From Flavivirga rizhaonensis (GTDB taxonomy: Bacteria; Bacteroidota; Bacteroidia; Flavobacteriales; Flavobacteriaceae), in assembly GCF_004791695.1 (NCBI RefSeq), contig NZ_SRSO01000018.1:1-64000 (forward strand): a stretch of 64,000 nucleotides of DNA, read 5' to 3'. The translations under genes were made by a program, and so were the position numbers. Below the pieces are notes generated by a model. The model did no database searches. It saw only the letters and a list, made by a program, of their open reading frames with translations, and was not told where the DNA came from. Below are positions 1 through 64,000 of the stretch, piece after piece. The first letter of the stretch is position 1. The number at the start of each line of letters is the position of its first letter.

Positions 1-316
1 TTAATAATACCTCCTGGTTTTAGAATGACACTTTAAACATACAAACTCGATTTAATTCTTTTTAGAAAAATAATATTAAAGAAATGATTTTCAAGTGTTT
101 GTCATTTCGACAGAGCGAAGTATGAGCCTTTCGACTTCGCTCAAGATAAACTTTCGAGAAATCTCATAAGGATGGGATTCCTCCTCGCAAGCTACGCTTT
201 ATATCTTCAAATAAAATATATTTTATTTTCAATAGCATTCGGAATGACATAGTTTCTTTATTAAAACAATTAAACAACTGATTGTTAAGTTTTAATATAT
301 CGAGCTCACGTTAAAA
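1..316. repeat. Intergenic region with dispersed repeat arms
   Basis: No gene is visible here. The stretch at about 108-250 contains fragments such as GTCATTTCGACAGAGCGAAG and TTCGACTTCGCTCAAGATAA, the same class of short, partly self-complementary sequence seen in other gaps of this window (10.8 kb, 26.2 kb, 28.6 kb, 63.7 kb). They look like non-coding dispersed repeats that form imperfect hairpins. Confidence 0.5.
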
Positions 317-925
317 TTAAGATTCTATTTTATCATGCACCTTAGTATCTTTCCTATCATTCCAAAGCGTTAAAATATCTGTAGCCACATGTGCGCCGCT
401 ACCAGAAGCTATGGAAAACTGACTGCGCCAGCCAGCCAGTGTACCAGCTACATATAAATTATCTTCAATTAAATGATCTGTGTTTTTTAACCAAATCCTA
501 TTTTTTTCAATAGGAGATCTTGGATGAGGTTCAATATAATACTCAAGCCCTTTAATAGTCATTAAATTAGTATAGCCAACTGCAACGACAACGACTTTAG
601 AAGAATAAGTATTTTTATTGGTTCTTATTTTAAAAACATCTTCAGATTTTGATAGCTCTAAGACTTTTTCCCTTTCAATTTGATTAACATGTGGGTATAA
701 GTCTGTTAATTGTCTTTTTCCATTTTCTAAAATAGAAGCACCAGTTGTTTTAGGCGCTAAACCTAATACATTATTAAATAAGGCGGTTTGAAGATGTGAT
801 GTTTTTTGGTGGGCAATGATGCCAATACTTTTGTCTTTAGCAAAAACTTTATTTTTAGCAGAACCTAAAACCAAAGCACAAGACAAGCCTGCTGCACCTC
901 CACCAATAATTAAAGCATCATACAT
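317..925 (-). CDS. FAD/NAD(P)-dependent oxidoreductase, thioredoxin-reductase-like, short form
   Basis: The 202-residue protein begins with a dinucleotide-binding motif (ALIIGGGAAGLSCAL, residues 4-18). It has a second FAD motif near residue 110 (VVVVAVGY) and a C-terminal FAD-contact segment (DNLYVAGTLAGW, about residues 154-165). This is the FAD domain arrangement of thioredoxin-reductase-like proteins. At about 200 residues it is far shorter than thioredoxin reductase (about 310), and no separate NADPH domain or CxxC redox pair is visible. It is therefore a single-domain flavoprotein of unknown substrate. The frame is intact and starts at an ATG. Confidence 0.75.
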   Translation of the reverse strand: MYDALIIGGGAAGLSCALVLGSAKNKVFAKDKSIGIIAHQKTSHLQTALFNNVLGLAPKTTGASILENGKRQLTDLYPHVNQIEREKVLELSKSEDVFKIRTNKNTYSSKVVVVAVGYTNLMTIKGLEYYIEPHPRSPIEKNRIWLKNTDHLIEDNLYVAGTLAGWRSQFSIASGSGAHVATDILTLWNDRKDTKVHDKIES

Positions 926-993
926 TATACCAATTGAATTTTAAAATTATACATAAGTAAAAAAGAAACAATTTACATGTGTCTTTTTGAAGT

Positions 994-1209
994 TTAATTG
1001 GTATTATAGTTGCGTTCTTTTACTTTTTGTTCAATACGTTTAGATATTCTTAAAATAAACATCATAAGGATCACGCAAAGAGACGCTAAAATAGTAATTA
1101 AAGCAATTAAACTATCATCTTTAAAAGGCGCATCAAGATTTACTTTTGTAAAGTTGAAAATCATGAGCCCAAAGGCTATAATACTTATAATAATAGTTAA
1201 ATATTTCAT
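994..1209 (-). CDS. Small two-helix membrane protein
   Basis: This is a 71-residue protein with two hydrophobic stretches (about residues 3-20 and 34-54) and a basic C-terminal tail (RISKRIEQKVKER). It begins 12 nt downstream of the MarC-family gene on the same strand and is probably co-transcribed. No known domain is recognised. An ORF on the opposite strand over the same bases lacks this composition and is treated as a shadow. Confidence 0.6.
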   Translation of the reverse strand: MKYLTIIISIIAFGLMIFNFTKVNLDAPFKDDSLIALITILASLCVILMMFILRISKRIEQKVKERNYNTN

Positions 1210-1221
1210 TCTAAATAATGT

Positions 1222-1809
1222 TTATACGATTTCAAATAATGCTTTAATGTTATGAGCAAACAACTTAACTGCAATGGCTAATAATACAACACCAAATACT
1301 TTACGTATAATGTTTATGCCATTTTGCCCTATAAGTCGTTCAATTTTAGCCGATGTTTTCAGTACTATAAAAATAAAAATAACATTCAAAATAACAGCAA
1401 TAACAATATTTTCAGTTCTAAACTCAGCTCTTAACGATAATAAAGTTGTTAAACTTCCAGGACCTGCAATTAAAGGGAACGCTAAAGGAAATACAGCAGT
1501 TGTCATAGCAGTGTTTTCTTCCTGTTTATATAAAGTGATTCCTAAAATCATTTCTAAAGCAATAAAAAACAAAATAAAAGCACCGGCAACAGCAAACGAG
1601 TTTACATCAATACCAATAAGGTTTAAAATACTCTTTCCTAAAAACAAGAAAACAACTAATATAATACCCGCAATAATAGAAGCTTTTTCGCTTTGAATTT
1701 GACCTGCTTTTTTTCGTAAATCTATAATTATAGGAATGCTTCCTATAATATCTATAACGGCAAATAATACCATAAAAGCCGTAAAGATTTCTTTAAAGTT
1801 TAATTGCAT
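1222..1809 (-). CDS. MarC family integral membrane protein
   Basis: The protein has about six hydrophobic helices and the family's N-terminal pattern (FKEIFTAFMVLFAVIDIIGS, then a PLAFPLIAGPGSLTTLL segment around residues 105-125). MarC/UPF0056 proteins are about 200 residues of uncertain transport function, and the name comes from the E. coli mar locus. I chose the ATG at 1809 (MQLNFKEIF), which gives 195 residues, because the upstream ATG adds nine residues outside the family's usual start. It is divergent from the DUF3109 gene. Confidence 0.85.
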   Translation of the reverse strand: MQLNFKEIFTAFMVLFAVIDIIGSIPIIIDLRKKAGQIQSEKASIIAGIILVVFLFLGKSILNLIGIDVNSFAVAGAFILFFIALEMILGITLYKQEENTAMTTAVFPLAFPLIAGPGSLTTLLSLRAEFRTENIVIAVILNVIFIFIVLKTSAKIERLIGQNGINIIRKVFGVVLLAIAVKLFAHNIKALFEIV

Positions 1810-1899
1810 TTCTTTGGTTATTAAGTTTGTGTGCAAAGTTCGGTATTAAATACCAAATTATTGCATTAAATAATTCTAAAGATTGTCTATTTTTGCCTG

Positions 1900-2472
1900 A
1901 TGTTTCAATTAGGAAAAACCATTGTATCCGAAGATGTTATTGAGAAAGACTTTATGTGTAATCTTTCGGCTTGTAAAGGAGCATGCTGTATTGATGGTGA
2001 TGCTGGAGCTCCACTAGAAGAAGATGAAGCTAAAATACTAAAAGACATATATTCTAAGGTAAAACCTTTTTTGCGTAAAGAAGGTGTTGAAGCTATAGAA
2101 TCTCAAGGTGTATACGTAACTAGTGAAGAAGGTGAATTAGAAACGCCTTTAATTAATGGAGCAGATTGTGCCTATGTTATTTTTGATGAAAAAAAAGTAG
2201 CGCTTTGTGGTATAGAAGAAGCTTACAATCAAGGCCAAATCTCTTGGAAAAAACCAGTGTCTTGCCATTTATACCCCGTAAGAGTTCAAGATTATAGTGA
2301 GTTTTCAGCAGTTAATTACCACAAATGGCAAATTTGCGATGATGCCTGTGCATTAGGTAAAGAATTACAAATACCTATCTATAAATTTGTAAAAGAAGCT
2401 TTAATTAGGAAGTTTGGTGAAGATTGGTATATGGAATTAGAGAAAGTTGCAAATTCAAAAAAAAGGGATTAA
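1900..2472 (+). CDS. DUF3109 family cysteine-cluster protein
   Basis: This 190-residue protein carries cysteine clusters CNLSACKGACC (about residues 20-30), a C near 107 and CHLYPVR (about 131-137), followed by WQICDDACALG. This is the DUF3109 / YkgJ-like pattern found throughout Bacteroidota, presumably a metal or Fe-S binding site. Function is unknown. It is transcribed alone, divergent from marC, and followed by a GC-rich hairpin. Confidence 0.85.
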   Translation: MFQLGKTIVSEDVIEKDFMCNLSACKGACCIDGDAGAPLEEDEAKILKDIYSKVKPFLRKEGVEAIESQGVYVTSEEGELETPLINGADCAYVIFDEKKVALCGIEEAYNQGQISWKKPVSCHLYPVRVQDYSEFSAVNYHKWQICDDACALGKELQIPIYKFVKEALIRKFGEDWYMELEKVANSKKRD

Positions 2473-2528
2473 AATTTATTTTTAAATTTTAAAATTAGCG
2501 TCTCATTTCTTTACTTTTTTTGTAAACA

Positions 2529-2552
2529 AAGCCCCCTTGTTTTAGGGGGCTT
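2529..2552. terminator. GC-rich hairpin after the DUF3109 gene
   Basis: A perfect 8-bp stem (AAGCCCCC / GGGGGCTT, 2529-2536 with 2545-2552) encloses an 8-nt loop. It lacks a good U-tract on the plus strand, so it is a weak terminator or a processing hairpin. It lies 57 nt after the DUF3109 stop. Confidence 0.45.
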
Positions 2553-2650
2553 AAGCGAAGATGTTAAAAATTAAACATTTAACAATCAGCAAGTTGTAAT
2601 GTTGTAAGAAAGCCTTTTAAAAGGCTAATTTGTTAAGTTTTGTTAAAAAC

Positions 2651-2680
2651 TTGTTGACAATGTTTATAACTATACCTTTC
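2651..2680 (+). promoter_or_regulatory. Candidate nrdB promoter
   Basis: TTG at 2654-2656, a 16-nt spacer and TACCTTTC at 2673-2680 approximate the Bacteroidota -33/-7 pattern (TTG...TAnnTTTG) with one mismatch. A 16-bp perfect palindrome (AGCCTTTTAAAAGGCT, 2611-2626) lies just upstream and may be an operator. No clear NrdR box was recognised. Confidence 0.35.
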
Positions 2681-2764
2681 TTTTATCACTACATTTTTCA
2701 ATCTTTGTTACTCCCAAATCGAAAGAAATTTTCGTCCAATATTTTATAAAAATCTTAAAAAACA

Positions 2765-3745
2765 ATGTCTCAGACTATAGAACCGATTCTGCAAGAAAAC
2801 AAAGATCGCTTTGTTATTTTTCCAATTCAACACCATGATATTTGGGAGTGGTATAAAAAATCGGAGGCAAGTTTCTGGACAGCAGAAGAAATTGATTTAC
2901 ATCAAGATCTTACAGATTGGGCTACAAAGCTTAATGATGATGAACGTTATTTTATAAAACACATCCTAGCATTTTTTGCTGCAAGTGATGGTATTGTAAA
3001 CGAAAATTTAGCTGAGAACTTTGTAAACGAAGTGCAGTATAGTGAAGCGAAATTCTTTTATGGATTTCAAATCATGATGGAAAATATTCATAGTGAAACC
3101 TATTCACTTTTAATAGATACTTATGTAAAAGACGAAAAAGAAAAAGATCTTTTGTTTAATGCTCTTGATAACTTTCCTGCTATTAAAAAGAAAGCAGATT
3201 GGGCATTAAAATGGATTGAATCTCCAAGTTTTGCAGAACGTTTAATCGCGTTCGCAGCAGTTGAAGGTATTTTCTTTTCTGGAGCATTTTGTTCTATTTT
3301 CTGGTTAAAGAAAAGAGGATTAATGCCTGGCTTAACATTTTCTAATGAGTTAATATCTCGTGATGAAGGTGTACACTGTGATTTTGCAGTGCATATACAT
3401 AATAAGCATTTAATAAATAAAGTGCCTAAATCCCGTATTAGAGAAATACTAGTGGATGCTTTAGATATTGAACGCGAATTTATAACAGAATCTTTACCAG
3501 CAAGTCTAATTGGAATGAATGCAGTTTTAATGGCACAATATTTAGAATTTGTGACAGATAGATTGTTAAGTGAATTAGGCTGCGAAAAAGAATACAATAC
3601 AGCAAACCCATTTGATTTTATGGATATGATTTCATTACAAGGAAAAACAAATTTCTTTGAGAAACGTGTGTCAGAATATCAAAAAGCGGGTGTCCTTAAT
3701 AAAGAAGAAGAAAAAGATAAATTCAGTTTTGACGCCGATTTTTAA
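2765..3745 (+). CDS. nrdB: Class Ia ribonucleotide reductase, small (R2) subunit
   Basis: R2 houses the di-iron tyrosyl radical that starts reduction of ribonucleoside diphosphates in NrdA. The 326-residue protein shows the R2 core: ligand Asp75 in [11 protein letters not shown], Glu106 and His109 in [12 protein letters not shown], and the radical Tyr113 in the same motif. The spacing matches eukaryote-like R2. A further iron-ligand segment ([11 protein letters not shown]) follows near residue 198. The C-terminal acidic tail ([11 protein letters not shown]) fits the R1-docking peptide. nrdA follows after 204 nt on the same strand. Confidence 0.95.
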
Positions 3746-3755
3746 TTGAGCCCCT

Positions 3756-3785
3756 AATTTTCAAAAATCTCTCTTTTTGAAAATT
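3756..3785 (+). other. AT-rich hairpin in the nrdB-nrdA gap
   Basis: A perfect 12-bp inverted repeat AATTTTCAAAAA / TTTTTGAAAATT has a 6-nt loop, 10 nt after the nrdB stop. A second hairpin (TTTTCTGA / TCAGAAAA, 3908-3930) sits 20 nt before the nrdA ATG. They could attenuate or stabilise the message and set the R1:R2 ratio. This is inference from structure only. Confidence 0.4.
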
Positions 3786-3949
3786 CAATTAGAATGACAT
3801 TCCCATAATAGGAGGGAAATTAATAACCTTTTGTTAAAGTAACCAAAGTAACTGATTTTTGTCTAATTAACCATTAGAGCTAAACATTAGAATAATAATC
3901 TAACCGATTTTCTGAAGGTGTATCAGAAAACCTAAAAAGTGTAATAAAT

Positions 3950-6433
3950 ATGTATGTAGTAAAAAGAGACGGCAGAAAAGAGCAAATCATGTTCGATAAA
4001 ATCACTGCAAGAGTGAGAAAATTATGTTATGGATTAAACGAATTAGTCGATCCATTAAAAGTAACAATGCGTGTCATTGAAGGATTATATGATGGTGTTA
4101 CTACAAGCGAACTTGATAATCTTGCGGCAGAGATTGCAGCAACTATGACGACAGCGCATCCAGATTACGCTCGTTTAGCTGCTCGTATTTCGGTTTCTAA
4201 CTTACATAAAAACACTAAAAAGACATTTAGTGATGTTATGGAAGATTTACACAAATATGTAAATCCAAGAACAGGTAAAGACGCCCCACTTTTAGCAGAC
4301 GATGTATATGAAGTGATTATGGCTAATAAAGAACGCCTCGATTCTACTATCATATATAACCGAGATTTTGGTTATGATTATTTTGGTTTTAAAACTTTAG
4401 AGCGCTCCTATCTTTTAAAATTGAATGGGGTCATTGCAGAGCGCCCTCAACATATGCTTATGCGTGTTTCAATAGGAATTCATTTAAATGATTTAGATGC
4501 GGCTATTGAGACCTATGAGCTAATGTCTAAAAAATATTTTACACACGCTACACCAACACTATTTAATTCTGGTACACCAAAACCTCAAATGTCATCTTGT
4601 TTTCTTTTAACAATGAAAGAAGATAGTATTGATGGTATTTACGACACTTTAAAACAAACAGCTAAGATTTCACAATCAGCAGGTGGTATTGGTTTAGCGA
4701 TGCATAATGTAAGAGCTACAGGTAGTTATATCGCAGGAACCAACGGCACCAGTAATGGTATTGTGCCTATGCTTCGTGTATTTAATGATACAGCACGTTA
4801 TGTAGATCAAGGAGGTGGAAAACGAAAAGGAAGTTTTGCTATTTATTTAGAAACTTGGCATGCCGATATTTTTGATTTCTTAGACTTAAAGAAAAACCAT
4901 GGTAAAGAAGAAATGCGTGCGCGTGATTTATTTTATGCGATGTGGATTTCAGATTTATTTATGAAACGTGTTCAAGAAGATGGCGATTGGACTTTAATGT
5001 GTCCTAATGAATGTCCTGGAATGGATGAGACACATAGTGAGGAATTTGAAGCTCTATATTTAAAATATGAAGCAGAAGGAAAAGGGCGTAAAACAATAAA
5101 AGCACGTGAGCTTTGGGAGAAAATATTAGAATCTCAAATTGAAACAGGTACGCCATACATGTTGTATAAAGATGCGGCAAATCGTAAGTCTAATCAGAAA
5201 AATTTAGGAACCATCCGTTCTTCAAATTTATGTACAGAGATTATGGAGTACACATCTCCAGATGAGGTAGCTGTATGTAATTTGGCATCTATAGCGCTAC
5301 CAATGTTTATTAAAAACGGTGAATTCGATCATAAAGAATTGTTCCGTATTACAAAACGCGTTACTAAAAACTTAAATCGAGTTATAGATAGAAATTATTA
5401 TCCAGTAAAAGAAGCCGAAAACTCTAATATGCGCCACAGGCCAATAGGTTTAGGGGTACAAGGGTTGGCAGATACATTTATACAATTACGTATGCCTTTT
5501 ACAAGTGATGCCGCTAAAAAATTAAATCAAGATATTTTTGAAACGCTTTACTATGCGGCAGTTACTGCAAGTATGGAAGAAGCAAAAGCTGATGGCCCTT
5601 ACGAAACTTATGAAGGATCTCCAATAAGTAAAGGGGAATTCCAACATAATTTATGGAATTTAAAAGATGAAGAATTAAGCGGTAATTGGGATTGGGAGAA
5701 ACTACGTAAGCAAGTGCTAAAAAATGGTGTGCGTAACTCATTATTAGTGGCACCTATGCCAACCGCATCAACATCTCAAATTCTTGGTAATAATGAATGT
5801 TTTGAGCCATACACTTCTAATATTTATACCCGCCGTGTATTATCTGGTGAGTTTATTGTTGTGAATAAGCATTTATTAGAAGATTTAGTTGACCTAGGGC
5901 TCTGGAATGAAAGTTTAAAACAAGATATCATGAGGGCTAATGGTTCTATTCAAAATATTGATACCATTCCTCAAGATATAAAAGATTTATATAAAACAGT
6001 TTGGGAGTTAAGTATGAAAGATATTATAGATATGTCTCGCCAAAGAGGGTACTTTATAGATCAGTCACAATCACTAAACTTATTTTTAGAAGGAGCTACT
6101 ATGGCTAAGCTAACATCAATGCATTTTTACGCATGGAAAAGTGGTTTAAAAACAGGTATGTATTACTTGCGTACTAAGAGTGCAGTAGATGCTATTAAGT
6201 TTACTCTACAAACAACTAAGAAAGAAGAACCAACTGCAGACGTTGTAGAAGTTAAGGATGTTAATGTACAGCAAGAGCAAGCAAAAAAGAAACAAGTAGC
6301 AGCAAATAATGCAGCTAAATTTGCAAAACAAAACACACCGGAAGTTGAGCCTATGACTGCAGAAGAAATGAAAGCACTTATTGCCCAAGCAAAAGCAGGA
6401 GAAGGCGATGATTGCTTAATGTGCGGGTCTTAA
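3950..6433 (+). CDS. nrdA: Class Ia ribonucleotide reductase, large (R1) subunit
   Basis: This is the catalytic subunit that makes deoxyribonucleotides with NrdB. The 827 residues contain an N-terminal ATP-cone ([18 protein letters not shown], about 1-90), which is the allosteric activity site. The substrate-site cysteine is C217 in MSSCFLL. The catalytic thiyl cysteine is C428 in NLCTEI, with AVCNLAS shortly after. The C-terminal redox pair CLMCGS (822-827) receives electrons from thioredoxin or glutaredoxin. Length and motifs are normal and the frame is intact. A strong terminator follows. Confidence 0.96.
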
Positions 6434-6511
6434 CTAATTTTCACTTATTTAATATGTCTCCCAATTCTTATTTAAAAGAATTTGAGAGGGATTTCGAATT
6501 AAGTGTTGTAC

Positions 6512-6540
6512 AAAAGCATCTCTGTTGAGATGCTTTTTTA
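6512..6540 (+). terminator. Rho-independent terminator after nrdA
   Basis: AAAAGCATCTC pairs with GAGATGCTTTT around a short loop and is followed by a T-run. It is placed 78 nt after the nrdA stop. Confidence 0.8.
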
Positions 6541-6564
6541 TCGTTAATACCAATTAATTAAAAA

Positions 6565-7011
6565 ATGAATAAAACAGTAAATAAACTTGAAGCTCTAATA
6601 AAAAAAGGATTAGAATATATATTGCAATCTTCAGAACTTGAATTGGCTCAAAAATCATCACCTGAAAAGTGGTCAAAAAAAGAAATTTTAGGACATCTTA
6701 TTGATTCCGGAATAAATAACCTTCAACGATTTACCGAAATTCAGTATGAGAACAAACCTTATAAAATAAGAAGGTACGAACAAGATAAATTAGTGAAAGC
6801 TAATGACTATCAAAATGCTGAATCTAAAGAAATTGCTGATTTTTGGTTTGCTATTAATACTAGAATAATGTGTTTAATAAGTCAACAAACAGAAGAAACG
6901 CTTAATTACAAAATTAAAATAGATGATAGCAGTAACACCTCGGATTTGAGATTTTTAATTCAGGACTACGTCAATCATTTAGAGCATCATCTAAATCAAA
7001 TTCTGGAATAA
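6565..7011 (+). CDS. DinB-like (YfiT-type) four-helix protein
   Basis: The 148-residue protein has DinB-superfamily features: SPEKWSKKEILGHLIDSGINN near residues 30-50, where His is a predicted metal ligand, and a C-terminal HLEHHLNQI motif supplying two more histidines. DinB/YfiT proteins are metal-binding four-helix bundles; some are thiol-dependent transferases. The substrate is not predictable. It is followed by the cytosine deaminase gene 52 nt later on the same strand. Confidence 0.8.
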   Translation: MNKTVNKLEALIKKGLEYILQSSELELAQKSSPEKWSKKEILGHLIDSGINNLQRFTEIQYENKPYKIRRYEQDKLVKANDYQNAESKEIADFWFAINTRIMCLISQQTEETLNYKIKIDDSSNTSDLRFLIQDYVNHLEHHLNQILE

Positions 7012-7063
7012 TACTAATTTGATATATAAAATGATGTATAAAACCTAAAAACACTATGTTTAA

Positions 7064-7501
7064 ATGGATATATTTTTACAAGCAGCCATAGACGAAGCAA
7101 AGAAAGGACTGCAAGAAGGCGGTATCCCTATTGGGTCTGTTATTGTTTATAAGGGTGAGATAATTGGCAGAGGTCACAATAGGAGAATTCAAAATGGAAG
7201 TGTTGTACTACACGGAGAAATGGATGCTTTCGAGAATGCAGGTCGCTTGCCTACAAGTGTATATAAAGCGAGTACTTTATACACAACACTGTCGCCTTGC
7301 AGTATGTGCTCTGGAGCTATTTTGCTGTATGGTATTCCAAAAGTTATAATAGGTGAGAACAAAACCTTTTTAGGAGAAGAAGCCTTATTAAAATCACGCG
7401 GTGTAAAAATAGAAGTTGTAGATAATCAGGAATGTATCACGCTTATGGAGTCCTTTATTTCTAATAAACCCGAATTATGGAATGAGGATATTGGGAAATA
7501 G
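7064..7501 (+). CDS. Cytosine deaminase of the yeast Fcy1 type
   Basis: This is a 145-residue CDA-fold deaminase. The zinc and catalytic site is LHGEMDA (His-Ala/Gly-Glu type, about residues 49-55) with SPCSMCSGA (about 77-85). Several segments match yeast Fcy1 as I remember it: EGGIPIGSV, GRGHNRRIQNGS, STLYTTLSPCSMC, YGIPKVIIGEN and the C-terminal LWNEDIG. It therefore more likely deaminates free cytosine to uracil (pyrimidine salvage) than tRNA or guanine. The second deaminase here (28141) is the tRNA-type TadA. A hairpin terminator follows at about 7525. Confidence 0.8.
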   Translation: MDIFLQAAIDEAKKGLQEGGIPIGSVIVYKGEIIGRGHNRRIQNGSVVLHGEMDAFENAGRLPTSVYKASTLYTTLSPCSMCSGAILLYGIPKVIIGENKTFLGEEALLKSRGVKIEVVDNQECITLMESFISNKPELWNEDIGK

Positions 7502-7523
7502 TTTCTATTTATCATAAAACAGA

Positions 7524-7554
7524 AAAACACCTTCTAGGAGAGAGGTGCTTTTTA
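7524..7554 (+). terminator. Hairpin terminator after the cytosine deaminase
   Basis: AACACCT...AGGTGCTT is followed by TTTTTA about 25-50 nt after the deaminase stop. The stem is modest. Confidence 0.55.
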
Positions 7555-7638
7555 CTGGTTCCAAAAGAAGTTAAAACTGAGCTTCTAAAATTTTTTGACA
7601 CGAGATAATCAAACAAGCTCTTTTTCTAATTAAGAACC

Positions 7639-7920
7639 TTATTTATATTGACATAAATAAGAGGTCTGTTCAGATACTTTTACTTGAAACGTTTTATTGG
7701 CTTCAATCTGGTACGATTCGCCAGCTTTGTACGTTATCTATTCTGATTCGCCAGGTAATTTAACGGTCATTTCTCCTTCAATAACAAGCATTGTTTCGTG
7801 AGTAGAAGTACCAAATTCATAATCGCCAGCATTCATAACTCCTAAAGTAGATTTTCCAGTTTTAGTAGTATATCCTAAAGATTTAACGTTACCATCAAAA
7901 TAGTTGTTTGTTGAAATCAT
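7639..7920 (-). pseudogene. ppnP: Pyrimidine/purine nucleoside phosphorylase (PpnP/YaiE, DUF1255) interrupted by TAG
   Basis: The reading frame begins at 7920 (MISTNNYFDGNVKSLGY) and follows the PpnP cupin fold: GVMNAGDYEFGTSTHETM, then TVKLPGESE. It meets a TAG at 7738-7740. In the same frame it continues with ITYKAGESYQIEANKTFQV and ends QTSYLCQYK at a TAA (7639-7641). Read through, the product is 93 residues, matching the roughly 94-residue family. Homologues carry Trp at the stop position, so a single TGG to TAG change explains the break. PpnP phosphorolyses nucleosides to base plus ribose-1-phosphate. The rest of the frame is undamaged, so the mutation is recent, read through, or a sequencing error. 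Confidence 0.85.
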
Positions 7921-8244
7921 ATATTTATTTTAAAATTTTGACGAAAATAGCAAACTCAATTGGCATAGTGGTATGCTAATAAACATTATTATTAGTCAAA
8001 TAGCTATATAAAATATTCAAAACCCCCTTATTCATTAAAGAAAATAAATTTATTACTACATGTATTAAACTTTTAATGGTTTTTAAGGTCAAAGAAGGTT
8101 TATTTCAGAAATTTATAAAAATATCTAACTATTTAAAAGCAATCGTTACTTATGACTTATACTTTTCAAAAAGACCTTAGTAGAATCTTTTTTAAAACTT
8201 ATATTTGCCCAGAATTTATTAATAATAACTCCCTTACTCTACAC

Positions 8245-10752
8245 ATGAGGTCTATTAAATTACTAGTTGTTGCCTTTTTGTTAATATCAAATTTTGCAAT
8301 AGCACAGATTACTGGAAAAATACAAGATACTACTGATAATTATCCTTTAGAATATGCCACAGTAGCACTTTATAACCAAGATGACAAATCACTTGTAACG
8401 GGCGTTATTACAAATATTGATGGTGTTTTTATTATTGAAAATGTTAAAAATGGACGCTATTATTTAGAAGCGTCTTTTGTTGGTTATACCACGAAAACTA
8501 TTCAAAATATAGACATCTATAAAGGTAATAAACGTATAGATTTAGGAGTCATAAAATTGGTTTTAGGAAATCGACTTAACGAAGTGGAAATTAGGGGAGA
8601 ACGTGCAACAGTAATTAACAAAATTGACCGTCAAGTATTCGATTCTAAAAATTTTCAAAATAGCCAGGGTGGTAGCGCAACTGATATTATTAAAAACTTG
8701 CCTTCGGTATCTGTTGATGGTTTAGGAGGTATAAGCGTTAGAGGAAGTAAAGGGTTTGCTGTTTTAATTAATGGAAAACCTACCCAGGGGGATGCTAGTG
8801 CTATTTTAGCGCAATTACCTGCCAATGCCTTAGAAAAAATAGAAATTATTACAGCACCATCTGCAAAATACGACCCCGAAGGCAAGGGTGGTATTTTAAA
8901 TATTATTACAAAAGAAGGCGCTACTAACGGAACATTTGCACAAATAAACCTGCGTGGTGGGTTTCCGTCGATTGAACCTTATGATACTCAAGTGTCGGCA
9001 CAACGCTACGGAATAGATGCTACCATTAATAAAAGAACCGATAAATGGAATTTATCATTTGGAACCAGTTACCAGCGTAATGATAAAACTGGTAGAAGAG
9101 AAGGCGAGTTATTTATTGTAAACCAAGCAGAAGATAAACAAACCTTTTTGCCATCAGACGGAGAACGTAGTTTTGACAATATTAGTTATAATGGTCGTTT
9201 TACTGTAGACTTTACACCAAATAAAAACGATGAATTCTCATTAGGCTTTTTTGCGGGGAAACATACTGTTGATAGGTTAGCAGATATTACCTATTTTGAT
9301 AATCACGCTATTTCTCCCATTGGAAGCAATAACAGATTATACACCTTTTCGTATTACAACCACAACTTAAGAACCCGTAAAGGAGATTTTGTGCTGGGGA
9401 GTTTTGATTATGGGCATACTTTTGGTGATAAATCAAAAGTATCAACATCATTTTTATATGAATATACCTTTTTAGGGGGTCCAACCTATAACGACAATGT
9501 AGATACTCCAGCCTATAATGTTATTTATCAACAAGAATTTAATACCAACGATAATCCTTTACATGGGGTGCGTTATAATTTAGATTATAAATGGAAACCG
9601 TTTTCATTTGGAATTATTGAAACAGGATATCAATTTAGAAATTTAAATCACGAAGGCGAATTTGTTTATGAGCGCGACGGGGTTGTCGTGCCAGAGTTTT
9701 CAAGTAATATTGAGTTAAAAAGAACACTTCATTCGGCCTATGGACAATTAACAGGAGCTAAAGACAAATGGGATTATGCTGCTGGTGTACGTTTAGAATC
9801 AATGAATAGAAAGTACACTGAAGCTTTGGTTAGTGAAGCAGTTCCAAATGAATATAAATACGATTTTGTAAAATTGTTTCCTTCAGCATCATTACAATAT
9901 TCGGTAAACGACGATACCAAAATTAAAGCGGCTTATAGTAAGAGAGTAGAGCGTACCACTACCTTAAAAATGAATAGTTTCGCAGAACGTGAGCATTCAG
10001 AAGTTTTTGAACAAGGAGACAATCGTTTACTTCCTGAATTTATAGATTTGGTAGAGCTTGGTGTTAACAAAAAATTCAATAATAACACTTCTGGATATGC
10101 AACGGCTTATTATAGACATGTAAACAACGCTATTAATCGTGTTAATACCCTAGCTTATGAGAGTAATGGTGCTGTAATTGATACTATTTTAAACCGTGTG
10201 TATTCTAATGTTGGAAAAAGCAATGCTATAGGCATAGAACTTGGTACACAATTTAAAGCCGCCAAAAATTGGAGCAATTTTATAGGTGCGAATATATATA
10301 ACTACGATATAGATGGGGATTTTGTGTTTAGACATCGCGATGGTATTACCAGAAATTACAATGTAAATAGTAGCAACACGATCTATTCGTTTAATGTAAA
10401 TTCTACCTATTCGTTCTGGAAAAATGCTACTTTGCAATTTACTTTTAACTACCTGTCTGAAACTAATACCGCACAGGGTCAAGACTCTCAGTTCTATTCC
10501 CCAAATTTAACCTTGAAAAAATCGTTTTTAGACAGTCGATTAGTAGCTACATTACAATGGCAAAATATCGATATGGGATTATTAAAAACGAACGAACAAA
10601 GTATTGCTACTTCCAGAGCAAATGAATTTTATACCTATACCAATTATGTGTATGAAGTAGATATGATTACCTTAAATCTATCCTATACTTTTAATAAGGT
10701 TAAAAACAAATCGAAGTTTATAGATAGTGAATTTGGTAAAAAAGAGTTTTAA
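8245..10752 (+). CDS. Outer-membrane beta-barrel receptor (TonB-dependent type, OMP_b-brl_3-like)
   Basis: The 835-residue protein starts at ATG 8245, where a signal peptide appears (MRSIKLLVVAFLLISNFAIAQ). The upstream ATG at 8152 adds 31 residues with no signal and is unlikely. After the signal comes a carboxypeptidase-like regulatory domain (ITGKIQDTTDNYPLEYATVA, about 21-110), then a plug domain (GGISVRGSKGFAVLINGKP, PSAKYDPEGKGGILNIITK), then a long beta-barrel ending in an aromatic-rich strand. This family takes up large or scarce substrates with TonB energy. No SusD partner is adjacent and the substrate is unknown. Confidence 0.85.
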   Translation: MRSIKLLVVAFLLISNFAIAQITGKIQDTTDNYPLEYATVALYNQDDKSLVTGVITNIDGVFIIENVKNGRYYLEASFVGYTTKTIQNIDIYKGNKRIDLGVIKLVLGNRLNEVEIRGERATVINKIDRQVFDSKNFQNSQGGSATDIIKNLPSVSVDGLGGISVRGSKGFAVLINGKPTQGDASAILAQLPANALEKIEIITAPSAKYDPEGKGGILNIITKEGATNGTFAQINLRGGFPSIEPYDTQVSAQRYGIDATINKRTDKWNLSFGTSYQRNDKTGRREGELFIVNQAEDKQTFLPSDGERSFDNISYNGRFTVDFTPNKNDEFSLGFFAGKHTVDRLADITYFDNHAISPIGSNNRLYTFSYYNHNLRTRKGDFVLGSFDYGHTFGDKSKVSTSFLYEYTFLGGPTYNDNVDTPAYNVIYQQEFNTNDNPLHGVRYNLDYKWKPFSFGIIETGYQFRNLNHEGEFVYERDGVVVPEFSSNIELKRTLHSAYGQLTGAKDKWDYAAGVRLESMNRKYTEALVSEAVPNEYKYDFVKLFPSASLQYSVNDDTKIKAAYSKRVERTTTLKMNSFAEREHSEVFEQGDNRLLPEFIDLVELGVNKKFNNNTSGYATAYYRHVNNAINRVNTLAYESNGAVIDTILNRVYSNVGKSNAIGIELGTQFKAAKNWSNFIGANIYNYDIDGDFVFRHRDGITRNYNVNSSNTIYSFNVNSTYSFWKNATLQFTFNYLSETNTAQGQDSQFYSPNLTLKKSFLDSRLVATLQWQNIDMGLLKTNEQSIATSRANEFYTYTNYVYEVDMITLNLSYTFNKVKNKSKFIDSEFGKKEF

Positions 10753-11149
10753 TCGAAAAGAGTTCTCCGAGGCTCAGCCTCCGTTGAAATTGTCATTCCC
10801 ATGCCTGTCTCAACTTGATTGGGTATGAAACGAGCGAGACCTGTGCTGAGTACTTTGGCTGCGCTCAGTATAAACTAAAGTCGAAGCATACCTCTATGGC
10901 TCTGTCGAGGATAGTTGGTTTCAAGAAATTCTTTATTGAATTCTCTATCTATACATAAGTTACTAACTGACGCATTAAATGAAGCTCATTCTATTCTAAG
11001 ACCAGATTCTACTGGAAATAAAGTCAGATCCAACTCTGGAGTTATATTTTTTCATCCAAAGACTAACACAGTTAAATTCATCAAATACTAGAGAAGAATA
11101 TAGGTCGAACTCGCGTTATTTTAAAACGGAACAGGGTGAGTCATAATAA
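10753..11149. other. Repeat-rich gap with a possible gene remnant
   Basis: The part at 10770-10920 holds low-complexity dispersed repeat arms (GAGGCTCAGCCTCCG, CTGAGTACTTTGGCTGCGCTC). From 10921 to a TAG at 11089-11091 one plus-strand frame stays open without a start codon and reads like protein (LLTDALNEAHSILRPDSTG, GVIFFHPKTNTVKFIKY). This could be the 3' end of a lost gene. I do not recognise the family. Confidence 0.3.
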
Positions 11150-11286
11150 AAAGAGGCTGTCTGAAAAGTGGTTAATCTTGTCATTCAGAGCAACGCGAAG
11201 AATCTTATTTCACTCATAATCAGAGTCATATATTTTAAAGAGATTCTTCATTCCATTCAGAATGACACTTTTTAGACAGCCTCTTT
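11150..11286. mobile_element. MITE-like inverted-repeat element
   Basis: Terminal inverted repeats of 21 bp with one mismatch (AAAGAGGCTGTCTGAAAAGTG at 11150-11170, and its complement at 11266-11286) flank inner arms (TCATTCAGAGCAACGCGAAG / GATTCTTCATTCC). The 137-bp unit encodes nothing. A related copy lies at 29137-29250. It sits between two convergent genes and may also act as a bidirectional terminator. Confidence 0.55.
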
Positions 11287-11290
11287 GCTT

Positions 11291-13579
11291 TTAAGTATAT
11301 TCTTCTTCAGGATTACTTGCAAGGGTTGCAGGTTCAACAGAACTATCATGAGCATTATGATATTCTTGTAGGAGATTCATAGTTGCCGTTAATAAATCTT
11401 TTGTTTCTAAAAGAAGACTGAAATATAAAGTTGTATTTTTTGGACTGGATTCTTCGGTTCTGGTGCGTTCTACTTGTATTTGTATTTTTTCAGTAACTAA
11501 ATCAAAAATTTCTTTTTTATTATTTAAAATAGCACCAATTTGTTCGAATGATCGTGAATCAAAAGCTTTTTTAGTTGTGTTAAATAATGACTCAAGATCC
11601 TGGTCAATTTGTTTAAGTTCTTTAATTTGATTGAACTTTAATTTCTTATGATTGTTGTTTACATGTTTATGACTTACTTTAGAAATATATTCTAATGATT
11701 GTGTCATATCTTGTAAATACCCTAATATGTTAATATAGAAGTTACTTGCACCTAAGCTAGATTCGTCTAAATTTTTAATAAAATAAAATATATTGTCACG
11801 TAATTCATCGATTTCATAAGATAGCTTCACGATGTTTTTCTTATTCTTTTTTAGTAAAACTAAATCTTGTTTTGCTAAACCATCTATAGCACTAGAATAA
11901 ATCTTGTTACCACGTTTTACAACATTAGCTATATTGTTTGCGCTTTCATGTATAACACCTTGAATAGAGCTGCTTTCAGCTTGTGTTAGACTATCTTCAT
12001 CAACAACTTTTTTTGAACTCTCTTTATGTGATAAGTAATTTCTAACTAATAGAATAATAGTTAATAATAACAAAATAGGTGTCATTACACTAGGGTTCCA
12101 TTTAATTAAAAAGACCACTGTTCCTGCAGCAATAAAGGCACCAATGGCGGTACCAAACCATCCACCAATAACATTTAGTACACCTGCAACTCTATAAACG
12201 GCACTTTCTCTTCCCCAAGCACGATCTGCAAACGATGTACCCATGGCAACCATAAAGGTTACATAAGTTGTAGATAGAGGCAATTTCATTGATGTTGCAA
12301 TAGCGATTAACACACCTGCTACCATTAGGTTTACAGAAGCTCTAATCATATCAAAAGCAGGCACATTGATGCTTTGGTCTTTTGTTAATACAACATCTGG
12401 TTTTTCAAAACTCTTACCTATTTTTTCTTGAGTAGATACAGGTACAATTTTACTAAATACATCAGATAACCAAGTGGACCCTTTTACAACGCTTCTTGAT
12501 AATATATTTGGCTCGAATTTTTCGTGTGTATCTCCTTGACGAGATAAACTTATTTCAGTTTCTGCTACTGTTTTGGCTTTCTTGGAAAACCATAAGGTTA
12601 ATACCATAATACCACCAGCTATAAATAGTAATAATGGCTCAGCAGGTACTTTCTTGTCAAGTACTTCCATTGAAAACATGGAGGCATCAACACCAGAACC
12701 AATCCATGCTTCATAAGAATGATAGGCGGCCATTGGTACACCAATAAAGTTTACTAAATCATTACCAGAAAAAGCGAGTGCCAAACCAAAAGTTCCAACA
12801 GCAATTACAACAAGTAAGATCGTTTTTTTGAATACCTTTTGGAATCCGAATGAAAATAAAGTCCAAAAAATTAAGCTTCCTAGTATAATAAGCAATTCAT
12901 TGCCTTCAAGAAGGTCTTTAAGATCTTTATAATAAGGCGTCCCTTTTAGTCCTTTTAAAAAGATAAAATAAGTGATAGCAGCTAAAGAAATACCGCCAAA
13001 GATAGCTCCGAAATTTTTTATTTTCTTCTCATAATGGAACGTAAAAACTAAACGAGAAACCCATTGTACGATGGCTCCAACCGTAAAAGCAATGAATACA
13101 GACATTATTATGCCTCGAATAATTTCTAAAGCTTTCTTTGTATTTATATAATCTCCCAGATTAGCAAAAGTTTGAGAATCTGAAGCACTAATTTTTATTA
13201 ATGACATAACCACAGCAGCACCTAATAAGTTAAATACAATAGAAACTGTTGTAGATGTTGGCAACCCTAATGTGTTAAAGAAATCTAACAGTAATATGTC
13301 TGTAATCATTACAGCCATAAAAATATACATGATTTCTTCAAAATTAAACATGGCTGGCACGAAAATTCCTTTACGGGCAACTTCCATCATTCCACTTGAA
13401 AAAACGGCTCCAATAAAAATACCTAAACTTGCAACTATCATAATAGTTCGCATTGAAATGGCTTTAGAGCCAATAGCGGAGTTTAGGAAATTTATAGCAT
13501 CATTACTTACTCCAACTACAATATCAGCAATCGCTAAAACTGTAATGGCAATTAGCATTAATAAATATATATTATCCAT
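11291..13579 (-). CDS. Inorganic phosphate transporter, Pit family, fused to a PhoU-like domain
   Basis: The 762 residues have the two PHO4/Pit halves: an N-terminal half with VGVSNDAINFLNSAIGSKAI (about 22-41) and TLGLPTSTTVSIVF, and a second half around residues 400-500 with KLPLSTTYVTFMVAMGTSFA. Ten or more membrane helices are visible. From about residue 540 a cytoplasmic, charged, helical domain (DUF47/PhoU-like) follows. Pit carriers move metal-phosphate by proton or sodium symport, and the C-terminal domain is expected to regulate transport. It lies downstream of an OprP-like porin, and the gap between them carries a Pho-box-like direct repeat. Confidence 0.9.
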   Translation of the reverse strand: MDNIYLLMLIAITVLAIADIVVGVSNDAINFLNSAIGSKAISMRTIMIVASLGIFIGAVFSSGMMEVARKGIFVPAMFNFEEIMYIFMAVMITDILLLDFFNTLGLPTSTTVSIVFNLLGAAVVMSLIKISASDSQTFANLGDYINTKKALEIIRGIIMSVFIAFTVGAIVQWVSRLVFTFHYEKKIKNFGAIFGGISLAAITYFIFLKGLKGTPYYKDLKDLLEGNELLIILGSLIFWTLFSFGFQKVFKKTILLVVIAVGTFGLALAFSGNDLVNFIGVPMAAYHSYEAWIGSGVDASMFSMEVLDKKVPAEPLLLFIAGGIMVLTLWFSKKAKTVAETEISLSRQGDTHEKFEPNILSRSVVKGSTWLSDVFSKIVPVSTQEKIGKSFEKPDVVLTKDQSINVPAFDMIRASVNLMVAGVLIAIATSMKLPLSTTYVTFMVAMGTSFADRAWGRESAVYRVAGVLNVIGGWFGTAIGAFIAAGTVVFLIKWNPSVMTPILLLLTIILLVRNYLSHKESSKKVVDEDSLTQAESSSIQGVIHESANNIANVVKRGNKIYSSAIDGLAKQDLVLLKKNKKNIVKLSYEIDELRDNIFYFIKNLDESSLGASNFYINILGYLQDMTQSLEYISKVSHKHVNNNHKKLKFNQIKELKQIDQDLESLFNTTKKAFDSRSFEQIGAILNNKKEIFDLVTEKIQIQVERTRTEESSPKNTTLYFSLLLETKDLLTATMNLLQEYHNAHDSSVEPATLASNPEEEYT

Positions 13580-13600
13580 AATTTAATTAAAATAAGTTTG

Positions 13601-13645
13601 CAAATATCTTAAGTGTTACTAAGTAATATGTTACGTAAATGTTAT
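13601..13645 (-). promoter_or_regulatory. Pho-box-like repeat and -7 element upstream of the Pit gene
   Basis: The plus strand shows ATGTTAC (13628-13634) and ATGTTAT (13639-13645), 11 bp apart. The gene-strand -7 candidate GATATTTG (13608-13601) lies 21 nt before the ATG. The repeats fall on the same 11-bp grid relative to the -7 element as in the neighbouring porin and receptor promoters. Confidence 0.5.
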
Positions 13646-13648
13646 GTT

Positions 13649-14860
13649 TTAAAAATGAATGTCAAATTGTAATCTCCACATTAATTCATTGTTTGCACCA
13701 TCAACTTCTAAGTGGCTAATATCGGTTTGTACTTTTAAACTGTGTCCTGCAATATATTTAGATACGCCTAAGGTATATTGACTTTCAGGGTTTTTACCTG
13801 TAATAGCTTTGTCTAACTCTATATTAGTATAACGCCCAGAAACTTCCCAACTATTTTTAAACAAATATCCAGTTTGTAAGTTTAGACCTTTCCCTACTTG
13901 AACAACAACTTGTTTTCCATCTTTTAATAAAGGAGAATCATCAGAGTTTTTTGCAAAAGGATCTTTGGCATCTCTGTCGGCATATTCTGCCATAAATGAA
14001 AAGCCTTTATACTTAAACATAGCATCAATAAATAGGGTGTTAATATTTGTTTCATAAAAACCATCACCATTATCTTTGATCATATAAGATCCTTGATTGC
14101 TCCTGTTTTTAACGGCATTATTATTATGATCATAAGCTACAGCTAATGATAACTTTGGTGTTTGTTCACGAGTTAAATCGCCTCCTTTATAGTCTCCTTT
14201 ACTTATAAAACTTCCAAAAGGGAATAATTCTACACGTCCTGTAAATTGGTGCCCACCTAAATTACCAGTGGTAATATTTCTGCCTTCACCTTGGGCAATA
14301 GAAAATATTTCTTTAATAATAAACTTATCAGACAGCTTAAAATGGTGTCTTAGTTGCATACCCATATCTCTATCTATTGTAAATCTACTATTTAATAAAG
14401 AACGATCTACTTGTTGAAGATTTGCTGAGGAAATAACACGTTCTCTGTTTCCTGGAAGTTTTGTTTGTCCGAACCATAATTCGAAATTTTCGTAAAAGTT
14501 CCACATAACAACGGCATCTAAAATATACCTTGGCGCATTACTAGTAAATTGTGAAGCACCAGATTGGTCTCTATTTGACAAGCCTAATTCAAATTTATAC
14601 TTAAATTTTGGGCTAAAAGCATAACCATCAAATTTTAAACGCGAACGTCTAATTAACATGCTAGATTCATTGCTTTCACCATCTTCCCAAATAGAAGTAG
14701 TTAAAAATTGAGCTCTTAATCCAATTTTCATAGTCCAAGTACTATCCTTTCCTACCAGATTAAATAATCCTTTTCCAAATTTTGGTGCGTTTGATTCTTG
14801 TGCGTTTACAACAGTTAGAGCAAATAAAAAAAATGCTACAAGCGTAGTTTTAAGTTTCAT
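13649..14860 (-). CDS. Phosphate-selective porin O/P family outer-membrane protein
   Basis: The 403-residue protein starts at ATG 14860, where a signal peptide begins (MKLKTTLVAFFLFALTVVNAQ). The longer frame from 14887 has no sense as a start. The body alternates beta-strand segments typical of a 16-18-strand porin, with the family-like GLRAQFLTTSIW and LIRRSRLKFDGYAFSPKFKY early and an aromatic C-terminus (WRLQFDIHF). OprO/OprP-type porins pass phosphate or polyphosphate across the outer membrane. Its position before the Pit gene, and similar promoter repeats, support a phosphate role. Confidence 0.85.
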   Translation of the reverse strand: MKLKTTLVAFFLFALTVVNAQESNAPKFGKGLFNLVGKDSTWTMKIGLRAQFLTTSIWEDGESNESSMLIRRSRLKFDGYAFSPKFKYKFELGLSNRDQSGASQFTSNAPRYILDAVVMWNFYENFELWFGQTKLPGNRERVISSANLQQVDRSLLNSRFTIDRDMGMQLRHHFKLSDKFIIKEIFSIAQGEGRNITTGNLGGHQFTGRVELFPFGSFISKGDYKGGDLTREQTPKLSLAVAYDHNNNAVKNRSNQGSYMIKDNGDGFYETNINTLFIDAMFKYKGFSFMAEYADRDAKDPFAKNSDDSPLLKDGKQVVVQVGKGLNLQTGYLFKNSWEVSGRYTNIELDKAITGKNPESQYTLGVSKYIAGHSLKVQTDISHLEVDGANNELMWRLQFDIHF

Positions 14861-14884
14861 TATAAGTATAAGTTTTTGTCGCTG

Positions 14885-14919
14885 CAAAGAACTAATACTA
14901 ATGTTAACTTAATGTTAAC
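14885..14919 (-). promoter_or_regulatory. Pho-box-like repeat and -7 element of the porin gene
   Basis: The plus strand shows ATGTTAAC at 14901-14908 and again at 14912-14919, exactly 11 bp apart. The gene-strand element GTTCTTTG (14892-14885) is 8 nt from the nearer repeat and 24 nt before the ATG. The TTCTTTG core recurs in the promoters at 17746, 20713 and 21466. Confidence 0.6.
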
Positions 14920-14934
14920 TAAGGATTAAATAAA

Positions 14935-15040
14935 AACTAATAAAAGGCTGCCTTGGCCTAAGGCAGCCTCATTAGAAATCATAATAATGTAGTCGACAAA
15001 AACTAATAGATTATAATGAAATACTAATTTTAGTCTTAAG
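14935..15040 (-). ncRNA. Candidate small RNA ending in a strong terminator
   Basis: A perfect 10-bp stem (AGGCTGCCTT / AAGGCAGCCT, 14945-14969), followed on the minus strand by a U-rich tail, is a good intrinsic terminator, yet no minus-strand gene ends near it. About 80 nt upstream a GAGATTTG (15055-15048) could be a -7 element, with weak ATGTTAT-like heptamers (15075, 15086) behind it on the 11-bp grid. A roughly 100-nt RNA is possible. The ends are estimates. Confidence 0.3.
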
Positions 15041-15162
15041 ACAAATACAAATCTCTTAGTTTAAAGTAACTTGAATGTGATGTAAATATTAAGTAATCAT
15101 TAAGGATTCCAATGTTAAATCTTAAAATCTATTTATTTATTAATCAGTGCGTTAATGTTTTA

Positions 15163-15218
15163 ATGTTAACTTAATGTTATGTAAAGGTTGATTTAGTGTT
15201 ATCTTATTTGTATATTTG
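15163..15218 (+). promoter_or_regulatory. Promoter of the YwqK-like gene with phased Pho-like repeats
   Basis: Heptamers ATGTTAA (15163), ATGTTAT (15174), a weak AGGTTGA (15185) and GTGTTAT (15196) lie on an exact 11-bp grid. Eight nt later is a canonical Bacteroidota -7 box, TATATTTG (15211-15218), 25 nt before the ATG. The spacing equals that of the other putative Pho promoters, but the heptamer orientation relative to transcription is reversed. Confidence 0.55.
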
Positions 15219-15243
15219 GTATATAATGTTAAAACCCATAATT

Positions 15244-15597
15244 ATGAAGAACTCAATTTTATTTTATTTTGCCTTTTTAATTACTGTGGTATCTTTTGGT
15301 CAACAAAAGAGAGATTTAAAACATAACAAAGACACGAACTTAATTGAAGTTGTTTATTATCATGACAATGGTGCTGTAAGCCAAACAGGGACTTACACAG
15401 CAGATGGTAAACTACATGGTGAGTGGTTGAGTTTTAACACAGAAGGCAAAAAAGTAGTTTCTGCAAATTATGATAATGGTAAAAAAGTCGGCAAGTGGTT
15501 TTATTGGAATAATGAAACTGTAAAAGAAGTAGATTATAGTGCTAATGTTATAGCTGGTTTAAAGGAATCTGACACCAAAGGGAATCAAGGTATTTAA
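15244..15597 (+). CDS. Secreted YwqK/MORN-like small protein
   Basis: The ORF can be opened from a GTG at 15196, but the signal peptide begins at ATG 15244 (MKNSILFYFAFLITVVSFGQ), giving 117 residues. The promoter -7 box at 15211 also lies after the GTG and rules it out. The mature part has MORN-like repeats: EVVYYHDNGAVSQTGTY, GKLHGEWLSFNTEGK, GKKVGKWFYWNNE. Proteins of this type are often annotated YwqK antitoxin-like, but no toxin is next to it. It is probably periplasmic or surface-exposed. The promoter architecture ties it to the phosphate genes around it. Confidence 0.75.
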   Translation: MKNSILFYFAFLITVVSFGQQKRDLKHNKDTNLIEVVYYHDNGAVSQTGTYTADGKLHGEWLSFNTEGKKVVSANYDNGKKVGKWFYWNNETVKEVDYSANVIAGLKESDTKGNQGI

Positions 15598-15616
15598 ACT
15601 AAAAAAATAGTTAATA

Positions 15617-15651
15617 AAAAAAGCATCCTAAGAAATTTAGGATGCTTTTTT
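15617..15651. terminator. Bidirectional terminator between convergent genes
   Basis: AAAAGCATCCTAA pairs with TTAGGATGCTTTT around a 4-nt loop, with A/T-runs on both sides. It lies between the YwqK-like gene and the lipoprotein gene. Confidence 0.85.
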
Positions 15652-15672
15652 GTGAATTAAATATGTTATTTT

Positions 15673-17721
15673 TTATAAACCAGCATTTCTCCAAGTCCAT
15701 CCTGAAATATCTAATGCAGTAGCATCTTTTCCAGAATTAAGTGTGTATTTGCTAGTTTCACCAGATAGTACTGTTACATCAGCACCAGCACCTTCAATTA
15801 TTACATTAGCTGTAGAGCCTCCATCTTTCATATCTAAGTCAACATCATATCCAGTAAGATGTAAACCAGTAATGGTGCCACCAGATTGTTTTTTAAATTG
15901 TAACGCAGTTCCACCTCCACTAGAAATAGCTGTAATATTAGTAAAAGTAGGGTTTCCATTTGCTTTATCTCCTTCAAAAACGGTGGAGAAATCATCATTA
16001 GTATTAGAAATATAAGCATTGGTTACAGAACCACTCCATCCCTCAGTCCAATCAATAGCATCGTCAAGAGCATCTTTTATATATAAGTTAGTTGCAGATA
16101 CTGTTCCGCCGAAAAACTCAACACCATCATCTTCACCATTTATAACAGATATATTTTCTATGGTTGTCATTGAACCAACAGCATATAAAGAAAGACCATT
16201 ATATTGAGACTCAGAGTTAATTTGAGCTCCAGTTCCTTTAAGAACTAAATATCTTACTGAACCAGAATTGTCATTATCAGTAGTTCCTCCATAAACAAAA
16301 CCACCTACTTCGGCAACAGCATCAACACCAGCGGTAGTCGTAGCATTACCACAGATTGTTAAACCTCCCCAGTCTCCTCCGTTACCACTAGCAGAAGCAA
16401 TTACAACAGGATTACCTGCTTCACCTTGAATATCTATTTCACCACCTTTTAAAACAGCGATGTATACGCCTGTACCACCATCTCTAGCAGTAATTTTTGT
16501 TCCAGCTGGAATGGTTAATTTACCACCACTTTGAACAATATAAGAAGAGTTTAATGTATAGTTTACCGAAGCATCTAAAGTAACATTACCAATAACAGCC
16601 CCTTGTAAAACACTGCTTTCAAATGATAAATTTGTGTCTACCCAATCAAAATCTGCAGCATCAACAGTAGGAACTACAGTAGTATTTAATGCGAAAGTGT
16701 AAATACTTTCGTCTACATCTGCTGTGTCTGGGTCATCTTCAACCATTGCTACAGGAGAATAACCATCAGAGAAGATTACATTGGCTGTATCTCCACCATC
16801 TTTCATGTCTAAGTCTATATCATACCCACTTAAAGATAACCCAGAAATAGTACCACCAGATTGTTTTTTGAATTGTAAAGCAGTACCTCCAACGGTAGAA
16901 ACTGCCGTTATATTTGTAAAAGTAGGGTTTCCATTGTCTTTATCTCCTTCAAAAACAGTAGAGAAATTAGCAACAGTATTAGAAATATAAGCATTAGTAA
17001 CAGATCCATTCCAACCTTCAGTCCAGTCTATAGAATCATCATCATTATTTTCTAAGTATAAGTTAGAAGCGGAAACAGTTCCACCAAAAAACTCAACCCC
17101 ATCATCAGATCCATTTATTACCGCTACGTGGTCTACTAACGTACCAGAACCAACAGCATAAAAAGAAACACCATTATATTGAGATTCTGTATTGATTTGG
17201 GCTCCAGTACCAACAATTTGTAAGTATCTTATAATCCCCGAACTGTCTGTGTCTTCATTACCGCCGTAAATAAAACCGCCAACTTCAGCTTGAGCATCTA
17301 CTCCTGCAGATGTGGTAGCTTTTCCGCATAGAGTTAATCCACCCCAATCACCAGGCTTTCCATCTACAGAAGACATTACAACTGGACTTCCTGCATTACC
17401 GTTAATATTAATTTGAGCACCTTTTAAAACAGCGATATAAACGTCTGTACCTCCATTGTCAGCAAGAATTTTCGTGCCAGCAGGAATATTTAATGTAGCG
17501 CCATCTGCAACAATAAACTGCCCTGTTAAATTATAAACAGTCGAAGCGTTAAGTGTATAGTTTTCTTCTAAGGTACCTTTCATGGTACCAGCGTTTAAGT
17601 TTTCAATAACTTCTGTTTCCGAAGGTACTATGGGAGCTGGATCATCAGAGCTACAGCTGGTTAAATTAATAGTAGCATAAGCTAATATTATGGTTAATAA
17701 TTTTAAAGATAATTTTTTCAT
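15673..17721 (-). CDS. Surface lipoprotein with two tandem beta-helix domains
   Basis: The start at ATG 17721 gives a lipoprotein signal (MKKLSLKLLTIILAYATI...LTSCSSDD) and 682 residues. Two homologous halves (about residues 40-360 and 365-682) share GGxxVYIAVLKG, GDWGGLTxCGxATT, SQYNGxSxYAVGS, DDGVEFFGGTVSA and WTEGW.GSVTNAYISNT in the same order. They look like right-handed beta-helix folds. SSDD after the lipobox Cys is compatible with surface export. It is downstream of the TonB receptor gene (same strand, separated by a terminator and its own promoter) and may be its surface partner. Substrate unknown. Confidence 0.75.
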   Translation of the reverse strand: MKKLSLKLLTIILAYATINLTSCSSDDPAPIVPSETEVIENLNAGTMKGTLEENYTLNASTVYNLTGQFIVADGATLNIPAGTKILADNGGTDVYIAVLKGAQININGNAGSPVVMSSVDGKPGDWGGLTLCGKATTSAGVDAQAEVGGFIYGGNEDTDSSGIIRYLQIVGTGAQINTESQYNGVSFYAVGSGTLVDHVAVINGSDDGVEFFGGTVSASNLYLENNDDDSIDWTEGWNGSVTNAYISNTVANFSTVFEGDKDNGNPTFTNITAVSTVGGTALQFKKQSGGTISGLSLSGYDIDLDMKDGGDTANVIFSDGYSPVAMVEDDPDTADVDESIYTFALNTTVVPTVDAADFDWVDTNLSFESSVLQGAVIGNVTLDASVNYTLNSSYIVQSGGKLTIPAGTKITARDGGTGVYIAVLKGGEIDIQGEAGNPVVIASASGNGGDWGGLTICGNATTTAGVDAVAEVGGFVYGGTTDNDNSGSVRYLVLKGTGAQINSESQYNGLSLYAVGSMTTIENISVINGEDDGVEFFGGTVSATNLYIKDALDDAIDWTEGWSGSVTNAYISNTNDDFSTVFEGDKANGNPTFTNITAISSGGGTALQFKKQSGGTITGLHLTGYDVDLDMKDGGSTANVIIEGAGADVTVLSGETSKYTLNSGKDATALDISGWTWRNAGL

Positions 17722-17745
17722 TTTTTTATTAGTTTTATTGTTATG

Positions 17746-17843
17746 CAAAGAAAATTGATTAGTGTCTCTTGTTGTTTAATAGAATATTAAACGTAGGTTA
17801 CGTTTTTTTGTTAAAACACATCCTTTTGTTATTAAAATGTTAA
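17746..17843 (-). promoter_or_regulatory. Promoter region of the beta-helix lipoprotein with distal Pho-like repeat
   Basis: The gene-strand element TTTCTTTG (17753-17746) lies 24 nt before the ATG. Plus-strand TTGTTAT (17826-17832) and ATGTTAA (17837-17843) are 11 bp apart. They lie further upstream than in the neighbours and about 2 bp off the grid, so this is the weakest member of the set. Confidence 0.4.
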
Positions 17844-17886
17844 GTGAATATATATCGGAATTTGAGGTTGCACAAATGTGCTAATA

Positions 17887-17923
17887 AAAGAAAATCCCGA
17901 GGATCTCCTCGGGATTTTCTTTT
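17887..17923 (-). terminator. Terminator after the TonB receptor
   Basis: A near-perfect 17-bp hairpin (AAAGAAAATCCCGAGGA / TCCTCGGGATTTTCTTT) with a very short loop lies 18 nt beyond the receptor stop. A/T-runs on both sides make it bidirectional. Confidence 0.9.
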
Positions 17924-17941
17924 ATTGTGTTTTGCTTATTC

Positions 17942-20689
17942 TTAAAAAGAATATTTTAAACTTAAACTTAACAAACTTCCCTTTTTATATGAACTAACAA
18001 TTTTATCGGTTTCAATATTTGTATTAATATCTCTAACTAATTGTGTTTGTTCTATATCAGGGTTAATAAGGTTTCTTCCAATAAATTTTACTAATAATTT
18101 ATCAGTTATTTTTTTACTAACGACTAAGTCTAATGTAAAAAATCCTTTTTCTATAATTTCATCATTATAAAGTGTAGCACTATTAGCAAAATCTTCGGGA
18201 GACCCTAATGCAAATATTTTATCTGAAGAATAGTTACCAGTTACAGTTGCAATAAATTCTTTTTCTTTTTGACTGTTGTAACTAAATGCTCCATTCAAAA
18301 TTAAATCTGAAGCTCCTTGTAAATCAGATTCAGTGACATTATTATATTGAAACTCTTCTAATAAATCCTGATTAAACCACATTTTTGTTATGTTGGTGTT
18401 AAAATTAAGGATAGGTTCTGCTTCTTCATTTTCGATTAAGTTTAATCGTGACTCTAACTCGATACCAAATACATTTGCTTTTTCGCCCGTATTTGAGAAT
18501 TCAAAAATCCCGGCTGAACCTCTAGTTAAAGCAAGGTTAATAGGATTTTTAATTTGTTTATAAAATGCCGTAGCAGAAATTAGCTCTCCTTGTTTTGGAA
18601 AAAATTCCCATTTTAAATCAGCATTAAAAACATCAGATTTTTCCAAATCAGGGTCACCTCTCGTAACACGACCTGTTGGTGAAACATATTCAAAAGGAGA
18701 TAATTCTTTAAACTCTGGTAAAGTTTGAGTTAAACTTGAAGCAAAACGTAGAAAGTGTTTTTCATTTAACTCATATTTTAAATTAACACTTGGGTATATG
18801 TCATTATATTCCTTTGCAATTGATCCAATACGTCCAACAAAGTTTGCTACATCCCATAAGACATTTATTTCATCTTTCTCATATCTTACACCTACGTTTC
18901 CAGATAACTTTTTGAACTCAAAATCTAAATTTGCAAAACCAGATATGATAGTTAAATCTGCATCATACCTATCTGCATCTCTTTCTCTTAAAATTAACCC
19001 GTTATTAAAGTTAGCTTCTGTGAAAGTAAGTGAAAATTCATCCACAGACGGAACTTGAAAATCTCTTGCTCTAACACCAATGAATAATGAACTAAATACC
19101 CTTTCTTTTTTACGGATATTAGCTCCTACATGAAGTTTGAAGGGCTTCTTGTCATCTTCATTTAATTGTCCAAAACTTATTTCATCTTTTAAATAAGCAT
19201 TGTATTCTATGTCCTCAATTTTCTGGTTAGATTTTCTTTGTTGAAAATCACCAACGTGTGCATATTGAGTTAAACCAGATGTGTTTATATCTAAAATATT
19301 AGCCTCATTTCTTATCCTGTTAGGTTCTTCTGCCAATACAAAATTATAACCACCTGCCCATTTAAGTCTGTTATTCTCACCTATATTATGATTACCAATT
19401 ATTTGGTTAACAAGTAATCTGGTTTGCTTGAAATTTTGATCTCTTACAAAAGCACCATCTTCTTGAGGATCTTGGTCAAAGACATAACCCAAGCCATTTC
19501 TACCTTGCTCGTAAACATTATCGGTACTCCTGTTAACAGATAAACTACTTATTTTTATTCTGTTATCACTATTAATTTTTAATCCCAGGTTTATATATCC
19601 AGTAGAGTTAGTATTAGTTGTAAAAGACTCAACATCGGTAAATTCATTGTCTAAAATGTTTGACCTATAGCTTCTGAAAATACCTTCCTGGTATCCAAAA
19701 GATTTTGAATGAGAACCAGAAGCAAAGATTGATAGCTCTTTTCCAAAAACTTCAAACTTATACCCTCCGGTTAAAGATATATTGTAGTTTCCTGTATTAT
19801 TTTGTTTTAATGGATCCCAACCTTGTCTTGTAATTAAATCGACTGTAGCAAACTGTTTTTTATGAAAACCAAGTGTAACGTCTTCAGAGGCTACACTTCT
19901 TTTAAAATCACCATCTACACCCAGAACATTAGTATTGTACCCAGAGCCAATACTAATAGAAAATTGCTTTTTGGAATATTCTTTAGAAGAAATATCCACA
20001 TTTCCGGAAGATTGATCAGCATAACTTGAAGTAGCATAGGTTTTACTAATACCTACGTTCTCAATCATGTTCGTTGAGAATAAATTTAAATTAATATTTT
20101 TATTATCAACGTCATCAGAAGGTATAGGTAATCCATTCATTGTAGTAGACAAATATCTGTCTCCTAGTCCTCTTATGTATATTTCTCCGGTTCCTTCACT
20201 TCTAGTAACTCCAGATATTTTAGTTGTTGCTGTAGCTGCATTGGAAACACCAATTTTACCTAATCTTTCAGCTCCAATACTTTCTTTTATTATAGCAGCC
20301 TTCTTTTGTTCCAACAAAAGAGCAGTCTCACTCTCTCTTTTGGTTGTCGTTTTAATGACAATTTCATCCAAAGAAGCTGCACTAGCTCCCATTGGTACAT
20401 TTACTTCAGTTACTTTGCCTGCAACTATTTGTATAGGTATTTCTTGAGTTTCATACCCAACAAAACTGAACATTAATGTGTATGCTCCAGGATCTAGGTT
20501 TTCCAATTTATAATAACCATCAAAATCTGAAGTAGTTCCTTTAGTAGTACCTTTTATTATCACGTTAGCAAAGGCTAAAGGCTCATTGTTATACTCTTTG
20601 TCTGTTAGTTTTCCAACAACAGAACCCGTACTTTGAGCATGAGAAAATGTAGCAGTAAATACTGCGAATAGTATTAAAATTCTTTTCAT
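17942..20689 (-). CDS. TonB-dependent receptor, probably phosphate-regulated
   Basis: The 915-residue protein has a signal peptide (MKRILILFAVFTATFSHAQS), a carboxypeptidase-like regulatory domain (GKLTDKEYNNEPLAFANVII, about 27-105), a plug with IYIRGLGDRYLSTTMNGLP (about 170-190), and a long barrel ending in GSLLSLSLKYSF. A distinctive plug stretch ALLLEQKKAAIIKESIG precedes the plug. Import substrate is unknown. It is flanked by the beta-helix lipoprotein and by an orphan copy of its own N-terminal domain, and shares promoter architecture with the porin and Pit genes. A phosphate-ester or phosphate-polymer role is an inference. Confidence 0.85.
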   Translation of the reverse strand: MKRILILFAVFTATFSHAQSTGSVVGKLTDKEYNNEPLAFANVIIKGTTKGTTSDFDGYYKLENLDPGAYTLMFSFVGYETQEIPIQIVAGKVTEVNVPMGASAASLDEIVIKTTTKRESETALLLEQKKAAIIKESIGAERLGKIGVSNAATATTKISGVTRSEGTGEIYIRGLGDRYLSTTMNGLPIPSDDVDNKNINLNLFSTNMIENVGISKTYATSSYADQSSGNVDISSKEYSKKQFSISIGSGYNTNVLGVDGDFKRSVASEDVTLGFHKKQFATVDLITRQGWDPLKQNNTGNYNISLTGGYKFEVFGKELSIFASGSHSKSFGYQEGIFRSYRSNILDNEFTDVESFTTNTNSTGYINLGLKINSDNRIKISSLSVNRSTDNVYEQGRNGLGYVFDQDPQEDGAFVRDQNFKQTRLLVNQIIGNHNIGENNRLKWAGGYNFVLAEEPNRIRNEANILDINTSGLTQYAHVGDFQQRKSNQKIEDIEYNAYLKDEISFGQLNEDDKKPFKLHVGANIRKKERVFSSLFIGVRARDFQVPSVDEFSLTFTEANFNNGLILRERDADRYDADLTIISGFANLDFEFKKLSGNVGVRYEKDEINVLWDVANFVGRIGSIAKEYNDIYPSVNLKYELNEKHFLRFASSLTQTLPEFKELSPFEYVSPTGRVTRGDPDLEKSDVFNADLKWEFFPKQGELISATAFYKQIKNPINLALTRGSAGIFEFSNTGEKANVFGIELESRLNLIENEEAEPILNFNTNITKMWFNQDLLEEFQYNNVTESDLQGASDLILNGAFSYNSQKEKEFIATVTGNYSSDKIFALGSPEDFANSATLYNDEIIEKGFFTLDLVVSKKITDKLLVKFIGRNLINPDIEQTQLVRDINTNIETDKIVSSYKKGSLLSLSLKYSF

Positions 20690-20712
20690 TATTTCTATTA
20701 ATTTCTAAGCTG

Positions 20713-20791
20713 CAAAGAACGGTAGACTATGTAAAGAATATGTTACCTTTAGATTAAACAACAGTAACCAAAGAGTTATCTAAATGTTATC
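20713..20791 (-). promoter_or_regulatory. Promoter of the TonB receptor with four phased Pho-like repeats
   Basis: Plus-strand heptamers ATGTAAA (20729), ATGTTAC (20740), GAGTTAT (20773) and ATGTTAT (20784) fall on one 11-bp grid, as two pairs separated by 33 bp. The gene-strand GTTCTTTG (20720-20713) is 8 nt from the first and 23 nt before the ATG. The same layout occurs upstream of the gene at 21059. Confidence 0.6.
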
Positions 20792-21058
20792 TAAAACGGC
20801 ACTGTATTTTGGTTTGTAAACAATAAATTAACATTGAAAAGACCTTAAAAAGAATAGATTTTTTAAGTTTATAAAAACAGCTATTAGTGTTTAGTAGAAA
20901 ATTAACGAAGTATTAGATGTTCTTGTCTCTCTTTTTACATTAGATTTTAAAATATGGACGACAAATAGTTTATGCTCTAAAAAGAAAGGGAAAGGAATGA
21001 TGATAGTGAATTAGCGTAATAACCAACTTTGAATGAGCTCGTTTTTACGTCTTCAGTT
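20792..21058. other. Gap between the receptor and its orphan domain gene
   Basis: This stretch is AT-rich. I see no open frame that continues a receptor plug or barrel, no clear hairpin terminator and no RNA gene. Nothing further can be supported. Confidence 0.5.
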
Positions 21059-21445
21059 TTAATTTAATCGAGAAGCTGTTTTGTTATTTTTCTCGCTAAC
21101 GTTGGTGATGGATGCAAGTTCAAGTAAAGAAATAGTACTTGCTCCTAAAGAAGTTTTAATATAATCAGATTCTCCAGAAATAACTTTTACTTTTAATTCT
21201 TTAGTTTCATAACCAGTGAAGCTACATACTAAAGTGTAATCACCATCCTTTAAATTTTCGATAACAAATAAACCAGTTTCATCTGTAGTCGATTTAATAG
21301 AAGTTCCTTTAATAGAGACATCAGCAAAAACTAAAGGATTGTTATCAAACTCTTTATCCGTTAATTTGCCAGCTATTAACCCAGTGTTTTGTGAAAAACA
21401 AAAAGAGGTGAAAATTAGTATAAAAAAAGTTATTAGCTGTTTCAT
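21059..21445 (-). CDS. Orphan carboxypeptidase-like regulatory domain protein, paralogue of the receptor N-terminus
   Basis: This is a 128-residue secreted protein (signal MKQLITFFILIFTSFCFSQN). It matches the N-terminal domain of the receptor at 17942 nearly end to end: GKLTDKEFDNNPLVFADVSI versus GKLTDKEYNNEPLAFANVII, then FTGYETKELKVKVISGE and a GASxxSL motif. It stops where the receptor's plug would start, so it has no barrel. The upstream region also copies the receptor's -7 and repeat arrangement. It may be a duplication remnant that is still expressed, or a free domain interacting with the receptor or TonB system. Confidence 0.75.
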   Translation of the reverse strand: MKQLITFFILIFTSFCFSQNTGLIAGKLTDKEFDNNPLVFADVSIKGTSIKSTTDETGLFVIENLKDGDYTLVCSFTGYETKELKVKVISGESDYIKTSLGASTISLLELASITNVSEKNNKTASRLN

Positions 21446-21465
21446 TAGTATAAAAAATAATGCAG

Positions 21466-21544
21466 CAAAGAACTGATTTTATAATCATTGGTATGTTATC
21501 TAATTATTAAAGAACGATGATTAAAATGTTATCTTAATGTTATC
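21466..21544 (-). promoter_or_regulatory. Promoter of the orphan domain gene with phased Pho-like repeats
   Basis: Plus-strand ATGTTAT occurs three times, at 21493, 21526 and 21537. They are spaced 33 and 11 bp, with a weak TAATCAT at 21482. The gene-strand GTTCTTTG (21473-21466) lies 20 nt before the ATG. The layout matches that at 20713-20791 position for position. Confidence 0.6.
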
Positions 21545-21605
21545 AAATTATTGAAGGCTAATTATTATTGAATTTAGTTATCTTGCTTGTTCTTAAAAAT
21601 ATAAA

Positions 21606-22949
21606 ATGAACTGGGAACAATTATTATCCTTAAAACGCTTTGGCGATACTAATAAACGCATACGAAAAGAACAAGACGAAACCCGTTTAGGATTTGAAGT
21701 AGACTATGATCGGGTTATTTTTTCCGCAGAATTTAGAAGCCTTCAAGATAAGACACAAGTAATTCCTTTATCTCAAACCGATTTTGTACATACCAGATTA
21801 ACACATAGTTTGGAGGTAAGTGTTGTAGGACGTTCATTAGGAAGGTTAGTTGGTAAGAAACTATTAGAAAAACATCCGCATTTGCATAGTGTTCATGGGT
21901 ATCAGGCTAACGATTTTGGTGCTATCGTTGCCGCGGCTGCTTTAGCACATGATATTGGTAATCCGCCTTTTGGGCATTCAGGAGAAAAAGCCATAGGAGA
22001 ATTTTTTAAAACAGGAAATGGAAAACAGTTTAAAGACTCGTTAACAGATAAGGAATATCAGGATTTATGTGATTTTGAAGGGAATGCCAATGGCTTTAAA
22101 ATTCTAACCGAAAGTAGAGCAGGGCGAGAAGGAGGATTACGATTAAGTTATGCCACATTAGGCGCTTTTATGAAATACCCCAAAGAATCACTTCCCAAAA
22201 AACCAACAAAACATATTGCTGATAAGAAGTATGGATTTTTTCAAAGTGAAAAAGAAGCATTTATTGATGTTGCTAGTGAGTTAGGTTTATTAAAAAGAAG
22301 TGAAACAGATATAAGTTTTTCAAGACACCCTCTTGCTTTTTTAGTAGAAGCGGCAGATGATATTTGCTATACCATAATCGATTTTGAAGATGGTATCAAT
22401 CTTGGTTTAATACAAGAAGAGTTTGCATTAGAATATTTAATAAACATTGTAAGAGACAAAATTAAAACTAAAAATTACTACGAGCTTTCAAATAAGGAGG
22501 ATAGAGTAAGTTACTTAAGAGCTCTAGCAATTGGAACATTAATAGACGAGGCAGCGGCTATTTTTATGGAACATGAAGACGTTATTTTAAATGGTAGTTT
22601 TGATTGTGCTTTGTTGGATAAAAGTAAATATGAAGCACAAATAAATGATATTATTAAAATTAGTATTGAAAATATCTATCAATCAAGTGAAGTTGTAGAT
22701 AAAGAAATTGCGGGTTATGGTATTATAAATACATTGTTAAAAACGTATACAAATGCTGTAAATAATGGTTATAATAATACCGCTTCAAATTATGATAAAC
22801 TCATTTTAAAGAGCTTGCCAAAAACCATTAAAACTGATGATGTTAGTTTATATAAGCGCTTGTCCAGTATATGTCATTTTGTATCCTTACTTTCAGATAG
22901 TAAAGCGATATTAAATTATAAAAAATTGAAAGGTTTTCAGTTTAGTTAA
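21606..22949 (+). CDS. dgt: Deoxyguanosinetriphosphate triphosphohydrolase (dGTPase-like)
   Basis: The 447-residue HD-superfamily enzyme hydrolyses dNTPs, classically dGTP to deoxyguanosine and triphosphate. The metal-binding HD site shows as THSLEVSVVGR (first His) and AALAHDIGNPPFGHSGE (HD, about residues 116-132), with a downstream VEAADDICYTIIDFEDG motif (about 247-263) supplying the last Asp. Length is normal for the shorter Bacteroidota form. The start MNWEQLLSLKRFGD is typical. It is divergent from the orphan domain gene. Confidence 0.9.
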   Translation: MNWEQLLSLKRFGDTNKRIRKEQDETRLGFEVDYDRVIFSAEFRSLQDKTQVIPLSQTDFVHTRLTHSLEVSVVGRSLGRLVGKKLLEKHPHLHSVHGYQANDFGAIVAAAALAHDIGNPPFGHSGEKAIGEFFKTGNGKQFKDSLTDKEYQDLCDFEGNANGFKILTESRAGREGGLRLSYATLGAFMKYPKESLPKKPTKHIADKKYGFFQSEKEAFIDVASELGLLKRSETDISFSRHPLAFLVEAADDICYTIIDFEDGINLGLIQEEFALEYLINIVRDKIKTKNYYELSNKEDRVSYLRALAIGTLIDEAAAIFMEHEDVILNGSFDCALLDKSKYEAQINDIIKISIENIYQSSEVVDKEIAGYGIINTLLKTYTNAVNNGYNNTASNYDKLILKSLPKTIKTDDVSLYKRLSSICHFVSLLSDSKAILNYKKLKGFQFS

Positions 22950-22999
22950 GACGAATAAGGCTGTTAATTAATTTCTAATCAAATACAATCTACTTAATT

Positions 23000-25900
23000 A
23001 TGAAAAAAAATGCCCCTACTGCATTAGTAACATGTTTTTTACTTGCTTTGTGTACTGTTTATTATTTTAATTCAAATACACCAAACGATGATTTATCTAT
23101 TGAAAAATTAAAATCAAAACACAAAGCATTTTTAGAAAATAGCCCATTTAAAGAAACTAAAAAACTATCTAAGCAAGAAAGAAAATCGAGAGGGATACCA
23201 CCCAATAGCTATTTTGAAAGAGAGTGGGAGCTTACAATGAATCCGGAATTAGGAAGGCCAACTTCAGAAAACTTAAGTAAAATTCAAAAAGACATTAAAA
23301 ACTCTAGAGTTAGTACATTTGCAAGGGTTTCTGGTGATAAAATTGATAATAGCTGGGTAGAACGAGGGCCCAACAATGTTGGAGGAAGAACTAGAGCCAT
23401 TATGTTCGATCCTAATGATGCAACGAATAAAATTGTATTTGCAGGTGGTGTTAGTGGTGGTTTATGGAAGAATACAGATATAACATCCTCTTCCTCTTCA
23501 TGGACAAAAGTAAACATTCCAGAAAATCTTAGTATTACAAGTCTGGCTTTTGATCCTAACAATACAGATGTTTTTTATGCAGGCACAGGAGAATCTTATG
23601 TGCAAGGCGATGTAAACGGAAATGGCCTTTGGAAATCAATTAACAGAGGCGTTACTTGGGAAAGAATTTTTGGAGGAGCTACAGCTAATGGAGAAGGCGC
23701 TAAACTTACTGTAAATGTTCCAGGTTCTATAGCAGGAGAATACAATGCGGTTCAAGCAGCTTTTGGTAGTCCTTTAACTGAGATTACTGGAGATTTAGTA
23801 TTGGTTGATGATGGTCTAGCAACAACAATCGATGGTTGTAGTACTTTGGTAAACAGTGCAGCAATAAACGGAAAAATAGCTGTCATTCAAAGAGGAAGTT
23901 GCAGTTTTGATACCAAAGTTAAAAATGCAGAAAATGCTGGAGCTATAGCAGTTATAATTGTTAATAATAGCCCAGATACAATAATTGCCATGGGTGGTGA
24001 TGATTATACCATTTACATACCGTCACTTATGGTTTCTCAAACAGATGGACAAGCTATAATAGCAGCACTTGGTAGTACAGTAAATGTAACTATAGAACCA
24101 AATGCCACACCTTCAACCGGGAATTTTAGCTCACGGGGAATTCAGCATATTAACGATGTTGTGGTTAGGGATTTAGGGAGTACTAGTGAAATCTATGTGG
24201 CCGCTGCAGCTAGTGCATATACAGACGCAAATCCTACGGGATTTATTGGAACAGGTGCTTACGGCTTATATAAATCTACCGATAATGGAATCACCTGGAC
24301 TAAAATTGTGTTACCAAAAAATGGTAGTAATAGTGATGTAGCCCCGAATAATATTGAAATTGGATCAGATAACAGGATTTGGGTTTCAACAACACGAAGT
24401 TTAGTTTCCCCTTCAGATCCCGGTGGTCAAGTTTTATCCTCTTCAAATGGAACAACATTTACTTTAGAGCATACCATTTCAAATGGAAGAAGAACAGAAA
24501 TTGCAGTTTCAGCTTCAAACCCTAACAAAGTTTATGTATTAGCTGAGTTGACTTCTGGAACCAATGCCGTTGAATTGATTAGAACAGATAATGCGTTTAC
24601 ATCTACGACTAGTTTGACTTTACCAAATGATGCAGATACAGATATTCCATCTACTGATTTTACAAGAAACCAAGCTTTTTATAACTTATTAATTAAAGTA
24701 GATCCGACAAATGATGCTAATGTGTTTGTTGGAGGTATTGATTTGTTTAAATCAGCAAATAGCGGAACCTCTTGGTCACAAATATCCAAATGGTCTAATA
24801 ATAATAATTTATCAACCTTAAGTGTTCCTTTAGTACATGCAGACCACCATGCTATTACTTTTGGTAATAATAATGCAAGCATTATGCTTTTTGGTAACGA
24901 TGGAGGTGTATATTATTCAAGCAACGGTGGGTTAAATATTAATAAGAGAAATTTAGGGTATAATGTGACTCAATTCTATACTGTAGGTGTAGCACCTCTT
25001 ACGGCTACTATTACTGGAGATTATTTTTATGGAGGGACTCAAGATAATGGTACTCAATTCTTTGAAAATTCCAATTCGGGGATTGATAGTTCTGTAACCA
25101 ATCCAACAGGCGGAGATGGTGCAGCAACCATGGTCGATCAAGATGGAACGGATACGTATTTTATTTATAATTTTGTTTATAATAATAGAATTACTAGGAG
25201 AAACTATCCATCTGGGACAGAAACTATAATTAATAGAGAAGATTTAAATAAAGGTGATTTTATCAATCAAGAAACCCTGGATTCTAATTTAAATATTTTA
25301 TATACAAATTATTCCGAAGCGTCAACTTATGAGGTTAGAAGATATGATTTTAGTGGCTCAGGAGCAGTAAATAAATCTATTTTATCAAATGGGTTACTTG
25401 ATGGAAACCCTACGGCTTTTAAAGTATCACCTTTTACTACATCATCTACAACATTGTTCATTGGGGTTGAAAATGGGAAATTGATTAAGGTTACCAATGC
25501 AGATGGAGCTACAACACCAGTTTGGACAGAAATAGGAGACGCTAATTTTATTGGAAGTATTTCAGATATTGAATTTGGTCAATCTGAGACCGATATTTTT
25601 GTAACCATGCATAATTATGGTGTTAAAAACATTTGGTATAGTTCAGATGAGGGAACTACGTGGCTTGAAAAAGAAGGGAATTTACCAGACTTACCAGTTA
25701 AAGCTATACTCCAAAACCCTTTAAATGTAGAGGAAGTTATTGTAGGTACAGAGTTAGGTGTTTGGTATACCAATAATTTTTCATCTGCAAAGCCTTCATG
25801 GAATCCTGCATTTAATGGTATGAGTAATGTTAAAGTCACAGATTTAGATTTAAGAAATGATAACGTAATTTATGCCTCTACTTATGGAAGAGGAATCTTT

Positions 25901-26191
25901 TCTGGTGAGTTTACCTCAACATCGTTAAGTATTGTAGATAACGAATTAGAGTCTCAAATAGCATTATACCCCACAGTTTCAAATGGAGAAATGATTATTT
26001 CAACAAAAGCGATTACAGGAAAAGTTGATTTGCAAGTATATGATTTGAGTGGAAAAAGCCTTTATAAATCTGAGCTTGAAATGAATGGAAGAAAAAGACC
26101 TTTAACTTTAAATGGTTTGTCTTCAGGGATTTACTTGGTTAAGTTTAATAAAGATAATTTTTCAGAAACTAAGAAAATTATTATTAAATAA
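23000..26191 (+). CDS. T9SS-secreted protein with BNR/WD-like repeats and a PA domain
   Basis: The 1063-residue protein starts with a membrane signal (KNAPTALVTCFLLALCTVYYF). BNR/Asp-box-like repeats (GLWKSINRGVTWERI, GLYKSTDNGITWTKI, SANSGTSWSQI, SSDEGTTWLEK) indicate a VPS10/sialidase-like beta-propeller. A protease-associated domain is inserted at about residues 235-370 (GKIAVIQRGSCSFDTKVKNA). The last 80 residues are a type A type IX sorting domain (YPTVSNGEMIIST, QVYDLSGKSLY, GIYLVKF, KKIIIK), so it is exported and anchored or released by T9SS. No catalytic residues are evident. It is probably adhesive or substrate-binding. Confidence 0.85.
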   Translation: MKKNAPTALVTCFLLALCTVYYFNSNTPNDDLSIEKLKSKHKAFLENSPFKETKKLSKQERKSRGIPPNSYFEREWELTMNPELGRPTSENLSKIQKDIKNSRVSTFARVSGDKIDNSWVERGPNNVGGRTRAIMFDPNDATNKIVFAGGVSGGLWKNTDITSSSSSWTKVNIPENLSITSLAFDPNNTDVFYAGTGESYVQGDVNGNGLWKSINRGVTWERIFGGATANGEGAKLTVNVPGSIAGEYNAVQAAFGSPLTEITGDLVLVDDGLATTIDGCSTLVNSAAINGKIAVIQRGSCSFDTKVKNAENAGAIAVIIVNNSPDTIIAMGGDDYTIYIPSLMVSQTDGQAIIAALGSTVNVTIEPNATPSTGNFSSRGIQHINDVVVRDLGSTSEIYVAAAASAYTDANPTGFIGTGAYGLYKSTDNGITWTKIVLPKNGSNSDVAPNNIEIGSDNRIWVSTTRSLVSPSDPGGQVLSSSNGTTFTLEHTISNGRRTEIAVSASNPNKVYVLAELTSGTNAVELIRTDNAFTSTTSLTLPNDADTDIPSTDFTRNQAFYNLLIKVDPTNDANVFVGGIDLFKSANSGTSWSQISKWSNNNNLSTLSVPLVHADHHAITFGNNNASIMLFGNDGGVYYSSNGGLNINKRNLGYNVTQFYTVGVAPLTATITGDYFYGGTQDNGTQFFENSNSGIDSSVTNPTGGDGAATMVDQDGTDTYFIYNFVYNNRITRRNYPSGTETIINREDLNKGDFINQETLDSNLNILYTNYSEASTYEVRRYDFSGSGAVNKSILSNGLLDGNPTAFKVSPFTTSSTTLFIGVENGKLIKVTNADGATTPVWTEIGDANFIGSISDIEFGQSETDIFVTMHNYGVKNIWYSSDEGTTWLEKEGNLPDLPVKAILQNPLNVEEVIVGTELGVWYTNNFSSAKPSWNPAFNGMSNVKVTDLDLRNDNVIYASTYGRGIFSGEFTSTSLSIVDNELESQIALYPTVSNGEMIISTKAITGKVDLQVYDLSGKSLYKSELEMNGRKRPLTLNGLSSGIYLVKFNKDNFSETKKIIIK

Positions 26192-26228
26192 TTAGAGAGT
26201 TAATCATATAACAAAAAAGCCTGATTTT

Positions 26229-26300
26229 TGTCCGTTCGAGTGCAGTCGAAACCTCTTATTCAATAAGATGTTTTAGTTCTCGACTACGCTCGAACAGACA
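26229..26300. repeat. Inverted-repeat element between convergent genes
   Basis: TGTCCGTTCGAGTGCAGTCGA (26229-26249) is partly complementary to TCGACTACGCTCGAACAGACA (26280-26300). It is a dispersed hairpin of the same class as elsewhere in the window, placed between the T9SS gene and dxs where it may terminate both. Confidence 0.5.
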
Positions 26301-26332
26301 TCTTAATGTTTAATTGATTATTATAAATCAAA

Positions 26333-28099
26333 TCACAAAAAATCATTAATATACCTTGTCAAACTTTCAGCATCCAATTCAATAGACTGTTGTAACTCGT
26401 TAACACTTCCATGTTCAACAAAATTATCGGGAATACCTAATGTATTTATCGTATTTTTATAATTATTTGCTGCTGCAAATTCTAAAACAGCACTTCCAAA
26501 TCCGCCTTTTACAGCATTATCTTCAATGGTAATAATAGTTTTATATGTTGTAAAAATATCATGTAAAAGAGCCTCATCTAAAGGTTTTACAAAACGCATG
26601 TCGTAATGTGCAACATCTTTCGGTGTATTGCATTTTTGAATGGCCTTGCTTACATTTTTAGCAATAGCTCCAATACTTAAAACAGCTACATTATTTCCCT
26701 TTTTAAGTTGTTTGCCTATGCCTATTTCTATTTTAGAAAATGGTTGTTTCCAATCTATAATAACCCCACGTCCACGAGGGTAACGAATCGCTATAGGCTG
26801 CTCCAATTCTAATTGAACCGTGTACATGATGTTACGTAACTCGATTTCATTTCTAGGAGAAAAAATAATAAGATTAGGGATACACCTTAAATAAGATAGA
26901 TCATAAACACCATGATGCGTAGCACCATCTTCTCCAACCAATCCAGCACGATCTAAACAAAAAATAACAGGTAGTTTTTGTAGTGCTACATCATGTATTA
27001 CCTGATCGTAAGCACGTTGCAAAAAAGTTGAGTAAATATTACAAAAAGGAATTAAACCTTGAGTCGCCATTCCAGCAGCTAATGTCACGGCATGTTGTTC
27101 GGCAATACCAACATCAAAAGCACGTTCAGGAATTTCATCCATCATATATTTTAATGAGCTACCGGTTGGCATGGCAGGTGTGATACCTACAATTTTTTTA
27201 TTTTGTTTTGCTAATTCTACAATAGTATGTCCAAATACATCTTGGTATTTGGGAGGTTGAATGGTTTCAGATTTTACAATCAAATCACCAGTTTGCGCAT
27301 TAAATTTTCCAGGAGCATGATATTTAACCTGGTCTTCTTCAGCCTGTTTTAAACCTTTGCCTTTTGTAGTGATAATATGTAAAAACTTAGGACCTTGGAT
27401 AGTTTTTAAACGTTTTAACTCTGAAATTATGAGATCTATATCATGTCCGTCAATAGGGCCAGAGTAATCAAAATTTAAAGCTTCAAAAATATTGTCTTGC
27501 TTTTGAGTGCCTTTTTTAACATTGGTTAAATATTGTTTTAATGCACCAACGCTAGGATCTATACCAATGGCATTATCATTTAAAATAACCAGTAAATTGG
27601 CATCCGTTACACCAGCATGATTTAGGCCTTCAAAAGCCATACCGCTTGCTATTGAAGCATCTCCAATAATGGCGATGTGTTGTTTTTTATTATCACCTTT
27701 TAGTTGAGACGCAATGGCCATGCCAAGAGCTGCTGAGATAGATGTGGAAGAGTGTCCAACCCCAAAAGCATCATAATTGCTTTCTTCTCGTTTAGGGAAA
27801 CCACTTAAGCCTCCAATTTGTCTATTCGTATGAAAAATACCCTTTCTACCAGTTAATATTTTATGTCCGTAAGCCTGATGTCCTACATCCCAAATAAGTT
27901 GGTCTTCGGGCGTATTAAAAATATAATGCAGCGCAATGGTTAATTCCACAACACCTAAACTAGCTCCTAAATGGCCTTCTTTAGTAGCAACTATATTAAT
28001 TATAAACTCACGCAACTCTTTTGCAAGTTGAGGTAAGTCTTCTTGACTTAAAAGACGAAGCTCTTTTGGTGAGTGAATAGTATTTAATAATTCTTGCAT
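26333..28099 (-). CDS. dxs: 1-deoxy-D-xylulose-5-phosphate synthase
   Basis: This thiamine-diphosphate enzyme joins pyruvate and glyceraldehyde-3-phosphate in the first step of the MEP isoprenoid pathway. The 588 residues show the ThDP motif GDASIASGMAFEGLNHAG (about 145-162) with NDN further on (ILNDNAIGI). The pyrimidine-domain segment is DVGIAEQHAVTLAAGMA (about 330-346), followed by DRAGLVGEDGATHHG. It is slightly shorter than the E. coli enzyme (620), mainly at the N-terminus. It is divergent from tadA, with a 41-nt gap. The isoprenoid link continues with the prenyl synthetase at 43713. Confidence 0.95.
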   Translation of the reverse strand: MQELLNTIHSPKELRLLSQEDLPQLAKELREFIINIVATKEGHLGASLGVVELTIALHYIFNTPEDQLIWDVGHQAYGHKILTGRKGIFHTNRQIGGLSGFPKREESNYDAFGVGHSSTSISAALGMAIASQLKGDNKKQHIAIIGDASIASGMAFEGLNHAGVTDANLLVILNDNAIGIDPSVGALKQYLTNVKKGTQKQDNIFEALNFDYSGPIDGHDIDLIISELKRLKTIQGPKFLHIITTKGKGLKQAEEDQVKYHAPGKFNAQTGDLIVKSETIQPPKYQDVFGHTIVELAKQNKKIVGITPAMPTGSSLKYMMDEIPERAFDVGIAEQHAVTLAAGMATQGLIPFCNIYSTFLQRAYDQVIHDVALQKLPVIFCLDRAGLVGEDGATHHGVYDLSYLRCIPNLIIFSPRNEIELRNIMYTVQLELEQPIAIRYPRGRGVIIDWKQPFSKIEIGIGKQLKKGNNVAVLSIGAIAKNVSKAIQKCNTPKDVAHYDMRFVKPLDEALLHDIFTTYKTIITIEDNAVKGGFGSAVLEFAAANNYKNTINTLGIPDNFVEHGSVNELQQSIELDAESLTRYINDFL

Positions 28100-28140
28100 G
28101 CGATTGCAAATGTACTATTTGAAATTGTATTTTTGCTTTT

Positions 28141-28590
28141 ATGATAGAACCTTTTGATGATACTTACTTTATGAAAAAAGCACTTCAGGAAGCTGAAGCG
28201 GCTTTTGAAAAAGGAGAGGTCCCTGTAGGAGCTGTTATTGTTATTGATAATAAAATAATTGCTAGAGGACACAATTTAACGGAAACATTAATTGATGTAA
28301 CAGCACATGCAGAAATGCAAGCCATTACAGCTGCAGCTAATTTTTTAGGAGGTAAGTATTTAAAAAAATGCACGTTGTATGTCACTCTGGAGCCTTGCCA
28401 AATGTGTGCAGGTGCTTTGTATTGGAGCCAGATTTCTAACATTGTTTATGGAGCTAGAGATGAAGAACGTGGTTGCATTGCTCTAAACACAAAATTACAT
28501 CCTAAAACAATTATAAAAGGAGGAGTTCTGGCTGATGAAGCTTCTGAACTCATGAAGCGTTTTTTTATTGAAAAACGGAATTTGAATTAA
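28141..28590 (+). CDS. tadA: tRNA adenosine(34) deaminase
   Basis: The 149-residue CDA-fold zinc enzyme converts A34 of tRNA-Arg(ACG) to inosine. The active site is THAHAEMQAI-like (AHAEMQAITAAA, about residues 58-69) and LEPCQMCAGALYW (about 86-98). The helical start FMKKALQEAEAAFEKGEVPVGAVI is characteristic. It is distinguished from the cytosine deaminase at 7064 by HAE instead of HGE and by the C-terminal helix LMKRFFIEKR. Its promoter must overlap the start of dxs on the other strand. Confidence 0.93.
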   Translation: MIEPFDDTYFMKKALQEAEAAFEKGEVPVGAVIVIDNKIIARGHNLTETLIDVTAHAEMQAITAAANFLGGKYLKKCTLYVTLEPCQMCAGALYWSQISNIVYGARDEERGCIALNTKLHPKTIIKGGVLADEASELMKRFFIEKRNLN

Positions 28591-28878
28591 TTATAACGAA
28601 GGAATTAACGTTCTGAGTCATTTCGAACGAAGAGAGAAATCGCATAAAATATTAATATATGCCTAAATGATGTGATGTCTCAATCGTACCTCTTTCGACA
28701 TGACTATCAAGCCCTATTTAATGTACTTAGTCATTTCGAACGGTAAAGGTGATCTTTATTTATAACACTATGTGATGTCTCCTAAAGCCTGTCTTGAGCA
28801 TAGCCTAAAGATCGACCTGACAAAACACCTTCTGTATAGATTAGTACCATATATATTTAGATAGCGCATATAATAATG
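28591..28878. repeat. Gap with dispersed repeat arms
   Basis: There is no gene. It contains fragments such as GAGTCATTTCGAACGAAGAGAG and AGTCATTTCGAACGG, with GTGATGTCTC copies, of the same dispersed class as at 1-250. Confidence 0.45.
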
Positions 28879-29115
28879 TTAATATTTTTTATCACGCTCA
28901 TTTTCGCGCATTTTATCTAAATTCTCTTTAGTAAGCATATAGTCTTTAACATCTTTGTCTTTCCAACGATAATAAGAAAACAATGGAAATACAATAAAGA
29001 ATAACCCAGCAACACCAAAACCAATTAATTTTTGCGACCATTCATTTTCTAAAAAGTAACCAGTTGCAATACTTCCTAGGGCAGCTAAAAAGAAAAAAAA
29101 GATAATATATTTCAT
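28879..29115 (-). CDS. Small two-helix membrane protein
   Basis: This is a 78-residue protein with two hydrophobic segments (about residues 2-20 and 30-47), then a charged tail (WKDKDVKDYMLTKENLDKMR). It is not recognised beyond a small inner-membrane protein of the kind common in Flavobacteriaceae. It lies downstream of the ClC gene on the same strand but is separated from it by a MITE-like element. Confidence 0.6.
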   Translation of the reverse strand: MKYIIFFFFLAALGSIATGYFLENEWSQKLIGFGVAGLFFIVFPLFSYYRWKDKDVKDYMLTKENLDKMRENERDKKY

Positions 29116-29136
29116 TAAAAAGGATATAAGTTAATT

Positions 29137-29250
29137 AAGAAGCCGTCTAAAAAGTGTCATTCTGAATGAAATGAAGAATCTCTTTAAAACATAAGATTCT
29201 TCGCTGCGCTCTGAATGACAAAGTATATTATTTTTTAGATAGCCTTATTT
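29137..29250. mobile_element. MITE-like inverted-repeat element, second copy
   Basis: The left end AGCCGTCTAAAAAGTGTCAT and inner GAATGAAATGAAGAATCTC match the complement of the right half of the element at 11150-11286. The right end (TTTTTTAGATAGCCTTATTT) is its imperfect inverted partner. The element runs into the ClC stop codon (29245-29247). Confidence 0.5.
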
Positions 29251-31032
29251 TGTAAAATTAATCAATTGTTGCCTGTAAGCCGTAAGTAATTTAGATTTCG
29301 AAATATACCCGTAATATTTCCCATGTTTAACAACTGGTAAATTCCATGCACCGCTGCTTTTAAACTTATCCATAATATCATTCATAGAATGTTCTTCATA
29401 AACAATAATATCGGCATCTGCATGCATTAAGCTTGAAGCATCAACCTTGTCATAAAGGTTGGAGTTAAACATAATATGCCTGACATCATCTAAACGAATA
29501 ACACCTAAAAACTCATGGGCATCATTAACTACTGGGAAATGATTTCGTGACGATTTTGCAACAGCCTTTTTTAATATATCACCAAGTTTCATTTCTGGTT
29601 TTAGTATAATGAAATTGGTTTCTATGACTTTATCAATATCCAAAACCATTAATACATTTTGGTCTTTATCGTGGGTCATTAATTCACCACGTTGCGCCAG
29701 TCTAAGTGTGTAGATAGAATGAGAAACATAATATTTGGTCATGGCAAATGAAATGGTCGATACAATCATTAAAGGTACAAACAGCTCATATCCACCTGTG
29801 ATTTCAGCAATAAGGAAGATTGCTGTAAGCGGTGCGTGTAGTACCCCTGCCATTAATCCTGTCATACCAATTAAGGTGAAATTAGATTCTGATACTTGAA
29901 AATCTAAGCCAATATTATTAATGATTTTCGCAAAAGCATTACCAAGTGCACTTCCCATAACTAGTGTTGGTATAAAAACACCACCAACACCACCAGCACC
30001 AAAAGTAGTCGTCATAGCTATAGCTTTAAATATGGCTATACCAAGTAATAGAGCGATAACAATCCAAATATTAGATAAGTCTAAATTAAAAGGCGTGGTT
30101 CCTATGGCAGATATATGATCGCCTTTTAAGAGATTATTCATAATACCATAACCTTCCCCGTAAAGAGGTGGGATAAAGTATAATATAGAACCAATAGCAA
30201 TACCTCCTATTAACAATCGTTTAGCACGACTTTCAAATTTCTTAAAGAAGTTAGTAATGCCAAAAAATACTTTTGAAAAATATACAGATGCGATACCAGT
30301 TACGAGTCCTAAAACGATATAAAATAAAATGTCGTTAATCTCAAATTTATCGGTGAGTTCAAATCGTAATAAAACATCCGTTCCCAAAAACATATAAGAA
30401 GTCACTACAGCCGAAACAGATGCTAATAAAAGTGGCACTAATGAAGTAAAAGCAATATCCAAGCTAAATATTTCAACAGCAAAAATAATAGCAGCAATAG
30501 GTGCTTTAAACATAGAAGCCATAGCACCGGCAGCAGCACAGCCAATTAAAAGCATCCTTGTTTTGGTATTCATGTGGAACAAACGCGCAGCATTAGATCC
30601 TAGAGCAGATCCTACACTTACGGCAGGTCCTTGTAAACCTACAGACCCACCAAAACCAACTGTTAAAGGCGCTGTGATTAGTGCAGCATAAATATTATAC
30701 CTCGGGATAATACCGTTTAGTTTTGAAATAGCATATAAGGTGGAAGAAATACCATGCCCAATATGCTTTTTTAACCAAATTTGTTTGATCGTATAAACAA
30801 GTAAAAGACCAATTATTGGAAATATAAAGTAAAGTGAGTTTTGGTAATTATTAAAGAAATCTAATTCAAAAAGTAATCGAATATAATGCGTTAAGTTTTT
30901 TAAGACTACGGTGCCCATTCCTGCTAGGAAACCAACCAGAACACTAAGAATATAAATAAATTGGAGCTCAGAAATATGTTTGTATTTCCAGATTAAAAAC
31001 TTACGTAAAAGGCTTTTGCTACTTAGAGGCAT
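29245..31032 (-). CDS. ClC-family chloride channel/transporter with CBS pair
   Basis: The 595-residue protein has a ClC membrane core followed by two CBS domains (about 455-595). Selectivity-filter segments are visible: GFGGSVGLQGPAVSVGSALG (about 126-145) and GVGGVFIPTLVMGSALG. In ClC-ec1 the first segment reads GREGP with the gating glutamate E148. Here the equivalent residue is Gln134 (codon CAA), which should disfavour proton coupling. A chloride channel-like mode is therefore possible. A terminator and the aspS gene lie upstream on the same strand. Confidence 0.88.
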   Translation of the reverse strand: MPLSSKSLLRKFLIWKYKHISELQFIYILSVLVGFLAGMGTVVLKNLTHYIRLLFELDFFNNYQNSLYFIFPIIGLLLVYTIKQIWLKKHIGHGISSTLYAISKLNGIIPRYNIYAALITAPLTVGFGGSVGLQGPAVSVGSALGSNAARLFHMNTKTRMLLIGCAAAGAMASMFKAPIAAIIFAVEIFSLDIAFTSLVPLLLASVSAVVTSYMFLGTDVLLRFELTDKFEINDILFYIVLGLVTGIASVYFSKVFFGITNFFKKFESRAKRLLIGGIAIGSILYFIPPLYGEGYGIMNNLLKGDHISAIGTTPFNLDLSNIWIVIALLLGIAIFKAIAMTTTFGAGGVGGVFIPTLVMGSALGNAFAKIINNIGLDFQVSESNFTLIGMTGLMAGVLHAPLTAIFLIAEITGGYELFVPLMIVSTISFAMTKYYVSHSIYTLRLAQRGELMTHDKDQNVLMVLDIDKVIETNFIILKPEMKLGDILKKAVAKSSRNHFPVVNDAHEFLGVIRLDDVRHIMFNSNLYDKVDASSLMHADADIIVYEEHSMNDIMDKFKSSGAWNLPVVKHGKYYGYISKSKLLTAYRQQLINFTK

Positions 31033-31054
31033 TATTTTATAAAATTACTAAAAA

Positions 31055-31078
31055 AAATCCTGCAAAAAAGCAGGATTT
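31055..31078 (-). terminator. Terminator after aspS
   Basis: AAATCCTGC / GCAGGATTT, a 9-bp stem with a 6-nt loop, is followed by a T-run on the minus strand. It sits just after the aspS stop and before the ClC start. Confidence 0.85.
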
Positions 31079-31083
31079 AAATT

Positions 31084-32838
31084 TTATGATTTCAAATTAA
31101 GTTTTAAACTCAATTCTGTTAACTGTTCATCGTCAATTGGAGCAGGCGCATCTATCATAACATCTCTTCCAGAATTGTTTTTAGGGAACGCAATAAAATC
31201 TCTAATAGTTTCTTGTCCACCTAAAATAGCAACCAATCTATCCAATCCAAAAGCCAAACCACCATGCGGTGGTGCTCCATATTGAAAGGCATCCATTAAA
31301 AACCCAAATTGAGCTTTGGCTTCTTCGGGAGTAAACCCTAAGTAATCAAACATTAAAGATTGCGTTTCCTTATCATGAATTCTTATAGAACCACCTCCAA
31401 TTTCATTTCCATTTAAAACTAAATCGTAAGCATTGGCTTTTACATCACCGGGATTCGTTTTCAATAATTCTAATTGTCCAGGTTTTGGTGAGGTAAACGG
31501 GTGATGCATGGCATGGTAACGTTCTGTGTCTTCATCCCATTCCAATAACGGAAAATCCATAACCCATAGTGGCGCAAACTCATCTGGTTTACGCAAACCT
31601 AAACGTTCTGCTAGCTCCATACGTAAGGCACTTAATTGTGAACGTACTTTATTTGTATTACCAGATAATACACAAATTAAATCACCTGCTTTTGCATTGG
31701 TAACTGCTGCCCATTTTGCTAAGTCTTCCTGATCGTAAAACTTATCGACCGAAGATTTAAAAGAGCCATCATCATTACAACGACAATATACCATGCCTAA
31801 AGCGCCAACTTGAGGACGTTTTACCCAGTCAATTAATTTATCTATCTCTTTTCTGGTATAACTATTTCCTCCGGGAACTGCAATTCCAACAACTAGTTCT
31901 GCATTATTAAAAACACCAAAATCTTTATGTTGAGCAACAGCATTAAGCTCGCCAAATTCCATACCAAAACGAATGTCTGGTTTGTCGTTACCATACAAAC
32001 ACATAGCGTCATCGTAAAGCATTCTTGGAAATTTTTCTATATCAACACCATTCACTTCTTTAAGCAGATGGCGTGTTAACCCTTCAAAAGCATTTAAAAT
32101 ATCTTCCTGCTCAATAAATGCCATTTCACAATCTATTTGTGTAAACTCCGGTTGTCTATCAGCACGTAAATCTTCGTCTCTAAAACATTTTACAATCTGA
32201 AAATATTTATCCATACCACCAACCATAAGCAATTGCTTAAAAGTTTGTGGCGATTGTGGTAGTGCATAAAACTCACCTTCATTCATACGCGATGGCACTA
32301 CAAAATCGCGAGCGCCTTCTGGTGTCGACTTAATTAAATAAGGCGTTTCAACTTCAATAAAACCTTCTTTAGATAAATAGTTTCTAACTTCTTGAGTGAC
32401 TTTGTGCCTAAAAATCAAACTCTCTTTTACAGGGTTTCTACGAATATCTAAGTAGCGATATTTCATACGTAAATCTTCGCCACCATCTGTTTTATCTTCT
32501 ATGGTAAAAGGAGGAAGTATAGCTTCGTTTAATATATTTAATTCAGAAACTAATATCTCAATATCTCCAGTTGGTATATTAGGGTTTTTTGAAGCACGTT
32601 CAATAACAGTGCCTTTAACTTGAATTACAAATTCACGACCCAGGTTTTGAGCTTGTTGCATCATCTCTTTAGAAGTACGCTCTTCATCAAAAACCAATTG
32701 TGTAATTCCATAACGATCTCGTAAATCTATCCAAACAATAAACCCTTTATCACGAGACTTCTGAACCCAGCCCGCCAGGGTGACTTCTTCATTTATATTT
32801 GCAGCTTTTAATTCACCACAATTATGACTTCTATACAT
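31084..32838 (-). CDS. aspS: Aspartyl-tRNA synthetase
   Basis: This class IIb synthetase charges tRNA-Asp. The start at ATG 32838 ([15 protein letters not shown]) gives 584 residues. The frame extends 12 codons upstream without homologous sequence. Visible parts are the OB-fold anticodon-binding domain ([20 protein letters not shown]), motif 2-like region ([18 protein letters not shown], about 215-232), a bacterial GAD insertion (about 290-410), and motif 3 ([14 protein letters not shown]). [12 protein letters not shown] is typical of the bacterial-type enzyme; whether it also charges tRNA-Asn cannot be read from the sequence. Confidence 0.95.
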
Positions 32839-33015
32839 AGTTGAAAATTGAAGTGCATTCCTATCTGTTTTCAAGTTAATTAAGCAGTAGTAAATGCATT
32901 AAACAGATTGCAAATTTATGAAGATATTACTTTGCAGTATAACGTTTTTTACAAAGATTTAAATAAAAACAGATTTAATACATTCTTAGAATCTATTAAT
33001 GTTTTTTGTTAAATT

Positions 33016-33051
33016 ATGAATTTACATACATTATTTGTATGAATTTACATA
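33016..33051 (+). promoter_or_regulatory. 13-bp direct repeat upstream of a TonB receptor
   Basis: ATGAATTTACATA occurs at 33016-33028 and 33039-33051, with a period of 23 bp. An imperfect inverted repeat CATAC...GTATG lies between. It is 46-81 nt before the receptor ATG, where an activator or repressor would bind. Confidence 0.4.
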
Positions 33052-33096
33052 TTTTTTTTGCATATTTAAAGGAACTAACTCAAATAAAAAAACATT

Positions 33097-36030
33097 ATGA
33101 GCAAATTTTTACAATTCAAATTGTTTCTAACACTGTTATTTTTTATACCTGTAATGGCTTTTTCGCAGCAGGTTTCAGGTACGGTAACAGATGGCGAAAC
33201 AAATTTGCCTTTAGCAGGGGCAAACATTATTATTAAAGGAACTAGTACAGGAGCCATTTCAGATTTTGATGGGAACTTTACTTTAACGGTAAAAGGCTTC
33301 CCAGTAACTCTGGTTGTCTCTTCTGTTGGGTATGATACTCAAGAGGTTAATGTGTCTTCTTCTCAAAAGGTCACTATCGCTTTAAAGGAAGGTGTTGCCT
33401 TAGATGAAGTTGTATTAATTGGGTCGAGAAACCCAAGTAGAACAGCTGTAGATACACCCGTTCCAGTTGATGTTATTGATATTTCCGAATTAACATCACA
33501 AGGGCCTCAAGTTAATTTAAATCAGATTTTAAATTTTGTGGCACCTTCATTCACGTCTAATACACAAACAATTTCTGATGGGACCGATCATATCGACCCC
33601 GCATCATTAAGAGGATTAGGACCTGATCAAGTTCTTGTTTTAATTAACGGAAAACGAAGACATAATTCATCTTTAGTTAATGTTAATGGAACCTTTGGAC
33701 GTGGTAGTGTAGGAACCGATTTAAATGCTATTCCATCTGGAGCTATTCAGAGATTAGAAGTTTTACGTGATGGCGCTGCGGCTCAATATGGATCTGATGC
33801 CATTGCTGGCGTTATCAATATTGTGCTAAGCAGTAATGTAAATGAGCTTACTTTAAACATGACTACAGGAGCCAATTTTACAAAGAATGCCAATGATCAA
33901 ACAGGAGGTGTAGATGGAGAGACCGTTAATATTAGTGCTAACTACGGTTTGCCTTTAGGTGAAAACGGTGGATTTATAAACTTTACGGGTGATTTTGATT
34001 TTAGAGAGGATTACGGTAGAATGAAAGCATGGGAAGGCAATGTTTTTAACCTTTATAATACGGTTGAAAGATTTGCTAATAATGATGGTTATAATTTGTC
34101 GGATTTATTAGATGATGATGTTACTGATGTGATACAATATGCTAATGCTGCTGGAATTAATTTGGGGGGAGCTAGTACTAAAGCAGATTTGCAACCTATT
34201 TTAGAAGCTGATAATACGGATGCAGAATTAGCTGCCAGAGGATTGGTTAAAAGTGATTTTAACATGCGCGTTGGTCAATCTGAAGTAAGAGGAGGTCGAT
34301 TTTTTGCTAATTTATCATTACCTCTGGATGACAATGGAACTGAATTGTATTCATTTGCAGGAGCAAGTTCCAGAAAAGGAAACTCAGCTGGTTTTTATAG
34401 ATTACCAAACCAAAGTAGAACGTATACGCCAGCGTACATCAACGGATTTTTACCAGAAATAAATTCAACTATTACGGATAAATCTTTTGCGGTTGGAATT
34501 AAAGGTAAAATAAATGATTGGAATGTAGATTTAAGTAATACCTGGGGAAAAAATGCTTTTCTATATACTATTGGAAATACTTTTAATGCCTCTTTTCAGA
34601 ATTCTTCTCCAACAACATTTGATGCAGGTGGGTTTAACTTTATGCAAAATACGGTTAACTTAGATATCAATCAGTTTTATGATGATATTCTTAGTGGACT
34701 TAATGTCGCTTTTGGTGCCGAATATAGATTAGAAAATTATGAAATTGTAGCAGGTGAAGAAGCATCTTATGCACAATATACAGCAGATGGACAAGTAATT
34801 ACCTTAGCTTCTCAAAATCCTTCCGAAGATTTTTTTGACAATTCCAGACCTGGAGGATCACAAGTATTTCCAGGTTTTAGTCCTAATAATGAGTTGTCTA
34901 GAGGCCGTAGTAGTATCGCTGGGTATTTCGATTTGGAGGCTGATTTTTCAGAAGCATTTTTAGTTAGTTTTGCAACACGTTTTGAGGATTATTCAGATTT
35001 TGGTTCAACTATTAATTTTAAGTTGGCGACCAGGTTAAAAGCTAGTGAAAATGTTAATGTTAGAGCTGCATTAAATACAGGTTTTAGAGCACCTTCTTTA
35101 CATCAGCTTAATTTTAATTCAACGTCGACTATATTTGATCAAAATGGAGATCCACAAGAGGTAGGAACGTTTGCGAATGATAGTAGAGCAGCTCAACTAT
35201 TAGGAATACCACAATTAAAAGAAGAAACGTCTCAAAGTATAAGTTTAGGTTTTACAGCTAAAATACCTGATGCTAATTTAACCGTAACAGTTGATGGTTA
35301 TTTTGTTGCAATTGATGATCGCGTAGTTTATACAGGGCAGTTTGCTCCAACTCCAGATGCAGGCACAGGAACAGGAGGTGTACCACCTGTTTACTCAGGG
35401 GCGCAATTAGAATTATTCAACTTATTAACGCAAGCAAATGCTTCCAGAGCAGCTTTTTTTGCTAATGCTATTGATACAGAGTCTAAAGGATTGGATATTG
35501 TTATTACACACAAAGCTAACATAGGAACAAACATGGAACTAAAGTCTGATTTATCAGGAACATTTTCCAAAACAAAGAAGGTTGGTGCAGTAAAGGCATC
35601 AGATTTGTTAGAAAGAGCAGGAAAAGTGGATACTTACTTCCCAGAAGATAGTAGAGTTTATCTAGAAGAAGCAGTGCCGCGTACTAAGCTAAATTTGACT
35701 AACAATTTAACAGCTGGCAAATTTAATGTATTTTTAAGAAATGTGTATTTCGGAGAGGTAACTGAAGCCACAACGAATGTTGCCAGACAACAAGTTTTTG
35801 GAACAAAAGTAGTGACCGATTTGTCTTTTGGTTACAAAGCTTCAGAAAGTTTAACATTAACGGTAGGAGCGAACAACTTGTTAGATATTTATCCAGATAG
35901 AGCTGCCGAAGTTTTATCAGATGGAGGTACAAACAGGAGTAGCGGTCGTTTTGATTGGTCTAGACGTGCACAACAGTTTGGAATAGGAGGACGATTTCTT
36001 TTTGCCAGACTTAGCTTAAAGTTGAAATAA
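33097..36030 (+). CDS. TonB-dependent receptor
   Basis: The 977-residue outer-membrane receptor has a signal peptide (MSKFLQFKLFLTLLFFIPVMAFSQ, taken as 1-24), a carboxypeptidase-like domain (VSGTVTDGETNLPLAGANII), a plug (SLRGLGPDQVLVLINGKRRH, RDGAAAQYGSDAIAGVINIV, about 160-245) and a barrel of about 22 strands ending ARLSLKLK. The RGLGPDQVLVLINGKRRH plug is shared with receptors annotated for siderophores or other small ligands rather than classical SusC. A degraded susD C-terminus lies downstream, so a SusD-like partner may once have existed. Confidence 0.87.
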   Translation: MSKFLQFKLFLTLLFFIPVMAFSQQVSGTVTDGETNLPLAGANIIIKGTSTGAISDFDGNFTLTVKGFPVTLVVSSVGYDTQEVNVSSSQKVTIALKEGVALDEVVLIGSRNPSRTAVDTPVPVDVIDISELTSQGPQVNLNQILNFVAPSFTSNTQTISDGTDHIDPASLRGLGPDQVLVLINGKRRHNSSLVNVNGTFGRGSVGTDLNAIPSGAIQRLEVLRDGAAAQYGSDAIAGVINIVLSSNVNELTLNMTTGANFTKNANDQTGGVDGETVNISANYGLPLGENGGFINFTGDFDFREDYGRMKAWEGNVFNLYNTVERFANNDGYNLSDLLDDDVTDVIQYANAAGINLGGASTKADLQPILEADNTDAELAARGLVKSDFNMRVGQSEVRGGRFFANLSLPLDDNGTELYSFAGASSRKGNSAGFYRLPNQSRTYTPAYINGFLPEINSTITDKSFAVGIKGKINDWNVDLSNTWGKNAFLYTIGNTFNASFQNSSPTTFDAGGFNFMQNTVNLDINQFYDDILSGLNVAFGAEYRLENYEIVAGEEASYAQYTADGQVITLASQNPSEDFFDNSRPGGSQVFPGFSPNNELSRGRSSIAGYFDLEADFSEAFLVSFATRFEDYSDFGSTINFKLATRLKASENVNVRAALNTGFRAPSLHQLNFNSTSTIFDQNGDPQEVGTFANDSRAAQLLGIPQLKEETSQSISLGFTAKIPDANLTVTVDGYFVAIDDRVVYTGQFAPTPDAGTGTGGVPPVYSGAQLELFNLLTQANASRAAFFANAIDTESKGLDIVITHKANIGTNMELKSDLSGTFSKTKKVGAVKASDLLERAGKVDTYFPEDSRVYLEEAVPRTKLNLTNNLTAGKFNVFLRNVYFGEVTEATTNVARQQVFGTKVVTDLSFGYKASESLTLTVGANNLLDIYPDRAAEVLSDGGTNRSSGRFDWSRRAQQFGIGGRFLFARLSLKLK

Positions 36031-36049
36031 GAAAATAAGATATTATTTA

Positions 36050-36080
36050 TGAGCTCCATGAATATTCATGGGGCTTTTCA
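36050..36080 (+). terminator. Terminator after the TonB receptor
   Basis: AGCTCCATGAATATTCATGGGGCTTTT folds into a stem of about 10 bp with a T-run, 20 nt past the receptor stop. Confidence 0.8.
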
Positions 36081-36209
36081 TATCATATCGTTGGGTAGAT
36101 ATGAGACGTTTTGGAAGACTTGCAGACATAAATCAAGACCTATGATAGAGCTGGTGATTTATCTCCAGTACCTAATCAATTCCCGATTCCACAAAACGAA
36201 GGACAATAG
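36080..36209 (+). pseudogene. Remnant of a SusD/RagB-family gene (C-terminal end)
   Basis: The plus strand reads SYRWVDMRRFGRLADINQ in one frame (36083-36136). After a one-base shift it reads TYDRAGDLSPVPNQFPIPQNEGQ to a TAG at 36207-36209. RW(V/I)DMRRFGRL and a PxPNxFPIPQNE ending are hallmarks of the C-terminus of SusD-family surface lipoproteins. About 45 codons of a normal gene of around 500 remain. An overlapping 69-codon ORF in the third frame (36049-36258) has no such similarity and is not called. The remnant follows a receptor gene, the position a susD would occupy. Confidence 0.7.
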
Positions 36210-36403
36210 TAAGATATTTATACCATTTCCTGTTTGGAATTACTGTAAAATAAAATAATGATTATTTGCTTTATACAAAATATAAAAATAAAGCATAGTC
36301 TCAGTTGCGGTTTCTTTTTCTATTGAAGTAGAAGGTGAAAAAGGGTGTTTTATTACGGTTATTTCAAATGAGAATAGGTATTACTTATAATTGAATAAAA
36401 ATG

Positions 36404-36432
36404 AAAAGCCCCAACATTATGTTGAGGCCTTT
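36404..36432 (-). terminator. Terminator of the efflux operon
   Basis: AAAGGCCTCAACATAATGTTGGGGCTTTT on the minus strand forms a 10-bp stem followed by a U-rich tail, about 85 nt beyond the RND stop. The rest of 36210-36516 shows no gene. Confidence 0.8.
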
Positions 36433-36516
36433 CCGCTATTAACCAATCCTTTGTAAAAGTAAAGGACTTTTGTTACAGCTATATTTCACGCTGTTTTAGT
36501 TTGATTAGAAATTATT

Positions 36517-39500
36517 CTAATCGTTTATCTTATCTAATTCGTTAAAAACCTCTTTGTTATATTTTGCAGCTCTGTTGCTGTACAACCACATTTTAAATTT
36601 GGTTACTAAATAGAACAAAATTGGTACGACTATTAATGTTAGGAATGTAGCAACAAATAATCCGTAAATAACAGTCCAGGCTAAAGGACCCCAGAAAATG
36701 ACATTGTCACCTCCCATGTATATGTTTGGGTCAAACTCACTAAATAAAGTAAAAAAATTGATGTTAAACCCAGTAGCTAAAGGAATTAACCCTAAAATAG
36801 TTGTAATAGCAGTTAATAATACAGGTCGCAAACGTGCTTTTCCACCTTTAACAATAGCTTCTAATAGATCCGACGTTTCAAGATATTGATCATCTTCTAA
36901 ATCATGTTCTACTTTTTTTCTGTCAATTAAAAGCTGCGTATAATCCAAGAGTACCACACCATTATTTACAACAATACCTGCCAATGAGATAATACCCATC
37001 ATAGTCATCATAATTACGAAAGCACTACCAGTAGCAACAATACCTCCAAATACACCTATTAAACTCAAGAAAATAGCCAGCATAATAATGCCTGGTTTAG
37101 ATACTGAGTTAAATTGGAAAATTAGAATAAAGAAGATGAGACCTAAACCTGTAAAGAATGCACCCATTAAGAATGCCATTTGTTTATTTTGTTCTTCTAT
37201 CTGTCCAGTATAATCCACTTTGACCGATGCAGGTTGTTCTGTGAAACCCTGCATTTCATTTTGAATTTTAGTTACGATAGCTCCGGCATCCGTAAACCCA
37301 GGTGCTAAAGCAGAATATAAGGTTACCACTCGTCTAACATCTCTATGCTTTATGGCACTGAATCCAGAGGTGTTATTTTGTTTGGCAACAGTAGAGACAG
37401 GAATTTCTTTTATTTGCCCATTAGCAGGGTCTCTAAAAGTGATTTTCTGGTTAAAAATAGCACTCGTATTATACCTGTTTTCTTCATTAAAACGCACATA
37501 GATATCATAATCCTCACCATCTTCTTTGTAAATACCAGCTTTAGCTCCAAAGATAGCATTACGTAATTGTTGTCCTACCTGACCAGAAGTTACACCTAAT
37601 TCTCCGGCTTTTTTTCTGTCTACCTGAACCTGCATGGATGGTTTTGATTTGTTAACATCAATTTTTAATTCGTCAATACCTTGAATATTTTTCGAATTGA
37701 TAAAATCACGCATTTTTTCAGCAGTGGCGATAAGCTCAGAATAGTCATTTCCTTCTAATTCAAGATTTATAGGATAACCTGCTGGTGGTCCTACGGCATC
37801 TTTTTCAACTGAAATGGCAACACCAGGATAAATATCTTTTAAATCCTCCTGAACCTTTTTAAGAAGGACATTACTATCGGCACCCTCTCTAAATTTATAT
37901 TCACGCATGGTTGCTGTTATTTTACCACGGTGAGGCATTTCTGCTTGTGAACCGCCATCTGTTTGTGGGTTTCCTGCACCTTCACCAACTTGAGATACGG
38001 CACTTTCTGTTAGGAAATTAAAATCACCATACATATAAGCTTCTTCATTTATAATTTTATAAACACGCTCTTCAATATCTTTTGTAATAGCATTGGTTTT
38101 TTTAATGTCTGTTCCTTCTGGGTATTCTATGTAAACAATAATTTGATTTGGAGTATTATCTGGGAAAAACTCAACTTTTGTACGTTGACTTCCAACAGAA
38201 GCTCCAAAGCCCATAAAGGCTACAATAAGCAAAACAAATGTTCCGATAGCAATAATGGCTGGTTTTTTCCCACTTAATGCACTACGAAGTGTTTTTTCGT
38301 AAAGACGTTCCCATTTAGGTAATATATTATTTTGAAACCCGTTAGCCCAGCTTCTTAGGAATAAACGATAGATCCAAAGTAAAATAACAGTGACTATCAT
38401 TAAGGAACCCAAACCTCTATAACTTCCACCAACAAGCATAATAATAAGACCAAGACCTCCAACAATGGCAGAGATTTTGATAATATTTTTTAAAGGCATG
38501 TTTTTATCTTCGGTCGTCATAAACTGGGATACCATAACGGAGTTAAAGAAGATAGCTACAAACAATGAGGAACCTAGTACAACAGACAAAGTAATTGGGA
38601 AATAGATCATAAATTGTCCCATAACGCCTGGCCATAAACCTAATGGTATAAAGGCAGCGACTGTTGTTGCCGTAGATATAATAATTGGGAAAGCTATTTC
38701 ACCAATCCCCTTTTTAGCCGCTTCTATACGACTCATGCCTTCTTCACTCATTAAACGATACACGTTTTCAACCACCACAATACCATTATCAACCAACATT
38801 CCAAGCCCCATAATAAGACCGAAAAGAATCATGGTATTCATAGTGTAGCCTAACGTGTTTAAGATCATAAGAGACATGAACATAGACATGGGGATGGCAA
38901 ATCCAACAAACAAGGCATTTTTAAATCCTAAAAAGAACATTAAAACTGTAACCACGAGGATGATACCAAATATGATGTTGTTTACCAAATCGTCAACCTG
39001 TCCAATGGTTTTTGAAGATTGGTCGTTTGCTACAGTAACTTTTAAGTCTGGAGGAAATACATTAGCAACAGCATCTTTAATGATAACGTCTATTTGCTCT
39101 GCTGCAGCTACCATATTTTTTCCTGCACGTTTTTTAACATCTAGCATGACAACAGGTTCTCCAAATTCTCTTGCATAAGTTGTTTTGTCCTCATCTTTAA
39201 AGGTAACCTGGGCAATATCTTTTAAATAAATAGGATTATTCTTTTCAGACTTTACTACAAAATTTTCGAGTTCATCTGGTGTGTCAATTTCTCCGATAAT
39301 TCTAATAGTACGCCTCTGTCCGCTAGTAATTAAATTTCCGGCAGACATGGTCATGTTTTCATTGCTTATGGTATTGATGATATCTTGAAAGCTAACCTGA
39401 GCTGCCATCATTTTATAAATGTCTACAGCAACTTCTACTTCTTTTTCCTGAGCACCACGAATATCAACTTGTTTGATTTCCTGTAAACTTTCAATTTCAT

Positions 39501-40041
39501 CTTCAAGGTATTCTCCATATTCTTTTAATTTATCTACAGGATAATCTCCAGAGATATTAATATTAAGGATTGGAATTTCCTCAGACATACTTAAATCGAA
39601 AATATTAGGCTCTACTTTAGCACCATTAAATGTTGGCCAATCTTCACCCGAAGTCTCTGTATCTACTTCGTCTTTTACTTTTTGTTTGGCTGCATCAACA
39701 GAAATATTTTCATCAAACTCTACAATAATAATAGAATAATCTTCCTGAGATGTTGAGGTGATTTCTACAACATTACTAACTGTTTTAAGTTTATCTTCTA
39801 TAGGGTCTGTTATTAATTTTTCAATATCTTCGGCAGTGTTTCCTGGGTATACAGAACTAATATAGATTTTGGTTTCTTTAATTTCCGGGAAACTTTCTCG
39901 GGGCATACTAAAATATGCACCGGCACCAAGAAATAGTATCAAGACAATTAAAACATACATGGTTGTTTTATTATTAATTGCCCATGATGATAAACCAAAT
40001 TCCTTATCTACTTTCTTCTTTTGTTTTTTATTTTTACTCAT
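36517..40041 (-). CDS. RND multidrug efflux permease (HAE1/AcrB-like)
   Basis: This is a 1174-residue inner-membrane proton-driven pump subunit. The first helix (TTMYVLIVLILFLGAGAYF, about 26-44) is followed by periplasmic porter segments (PRESFPEIKETKIYISSVYPG). The family signature GLIMGLGMLVDNGIVVVENVYRLM (about 404-427) carries the proton-relay Asp, here single (VDNGIVVVEN), with a second motif MMGIISLAGIVVNNGVVLLD in the C-terminal half. It is about 120 residues longer than AcrB, mainly as extra hydrophobic sequence between helices VI and VII (about 535-575). It is the last gene of the operon. Confidence 0.92.
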   Translation of the reverse strand: MSKNKKQKKKVDKEFGLSSWAINNKTTMYVLIVLILFLGAGAYFSMPRESFPEIKETKIYISSVYPGNTAEDIEKLITDPIEDKLKTVSNVVEITSTSQEDYSIIIVEFDENISVDAAKQKVKDEVDTETSGEDWPTFNGAKVEPNIFDLSMSEEIPILNINISGDYPVDKLKEYGEYLEDEIESLQEIKQVDIRGAQEKEVEVAVDIYKMMAAQVSFQDIINTISNENMTMSAGNLITSGQRRTIRIIGEIDTPDELENFVVKSEKNNPIYLKDIAQVTFKDEDKTTYAREFGEPVVMLDVKKRAGKNMVAAAEQIDVIIKDAVANVFPPDLKVTVANDQSSKTIGQVDDLVNNIIFGIILVVTVLMFFLGFKNALFVGFAIPMSMFMSLMILNTLGYTMNTMILFGLIMGLGMLVDNGIVVVENVYRLMSEEGMSRIEAAKKGIGEIAFPIIISTATTVAAFIPLGLWPGVMGQFMIYFPITLSVVLGSSLFVAIFFNSVMVSQFMTTEDKNMPLKNIIKISAIVGGLGLIIMLVGGSYRGLGSLMIVTVILLWIYRLFLRSWANGFQNNILPKWERLYEKTLRSALSGKKPAIIAIGTFVLLIVAFMGFGASVGSQRTKVEFFPDNTPNQIIVYIEYPEGTDIKKTNAITKDIEERVYKIINEEAYMYGDFNFLTESAVSQVGEGAGNPQTDGGSQAEMPHRGKITATMREYKFREGADSNVLLKKVQEDLKDIYPGVAISVEKDAVGPPAGYPINLELEGNDYSELIATAEKMRDFINSKNIQGIDELKIDVNKSKPSMQVQVDRKKAGELGVTSGQVGQQLRNAIFGAKAGIYKEDGEDYDIYVRFNEENRYNTSAIFNQKITFRDPANGQIKEIPVSTVAKQNNTSGFSAIKHRDVRRVVTLYSALAPGFTDAGAIVTKIQNEMQGFTEQPASVKVDYTGQIEEQNKQMAFLMGAFFTGLGLIFFILIFQFNSVSKPGIIMLAIFLSLIGVFGGIVATGSAFVIMMTMMGIISLAGIVVNNGVVLLDYTQLLIDRKKVEHDLEDDQYLETSDLLEAIVKGGKARLRPVLLTAITTILGLIPLATGFNINFFTLFSEFDPNIYMGGDNVIFWGPLAWTVIYGLFVATFLTLIVVPILFYLVTKFKMWLYSNRAAKYNKEVFNELDKIND

Positions 40042-40062
40042 TATTTTTCAGAATTAGGTTGA

Positions 40063-41238
40063 TTATTCTACAACAAGTACTTTTACTTCTTGTCCATCTT
40101 TAACACTTCTAGCACCTTCATCAATAATTTCATTCCCATTTGCTAAACCAGAAAGCACTTCAATATAGTCACCTTGAGTTTTCCCTGTTTCTATAATAAC
40201 ACGTTTTGCTTTTCCTTTGTTATTAACTTTATCGGTTACGGTGTAAACATATTGTTGCCCTTCAGCATTTTCAGAAATAATACTTTGAGGGATTAATATG
40301 GCTTTTTCGTTTTTGTAATCGTTAATTTTAAGCTTTGCTGTTAGATTAGGTTTTATAGATTTATCTTTATTAGAAACAGCAACTTCAATTTTAAAGGTTC
40401 TGTTTGCAGGGTTTATAAAATTTCCTGCCTGACGCACTTTTGCGTCCATCTTTTTTCCAAGTACTGGGAACTCTACCTGTACATCTTTCCCATGTGTTAT
40501 ATTAGAAATATAACGCTCTGGTACATCTGTTTCAATGTACATATCTTGAAGGTTAACAATTCTGAAAAGTTGAGATTGTCCTTGAGCAATAACACTTCCT
40601 TGTTCTGAAATTACATCGTCTATAGTTCCAGAAAAAGGTGCGCGAACCAAAGTTTTTGCCATTTGTTGTTGTAATTGATTAACGGCTCTTTGCTGTGCTT
40701 CATACGTGGATTTAGCTTGTAGATACTCAATTTCACTACCAATTTTTTGATTCCATAGACGCTCCTGACGCTCAAAAGTTGTTTTTGCTAAGTCAGCTTG
40801 AATTTGTAGCTGTGCCACTTGTTGACCTAAACCACCATCATCAATTTTTGCTAATATTTGCCCTTTACTTACTTTTTGTCCTTCTTTAACATAAACTCTT
40901 GTTAAGGTTCCTGAATACTCTGGGTATATTACAAGGTTTTTCTTTGTGCTTACATTTCCTTGTAATTCTACATAGTGATTGAAAACGGCTTCTTTAGCAG
41001 CAAAAGTTGTAATTAAAGGAATTCTTTCCTGAGGATCCAGCTTTTTAATTTCAGAGTCTAATTGCTGTAACTGCGAAGAAATTTCTTGAGCAGACACATC
41101 TAACTCCGTTTTCTTTTGTCTTATCTGTTCTAAATTTCCAGAAGCTATAATATCTTCTACAGACATTTTTTTATCGGCTCCACAAGAAGTTAAAAGTAGC
41201 GTTACGATTACTAGTGAATATATATTTTTCATTGTCAA
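40063..41238 (-). CDS. RND efflux periplasmic adaptor (membrane fusion protein)
   Basis: This 391-residue lipoprotein begins SLVIVTLLLTSCGADK (lipobox Cys about 19). A coiled hairpin (about 30-70) follows, then lipoyl halves (VYVKEGQKVSKGQILAKIDD and TLVRAPFSGTIDDVISEQGS) and a beta-barrel domain (EVAVSNKDKSIKPNLTAKLKIND). It links the RND pump to TolC. A second ATG two codons in (41232) is an equally good start. It is 21 nt upstream of the permease gene and in the same operon. Confidence 0.92.
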   Translation of the reverse strand: MTMKNIYSLVIVTLLLTSCGADKKMSVEDIIASGNLEQIRQKKTELDVSAQEISSQLQQLDSEIKKLDPQERIPLITTFAAKEAVFNHYVELQGNVSTKKNLVIYPEYSGTLTRVYVKEGQKVSKGQILAKIDDGGLGQQVAQLQIQADLAKTTFERQERLWNQKIGSEIEYLQAKSTYEAQQRAVNQLQQQMAKTLVRAPFSGTIDDVISEQGSVIAQGQSQLFRIVNLQDMYIETDVPERYISNITHGKDVQVEFPVLGKKMDAKVRQAGNFINPANRTFKIEVAVSNKDKSIKPNLTAKLKINDYKNEKAILIPQSIISENAEGQQYVYTVTDKVNNKGKAKRVIIETGKTQGDYIEVLSGLANGNEIIDEGARSVKDGQEVKVLVVE

Positions 41239-41261
41239 TTGAGTTTAAAGGTTGATTTTGT

Positions 41262-41630
41262 TTATAAGTTTATTTTTGATTGTGATTTATATAAGCCATC
41301 AAGCATGGCGGTTATTTCTGAAATATCTTGTCTAATGTTTTCATACTCCTCATTTGAAAGAAACTCTAAATCATTAGAGATTATTATTTGGTTTAAAAGC
41401 TCCAATGCCGAACTAAAGGCAATTTCTGTAAACCTAGCTTTGTCTTTTGCTGAATGTCTTCCAGTTCCTTCTGCAATGTTTGATGAAATTGAAACGGTAC
41501 ACCTTCTCATTTGACTAATTAAGCCATAACGCTCATCTTCAGGAAAGTTCTTTGTTAGTTTATATATTTTAACAGCCAATTTTCTTGATTTTTGCCAAAC
41601 GGATAGTTTTTCGAAAGAAAATATTTTCAT
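41262..41630 (-). CDS. Four-helix bundle protein (23S rRNA intervening-sequence family)
   Basis: The 122-residue protein shows the family pattern: FEKLSVWQKSRKLAVKIYK (about 6-24), SQMRRCTVSISSNIAEGTGR (about 39-58), then FTEIAFSSALELLNQI. These proteins were first seen in rRNA intervening sequences. Their function is unknown and they are scattered among Bacteroidota genomes. Here one is inserted between the adaptor and tolC genes of an efflux operon, same strand, 23 and 29 nt gaps, which is an unusual place. Confidence 0.88.
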   Translation of the reverse strand: MKIFSFEKLSVWQKSRKLAVKIYKLTKNFPEDERYGLISQMRRCTVSISSNIAEGTGRHSAKDKARFTEIAFSSALELLNQIIISNDLEFLSNEEYENIRQDISEITAMLDGLYKSQSKINL

Positions 41631-41659
41631 CTTTAATTTTTTAAACTTTAAACAATAAA

Positions 41660-42979
41660 CTAATCAACTTTATTTAACACCGTTTCTAATTCAGCCTTTT
41701 TATTTATAACGTCAAGCATGGCTTGTAAAAATTCTTGTTGAGAACTGTATAATTGTGTTTGTGCCTGTCTTAGTTCGAAACTTGAAGCAATCCCTTCAAA
41801 AAACTTCGTTTGATTTTTCTGTTCGATGCGTTCTGCCAGATTCAAGTTTTGTTTTTTGTTGTCGTAATCTTCAATAGCAAACTGATAATCACTTTTAGCT
41901 GATGCTATTTGGAGTTTCAATTTTTGTTGGGTTTCTGTTAGATCTTCTTTTGATTTTTCAAGATTAATTCTGGCACGTTGTGTAGATGCGCTTCTTCCTC
42001 CTGAACTAAAAATAGGGATATTCATACTAACTCCAAAAGCAGCTGTGCCTGCCCAAATTTGGTTACTATTTAAAAATCTAAAATTTTGATTATTACCAAC
42101 ATACGAAGCGTTTGCAAAAGCACTTAATGTTGGCAGCGCTTTACTTTTTTCTAATTTTAAAAGAAGTTCTTTAGAAACTTTATCATTTTCTGCAATTTTA
42201 AAATCTATATTATTTTCAATCTTCTCTTCAGCATTGAGAAGATCTAAAGTAATATTTTGAGCTGTTAAGCTTTCTAAATTATCAGTCAATATAGTTTTAG
42301 AATTTATATCTGTACCTAAAGTAATATTTAGCATTTGGTAAGCTAAAGTTTTTAATCGTGATGTATTACTTAAATTACTTTCTACACTAGATAAGGTTAT
42401 TTGTAATTGTTCAACACTTTCTTCTTCTTCTAGACCATTTTCATAAATCTTTGTAGTTTCGTTAAGATTTTTCTTTAAGACAGCTATGTTACGTTCTAAA
42501 ATCTTAACACTTTCTTCTGCAAGTAAAACATTACCATAAGCATCAATAACAGTTTTTCTAACCTCTAAATCGGTTTTTTCTTTGGCATTTTCAGAAATTT
42601 CTAGAAATACTTTTGCAGACTGCAACCCGACCAAATAAGACCCGTCAAAAAGTAATTGGTCCATTCGTATTGATGGCGTAATAGATTGTTTAGCTCCAAA
42701 ATCTATAACACCATCTTGATCAAAATCTATAGCATCAAATTGTTGTTTTACATTATTTTGATAATCAATTTTTCCGTTTATTTGAGGTAATCCAATTGTG
42801 GTAGTTTCCCATTTTTGTTTTTCTGCTGCCTTAATATCAAGTGCAGCATTTTTAGCAGTTCTATTATTTTCTAATGCAAAATCTATAGCTTCTTGCAAAG
42901 AGAAACTTTTAATGTCTCCCTGAGAATAAATCGCAATAGAGCATAATAAACTAAATATTAAAATTAGTTTGTTCTTCAT
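41660..42979 (-). CDS. TolC-family outer-membrane efflux protein
   Basis: This is a 439-residue outer-membrane channel with signal peptide (KLILIFSLLCSIAIYSQG). Two repeated coiled-coil/strand halves carry ALENNRTAKNAALDIKAAEKQ and a late SFELRQAQTQLYSSQQEFLQA motif typical of OEPs. It completes the tripartite pump with the adaptor and RND permease. It begins 2 nt after the TetR gene's stop. Confidence 0.9.
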   Translation of the reverse strand: MKNKLILIFSLLCSIAIYSQGDIKSFSLQEAIDFALENNRTAKNAALDIKAAEKQKWETTTIGLPQINGKIDYQNNVKQQFDAIDFDQDGVIDFGAKQSITPSIRMDQLLFDGSYLVGLQSAKVFLEISENAKEKTDLEVRKTVIDAYGNVLLAEESVKILERNIAVLKKNLNETTKIYENGLEEEESVEQLQITLSSVESNLSNTSRLKTLAYQMLNITLGTDINSKTILTDNLESLTAQNITLDLLNAEEKIENNIDFKIAENDKVSKELLLKLEKSKALPTLSAFANASYVGNNQNFRFLNSNQIWAGTAAFGVSMNIPIFSSGGRSASTQRARINLEKSKEDLTETQQKLKLQIASAKSDYQFAIEDYDNKKQNLNLAERIEQKNQTKFFEGIASSFELRQAQTQLYSSQQEFLQAMLDVINKKAELETVLNKVD

Positions 42980-42981
42980 TT

Positions 42982-43587
42982 TTATGATTGATTTGATGTT
43001 ATAAATTTGTTTAATATTTGAAAGCCTTTATCAGTAACAATGGCTCTTAAATGATATTCTAAATAACTCTCTATTAAGTATTCCATGGTATAAATATCTG
43101 TAGGGAAAATGGAGTTGTCTTTTATTCCATTCATTCCATTAAAATACATTCTGGATATAAAATCTACATTAATATTTGATCTGAATAATTCGGTGTCGAC
43201 ACCCTTTTGAAGGCTTTCTTTAACCGAATCATGCATTTTTTCAAACTGTTTAAGTTTTAGCACATCATATATTTGTGGGTAATATTTTCTTAATTGAAAT
43301 TGAGGTGATGATTTTTCACTTTTTAAGTGATTCATCACAAACATTTTGATATCATATAATTCTTCAATGGGGTTCTTTGAAGCTTCGCAAATAGTATCAA
43401 TACCATCGCAGATAGTTTCAAATAGTTCAAATGTTACAGCCTCAACTAATTTAGTTTTGTTAGCAAAATGTACATAAATGGTTTTTTTAGATATACCCAT
43501 TTCTTGAGCAATATCGTCCATTGTAACACTTTTAAAACCTAACGTAATAAATAATTCGGCTGCCCTATGTATAATTTTTTCTCTCAT
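42982..43587 (-). CDS. TetR/AcrR family transcriptional regulator
   Basis: I take the start at ATG 43587 (MREKIIHRAAELFITLGFKS), giving 201 residues. The frame is open 62 codons further but that part is hydrophobic, overlaps the divergent gene and lacks homology. The HTH is at about residues 20-50 (VTMDDIAQEMGISKKTIYVHFANKTKL). It is the first gene of the efflux operon, so it likely represses tolC, adaptor and pump and is relieved by a pump substrate. Confidence 0.9.
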   Translation of the reverse strand: MREKIIHRAAELFITLGFKSVTMDDIAQEMGISKKTIYVHFANKTKLVEAVTFELFETICDGIDTICEASKNPIEELYDIKMFVMNHLKSEKSSPQFQLRKYYPQIYDVLKLKQFEKMHDSVKESLQKGVDTELFRSNINVDFISRMYFNGMNGIKDNSIFPTDIYTMEYLIESYLEYHLRAIVTDKGFQILNKFITSNQS

Positions 43588-43712
43588 AACTGGGTGCAAA
43601 TATAGAATGGAAACTATAAAAACCAAAAAAGTTTCCAAAGTTTCACAATTTTTTAACATATGAAAATAAGATGAAAACCTTTTAATAATACTATTTACTT
43701 TATTTTTGCGCC

Positions 43713-44687
43713 ATGCTTTCAATAGAAAAATATCAAGAAGAATTTGTTGCTTATTTGGAAAAATATTCAACATTAAAAGAACCTAATAACCTTTATGCGC
43801 CCATCCAATATATTTTAGGCTTGGGAGGAAAACGATTAAGGCCAGTTTTAACATTAATGACTGCTGAAATTTTTAATAGCGATTATAGAAAAGCCTTAGA
43901 TGCTGCTTTGAGTATTGAGGTTTTTCATAATTTCTCTCTGGTTCATGATGATATTATGGATGATGCGCCTTTGCGTCGTGGACAAGAAACTGTTCATGAA
44001 AAATGGGATATTAATACGGGGATTCTTTCTGGTGATGCCATGTTGATTATGGCATATCAGCTATTCGAAAACTATGAGACTAATACGTTTCAATCTTTAG
44101 CAAAGCTATTTAGCAAAACGGCTATTGAGGTTTGTGAAGGTCAACAATACGATGTTGATTTTGAAACCAGAAATGATGTGACTGTTCTGGAATACCTAAA
44201 GATGATTGAATACAAAACAGCTGTTTTGGTAGGTGCTGCAATGAAAATGGGAGCTATTGTTGCTAATGCATCAAATAATGATCAAAATAGTATTTATGAA
44301 TTTGGGCGAAATTTAGGTATAGCTTTTCAATTACAAGATGACTATTTAGATGCTTTTGGAGATCCAAAAACATTTGGAAAGCAAGTTGGTGGTGATATTA
44401 TAGAAAACAAGAAAACCTATTTATATTTAAAAGCTTTAGAGTTTTCCAATGAAGAAAATCAGCTTAAACTAAAAGAGTTATTTAATTCAGTACTTGAGGA
44501 TAACGACGCTAAAATTAGCACTGTAAAACAAATTTTTAATGGTTCGGGAGCTTCAGGTGCCACCCAGGAAGAAATTAAAAATTATACAAATAAAGCCTTT
44601 ATGGTTTTAGAATCTTTAGATATTTCTGAGGAGAAAAAAACACTTTTACGTGATTTTGGTAATGCCTTAATGAATAGAAACGTATAA
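43713..44687 (+). CDS. Polyprenyl (geranylgeranyl/octaprenyl-type) diphosphate synthase
   Basis: The 324-residue all-helical enzyme elongates allylic diphosphates with IPP. The first Asp-rich motif is LVHDDIMDDAPLRRG (about 75-89, DDxxD). The second is LQDDYLDAFGD (about 207-217). GGKRLRPVLTLM near residue 37 binds IPP. Chain length cannot be fixed from these motifs. Quinone or carotenoid precursor supply are the likely uses. It overlaps the following small gene by 1 nt. Confidence 0.9.
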   Translation: MLSIEKYQEEFVAYLEKYSTLKEPNNLYAPIQYILGLGGKRLRPVLTLMTAEIFNSDYRKALDAALSIEVFHNFSLVHDDIMDDAPLRRGQETVHEKWDINTGILSGDAMLIMAYQLFENYETNTFQSLAKLFSKTAIEVCEGQQYDVDFETRNDVTVLEYLKMIEYKTAVLVGAAMKMGAIVANASNNDQNSIYEFGRNLGIAFQLQDDYLDAFGDPKTFGKQVGGDIIENKKTYLYLKALEFSNEENQLKLKELFNSVLEDNDAKISTVKQIFNGSGASGATQEEIKNYTNKAFMVLESLDISEEKKTLLRDFGNALMNRNV

Positions 44688-45034
44688 TGCAATTACCATC
44701 TACATTCGAAAAATTAATTGAAGAGGCCAATCAATCAGATTTGTACAATAAGTTAATTCTTCAAATTAATAAAGACTTCCTCTTAGCAAATATCGATTTA
44801 GATTTTCATGAAGAAATCTTGCCATCAAGCTTAAAACTCTTGCTTCACGAAATGATATATAAATTAATTCAGGAAAAATTTACTGAATATTTAAACCTGC
44901 TTTATATTATTGATGTTCCAGAAAAACAGGTTAAAGCACTAAATGGAGATGATCTTTTAAAACTTTCAGAAGCCGTTTCTTTTTTAATTCTTAAAAGGGA
45001 ATGGCAAAAAGTATGGTTTAGAAATAATTATTAA
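44687..45034 (+). CDS. Conserved hypothetical protein coupled to the prenyl synthase
   Basis: The 115-residue protein is mainly helical and acidic/hydrophobic (FEKLIEEANQSDLYNKLILQ, LKLLLHEMIYKLIQEKF) with no signal peptide. The ATG shares a base with the TAA of the previous gene, so they are translationally coupled. I do not recognise a domain. Confidence 0.7.
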   Translation: MQLPSTFEKLIEEANQSDLYNKLILQINKDFLLANIDLDFHEEILPSSLKLLLHEMIYKLIQEKFTEYLNLLYIIDVPEKQVKALNGDDLLKLSEAVSFLILKREWQKVWFRNNY

Positions 45035-45245
45035 TAGAAGCGAATTGTAGGTGGAGGAGCTTTCTATTGGTCTCTTGCTTTTAGCTTTTAAAAACTTTAG
45101 ACACGAATTTCACGAATGCATACGAATTCAGTTTTTACAATGTTTATTATTTTATATTTTGTTATTTCACGAAGCAAACTTTCAGTCTGCCAAAGAGAAC
45201 CTATGAACTTTTAGTCCTTAGTGGCTTAGTTTCTCAATAATTTTA
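45035..45245. other. Gap before the Rrf2 regulator
   Basis: This stretch has no gene. Fragments such as CACGAATTTCACGAATGCATACG are low-complexity repeats. I see no hairpin terminator. Confidence 0.4.
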
Positions 45246-45288
45246 ATTCGGATAAATTTGTCCTAATTAAAAATTTAACCTATTTTTG
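45246..45288 (+). promoter_or_regulatory. Inverted-repeat operator and promoter of the Rrf2 gene
   Basis: A near-perfect 24-bp palindrome around GGATAAATTTGTCC (45250-45263), flanked by AATTCGG/CCTAATT, lies upstream of a good -7 box TATTTTTG (45281-45288). It overlaps the expected -33 position, the place of a repressor. A related sequence precedes the next gene. Confidence 0.65.
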
Positions 45289-45306
45289 TACTAAATTATA
45301 ATCTAT

Positions 45307-45741
45307 ATGTTTTCTAAAGCTTGCGAATATGGTATTAAAGCATCAATATTTATTGCGCTTAATTCTTATAAAAATGTTCGCGTTAGCCTTAAATCCATTG
45401 CTAAAGAGATTAATTCGCCAGAAGCATTTACAGCTAAAATCCTTCAGGATTTAGTAAGACATCATGTTATTAACTCTATGAAAGGGGCCTATGGTGGTTT
45501 TGAAATCGAAAAAGAATTAATTTCTACAGTAAAATTATCACATATAGTAAATGCTATTGATGGAGATGCTATTTATAGCGGTTGTGGTCTGGGGCTTCAT
45601 ACTTGTGATGAAAACCATCCCTGCCCAGTACATCACAAATTTAAATCTGTTAGGGAAGAATTAAAATCTATGTTAGAGAATACTAATCTTGAAGAATTAG
45701 CTCTCAATATTAAATCGGGAGCATCATTTTTAAAAGTGTAA
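45307..45741 (+). CDS. Rrf2-family iron-sulfur transcriptional regulator
   Basis: The 144-residue protein has an N-terminal winged HTH (SKACEYGIKASIFIALNSY; NSPEAFTAKILQDLVRHHVI) typical of Rrf2/NsrR/IscR. A cysteine loop CGLGLHTCDENHPCPVH (about residues 94-110) would bind an Fe-S cluster. NsrR-like members sense nitric oxide. The paired operators and the RIC gene just downstream support NO or Fe-S stress sensing. Confidence 0.88.
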   Translation: MFSKACEYGIKASIFIALNSYKNVRVSLKSIAKEINSPEAFTAKILQDLVRHHVINSMKGAYGGFEIEKELISTVKLSHIVNAIDGDAIYSGCGLGLHTCDENHPCPVHHKFKSVREELKSMLENTNLEELALNIKSGASFLKV

Positions 45742-45757
45742 AAAAAATTTAAATCAA

Positions 45758-45780
45758 AATAGGATAAAATTATCCGAATT
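45758..45780 (+). promoter_or_regulatory. Second Rrf2-type operator, upstream of the RIC gene
   Basis: GGATAAAATTATCC (45762-45775), flanked by AATA and GAATT, resembles the palindrome at 45250-45263 and ends 12 nt before the RIC start. It suggests control of both genes by the same regulator. Confidence 0.55.
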
Positions 45781-45792
45781 AAAATAATTATT

Positions 45793-46524
45793 ATGGAAAC
45801 AATACTTAAAGATTCACAAAAACAAATCGGACAATTTGTTGCCGAAGATTTTAGAACAGCCGCAGTTTTTAGTAACTATGGGATAGACTTTTGTTGTCGA
45901 GGCCATAGAACCGTAGAGGAGGTATGTGATAAAAATGGTATAGAAACCTCTGAGTTATTAGATAAACTTCAGAATGTTTTAAGCAGCACTACTGGTCAGA
46001 ATATAGATTATAAATCATGGCCGTTAGATTTACTGGTTGATTACATTGAAAAAAAACACCATCGTTATGTAGAAGAGAAAGTACCTGTATTACTTCAATT
46101 TTTAAATAAGCTTTGTAGAGTTCATGGAGAAAGACACCCTGAATTATTAAAAATTAATGAGCACTTTACGGCATCGGCAAGAGAGTTAGCTGCCCATATG
46201 AAAAAGGAAGAATTGATTCTGTTTCCATTTATTAAGAAAATGATAAGTGCCACTATTAGCAAATCTGCTATAGAAGCACCTCATTTTGGAACTGTTGAAA
46301 ACCCCATAGCCATGATGAAGGATGAGCATGATAATGAAGGAGTGCGTTTTAGAGACATTGCAAAATTAACAAACCAATACAACCCGCCTGCTGATGCTTG
46401 TAATACGTTTAGAGTCACTTATGCTATGTTAGAGGAGTTTGAAAAAGATTTGCATTTGCATATTCATTTAGAAAACAACATTTTGTTCCCTAAGGCTATT
46501 AAATTAGAACAACAATTTAGTTAG
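45793..46524 (+). CDS. ric: Iron-sulfur cluster repair di-iron protein (RIC/ScdA/YtfE)
   Basis: The 243-residue protein repairs Fe-S clusters damaged by NO or oxidative stress. The N-terminal ScdA domain has YGIDFCCRGHRTVEEVC (about residues 28-44). The hemerythrin-like domain supplies di-iron ligands: KKHHRYVEEKVP, CRVHGERHPEL, HMKKEELILFPF, KDEHDNEG and LHLHIHLENNILFP. Length and motif order are typical. It lies 51 nt after the Rrf2 gene. Confidence 0.92.
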   Translation: METILKDSQKQIGQFVAEDFRTAAVFSNYGIDFCCRGHRTVEEVCDKNGIETSELLDKLQNVLSSTTGQNIDYKSWPLDLLVDYIEKKHHRYVEEKVPVLLQFLNKLCRVHGERHPELLKINEHFTASARELAAHMKKEELILFPFIKKMISATISKSAIEAPHFGTVENPIAMMKDEHDNEGVRFRDIAKLTNQYNPPADACNTFRVTYAMLEEFEKDLHLHIHLENNILFPKAIKLEQQFS

Positions 46525-46637
46525 TGATTAATTCTTTTTGATACTTAAAAATTCCAGAAAGATACTTTTATGTTTTTATCCAATTATTATTATAGATTAG
46601 TGTTGCTGTTATTTTGTTGATTCCGGATAAAAGAATT

Positions 46638-46797
46638 GAATTCGTTTAAACTTTTTCTATTTCCTAAAAAATGGCCGAAATTTACCCATATTTTGTTACT
46701 TTTCTTATGCGTAGCTCTGCTATGCCTTGCAAAAAGTGCCTCTTCTGAATAAATTTCATCTCATTTTCGGTTAAAAACAAAAAGTTTAAACGAGTTC
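46638..46797. mobile_element. MITE-like element with 19-bp inverted repeats
   Basis: GAATTCGTTTAAACTTTTT (46638-46656) and AAAAAGTTTAAACGAGTTC (46779-46797) are inverted repeats with one mismatch flanking 122 bp without a gene. The stretch 46525-46869 contains nothing else I can name. Confidence 0.5.
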
Positions 46798-46869
46798 ATT
46801 GAGAAAATATTATAAATATTGTAAAATCGTTATCAATTATAGTAATCCAATAATAAATCTATAAGTTTA

Positions 46870-49521
46870 TTATTGGATACTATCTTTAGAAATTTCATTG
46901 CCTAAATAATCTAGTTCTTTTTCAAGGTAATATAAACCATTTAAATACGATGTATAATGACTTTCGGCTATTCCATCAATGTTATTTGTTAATCGTCCGT
47001 TTCGGTCATACCTTTTTACGCTCTTAATTAGGCCAGAGTTTTGAATAGTGTATAAGTATTGTGCGACACCACTTTTATCTTCGATTAATTTGTTATTGGT
47101 TCCAAAAGTTCTAATTTTTATTGTTTCTCCTTTTTCATTCCATTTATATTCTTTTTTATAGTACCCTTCTGGACCTATAACGGGCTTATCATTTTTATCA
47201 AAATAAGTATCATAAACCACATAACCTAATTCATTTAATGTTTGATTGTTAGATGATATGCCATCAATGTTATTTGTTTTTTTTCCATTTTCATCAAAAT
47301 AAGCATATCCTATATATTGTTGCTTTGAGTTATAATAATATTTGATCGACGAAACCCCAGAGTCATTTAACGCTGGTTCATTGTTTTTATTAAAAAAAGA
47401 TTCGGACGTATTATTATCATATTTATTATAGATGTATACAGTCTTACAAACTCCTTTAACTAGTTTATTATTAGTGTTATAGTTTAGTATAATAGAGTCC
47501 CTGCCCGTAACAGAAAGGATAAACTTCCGCTTAAAAAAGCCATCAAGTATTTTTGGCTCCATATTCTTATTGAAGTTAGCTCTTTCTATAAGTTGGTTTT
47601 TATTATTATACTTATAGGTGTTATAAGTAACATTTTGATTTGCATTTGCCAGTTCTGATGAACTGTTATAATATGTTGTTTTTATCTTATTGTTATTTAA
47701 ATCATAGTCCCATTTAACTATAGCTACATCGGCTTGAAACTCTTTTAAGTTTCCTAATGAATCTAGTGTAGATTCTTGGGTTTTATTACCACGATTATCA
47801 TATAGATATTGAAATTCTACAATTTCATCCTTGGTTTGAGCATAATTATTATTGGTATCTAAATAAATTAGTTTTTTCACCCTATTTTTTTTATCCAGAT
47901 GTTTTTTAAGAATAGCAACACCAGAATTATCATTAAAAACATCATTAAAAACATCTACATTACGAACATAAACTATGGAGTCATTAAGGTAGTTGTATTT
48001 TGAAGCCCCCCATTTTTCATCGTTAAATGACAGAACATATCCAGGATAATATTTGCCATAAAACAATGTGCGTCCTTTCTTGTCAAATTTTTCAAGCTCC
48101 ATATGGTAATCATCTACACCTAGAACAGGATCATTAAATTTGTTAAACCTTTTAGAACTAGTACGGTTGTCATATAAGTCATATGTGTAAGTGTAGATGG
48201 AAATCCCGTCTTTATTTGGAGCAATTTCTGAGTCTTGATTAAGATTAATATTTCTTTTTAAATTACCCCTTTCATCATATTCATATTTACTGTTATAGGA
48301 ATATAGGTGCTTAGCAAAAGTACCACTCTCGTCATACTCCTTATAACCAATTAATTGATGATTAGAATCATACTCCTTGATAACCTTTGACACAAAATCT
48401 ATATCATTTTTTGGAATGTTATTAGAGTCAAAAAAATCAAGTTCAATTGTTCTACCTAAAGAGTCTAACGTATTTTTCTTATAATGTATGCCGTATTTGT
48501 TTTTAATACTCTTTAAATTGATATCGTAATAAGAAGTTATATAACATCCTTGAGGATCAATTTTACTTTCAATTTGATAAATCTTATTTACACTAATTCT
48601 TTCTTCTTTAGAGTTATAATAATGACCTACTTTTTTATTTGCTTTGTTGTACCTTTTATAAATACAAAAGTCTAATCCATCATTCAAAGTATTATTAGGA
48701 TTAAAATATTTAATTTCAGTTAATTCTTTGTTCTTTTTAATTGAAACTTTAGCGGTATTAAATGCCCCTCCATTTTTTAAAACACCATTTTTAAAGAAAT
48801 AAACAATGACTTCATTTCCTTTTTCAACTATTTTGTAGGATTCTCCATATTTTGTGTTCTCTTCATAAATAGGAAATGAGTGTAGTATATCATTGTTAAA
48901 GGTTCTGTAAATTTTTCTAAAGTATTTCGTATCACCTGTATCATATTGATAGTAACTATGTATGTCTGTGTTTTGAAAATAAGCAGTTTGACGTAATAGA
49001 TCATCAATTTTCATTTCCCAGTACCTTTGTTTTTCTACAATAACACTATGGTCTGTAACACTATCGTATTCTAACTGCATTAATTCGTTTTCCGAATAGT
49101 ATTTATTGAATAAAGAGTCTAACGTTTTATCATTGATTTTATCTTTACCCAGTTTTACAATTTCTTTTCTTAAAAGGCGCGTATGATATTCGGTAATATT
49201 AAAATGGTACTGCTCGTGAATTAGAACCTGATCATCTAACATAGAATCCGCTAATTTTTCAGACTTATCAGGATCCATATAGGCATATACATCAGAATCT
49301 AACCAAGAAATACTTTCTGGACAATAAATCCCATAATTTATTGTAGCTACATAATCCTTTTCTTTTTTTTCAACTTTTGTAAAGTTATCCCATGTGATAT
49401 TTTTTTTTGACCAAATAACTTTATTGCTTGTAGTGTATTTTTTTCTTTCAGTTAATCCTGTATATAATAAAGCTACAAACAAGATTCCAGAAATAAAATA
49501 GAGTGTTTTTAACTTAAACAT
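46870..49521 (-). CDS. Large repeat protein with an HExxH-like motif
   Basis: The 883-residue protein has one N-terminal membrane segment (TLYFISGILFVALLYTGL, about 6-23) and an HEQYHFN motif (about residues 103-109), compatible with a gluzincin-type zinc site or the DUF922 fold. From about 215 onwards it is built of 12 or more degenerate repeats of about 40-55 residues, with signatures like YDERGNLKRNIN, FDENGKKTNNIDGI, FDKNDKPVIGPEGYY and KYNNKNQLIERANF. These resemble YD/RHS-like or toxin YwqK-type strands. Role unknown; probably membrane-anchored outside. The start overlaps the end of the DUF805 gene by 8 nt. Confidence 0.7.
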   Translation of the reverse strand: MFKLKTLYFISGILFVALLYTGLTERKKYTTSNKVIWSKKNITWDNFTKVEKKEKDYVATINYGIYCPESISWLDSDVYAYMDPDKSEKLADSMLDDQVLIHEQYHFNITEYHTRLLRKEIVKLGKDKINDKTLDSLFNKYYSENELMQLEYDSVTDHSVIVEKQRYWEMKIDDLLRQTAYFQNTDIHSYYQYDTGDTKYFRKIYRTFNNDILHSFPIYEENTKYGESYKIVEKGNEVIVYFFKNGVLKNGGAFNTAKVSIKKNKELTEIKYFNPNNTLNDGLDFCIYKRYNKANKKVGHYYNSKEERISVNKIYQIESKIDPQGCYITSYYDINLKSIKNKYGIHYKKNTLDSLGRTIELDFFDSNNIPKNDIDFVSKVIKEYDSNHQLIGYKEYDESGTFAKHLYSYNSKYEYDERGNLKRNINLNQDSEIAPNKDGISIYTYTYDLYDNRTSSKRFNKFNDPVLGVDDYHMELEKFDKKGRTLFYGKYYPGYVLSFNDEKWGASKYNYLNDSIVYVRNVDVFNDVFNDNSGVAILKKHLDKKNRVKKLIYLDTNNNYAQTKDEIVEFQYLYDNRGNKTQESTLDSLGNLKEFQADVAIVKWDYDLNNNKIKTTYYNSSSELANANQNVTYNTYKYNNKNQLIERANFNKNMEPKILDGFFKRKFILSVTGRDSIILNYNTNNKLVKGVCKTVYIYNKYDNNTSESFFNKNNEPALNDSGVSSIKYYYNSKQQYIGYAYFDENGKKTNNIDGISSNNQTLNELGYVVYDTYFDKNDKPVIGPEGYYKKEYKWNEKGETIKIRTFGTNNKLIEDKSGVAQYLYTIQNSGLIKSVKRYDRNGRLTNNIDGIAESHYTSYLNGLYYLEKELDYLGNEISKDSIQ

Positions 49522-50260
49522 CTTTTAAACGATGATTAAAAATGAATGAATATAGACCCAGAGAAATATAAGTTAATCCAAAAATAAATAAGATTGCTAT
49601 TAACTCGGAAATTATAGTTTCAAAGCCAATGTCTGCTAATCTAAAAATGACATTATAGAGTCTAATAGTTAAATAATAAAACCCAGCAAAAACTAATTGC
49701 TGATTAACTAAACTAGATTTTTCTTCTGGATAAGGTTTTTTGTAATAACTAACATAGAGTAAAACAATAAATCCTGGAATTGGCATTGCAAAATATGAAA
49801 GTGTTAGATAGGTGTCATATTCAAAAAATATTAGGTTGTTAATGCCTAAAATTAAAGCAAGAAGAAGTGTTATAGTAATAATTTCAAAAGTTTTTATCCG
49901 AGTGATTTTTTTAACAGCGGGGAATTTAATTGAGCTCTTTTTTTCTAGATATTCTTTAGATTTAGGGTTAAGACCATATTTATTCTCATTATTTTGCCCA
50001 TCATAAAAAAACATAATGAATATGTAAAATGGAATTAATTGATAGAATCCACTATTTCCCAAGTCATGGCATCTTTTAGAACCTTGGGCTAATAAAACCC
50101 AATATGTTGTAAAAATAAGCAAGACAAATATGGAGTCTAATAATTCTGAAATTTCAGTAAAAAAGATGTTTAATATAAGAATAAAAGCATAAAAAAGAAA
50201 AGTTAATCCATATTCGAGTCTTCTTATTCTACCAGAAAACGAAAAGGGGTTTTTAAACAT
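49514..50260 (-). CDS. DUF805 membrane protein
   Basis: The 248-residue protein begins with the DUF805 hallmark FSFSGRIRRLEYGLTFLFY (about 6-24) and AQGSKRCHDLGNSGFYQLIP (about 59-78). About six hydrophobic helices are visible; the second half is an extra membrane region. DUF805 proteins are inner-membrane proteins of unknown function. It is co-transcribed with the large repeat protein (8-nt overlap). Confidence 0.85.
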   Translation of the reverse strand: MFKNPFSFSGRIRRLEYGLTFLFYAFILILNIFFTEISELLDSIFVLLIFTTYWVLLAQGSKRCHDLGNSGFYQLIPFYIFIMFFYDGQNNENKYGLNPKSKEYLEKKSSIKFPAVKKITRIKTFEIITITLLLALILGINNLIFFEYDTYLTLSYFAMPIPGFIVLLYVSYYKKPYPEEKSSLVNQQLVFAGFYYLTIRLYNVIFRLADIGFETIISELIAILFIFGLTYISLGLYSFIFNHRLKDV

Positions 50261-50656
50261 AAAAAGGCTAAATTTAATTTAAATACTAATATAGTAACAT
50301 TAAAATTACGTACATCTAGTTTAATTTTAAAAGTGTTGGATTAATCTAGCCTTAAAGTTAATAGAAAAGCTGATGTAAGATCCCCTTTTGCGAGAAAAAT
50401 TGTTAGTCAGATATTATTGCCTTTTCATTGCAAATTGTATTTGCTCATCAATAATTTGAGAGATAAAATTTTCCATATTTTAGATGCATTATAATGAGAG
50501 ATTATAAGTTCTATATGAATTGCAAAAGGGAATTGCTTACATACTAAATTCTATTTGTACAGTTAGTTAATAACGAAAAAAATTATAAGTGTTTAAAAAT
50601 CATTTTTTGAAGCTTTCAATGTTCTTTTTTCTCAATATTTATTAACCAAATTTGTA
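50261..50656. other. Gap of 396 bp
   Basis: The only thing visible is a 20-codon minus-strand frame (50476-50414, starting MENFISQIIDEQIQ), too short to call. It is AT-rich with no clear hairpin, repeat or RNA gene. Confidence 0.35.
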
Positions 50657-50992
50657 TTACTCGGAAATCATATATATGATATCGTCTGTTGTAATGCATA
50701 ATTTTATATTTTTTATTATCATGCCCGCAGAAATTAAACCTCTATTGTCAAAATATGAACGAGGAAAGAATTTAAAAAATGTGTCAAATTCTTTTCCTAA
50801 TAAGGCATCTATTCCTGATTTGTAAACCTTGTTGGCATAAATAATTTCAATGGCCAATAACCCTGTTTTACAATGTTTTTTAACAGCTTGGTTTAAGGTT
50901 GTCTTGTCTAGTAATAATATGAGTAAAGCTAAAGTAATATAATGAGAAATTAAAAAATTTTGAGACAATTTCTGGGTTTCGGTTTTTAACAT
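50657..50992 (-). CDS. Hypothetical protein
   Basis: The start at ATG 50992 (MLKTETQKLSQNF) gives 111 residues, with one hydrophobic segment (HYITLALLILLLD) and a C-terminal IIKNIKLCITTDDIIYMISE. The ORF is intact but no family is recognised and the flanks are gene-poor, so it may be a remnant. The frame can also start at 51022. Confidence 0.45.
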   Translation of the reverse strand: MLKTETQKLSQNFLISHYITLALLILLLDKTTLNQAVKKHCKTGLLAIEIIYANKVYKSGIDALLGKEFDTFFKFFPRSYFDNRGLISAGMIIKNIKLCITTDDIIYMISE

Positions 50993-51038
50993 GGTTTTAG
51001 TTTTATAGTTTATAATTCTCATTTTTTAATAGCTTATC

Positions 51039-51137
51039 TAAGATACGGGCTTAAAATTGTAAATTGAACTATTTTGGTGCCCGTACTGAATTTCTTTCAG
51101 TACCTAGCAGAATCTCATAATTATAAGTTCAATTTGC
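51039..51137. repeat. Nested palindromes upstream of the CRISPR region
   Basis: A perfect 8-bp hairpin GTACTGAA-TTTCT-TTCAGTAC (51083-51103) lies inside a larger inverted repeat AAATTGAACT (51061-51070) / AGTTCAATTT (51126-51135). A further ACGGGC / GCCCGT pair lies around it. This could be a structured RNA, an element end, or an old integration junction. A terminator-like hairpin (ATGCG/CGCAT, 51341-51370) follows on the plus strand 200 bp later, and a 33-codon minus frame (51307-51206) lies between. None is assigned. Confidence 0.4.
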
Positions 51138-51340
51138 CTAAAAAAAGAGATAAATACCTCATTAACCTTTTTATGTAGGGAAACAAAAAAGGCGTGGAAC
51201 TCAACTTACCGAAAAGAGTTACTACTTCGTTTGCAAAAATTACCAGTTTTCTTTTCGAGATTCAAAGCAATTGCTTCAATATCTTTTATTTGAAGAATTG
51301 CAAACATATGTATTAAGCTACAAATATAATAAAATTTTCA

Positions 51341-51370
51341 AAATGCGAGTCATAGACCGCATTTTTTATT
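51341..51370 (+). terminator. Terminator-like hairpin before the XRE gene
   Basis: AAATGCG / CGCATTT with a 10-nt loop is followed by TTTATTTTT. It would end any plus-strand transcript of 51040-51340, which has no plus-strand gene. Confidence 0.5.
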
Positions 51371-51395
51371 TTTCCAATACATTCTTTTGTTACTA

Positions 51396-51635
51396 ATGAA
51401 GCAAAATGAGTACATATATGGTTATATAAATTCCCTATGGGAAAAATCTCGACTTTCAAAAAGAAAATTTGCAATTAATCATAACATTGAAGAAAGTACT
51501 CTTAGGGATATAATTAAGGGAGGAAATTACCAAATTTCTTTGCCTACTATTTATAAAATTTGCGAATCACGTGATATTAAAATATCAGACTTTTTTATAG
51601 AGGTTGAGGCATGGGGTAAGTCTGTTAAGAGATAG
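51396..51635 (+). CDS. Small XRE-type helix-turn-helix regulator
   Basis: ATG 51396 gives 79 residues; a TTG nine bases upstream is also in frame. The protein has an HTH_3-like fold: SKRKFAINHNIEESTLRDIIKG (about 18-40, helix-turn-helix) and LPTIYKICESRDIKISDFF (about 47-65). It lies directly upstream of tracrRNA and cas9. It could be a CRISPR regulator or an unrelated resident gene. No palindromic binding site was recognised near it. Confidence 0.75.
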   Translation: MKQNEYIYGYINSLWEKSRLSKRKFAINHNIEESTLRDIIKGGNYQISLPTIYKICESRDIKISDFFIEVEAWGKSVKR

Positions 51636-51699
51636 AAACTGTTTTTAGTTAGTACATTTCTCCAGCTGGTAACTATAACCTATTATAAATAACTGCAAA

Positions 51700-51790
51700 T
51701 AAAAAGTCCCACCGAAGCAGGACTAAAGATTTTCATCTACGGCATATAGCCTTATTGTGATAAGATTAAGGATTAGAACGTTTAATCTTG
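51700..51790 (-). ncRNA. tracrRNA of the type II-C system
   Basis: On the minus strand the anti-repeat TTCTAATCCTTAATC (51778-51764) is exactly complementary to the CRISPR repeat core, and ACAA (51758-51755) pairs with its 5' TTGT after an internal mismatch. A GGC-TATAT-GCC stem follows. The terminal hairpin AGTCCTGC-TTCG-GTGGGACT ends in a U-run (51705-51701). A UUCG tetraloop caps the terminator. The length of about 90 nt and element order are standard for II-C tracrRNA. The 5' end is estimated. It is divergent from cas9. Confidence 0.85.
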
Positions 51791-51795
51791 CTGCT

Positions 51796-51809
51796 AAGAT
51801 ACTAAAATA
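51796..51809 (-). promoter_or_regulatory. tracrRNA promoter element shared with cas1
   Basis: On the minus strand TATTTTAGTATCTT occurs just upstream of the tracrRNA, and the identical 14-mer occurs upstream of cas1 (58027-58040). A TTG 17 nt before TATCTT gives a plausible -33/-7 pair. Confidence 0.5.
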
Positions 51810-51890
51810 TTTTTCATACAATATACGGTTTTCTGTAAGAAAAATATATTTTGTTTTTTGTACATTTAAAACTCAAAAAATTAGGGAGTT

Positions 51891-54800
51891 ATGTCAAAAA
51901 TTTTAGGTTTAGATCTGGGTACTAATAGTATTGGTTGGGCATTAATTGACGATGTACAAAATAAAATACTTGGTATTGGCAGCAGAGTTTTTCCAATGGG
52001 GGTAGATAATCTGGGAGATGGCGATAATGAAATGTCTAAAAATGCCAGTAGAACAGGAGCCAGAGGAGTAAGAAGGCAATTTTTTAGAAGACGCTTAAGG
52101 AAGAAAAAGCTACTAAAAGCACTTTCTAAACACCATATGTGTCCGTTAAAGGACAGTGATTTTGAAATATGGAAAAAAACAAAACAATTTCCTTCTGCTA
52201 AATTGGCTATATGGTTTGCACAGAATCCTTACGAATTAAGACACAAGGCATTGCATGAAAAATTATCTTTAGAAGAAATAGGAAGGGTTTTTTATCATTT
52301 AATTCAGCGTAGGGGGTTTTTAAGCAATAGTAGAAAAGGCGGAACAGATGATGGTGCTATTTTTAAAGGAAATACCAAAGAAGGAAAAATAGGTATTACA
52401 GAAACTACAGAAAGTATTAAAGAAAAAACGTTGGGCTCGTATTTGTTTGAAATACATCCTAAGGAGCATCAACCTTTTCAATGTGGTACAGAGCGTATAA
52501 GAAATAGATATACTACACGAAAAATGTATGTAGACGAGTTTGAGTCAATCTGGAAGCAACAGTCACAATTTCATACTGTTTTAAATGATGAATTAAAAAC
52601 ACTTTTTGGGGGCAGGAAATTAGAGGGGTATAAAGAAGACGGTATTTTATTTCATCAGCGCCCCTTACGCTCTCAAAAACACTTAGTAGGTAATTGTTCT
52701 TTTGAACCCACAAAAACTAAATGCCCTATAAGTGCCATTGTTTTTGAGCAATTTAGAGTTTGGCAATGGGTAAATACAGTGGAATGTAACGGTGCTAAAA
52801 TAAGTCAGGAAGACAAGGGTAAAATTGTGGACTTTCTGTATTCCATTGAAAAACCGGTTTTTAAAAGAATCCGAAAAGTTATTGGTAAAGAAAGTGCAGA
52901 ATTTAAATTTAACTATAAAGATGACGATAAAATAGTAGGAACACATACCATTTCTAATCTATCTCATAATAAATACTTTGGTAAAAAGTGGTTCGATTTC
53001 ACCCAAAAAGAACAGGATGATATTTGGCACGTATTATATTTTTTTGATAGTAAATCCAACTTAAAGCAATATGCCATTAAAAATTGGAACTTTACCGAAG
53101 CTCAAGCTGAAACCATTTCTAAGTTCAATGTAAAAGATGGTTATGCAAATTTAAGTAGAAAAGCCATTTCTAATATTTTACCCTTTTTACAACAAAGTTA
53201 TACTTACGATGTGGCTGTTGTAATGGGAGGGGTAAAAAATGTTTTTGGCGATACATGGCAGAATGATTCTTTAGAAAACAATAAAAAACAATTAGAATTA
53301 ATCGATAATGTAGAAGACATAGTTCGTACTAAAATTAAGGGCGGTTTTATTGATACGATTAAAGAATTACTTCGTAAAGATTTTGGGTTTAATAATAGGC
53401 AGTTAAAAAAATTATATCACCATTCTGCTTCAATCAATAATGACACTTTACTAGAAAAGTTACCAGTAGGAAAAGAAGCTGACAAAGAAATTCAATCCAT
53501 AAGAAACCCCATTGTAATAACCGCATTATTTGAATTGCGAAAGCTGGTTAATGAGTTAATTGAGGACTATGGTGAGATTGAGGATATAAAAGTGGAAATG
53601 GCACGCGATTTAAAATCATCTAAATCACAGCGAAATAAAGTACGTAGAAATCAAAAACGATTAGAGCGCGAAAATGATAGAATAAAAACCGAAGTAGAAA
53701 AATATGTGCGTATTTCACACGATAGTATTTTAAAATTCAAACTATGGGAAGAATGTAAAAAAACATGTCCTTACACAGGAAGAGCGATATCTGTAACAGA
53801 TTTGTTTTCGGGAGAAGTTCAGATAGAACATATTCACCCGTGGAGCAGGTCGTTAAATGATAGCTTTGGAAATAAAACTTTATGTTGGGCAGACGAGAAT
53901 AGAAAAAAAGGAAATAAAACCCCTTTTGAGTTTTATGGAAATGATGAAGTTCATTGGGCAACTGTAAAGGAGCGCGCTTTAAAATTGTTTTCAGATACTA
54001 AAGAGTATCCCAACGCTTATCAAAAATTTAAAAGGTTTGTTCAGCAAAATTTTGATGACGATTTTACCTCACGACAGTTAAATGATACCAGATATATAAG
54101 CAAAGAAGCCAAAGGTTATCTTTCTAAAATATGCGGCAAGGTGACCGTTTCTCCAGGGCAGATAACTTCAAATTTACGTCATAAATGGGGGCTAAATCAT
54201 ATTTTAAACAATGAAAACTCAAAGTCTCGTGAAGACCATCGTCATCATGCTGTAGATGCACTCGTAATGGCATGTACAAAAGTTTCTTATGTACAAGAAT
54301 TGTCTAAATGGAATGGGTACAACAGAAAATCAGAATCAAAAGTTTTTCCTATGCCTTGGAAAACTTTTAGGTATGATGCGGAACAAGCTATTGATACTAT
54401 TCTGGTATCTCATAAGTGTATTAAAAATGATATCACTGTTAGAACACATATAACAGATAAAAACGGAAAGAAACACAAAAATAAAGGCATTGCAGCCAGA
54501 GGACAGTTACACAAGGAAACTGTTTTTGGTAAACGAAAAGCACCGTTTAGCGAAGAAGCATTTCATGTTAGAAAATCAATAGACAGTTTAACAACTTCAA
54601 AACACCTCGATAAAGTAGTAGACGAAACTATCAAGACCTTAATATTAAAGCGAATTCAACAACTAGGAGGTTTTGATAAAGGAAAGATTCCAGCTAATAC
54701 TTTTTTTATTGTCGACGAACATGGTGTAAAACAGCCGCAAATATTTTTACCAAATAAAAATGGCGACCCAGTACCTGTTTTAAAAGTAAGGATGAAAGAA

Positions 54801-55283
54801 AACTTTAGTGGAGCAGAACAACTGAAGGATGATGTAAACCAATGGGTAAACCCCAGAAACAATCATCATGTATTAATTTACAAAGATGAAAAAGGCGAAC
54901 TAAAAGAAGATGTCGTTACTTTTTGGACAGTAGTTGAAAGGAAAAGACAAGGCGCTTCAATTTATCAATTGCCTTCTGGAGGGGAAGAAATAGTAACGAC
55001 ATTACATATCAATGATATGTTTTTATTAGGACTCGATGAAGATGAAATTAATTGGGATACTCCAGACTATAAGGTATTAAGAGAGCATTTATATAGGGTG
55101 CAGAAATTATCATCGAAATTTTATGAGTTTAGATTAAATAGTGAAGCCTCAATACAAAATAATAATAATCCATACTATGTTAGGATACAAAGTTATGGAG
55201 AAGGAAAAACAGGTTGGTTAACTTTTAATCCTATAAAAGTAAAGGTTTTGGTTTCTGGAAAAATAAAGAGATTTAATTACTAA
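51891..55283 (+). CDS. cas9: CRISPR-associated endonuclease Cas9, compact type II-C
   Basis: The 1130-residue RNA-guided nuclease has RuvC-I at LGLDLGTNSIGWALI (Asp8) and an Arg-rich bridge helix GARGVRRQFFRRRLRKKK (56-73). RuvC-II is IKVEMARDLKSS (Glu569). The HNH site is VQIEHIHPWSRSLNDSFGNK (His647) with a downstream NRKKGNKTPFE. RuvC-III is HRHHAVDALVMACT (His786, Asp789). The catalytic residues are all present. Size and the HPWSR..DSFGNK..NKKGN layout resemble Neisseria-type II-C Cas9 more than the roughly 1400-1500-residue Cas9 of many flavobacteria. AGGGAG precedes the ATG. The PAM cannot be read from sequence. Confidence 0.97.
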   Translation: MSKILGLDLGTNSIGWALIDDVQNKILGIGSRVFPMGVDNLGDGDNEMSKNASRTGARGVRRQFFRRRLRKKKLLKALSKHHMCPLKDSDFEIWKKTKQFPSAKLAIWFAQNPYELRHKALHEKLSLEEIGRVFYHLIQRRGFLSNSRKGGTDDGAIFKGNTKEGKIGITETTESIKEKTLGSYLFEIHPKEHQPFQCGTERIRNRYTTRKMYVDEFESIWKQQSQFHTVLNDELKTLFGGRKLEGYKEDGILFHQRPLRSQKHLVGNCSFEPTKTKCPISAIVFEQFRVWQWVNTVECNGAKISQEDKGKIVDFLYSIEKPVFKRIRKVIGKESAEFKFNYKDDDKIVGTHTISNLSHNKYFGKKWFDFTQKEQDDIWHVLYFFDSKSNLKQYAIKNWNFTEAQAETISKFNVKDGYANLSRKAISNILPFLQQSYTYDVAVVMGGVKNVFGDTWQNDSLENNKKQLELIDNVEDIVRTKIKGGFIDTIKELLRKDFGFNNRQLKKLYHHSASINNDTLLEKLPVGKEADKEIQSIRNPIVITALFELRKLVNELIEDYGEIEDIKVEMARDLKSSKSQRNKVRRNQKRLERENDRIKTEVEKYVRISHDSILKFKLWEECKKTCPYTGRAISVTDLFSGEVQIEHIHPWSRSLNDSFGNKTLCWADENRKKGNKTPFEFYGNDEVHWATVKERALKLFSDTKEYPNAYQKFKRFVQQNFDDDFTSRQLNDTRYISKEAKGYLSKICGKVTVSPGQITSNLRHKWGLNHILNNENSKSREDHRHHAVDALVMACTKVSYVQELSKWNGYNRKSESKVFPMPWKTFRYDAEQAIDTILVSHKCIKNDITVRTHITDKNGKKHKNKGIAARGQLHKETVFGKRKAPFSEEAFHVRKSIDSLTTSKHLDKVVDETIKTLILKRIQQLGGFDKGKIPANTFFIVDEHGVKQPQIFLPNKNGDPVPVLKVRMKENFSGAEQLKDDVNQWVNPRNNHHVLIYKDEKGELKEDVVTFWTVVERKRQGASIYQLPSGGEEIVTTLHINDMFLLGLDEDEINWDTPDYKVLREHLYRVQKLSSKFYEFRLNSEASIQNNNNPYYVRIQSYGEGKTGWLTFNPIKVKVLVSGKIKRFNY

Positions 55284-55297
55284 ATTTATAATATTAA

Positions 55298-56652
55298 GTT
55301 CATTGACATTAAGGGTTAGAAAACACGATATTAGAATATCATCCAATACTGGATGTTCAAAGGTTGTAGTTTGATTAAGGATTAGAAAACACGATATTCG
55401 AAGTGTCGGACAAATATTTCCTTTCACAGTTGTAGTTTGATTAAGGATTAGAAAACACGATATTACAAACCATACCGCAATTAACCCTTCATCGGTTGTA
55501 GTTTGATTAAGGATTAGAAAACACGATATTACACTAAACACCATCTTTTATCAACGTATAGTTGTAGTTTGATTAAGGATTAGAAAACACGATATTAGAC
55601 CCTACAGAAAGAACAACGTTAACGTCGTTGTAGTTTGATTAAGGATTAGAAAACACGATATTTAATCGGAATCATGTCCGTAATGCCAAAAAGTTGTAGT
55701 TTGATTAAGGATTAGAAAACACGATATTGCACAGTCTAAAAACCGTAAACCCGGTAGTGTTGTAGTTTGATTAAGGATTAGAAAACACGATATTCATGTA
55801 CTGTATCATCTAGATACTTGTACTGTTGTAGTTTGATTAAGGATTAGAAAACACGATATTTGCAATATCGCTACGATACGCTATGTTACTGTTGTAGTTT
55901 GATTAAGGATTAGAAAACACGATATTTCCACCTTGTGTATAAGGGATAGCCGAACCGTTGTAGTTTGATTAAGGATTAGAAAACACGATATTTATGAATT
56001 GCACGCTTAATTTTATTACGCAGTTGTAGTTTGATTAAGGATTAGAAAACACGATATTTTGCAGCCGCTACAGGAATTAAGATAACTAGTTGTAGTTTGA
56101 TTAAGGATTAGAAAACACGATATTATCGATCTGTCCATCTTGATCCTTGTCCAAGTTGTAGTTTGATTAAGGATTAGAAAACACGATATTTGTCTCCTGT
56201 GTATCGTTATTTGATGTCTGGTTGTAGTTTGATTAAGGATTAGAAAACACGATATTCGAGCCTGTTTGCTTTTTCCTGTTTCCTAAGTTGTAGTTTGATT
56301 AAGGATTAGAAAACACGATATTTCATTAAGATTCCGAAAAACAGGTAAAAACGTTGTAGTTTGATTAAGGATTAGAAAACACGATATTATCTCATCTAAC
56401 GAACTCGGATTAAAATCCGTTGTAGTTTGATTAAGGATTAGAAAACACGATATTTTTAGCAGTACAATACCATTGCTCGCTAGTGTTGTAGTTTGATTAA
56501 GGATTAGAAAACACGATATTCCTTTTGCAGGTTACCAGCTTATTTACAATGTTGTAGTTTGATTAAGGATTAGAAAACACGATATTCTTTACGTGTTGCT
56601 GTAACTTCAACCACTCGTTGTAGTTTGATTAAGGATTAGAAAACACGATATT
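55298..56652 (+). CRISPR. Type II-C CRISPR array, 21 repeats and 20 spacers
   Basis: Twenty identical 36-bp repeats (starting GTTGTAGTTTGATTAAGG and ending AAACACGATATT) lie at a strict 66-bp period from 55363 to 56652, so every spacer is 30 nt. One degenerate 35-bp repeat (55298-55332, 5' half altered, GACATTAAGGGTTAG core) caps the cas9 end. tracrRNA complementarity sets the crRNA strand as plus. The degenerate repeat marks the oldest, leader-distal end at cas9, so new spacers probably enter beside cas2. Confidence 0.97.
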
Positions 56653-56757
56653 AGTTGACTTGTTGTCTTCTGATAATCATTAAATTAAGTGTGAATATCG
56701 TTTTAAAAAATGCTTCTTTTTTGCAGTGATAAGGCAAGATTGAAGCATTTTTTTATT
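56653..56757. promoter_or_regulatory. Putative leader/acquisition end and array terminator
   Basis: The 105 bp between the last repeat and the cas2 stop begin with AGTTGACTTGTTGTCTTCTG and contain a hairpin AATGCTTC / GAAGCATT with A/T-runs on both sides (56705-56757). The hairpin can terminate both the array transcript and cas1-cas2. As the intact-repeat end, this region is the likely Cas1-Cas2 integration site. Confidence 0.5.
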
Positions 56758-57087
56758 TTAAAAGAGTTCTAATTGGGTTGGAGGAGGTTCTTTAGGGACT
56801 TCTGAGCGTCCCCAAAAGTTCATGATATTACCAAATTGTTTGTCTGTAATTCGTAATACACTTACTTTACCTAAAGGCGGGAGTAGTCTTTTAATACGTT
56901 TTTCATGTACATCGGCACTTTCACTGCTCGCACAATGCCTTATGTATACAGAATATTGCATCATGGTAAAGCCATCTTTTAAAATGTTTTTCCTAAAACC
57001 AGAAGCATTTTTTCTGTCTTTAGCAGTTTCAGTAGGTAAATCAAAAAATACAAATAACCACATAATTCTATAGCCATTTAGTTCCAT
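56758..57087 (-). CDS. cas2: CRISPR-associated endoribonuclease Cas2
   Basis: The 109-residue ferredoxin-fold protein contains MWLFVFFDLPTETAKDRK (about 9-26, with the conserved Asp at the end of strand 1), FRKNILKDGFTMMQYSVYIR and a C-terminal QFGNIMNFWG. It forms the Cas1-Cas2 integrase complex. It overlaps cas1 by 10 nt and is convergent with the array. Confidence 0.95.
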   Translation of the reverse strand: MELNGYRIMWLFVFFDLPTETAKDRKNASGFRKNILKDGFTMMQYSVYIRHCASSESADVHEKRIKRLLPPLGKVSVLRITDKQFGNIMNFWGRSEVPKEPPPTQLELF

Positions 57088-57962
57088 AATTTAGGGTACT
57101 TAATTTTTTTTCTTTTTCCAACATAGCATTGTTGTAAAGAACTGGCTGTTTTTTGGAGCGCTACCATTAAAGGACTTTTTTCATCTTTAAAGTAAACCGT
57201 TCTTGTTAGGGTTTGAAGAAGGATTGATTTTATTTCTGTATTTAAATCTTCCTCATCATAATGTTGTGTTATGGTATGAACAGCTTCGTCTATAATGGGC
57301 CTAAAGGGTTCCATAATATCATCTGCCAATGCAAAGGCATTATATTTGCTTTTATGATGAATACCCAATGTATTCAACAGACCGCTACCCGATAAGGCTC
57401 TGGCTGTGGCAGCTCTTAAAATGGCGTAACCATAGTTTAAAAAATTGTTTGGGTAATTCCCGAAACGTTCCCTTTTAAAATTAATTTCAAAGAAAGATTT
57501 CCAGTAAAAATTGGCAGCTACGGCTTCCATATTGGAAGTGTCTCCACTTAATACTTTACTCGCCAGAAACTCAAATTTGTTTTTCGACTGTGTTATTTTT
57601 TCTAATAAGATTCCCTGGTTTTTAATTTTCTCAATAACAGTTTGTTGCCATAATTGCTTTTTTAGTGGTAGACTTGCCTCAACCTGATGCTTAAAGATTT
57701 CTTGTTGAATATGATGGCTGTTTAAATTTAAAAACATGCCATTTGGTAAATGTGTTTTATTGCAAATAATTACAGATGTATTATTTGCAATAAGTAGATT
57801 TAAAGTGGTTATGCTTATGTATATCTCTGGATTATCTATGACTATAAACCCAATGTCTTCTATAGGAATGGTTGTATCTCTTGTTTCCGATTTAATAACT
57901 AATTGTTCATGTTTAGTAGTGAGCGAGCATTTGTTGGAGAATAATAACGTCTTTTTAATCAT
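57078..57962 (-). CDS. cas1: CRISPR-associated integrase Cas1
   Basis: The 294-residue Cas1 catalyses spacer integration. The N-terminal beta-domain starts KKTLLFSNKCSLTTKHEQLV. The alpha-helical catalytic domain carries the metal ligands in GDTSNMEAVAANFYWKSFF (Glu, about 150), LNTLGIHHKSKYNAFALADDIMEPFRP (His and Asp, about 206-222). This is a II-C set: no csn2 or cas4 is present nearby. Orientation is opposite to cas9. Confidence 0.95.
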   Translation of the reverse strand: MIKKTLLFSNKCSLTTKHEQLVIKSETRDTTIPIEDIGFIVIDNPEIYISITTLNLLIANNTSVIICNKTHLPNGMFLNLNSHHIQQEIFKHQVEASLPLKKQLWQQTVIEKIKNQGILLEKITQSKNKFEFLASKVLSGDTSNMEAVAANFYWKSFFEINFKRERFGNYPNNFLNYGYAILRAATARALSGSGLLNTLGIHHKSKYNAFALADDIMEPFRPIIDEAVHTITQHYDEEDLNTEIKSILLQTLTRTVYFKDEKSPLMVALQKTASSLQQCYVGKRKKIKYPKLWN

Positions 57963-58026
57963 TGTTAATTGGAATTATTAAAAAATAATAATTATCTAAT
58001 TAGCCTGATAATAAGAGAGTTAATAA

Positions 58027-58068
58027 AGATACTAAAATAACATTTAATATTTTACGGATATCCGTAAT
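58027..58068 (-). promoter_or_regulatory. cas1 upstream region: shared 14-mer and perfect palindrome
   Basis: TATTTTAGTATCTT on the minus strand (58040-58027) is identical to the tracrRNA upstream element. A 16-bp perfect palindrome TTACGGATATCCGTAA (58053-58068) lies 12 nt further upstream, where an activator or repressor could act on cas1-cas2 or on the divergent membrane gene. Confidence 0.5.
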
Positions 58069-58160
58069 TAGTAATAATGTTGCTTTTATAGTGTTTACAA
58101 ACTAGATTCCATCTGTATTAATTATTTACCGTAGTTTTGGTTTTTAAATAGAAAGCCACA

Positions 58161-58538
58161 ATGAATTTATTCGATATCTTATTCTATAATATTTTCTCGC
58201 AATACAAAACGAAGTATAAGCAAAAGGCTAACAACATAGCTATTGCTTATGTAACACTTTTACAGGTTTCGCTACTATTGCTTTTAGGTGTTTTCTTTGC
58301 AGGGTTTTTTAAGCAAATGCATATGGTAACCATGTCGTCTACCAAAACATGGACATTATTTACTTTAATTTCTGTGTTTATTTATTTTAAAAACTGGATG
58401 CAGTACACAGGCAAAAAACGTATGATGATAAATGCAAAAATGAATAAGAAAAGAACGCAGCATTATAATATTTGGTTGCTTTGGCTTTTGCCTATTGCTG
58501 CTTTGGTGTTGAGTTATGTTGTGTATCAGGCGGTTTAG
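58161..58538 (+). CDS. Hypothetical membrane protein
   Basis: The 125-residue protein has three hydrophobic segments: AIAYVTLLQVSLLLLLGVFF (about 28-47), TWTLFTLISVFIYF (about 64-77) and WLLWLLPIAALVLSYVVY (about 104-121). Basic loops lie between them. It is not recognised. It lies beyond cas1, divergent, and its upstream region shares the palindrome with cas1, but no CRISPR function is implied. Confidence 0.65.
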   Translation: MNLFDILFYNIFSQYKTKYKQKANNIAIAYVTLLQVSLLLLLGVFFAGFFKQMHMVTMSSTKTWTLFTLISVFIYFKNWMQYTGKKRMMINAKMNKKRTQHYNIWLLWLLPIAALVLSYVVYQAV

Positions 58539-58655
58539 GACGTATTGTTCATTCAGAGTGCGGCGAAGAATCTCACCTATAATAATTTAGTGAAGCTTTT
58601 AAATGTAAAATAAGCTTAGTACGAGCAAGATCCTCAATATCGTTTTTATTTAAGA
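58539..58655. other. Dispersed-repeat arms before the tandem repeat
   Basis: It contains TTCATTCAGAGTGCGGCGAAGAATCT and similar pieces related to the MITE-like arms at 11.2 and 29.2 kb, but no gene. Confidence 0.4.
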
Positions 58656-59017
58656 GATTGCCGCAGTCGTACCTCCTTCGCAATGACATATCATTTAACT
58701 ATAAACAAGTCTTTGTTCTTGATTCTAAAAGCAAAGCGGTCTATGTTCTTTGGAGATGATAACAGATTGCCACAGTCGTACCTCCTTCGCAATGACATAT
58801 CATTTAACTATAAACAAGTCTTTGTTCTTGATTCTAAAAGCAAAGCGGTCTATGTTCTTTGGAGATGATAACAGATTGCCGCAGTCGTACCTCCTTCGCA
58901 ATGACATATCATTTAACTATAAACAAGTCTTTATTCTTGATTCTAAAAGCAAAGCGGTCTATGTGCTTTGGAGATGATAACAGATTGCCACAGTCGTGCC
59001 TCCTTCGCAATGACATT
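58656..59017. repeat. Tandem repeat, 109-bp unit, 3.3 copies
   Basis: Units beginning GATTGCC[AG]CAGTCGTACCT start at 58656, 58765, 58874 and 58983, exactly 109 bp apart. Copies differ at very few positions. The unit contains a dispersed-repeat arm (CAGTCGTACCTCCTTCGCAATGACA) and the element ends in the stop of the next gene. Since 109 is not a multiple of three, the 60-75-codon frames over it are not conserved coding. Confidence 0.85.
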
Positions 59018-59984
59018 ACTTCTTAAAAATAGCATACACAGGAAAATGGTCACTATAACCACCTTTGTATCTCTTACCAACAAAGGTTCTAAAAGGTGTG
59101 CCTTTGTATCTCCCATTAAAGAGTTTTAGGAAATCTTCATCAAAAATATTGGCTGTGCTAAACTCGAATTTATCAGTCGTGCTTTTAAAAAAGTTAGTTG
59201 AAAATAAAATCTGATCGAATAAATTCCATTGTCGGTTGTGGTTTGTCGTTCCTCTATTGTAAGACCGTAAGACTTCCATAGGGTTATATAAATTAGAACC
59301 CTCAACAAGTTGTTTAATACTTCTACTGGAAGGATCGTCGTTAAAATCACCAATAACAATAATTTTAGCATCTGGATTATCGTCGCGTAGCATCGAAATA
59401 ACTTCTCCTGCTTTATTAGACGATGCCATACGCTTATGTTCTGTTTCCTTTTCGCCTTCACGTCTAGACGACCAATGGTTTACAATAACGTGAATGGTTT
59501 CACCATCAAGTAGACCAGAAACCAGCAAGATATCTCGCGTGTAATCCGGTGAGCCATCATCATCAAACAACTGGATGGTAAAAGTTTCAGAAGCAGTCAC
59601 TTCAAAAGCATTGGCATCATATAATAAAGCGACATCAATCCCACGTTCATCTAAAGAATCGTAATGCACATAATCGTAATTGCAGCCCTCTAAATGTTCA
59701 GAGTTTATTAAATCTTCAATAACAGAAGCGTTTTCAACTTCGGCCAATCCTACGATGGCAGGATATTTTCCTGTTTCGTGCCTCCCGATGTTAGAAATAG
59801 CAAAGCCCAGTTTTTTGAGTTTATTTTTATAACGCTTAGGGGTCCATTTTTTTACCGAAGTCGGTAAAAAATCATTGTCGTGAGTGTGTTTATCTTCCGT
59901 AGTGTCAAATAAATTTTCAAGGTTATAAAATGCTACGGTTTGCAAATCGTCTCGAACGGGAATGTCTTCTAAAGCGTCTGTCAT
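59016..59984 (-). CDS. Endonuclease/exonuclease/phosphatase family protein
   Basis: The 322-residue DNase I-like fold has TVAFYNLENLFD (about 17-28, Asn/Glu metal site), GLAEVENASVIEDLI (about 79-93), IVNHWSSRREGE (about 170-181), IVIGDFNDDPSS (about 207-218) and a final YSDHFPVYAIF (about 311-321, Asp-His pair). There is no signal peptide. The substrate (nucleic acid or a phosphoester) is not predictable. Confidence 0.88.
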   Translation of the reverse strand: MTDALEDIPVRDDLQTVAFYNLENLFDTTEDKHTHDNDFLPTSVKKWTPKRYKNKLKKLGFAISNIGRHETGKYPAIVGLAEVENASVIEDLINSEHLEGCNYDYVHYDSLDERGIDVALLYDANAFEVTASETFTIQLFDDDGSPDYTRDILLVSGLLDGETIHVIVNHWSSRREGEKETEHKRMASSNKAGEVISMLRDDNPDAKIIVIGDFNDDPSSRSIKQLVEGSNLYNPMEVLRSYNRGTTNHNRQWNLFDQILFSTNFFKSTTDKFEFSTANIFDEDFLKLFNGRYKGTPFRTFVGKRYKGGYSDHFPVYAIFKK

Positions 59985-60046
59985 AAATCAAAAATAGGCT
60001 TAAAAATATAAAAATAATAATACCTGTAAATGTTTAACTTTGCAAC

Positions 60047-61267
60047 ATGATAGAAAAGAAAGATATGGCTTTAGAAAAAGCTGTTTTAATAGGTGTTATT
60101 ACTAAAGATCAGGATGAGGTAAAATCTAAAGAGTATTTAGATGAATTGGAGTTTTTAACCTTTACTGCCGGGGGGTATGCCATAAAGCGTTTTACTCAGA
60201 AAATGGATATGCCAAACCCTAAAACATTCATAGGTACTGGTAAGATGGAAGATGTACGCCAATTTATAGAGGAAAACGATGTTGGTACAGCTATTTTTGA
60301 TGATGAATTGTCTGCGGCTCAAGAACGAAATATTAGTAAAATACTTGATGTTAAAGTATTAGACAGAACTAATTTAATCCTCGATATTTTTGCGCAACGC
60401 GCGCAAACAAGTTATGCCAGAACCCAGGTAGAGTTGGCGCAATGCGAATACTTACTCCCACGATTAAGAGGTATGTGGACACACCTTGAACGACAAAAAG
60501 GGGGTATTGGAATGCGTGGTCCTGGGGAAACCGAAATTGAAACAGATAGACGTATTGTACGTGATAAAATAGCGTTACTAAAAGCACGTATAAAAACCAT
60601 TGATAAGCAAATGGCCATACAGCGAGGCAATCGTGGTAAAATGGTGCGTGTGGCATTGGTGGGTTATACGAACGTTGGGAAATCTACGTTAATGAATGTA
60701 GTAAGTAAAAGTGAAGTTTTTGCTGAAAATAAGTTATTTGCCACTTTAGATACTACGGTTAGAAAGGTTGTGATTCAAAACTTACCGTTTTTGTTAAGTG
60801 ATACGGTTGGGTTTATAAGAAAGTTGCCTACTCAATTGGTAGATAGCTTTAAAAGTACGCTGGATGAGGTTAGAGAAGCCGATTTATTACTACATGTTGT
60901 TGATATTTCGCATCCTAATTTTGAGGAACATATTGAGTCTGTAAATAAAATTTTAGGTGAAATAAAAAGTGGTGATAAACCCACTATTATGGTGTTTAAT
61001 AAAATTGATGCCTATGAAGCTGAGCCTTTGGAGGAAGATGATTTAGAAACGGAACGTACAGAAAAACATTATTCTTTAGAGGAATGGAAAAGTACCTGGA
61101 TGAGTAAGGTTGGTAATAATGCTTTGTTTATTTCGGCAATAAATAAAAGTAATTTAGAGGACTTTAAAAAACGTGTTTACGATGAGGTTCGAGACATTCA
61201 TGTAACACGTTTTCCTTATAATCATTTCTTATATCCAGATTATAATTATGAAGATATGGGGAAATAA
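60047..61267 (+). CDS. hflX: Ribosome-associated GTPase HflX
   Basis: This 406-residue GTPase rescues stalled ribosomes. The N-terminal HflX domain (KAVLIGVITKDQDE; PNPKTFIGTGKMEDVRQFI) is followed by a helical hairpin with GGIGMRGPGETEIETDRR (about 148-165). The G domain carries G1 VGYTNVGKSTLMN (about 205-217), G3 LSDTVGFIRKLP (about 248-259) and G4 VFNKID (about 321-326). Frame intact. A second ATG lies six codons in. Confidence 0.95.
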   Translation: MIEKKDMALEKAVLIGVITKDQDEVKSKEYLDELEFLTFTAGGYAIKRFTQKMDMPNPKTFIGTGKMEDVRQFIEENDVGTAIFDDELSAAQERNISKILDVKVLDRTNLILDIFAQRAQTSYARTQVELAQCEYLLPRLRGMWTHLERQKGGIGMRGPGETEIETDRRIVRDKIALLKARIKTIDKQMAIQRGNRGKMVRVALVGYTNVGKSTLMNVVSKSEVFAENKLFATLDTTVRKVVIQNLPFLLSDTVGFIRKLPTQLVDSFKSTLDEVREADLLLHVVDISHPNFEEHIESVNKILGEIKSGDKPTIMVFNKIDAYEAEPLEEDDLETERTEKHYSLEEWKSTWMSKVGNNALFISAINKSNLEDFKKRVYDEVRDIHVTRFPYNHFLYPDYNYEDMGK

Positions 61268-61336
61268 TGTCATTTTATATTTGAATTTGTCATAAAAGAA
61301 AATGATATAACGCAAACAAAAAAGCATAGCCCCAAA

Positions 61337-63592
61337 ATGAATTGGATTTTATCGTTATTGAAGAAGAAATGGGTTAAGTGGTTCATGCTGGTTTGTGCCT
61401 CTGTTATTGTCTTTTTTACCATCATTTACATAAGTGTACTTTTAGGCTTTTTTGGAAAACTACCCACAGAAGCAGATTTAAGTTCTATTAAACAAGCCGA
61501 GGCAACACAAGTCTTAGATAAGGACAGTAAGTTAATAGGCAAGTACTACATTTATGATAGGCAGCCTTTAACTTTTAAAGATTTCCCAAAACACCTTATT
61601 GATGCATTAATAGCAACAGAAGATGTTCGTTTTTACGAGCATGATGGTGTTGATAATGTGAGTTTACTTCGTGTACTTTTTAAAAGTATTATTTTAAGAG
61701 ATAAATCGGCAGGAGGTGGTAGTACTATTACGCTTCAATTAGCTAAAAACTTATTTGGAAGAAAGAAACATGCTGTATTTAGCATGCTAATTAATAAGTT
61801 TAAGGAGTCTATTATAGCAAAACGTATTGAAGCTATTTATTCTAAAGAGGATATTTTAATGCTTTATCTCAATACGGTGCCCTTTCCCGATAATACGTAT
61901 GGTATTGAAAGTGCTTCGCGTAAATTTTTCAATAAACCGGCATCGACGTTAACGCATTTAGAGGCATCAACACTTGTAGGAACTTTAAAGGCAACGAATT
62001 ATTATAATCCAAGGCTTTATTTAGAGCGAAGCCAATCACGACGGAACGTGGTTTTTCAGCAAATGTTAAAGTATGGGTATTTATCTCAGGATTCGGTTGA
62101 TTTGTTTAAAAAACAAGATGTTGTTTTAAACTATAAATCGTTTCATCACGATGTGGGGTTAGCCCCCTATTTTAGAGCCGAAGTAAAAAGAGAATTAGCA
62201 ACGATATTAGATACGCTTAAAAAAGCAAATGGCGACTCGTACGATTTGTATAGAGATGGTTTGATTGTACACACAACTTTAGATTCAGGCATGCAAACAC
62301 TTGCTGAAACTGCCATGAAAGAACATCTTTCCAGTTTGCAAAAGGCTCATGAAAAATCCTATGGGAAATCCGCGCCGTGGCTTGCAAATAAAAATATAAT
62401 TCAAACTGCCCTAAGAAAACTTCCAGTTTATAAATCGTATAAAAAATTAGGGTTAACAGAAGCACAAATATTAGATTCGTTGTCTGTAAAACGTAAAACG
62501 GAATTGTTTAGATGGACAGGGAACACTATTAAAAATGTATCTACTATTGATAGTTTAAAGCATTATTTGAAGTTTTTAAATACTGGCATGCTATCCATAG
62601 AACCTCAAACGGGAGCCATAAGAGCTTATTTAGGCGGCATTGATTATCGTTTTTTTAAATATGATCATGTCTCTCAAAGCGAACGTCAGGTAGGTTCTAC
62701 ATTCAAACTCTTTGTATACACCACAGCCATTGAAAATGGTATGAAACCTTGTACGTATTTTTCATTATCTGAAGTCACCTATACAGATTTTGATAACTGG
62801 ACGCCTACAAACTCTGGAAAGGACGAAGATACAGAGCACCTTAACTATAATTTAGAAACGGCATTAAGTAATTCGGTGAATACCATTGCGGTAAAAGTTT
62901 TAAATAAAGTAGGAATTGAGAGTGTTATAGAACAAGCAAAAAAAATGGGGATTTCTAAAGACCTTCCAGAAAAACCATCGTTGGCTTTAGGTGTTGCAGA
63001 GATTAATTTGAAAGAACTCACAGGGGCTTATGCGGGTTATGTGAATGATAGTAAAAGTGCTAAACCTTATGCGATAACAAAAATTGAAGATAAAGAAGGA
63101 AATATAATCGCTTCTTTTAAACCAGAAGTTAGTAAGGAAAAGGTTTATAGTGATTACACCAGACAGGTGATGCTGAAAATAATGCAGTCTACAGTTAATA
63201 CAGGAACAGCATCCAGATTAAGAACAACGTATCAGCTTAAAAATGACATTGCCGGAAAAACAGGAACAACTCAAAATAATAAAGATGGTTGGTTTGTGGG
63301 TATTACACCCAAACTTGTTACTGTAACATGGGTTGGCAATGATAACCATAGCATAGGATTTAAATCCACAGGAATAGGGCAAGGTGCTAATTCGGCGTTA
63401 CCGATTTTCGCAAAGTTTTATCAAAAGATGAATGCTGATGCGCGTTTTAATAACATTACTAAAAGCCAATTTGAAACACCTACTCAGAAAGTGTTGGATG
63501 ATTTAGATTGTAATCCGGAAAAGCGAGATGGGTTCTTTAAAAGAATTTTTGGGAATAAGAAGAAAAAGAAAGCCTTTAAGAAAAAGAGGTAA
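61337..63592 (+). CDS. Class A penicillin-binding protein (bifunctional, PBP1a-type)
   Basis: The 751-residue membrane-anchored enzyme polymerises and cross-links peptidoglycan. The N-terminal helix (WFMLVCASVIVFFTIIYISVL) precedes the GT51 transglycosylase with ATEDVRFYEHDGVDN (about 93-107) and GGGSTITLQLAKNLFGR. The transpeptidase domain has the active-site SxxK in VGSTFKLFVYTTAIENG (about 455-471), SNS (ALSNSVNTIAV) and KTGTT (AGKTGTTQNNKDGWFVG, about 638-654). The C-terminal tail is basic (RIFGNKKKKKAFKKKR). It lies 69 nt after hflX. Confidence 0.95.
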   Translation: MNWILSLLKKKWVKWFMLVCASVIVFFTIIYISVLLGFFGKLPTEADLSSIKQAEATQVLDKDSKLIGKYYIYDRQPLTFKDFPKHLIDALIATEDVRFYEHDGVDNVSLLRVLFKSIILRDKSAGGGSTITLQLAKNLFGRKKHAVFSMLINKFKESIIAKRIEAIYSKEDILMLYLNTVPFPDNTYGIESASRKFFNKPASTLTHLEASTLVGTLKATNYYNPRLYLERSQSRRNVVFQQMLKYGYLSQDSVDLFKKQDVVLNYKSFHHDVGLAPYFRAEVKRELATILDTLKKANGDSYDLYRDGLIVHTTLDSGMQTLAETAMKEHLSSLQKAHEKSYGKSAPWLANKNIIQTALRKLPVYKSYKKLGLTEAQILDSLSVKRKTELFRWTGNTIKNVSTIDSLKHYLKFLNTGMLSIEPQTGAIRAYLGGIDYRFFKYDHVSQSERQVGSTFKLFVYTTAIENGMKPCTYFSLSEVTYTDFDNWTPTNSGKDEDTEHLNYNLETALSNSVNTIAVKVLNKVGIESVIEQAKKMGISKDLPEKPSLALGVAEINLKELTGAYAGYVNDSKSAKPYAITKIEDKEGNIIASFKPEVSKEKVYSDYTRQVMLKIMQSTVNTGTASRLRTTYQLKNDIAGKTGTTQNNKDGWFVGITPKLVTVTWVGNDNHSIGFKSTGIGQGANSALPIFAKFYQKMNADARFNNITKSQFETPTQKVLDDLDCNPEKRDGFFKRIFGNKKKKKAFKKKR

Positions 63593-64000
63593 AGGCAACT
63601 TTTTCATTGAGAAGGAGGAACGACTGAAGAATCCAAAAAAATGTTTTTTACTTTATTGTAATTCAATAAGCATGGTGAGATTCTTCGCTACGCTCTGAAT
63701 GACATTTTAGCTTTAATTGTGTTTTATTCGATATGACTATGGTGCAGTTTTCCTTTAGCCTTACAAATCCTTTCATCTAGTTTTAGGTGCTCCTAAAAAA
63801 GACAAGATTCTTTAACAAATGAACAAAATAAGCTGCGTTGTCATTCAGAAGGAGGGACGACTGAAGAATCTAAAACACTGTCCTTTTTTTACTACCAATG
63901 CGTAAATGCATTGTTAATGTATATGAATTTAGAGGGTCTCCTTATACAATAGGACAATGAGATTCTTCGCTTTGCTCTGAATGACATTTGAGCCTCAATT
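63593..64000. repeat. Two inverted-repeat elements of the dispersed class
   Basis: 63608-63703 and 63839-63986 each open with GAAGGAGGA/GGACGACTGAAGAATC and close with AGATTCTTCGCT[AT][CT]GCTCTGAATGACA, forming imperfect inverted repeats around a unique middle. No gene, terminator of clear function or RNA gene is seen; the window ends inside the region. Confidence 0.55.

Follow-up and report, generated by a model that had tools for sequence, protein, structure and literature searches.

A putative Pho-type island in Flavivirga rizhaonensis and a predicted antisense small RNA beside its porin gene

Which regulator would act through the similar heptamers that recur every 11 bp in front of a phosphate transporter, a porin, a TonB-dependent receptor and a lipoprotein gene? 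The question is raised by an island of about 8 kb in Flavivirga rizhaonensis, which carries likely phosphate-starvation genes with a common control site and lies in the window analyzed here, a stretch of 64,000 nucleotides (contig NZ_SRSO01000018.1, positions 1 to 64,000). Here we describe the repeats, the promoters to which they belong and a widely conserved, unannotated small RNA gene predicted between the porin gene and ywqK, which the preliminary description had overlooked. The boxes, their grid, the conservation, the complementarity to the porin leader and its partner-specific fit can be read from the sequences themselves. From these features we infer, with a probability of roughly 0.7, that a PhoB-type regulator binds and controls the island together with an antisense small RNA, which would be transcribed and would repress the porin so as to cap its synthesis.

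Tandem repeats and the promoters of the island

The protein-coding genes considered are the following.

11291..13579, minus strand: Pit-type phosphate transporter (Pfam PHO4, 3.3e-30)
13649..14860, minus strand: OprO/OprP-type porin, the predicted RNA target (Pfam Porin_O_P, 3.5e-9)
15244..15597, plus strand: YwqK/MORN-like secreted protein (MORN_2, 7.5e-5, under that model's cut-off)
15673..17721, minus strand: lipoprotein without a Pfam match, beta-helix-like according to the preliminary description
17942..20689, minus strand: TonB-dependent receptor with a carboxypeptidase-like N-terminal domain (PF13715, PF14905, PF07715)
21059..21445, minus strand: stand-alone CarbopepD_reg_2 domain protein, the short or orphan domain gene (PF13715, 1.7e-17); closely related proteins (77-95%) occur in 7 of the 14 relative regions

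All 16 heptamers previously listed upstream of these genes were found at their coordinates. The ATGTTAN consensus given for them fits 12; the others deviate (GTGTTAT at 15196, TTGTTAT at 17826, ATGTAAA at 20729 and GAGTTAT at 20773). The reported 11-bp period was borne out, 11 being the top TGTTA spacing among spacings 4 to 60 (6 occurrences; runner-up 3). TGTTA-N6-TGTTA occurs 6 times in the 64 kb; 100 dinucleotide shuffles averaged 0.47 and none of them had as many as 6. Five of the six sites lie in the claimed promoters, the sixth (18386) within the receptor gene. With at most one mismatch allowed, ATGTTA-N5-ATGTTA was found 6 times against 1.50 expected, and 1 of 100 shuffles reached 6. 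Across the 4.9-Mb genome there are nine exact copies of TAACAT-N5-TAACAT, four of them in the island, against one copy of the pattern read backwards.

Other exact pairs lie upstream of a CAP-domain lipoprotein gene and of a gene for a calcineurin-like phosphoesterase, the latter pair two bases off the grid described below; Flavobacterium johnsoniae has a phosphate-induced PlcP gene. At two further pairs, the proteins tried gave no Pfam match.

The unit itself is better written as TTAACAT, which stands on the sense strand of the five minus-strand genes and of which ATGTTAN is the complement. Units of this type begin 19, 30, 41 and so on bases upstream of a TTTG element, which we take to be the promoter element of the Bacteroidota type. 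With starts measured from TTTG and scores above 55% of the maximum, one 11-base grid accommodates Pit (-30/-41), porin (-19/-30), receptor (-30/-74), the orphan gene (-30/-63/-74) and, reversed, ywqK (-41/-52); off-grid unit matches occur at -46 and -15 for Pit and at -60 for ywqK. The promoters are read as follows, positions being relative to the element.

13601..13645, minus strand: Pit promoter; ATAACAT at -41, GTAACAT at -30, TTTG at 13604-13601
14885..14918, minus strand: porin promoter; TTAACAT at both -30 and -19, TTTG at 14888-14885
15163..15218, plus strand: ywqK promoter with reversed units; ATGTTAA at -52, ATGTTAT at -41, AGGTTGA at -30, GTGTTAT at -19, element TATATTTG
17746..17801, minus strand: lipoprotein promoter; weak units GTAACCT at -52, TTAATAT at -41, TTAAACA at -30, TTTG at 17749-17746
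20713..20790, minus strand: receptor promoter; ATAACAT at -74, ATAACTC at -63, GTAACAT at -30, TTTACAT at -19, TTTG at 20716-20713
21466..21543, minus strand: short domain gene promoter; ATAACAT at -74, -63 and -30, TTAATAA at -41, TTTG at 21469-21466

Several details of the preliminary description change in this register. The ywqK box is present in the orientation opposite to the others, because ATGTTAN reads on the sense strand of ywqK itself. The distance of 8 nt to the -7 element becomes 9 for the porin when counted from the -19 unit to TTCTTTG. The lipoprotein pair at 17826/17837 exists, at -83/-94 and two bases off the grid, and the weaker series listed above is the one in register; the pair (17826-17843) lies upstream of that promoter.

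The boxes are conserved in close relatives. A strict genome-wide pattern of two in-register units plus TTTG was not enriched (8 matches against 16 in the control), and the six matches beyond porin and receptor had no ATG-started ORF of at least 60 aa within 128 nt.

The candidate regulator

A PhoB-like/PhoR-like pair is encoded on a contig other than that of the island, and the genome has at least five full-length OmpR-type regulators. The best PhoB candidate scores 217 bits to TIGR02154 (cut-off 296.2) and 208.2 to NF053854 (cut-off 270). Both the number of OmpR-type regulators and the scores below curated cut-offs speak for an alternative in which the repeats bind another OmpR-family regulator, not PhoB, and the island answers a different signal. 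The literature on F. johnsoniae bears on this choice from both sides. The gene content of the island resembles the low-phosphate regulon measured in that species (PMC8115612). Its PhoBR cluster includes a TonB receptor whose three Pfam domains are those of the island receptor, along with an IPR011050 lipoprotein, and both rise strongly on phosphate depletion; OprP, which in the same table is not induced, again favors another regulator (PMC8115612, Table 1). Judged by their domains, the island receptor and lipoprotein are likely counterparts of F. johnsoniae genes, the lipoprotein possibly of FII. These likely counterparts, phosphate-regulated in F. johnsoniae, count against the alternative together with the phosphate transport genes of the island, which we consider unlikely.

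The proposal that this is a Pho regulon island was retained in qualified form. It agrees with the tandem direct repeats at an 11-bp period upstream of the promoters, their fixed register to the promoter element (apart from the lipoprotein pair, off by two), the conservation of the boxes, the PhoB-like/PhoR-like pair and the gene content; it sits less well with the uninduced OprP and the unenriched strict pattern. As first made, it was also incomplete on the reversed ywqK box, the off-grid lipoprotein pair and the conserved small RNA gene with in-register units of its own. A Pho-type island is the best reading of the shared boxes, with PhoB as the presumed binding protein. In this reading, a PhoB-type regulator of the OmpR/PhoB family would bind the tandem TTAACAT-type units on the 11-bp grid when phosphate is short, and would activate Pit, porin, receptor, lipoprotein and the short domain gene.

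A predicted small RNA and its pairing with the porin leader

The same regulator may also activate a small RNA, roughly 105 nt long, whose predicted gene immediately precedes the porin in the same orientation and has its own terminator.

15048..15103, minus strand: small RNA promoter; TTAATGA at -52, TTAATAT at -41, ATCACAT at -30, GTTACTT at -19, TTTG at 15051-15048
14938..15044, minus strand: predicted small RNA, 5' end placed from TTTG and 3' end from the terminator
14944..14970, minus strand: intrinsic terminator of the small RNA, with compensatory changes in stem pairs among 113 unique sequences
15011..15021, minus strand: small RNA segment (anti-start), 5'-UUUCAUUAUAA, which complements the region of the porin start codon
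14994..15008, minus strand: small RNA segment (anti-leader), 5'-UAUUAGUUUUUGUCG, which complements the leader of the porin
14867..14881, minus strand: predicted target site in the porin leader, CGACAAAAACTTATA

The RNA body is the most conserved portion of the intergenic region. In 11 same-genus sequences 88% of the columns of the RNA block are invariant, against 33% in the adjacent spacer, and the segment 14930-15062 folds better than its shuffles (z -3.96). The predicted gene has a conserved promoter-like region of its own, with in-register units and 70% invariant columns within the genus. Promoter matrices built from 83 of 86 porin promoters and 75 of 95 small RNA promoters (20 were dropped because the stretch searched held no TTTG) are most similar at shifts -11, -22 and 0 (1.08, 0.86 and 0.77), followed by -5 (0.53), +6 (0.48) and +11 (0.46). 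Rfam gave no match at gathering score in the 64-kb window, and weak matches within 14600-15400 all had E of 0.88 or worse. Alignment A2 was left out because 16 of its 116 rows were reverse-strand matches of the complementary leader/terminator region.

Two other assignments were rejected. The box at 15163 is not the small RNA promoter, because two other loci (L020 and L033) keep the RNA and its promoter without that box. A small protein in the RNA region was set aside by inspection alone, the frame being shifted by indels between relatives. An ATG follows the core in 72 of the 92 sequences with an exact core.

Model R1, trained on porin-adjacent sequences and searched across whole genomes, matched 104 of 249 family genomes (97 of 235 genera), and the RNA is single-copy in all but two carriers. 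In 86 of 95 fetched matches the porin is the next gene, with a median of 82 nt from model end to ATG. With porin orthologues defined by 400 bits or more, 96 of the 249 genomes had both porin and RNA, 30 the porin alone, 8 the RNA alone and 115 neither. Among the porin-only genomes, 23 of 30 had neither the leader site nor an exact copy of the core upstream; one locus (L327) has the leader site, the exact core being absent from the 440 nt read upstream. In three genomes (G154, G140 and G025) the RNA is kept with Pit, rather than the porin, next.

In 83 genomes core and leader share an uninterrupted complementary run of 9-21 pairs, which reaches 12 or more in 75 of them and 14 or more in 57; its presence there is partly by construction because both sides were searched for the core. 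The controls for this were partner permutation, the porin-only genomes and six genomes below the model threshold. For 86 true pairs the summed duplex energy was -2408.7 against -2160.8 (sd 26.8) for permuted partners, with 0 of 5000 permutations as low. For 67 of the 86 leaders the true RNA fitted better than the others did on average; it came first for only 4 and had a median rank of 16, the cores being mostly alike. In the six genomes below threshold, which were chosen for the core alone and have divergent flanks, each RNA fitted its own leader best (6/6), and of 720 assignments the true one alone reached that low energy. The complementarity to the target leader is conserved and partner-specific in these comparisons; a tree-based count is weaker, with 11 same-branch co-changes on the porin tree against 2.7 expected, columns outside the pairing likewise exceeding expectation (30 against 16.3; 8 against 3.9). 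In the source genome, CGACAAAAACTWAT with up to two mismatches has 171 sites against 403 for the control; 11 have 0-1 mismatch, among them the porin leader and the RNA gene, and none of the remaining nine lies just before a gene start. G025 has a perfect site at C1:2851216, where no sense gene start lies close downstream.

The proximity of the two complementary arms raises the alternative that the segment is not a free RNA and that read-through transcription folds both arms into a hairpin hiding the porin start. Translatable mRNA would then arise from the porin's own promoter alone. The arms are indeed close and on one strand in most genomes, and 113-203 nt separate core and site in six. The conserved terminator stands between the arms, however, and the segment has its own promoter-like region; the RNA is also kept in the three genomes without a porin before Pit. 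In G111, where 3.1 kb with two long genes on the opposite strand separate the RNA from the leader, pairing is still predicted (-23.3 kcal/mol, an energy that 3 of 1000 leader shuffles reach). We regard such a hairpin as quite improbable.

An inverted duplication, its arms kept alike by template switching, could have left the complementarity as a by-product without any RNA function. In G155 a degenerate copy of the RNA shares a 33-nt inverted repeat with its leader, which suggests that template switching could help to keep arms alike. The distant arms of G111, the conservation of the RNA body beyond that of the rest of the intergenic region and a 9-nt core preserved without change in 82 of the 83 RNAs and 68 of the 83 leaders all oppose this origin, which is very improbable.

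A functional RNA might also activate the porin, its pairing at the 5' end protecting the mRNA or keeping the leader open in a coherent feed-forward loop. The boxes are alike on both promoters and the short leader is paired at its very beginning, as activation would have it; in 62 of 84 genomes, however, the AUG falls within the predicted duplex, which favors a block of initiation, and activation seems rather improbable. Permuted partners cover the AUG about equally (mean 61.1), so the anti-start block is not partner-specific. In the preferred, repressive reading, the RNA would pair within the last ~35 nt of the porin 5' leader before the AUG, usually by 12-16 consecutive pairs and often taking in the AUG, and ribosome loading would be blocked. 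Porin and repressor RNA would together make up an incoherent feed-forward loop, setting an upper limit on porin synthesis.

The porin may not be the sole target, since the RNA is kept without an adjacent porin and is conserved beyond the paired part; other targets may exist. We give even odds to the wider claim of a two-gene phosphate-controlled module, in which one response regulator serves both the pore and its limiting RNA, the RNA is a new family, and further targets are met in trans, as suggested by the genomes that keep the RNA without an adjacent porin.

Significance and relation to known systems

Titles and abstract openings, mainly of non-subscription literature, yielded no description of this RNA or of a flavobacterial Pho box. 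The F. johnsoniae PHO regulon likewise clusters a lipoprotein, an OprP-type porin and a receptor with these Pfam domains (PMC8115612); that cluster adjoins phoBR, whereas the present one adjoins Pit, with phoBR on another contig, and the term "Pho box" is absent from the main text of that paper. Rfp18 of Flavobacterium psychrophilum, compared by description, is also a conserved flavobacterial small RNA; it is predicted to target metalloproteases and an adhesin, its deletion lowers two protease mRNAs, and the word "porin" is absent from the text (PMC9723704).

The family-level box model, TTAACAT units at -19/-30 from TTTG, can be used to map flavobacterial phosphate regulons. Bacteroidota make up a large share of marine and soil microbial life, and to our knowledge few of their small RNAs have a clear conserved target; the RNA described here offers a target, a predicted activator, natural variants and a pairing that can be tested. 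If the reading is true, the RNA family would be present in some four of every ten Flavobacteriaceae genera sampled, the source genome having no Hfq match. The RNA also bears on how these bacteria manage phosphate entry through the outer membrane; the source genome has Pit and, over the cut-off, no PstS-type match, with a single weak match below it.

Like the E. coli Pho box, the units described here are 7-bp elements in tandem, separated by 4 bp, whose distance upstream of the core promoter is fixed; they differ in sequence (TTAACAT here, CTGTCAT there) and in the TTTG promoter element. The type I antitoxin RNA IstR-1 also lies beside its target, tisB, with short leader complementarity, whereas the flavobacterial target is a porin instead of a toxin and both genes carry activator-type boxes. 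MicF of enterobacteria is encoded beside ompC and acts on ompF with Hfq. In contrast, the flavobacterial RNA gene immediately precedes the gene of its predicted target, in the same orientation. With MicF and other enterobacterial porin-repressing RNAs the flavobacterial RNA shares predicted pairing to an outer-membrane porin mRNA at its leader and start codon and, with MicF, a gene adjoining a porin gene and predicted control by the OmpR/PhoB family.

A conserved, predicted small RNA gene between porin and ywqK

The preliminary description had proposed a Pho regulon island of six genes (Pit, porin, ywqK, lipoprotein, TonB receptor and an orphan domain gene) from ATGTTAN heptamers, and had missed a conserved, predicted small RNA gene in the porin-ywqK interval.

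13649..14860, minus strand, porin
about 15044-14938, minus strand, predicted small RNA gene
15244..15597, plus strand, ywqK

The minus strand of this interval carries a terminator, preceded by a strongly conserved block; among 11 same-genus sequences, 88% of columns are invariant in the RNA body versus 33% in the adjacent spacer. No Rfam match to the region was obtained. A covariance model built from 23 porin-adjacent sequences found the RNA in 104 of 249 family genomes (97 of 235 genera) under strict filters that drop weak matches, and an order-wide sample yielded it in 7 of 196 genomes, all from the same family. An exact 28-base pattern (one N) taken from the RNA occurs in 87 stretches of named genomes, from genera including Algibacter, Olleya, Lacinutrix, Tamlana, Gaetbulibacter, Mariniflexile and Flavivirga. 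A weak match adjoining a PhoB-like gene (genome G207) was taken for false.

The porin lies downstream of the RNA in 86 of the 95 fetched matches, at a median of 82 nt from the model end (range 62-203); four of these 86 gave weak porin-profile matches, being a more divergent porin (loci L065 and L066), a porin remnant (L095) and a porin truncated by the contig end (L102). Among the exceptional genomes, Pit follows the RNA with no intervening porin in three (G154, G140, G025), and a different ORF, porin-like by eye, follows it in two (G080, G184). In G111, RNA and porin are 3.1 kb apart, a short ORF and two long genes on the opposite strand lying in between, and the pairing described below is retained; G104 and G143 share the leader site and encode a more divergent porin. 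In locus L097 (G121) the match runs to the contig end. G174 has two RNA copies, one by an intact porin and one by a porin remnant (L096, L095). G155 also has two, the degenerate one adjoining the porin; there (L312, contig C107) a 33-nt inverted repeat connects the degenerate copy with the leader and promoter element of the porin, resembling a product of template switching.

Predicted pairing with the porin leader

A 9-nt core of the RNA is complementary to a site in the porin leader. Layout of 83 genomes (3 of the 86 were left out for short flanks), in which the core was found by searching both RNA and leader sides, showed eight columns always paired, G-U allowed, with immediately flanking columns at about chance level. 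The longest run was 9-21 pairs, reaching at least 14 in 57 of 83 genomes and at least 12 in 75, and in G076 a natural double change preserves pairing. Duplex energy was partner-specific (-2037.8 for true partners versus -1805.5 permuted, sd 21.4, 84-genome set), and in 86 genomes none of 5000 permutations reached the true sum. For 67 of 86 leaders the true RNA outdid the average of the remaining RNAs, and for only 4 was it the best of all. The AUG lies inside the predicted duplex in 62 of 84 genomes, versus 61.1 with permuted partners, so the block covering it is not partner-specific. A tree-based count (11 same-branch changes versus 2.7 expected) is less striking, with controls likewise above expectation.

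An independent check came from porin genomes. With porin matches of at least 400 bits in 126 genomes, the model matched in 96 and not in 30; eight genomes had the RNA without such a porin. We read the leaders of all 30, L028 and L034 included. The leader site persists in seven, matching at 8 or 9 of 9 bases. In six of them an exact core occurs no more than 440 nt upstream, with an apparent terminator hairpin after it in every case; the seventh, L327, had no exact core in that span. The flanks of the six extra RNAs differ from the consensus, yet each fits its own leader best (6/6), and among 720 assignments only the true one reaches its energy. The other 23 had neither leader site nor exact core, L321 and L337 among them having an 8-of-9 core.

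Phased promoter boxes

The heptamers were confirmed in position, and their 11-bp pairs are non-random: six in the window versus 0.47 expected, with a smaller excess for the one-mismatch form (6 versus 1.50; 1/100 shuffles). Genome-wide there are nine exact pairs, four of them within the island (control, 1). For the five minus-strand genes, the unit reads TTAACAT in the sense direction. By a unit matrix derived from 83 porin promoters, the porin, Pit, receptor and orphan-gene promoters have units that begin 19, 30, 41, 63 or 74 bases upstream of TTTG, and a few extra matches in the Pit and ywqK promoters fall outside this grid. The ywqK box keeps the same distances in reversed orientation. The lipoprotein pair originally proposed is two bases out of register, and a weaker in-grid series lies nearer to the gene. 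Upstream of the small RNA are four degenerate units on the island grid; the promoter matrices of porin and RNA resemble each other most at shifts -11, -22 and 0, followed by -5, +6 and +11.

Two porin units were seen on inspection at 20 of 25 loci (L010-L034). In 14 relative regions, likewise inspected, boxes are kept wherever a close homologue exists (receptor 4/4, lipoprotein 4/4, orphan 7/7), matches of about 30-50% identity, probably paralogues, being left out. Of these 14 regions, 11 show a clear Pit pair. Locus L009 (1501-1598) carries an exact TAACAT pair, out of register with the island's grid, upstream of a gene for a calcineurin-like phosphoesterase that may be PlcP. At L040 (2172-2376), the interval separating phoB from a divergent gene for a small secreted protein contains an 11-bp phased series, TAACATTTACGTAACAGACAAGTTACAG, which may be a further Pho box.

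The window also holds other repeats:

51891-57962, CRISPR locus encoding Cas1 and a Cas9-like protein (RuvC_III, HNH_4)
55290-56653, CRISPR array, about 20 repeat units, 66-nt period
58651-59016, adjoining the CRISPR locus, three near-identical tandem copies, 109-nt period, 97-98% alike

Proposed mechanism and phosphate context

In the simplest account, for which we infer the transcript, PhoB binding and the direction of the effect, PhoB would activate both the porin and an antisense RNA, and this RNA would limit translation of the porin. Because conservation extends outside the paired part and the RNA is kept without an adjacent porin, further targets are suggested; of the nine other sites inspected in F. 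rizhaonensis, with at most one mismatch, none stands directly ahead of a gene start, and a perfect site in G025 has no sense gene start close behind it. No Hfq match was found in the F. rizhaonensis genome, nor any PstS-type match above cut-off, one weak match falling below it.

PhoB control of the island is a likely prediction. The island encodes PHO4/Pit, Porin_O_P and a receptor with PF13715, PF07715 and PF14905; genes for a PhoB-like regulator and a PhoR-like kinase adjoin a glycosyltransferase gene on a different contig. According to Table 1 of PMC8115612, glycosyltransferase, OprP, PhoR, PhoB, receptor and lipoprotein are clustered together in F. johnsoniae; on phosphate depletion OprP is unresponsive in that table (-1.3, not significant), and the fold-change values are 8.02 for the receptor and 9.91 for lipoprotein FII.
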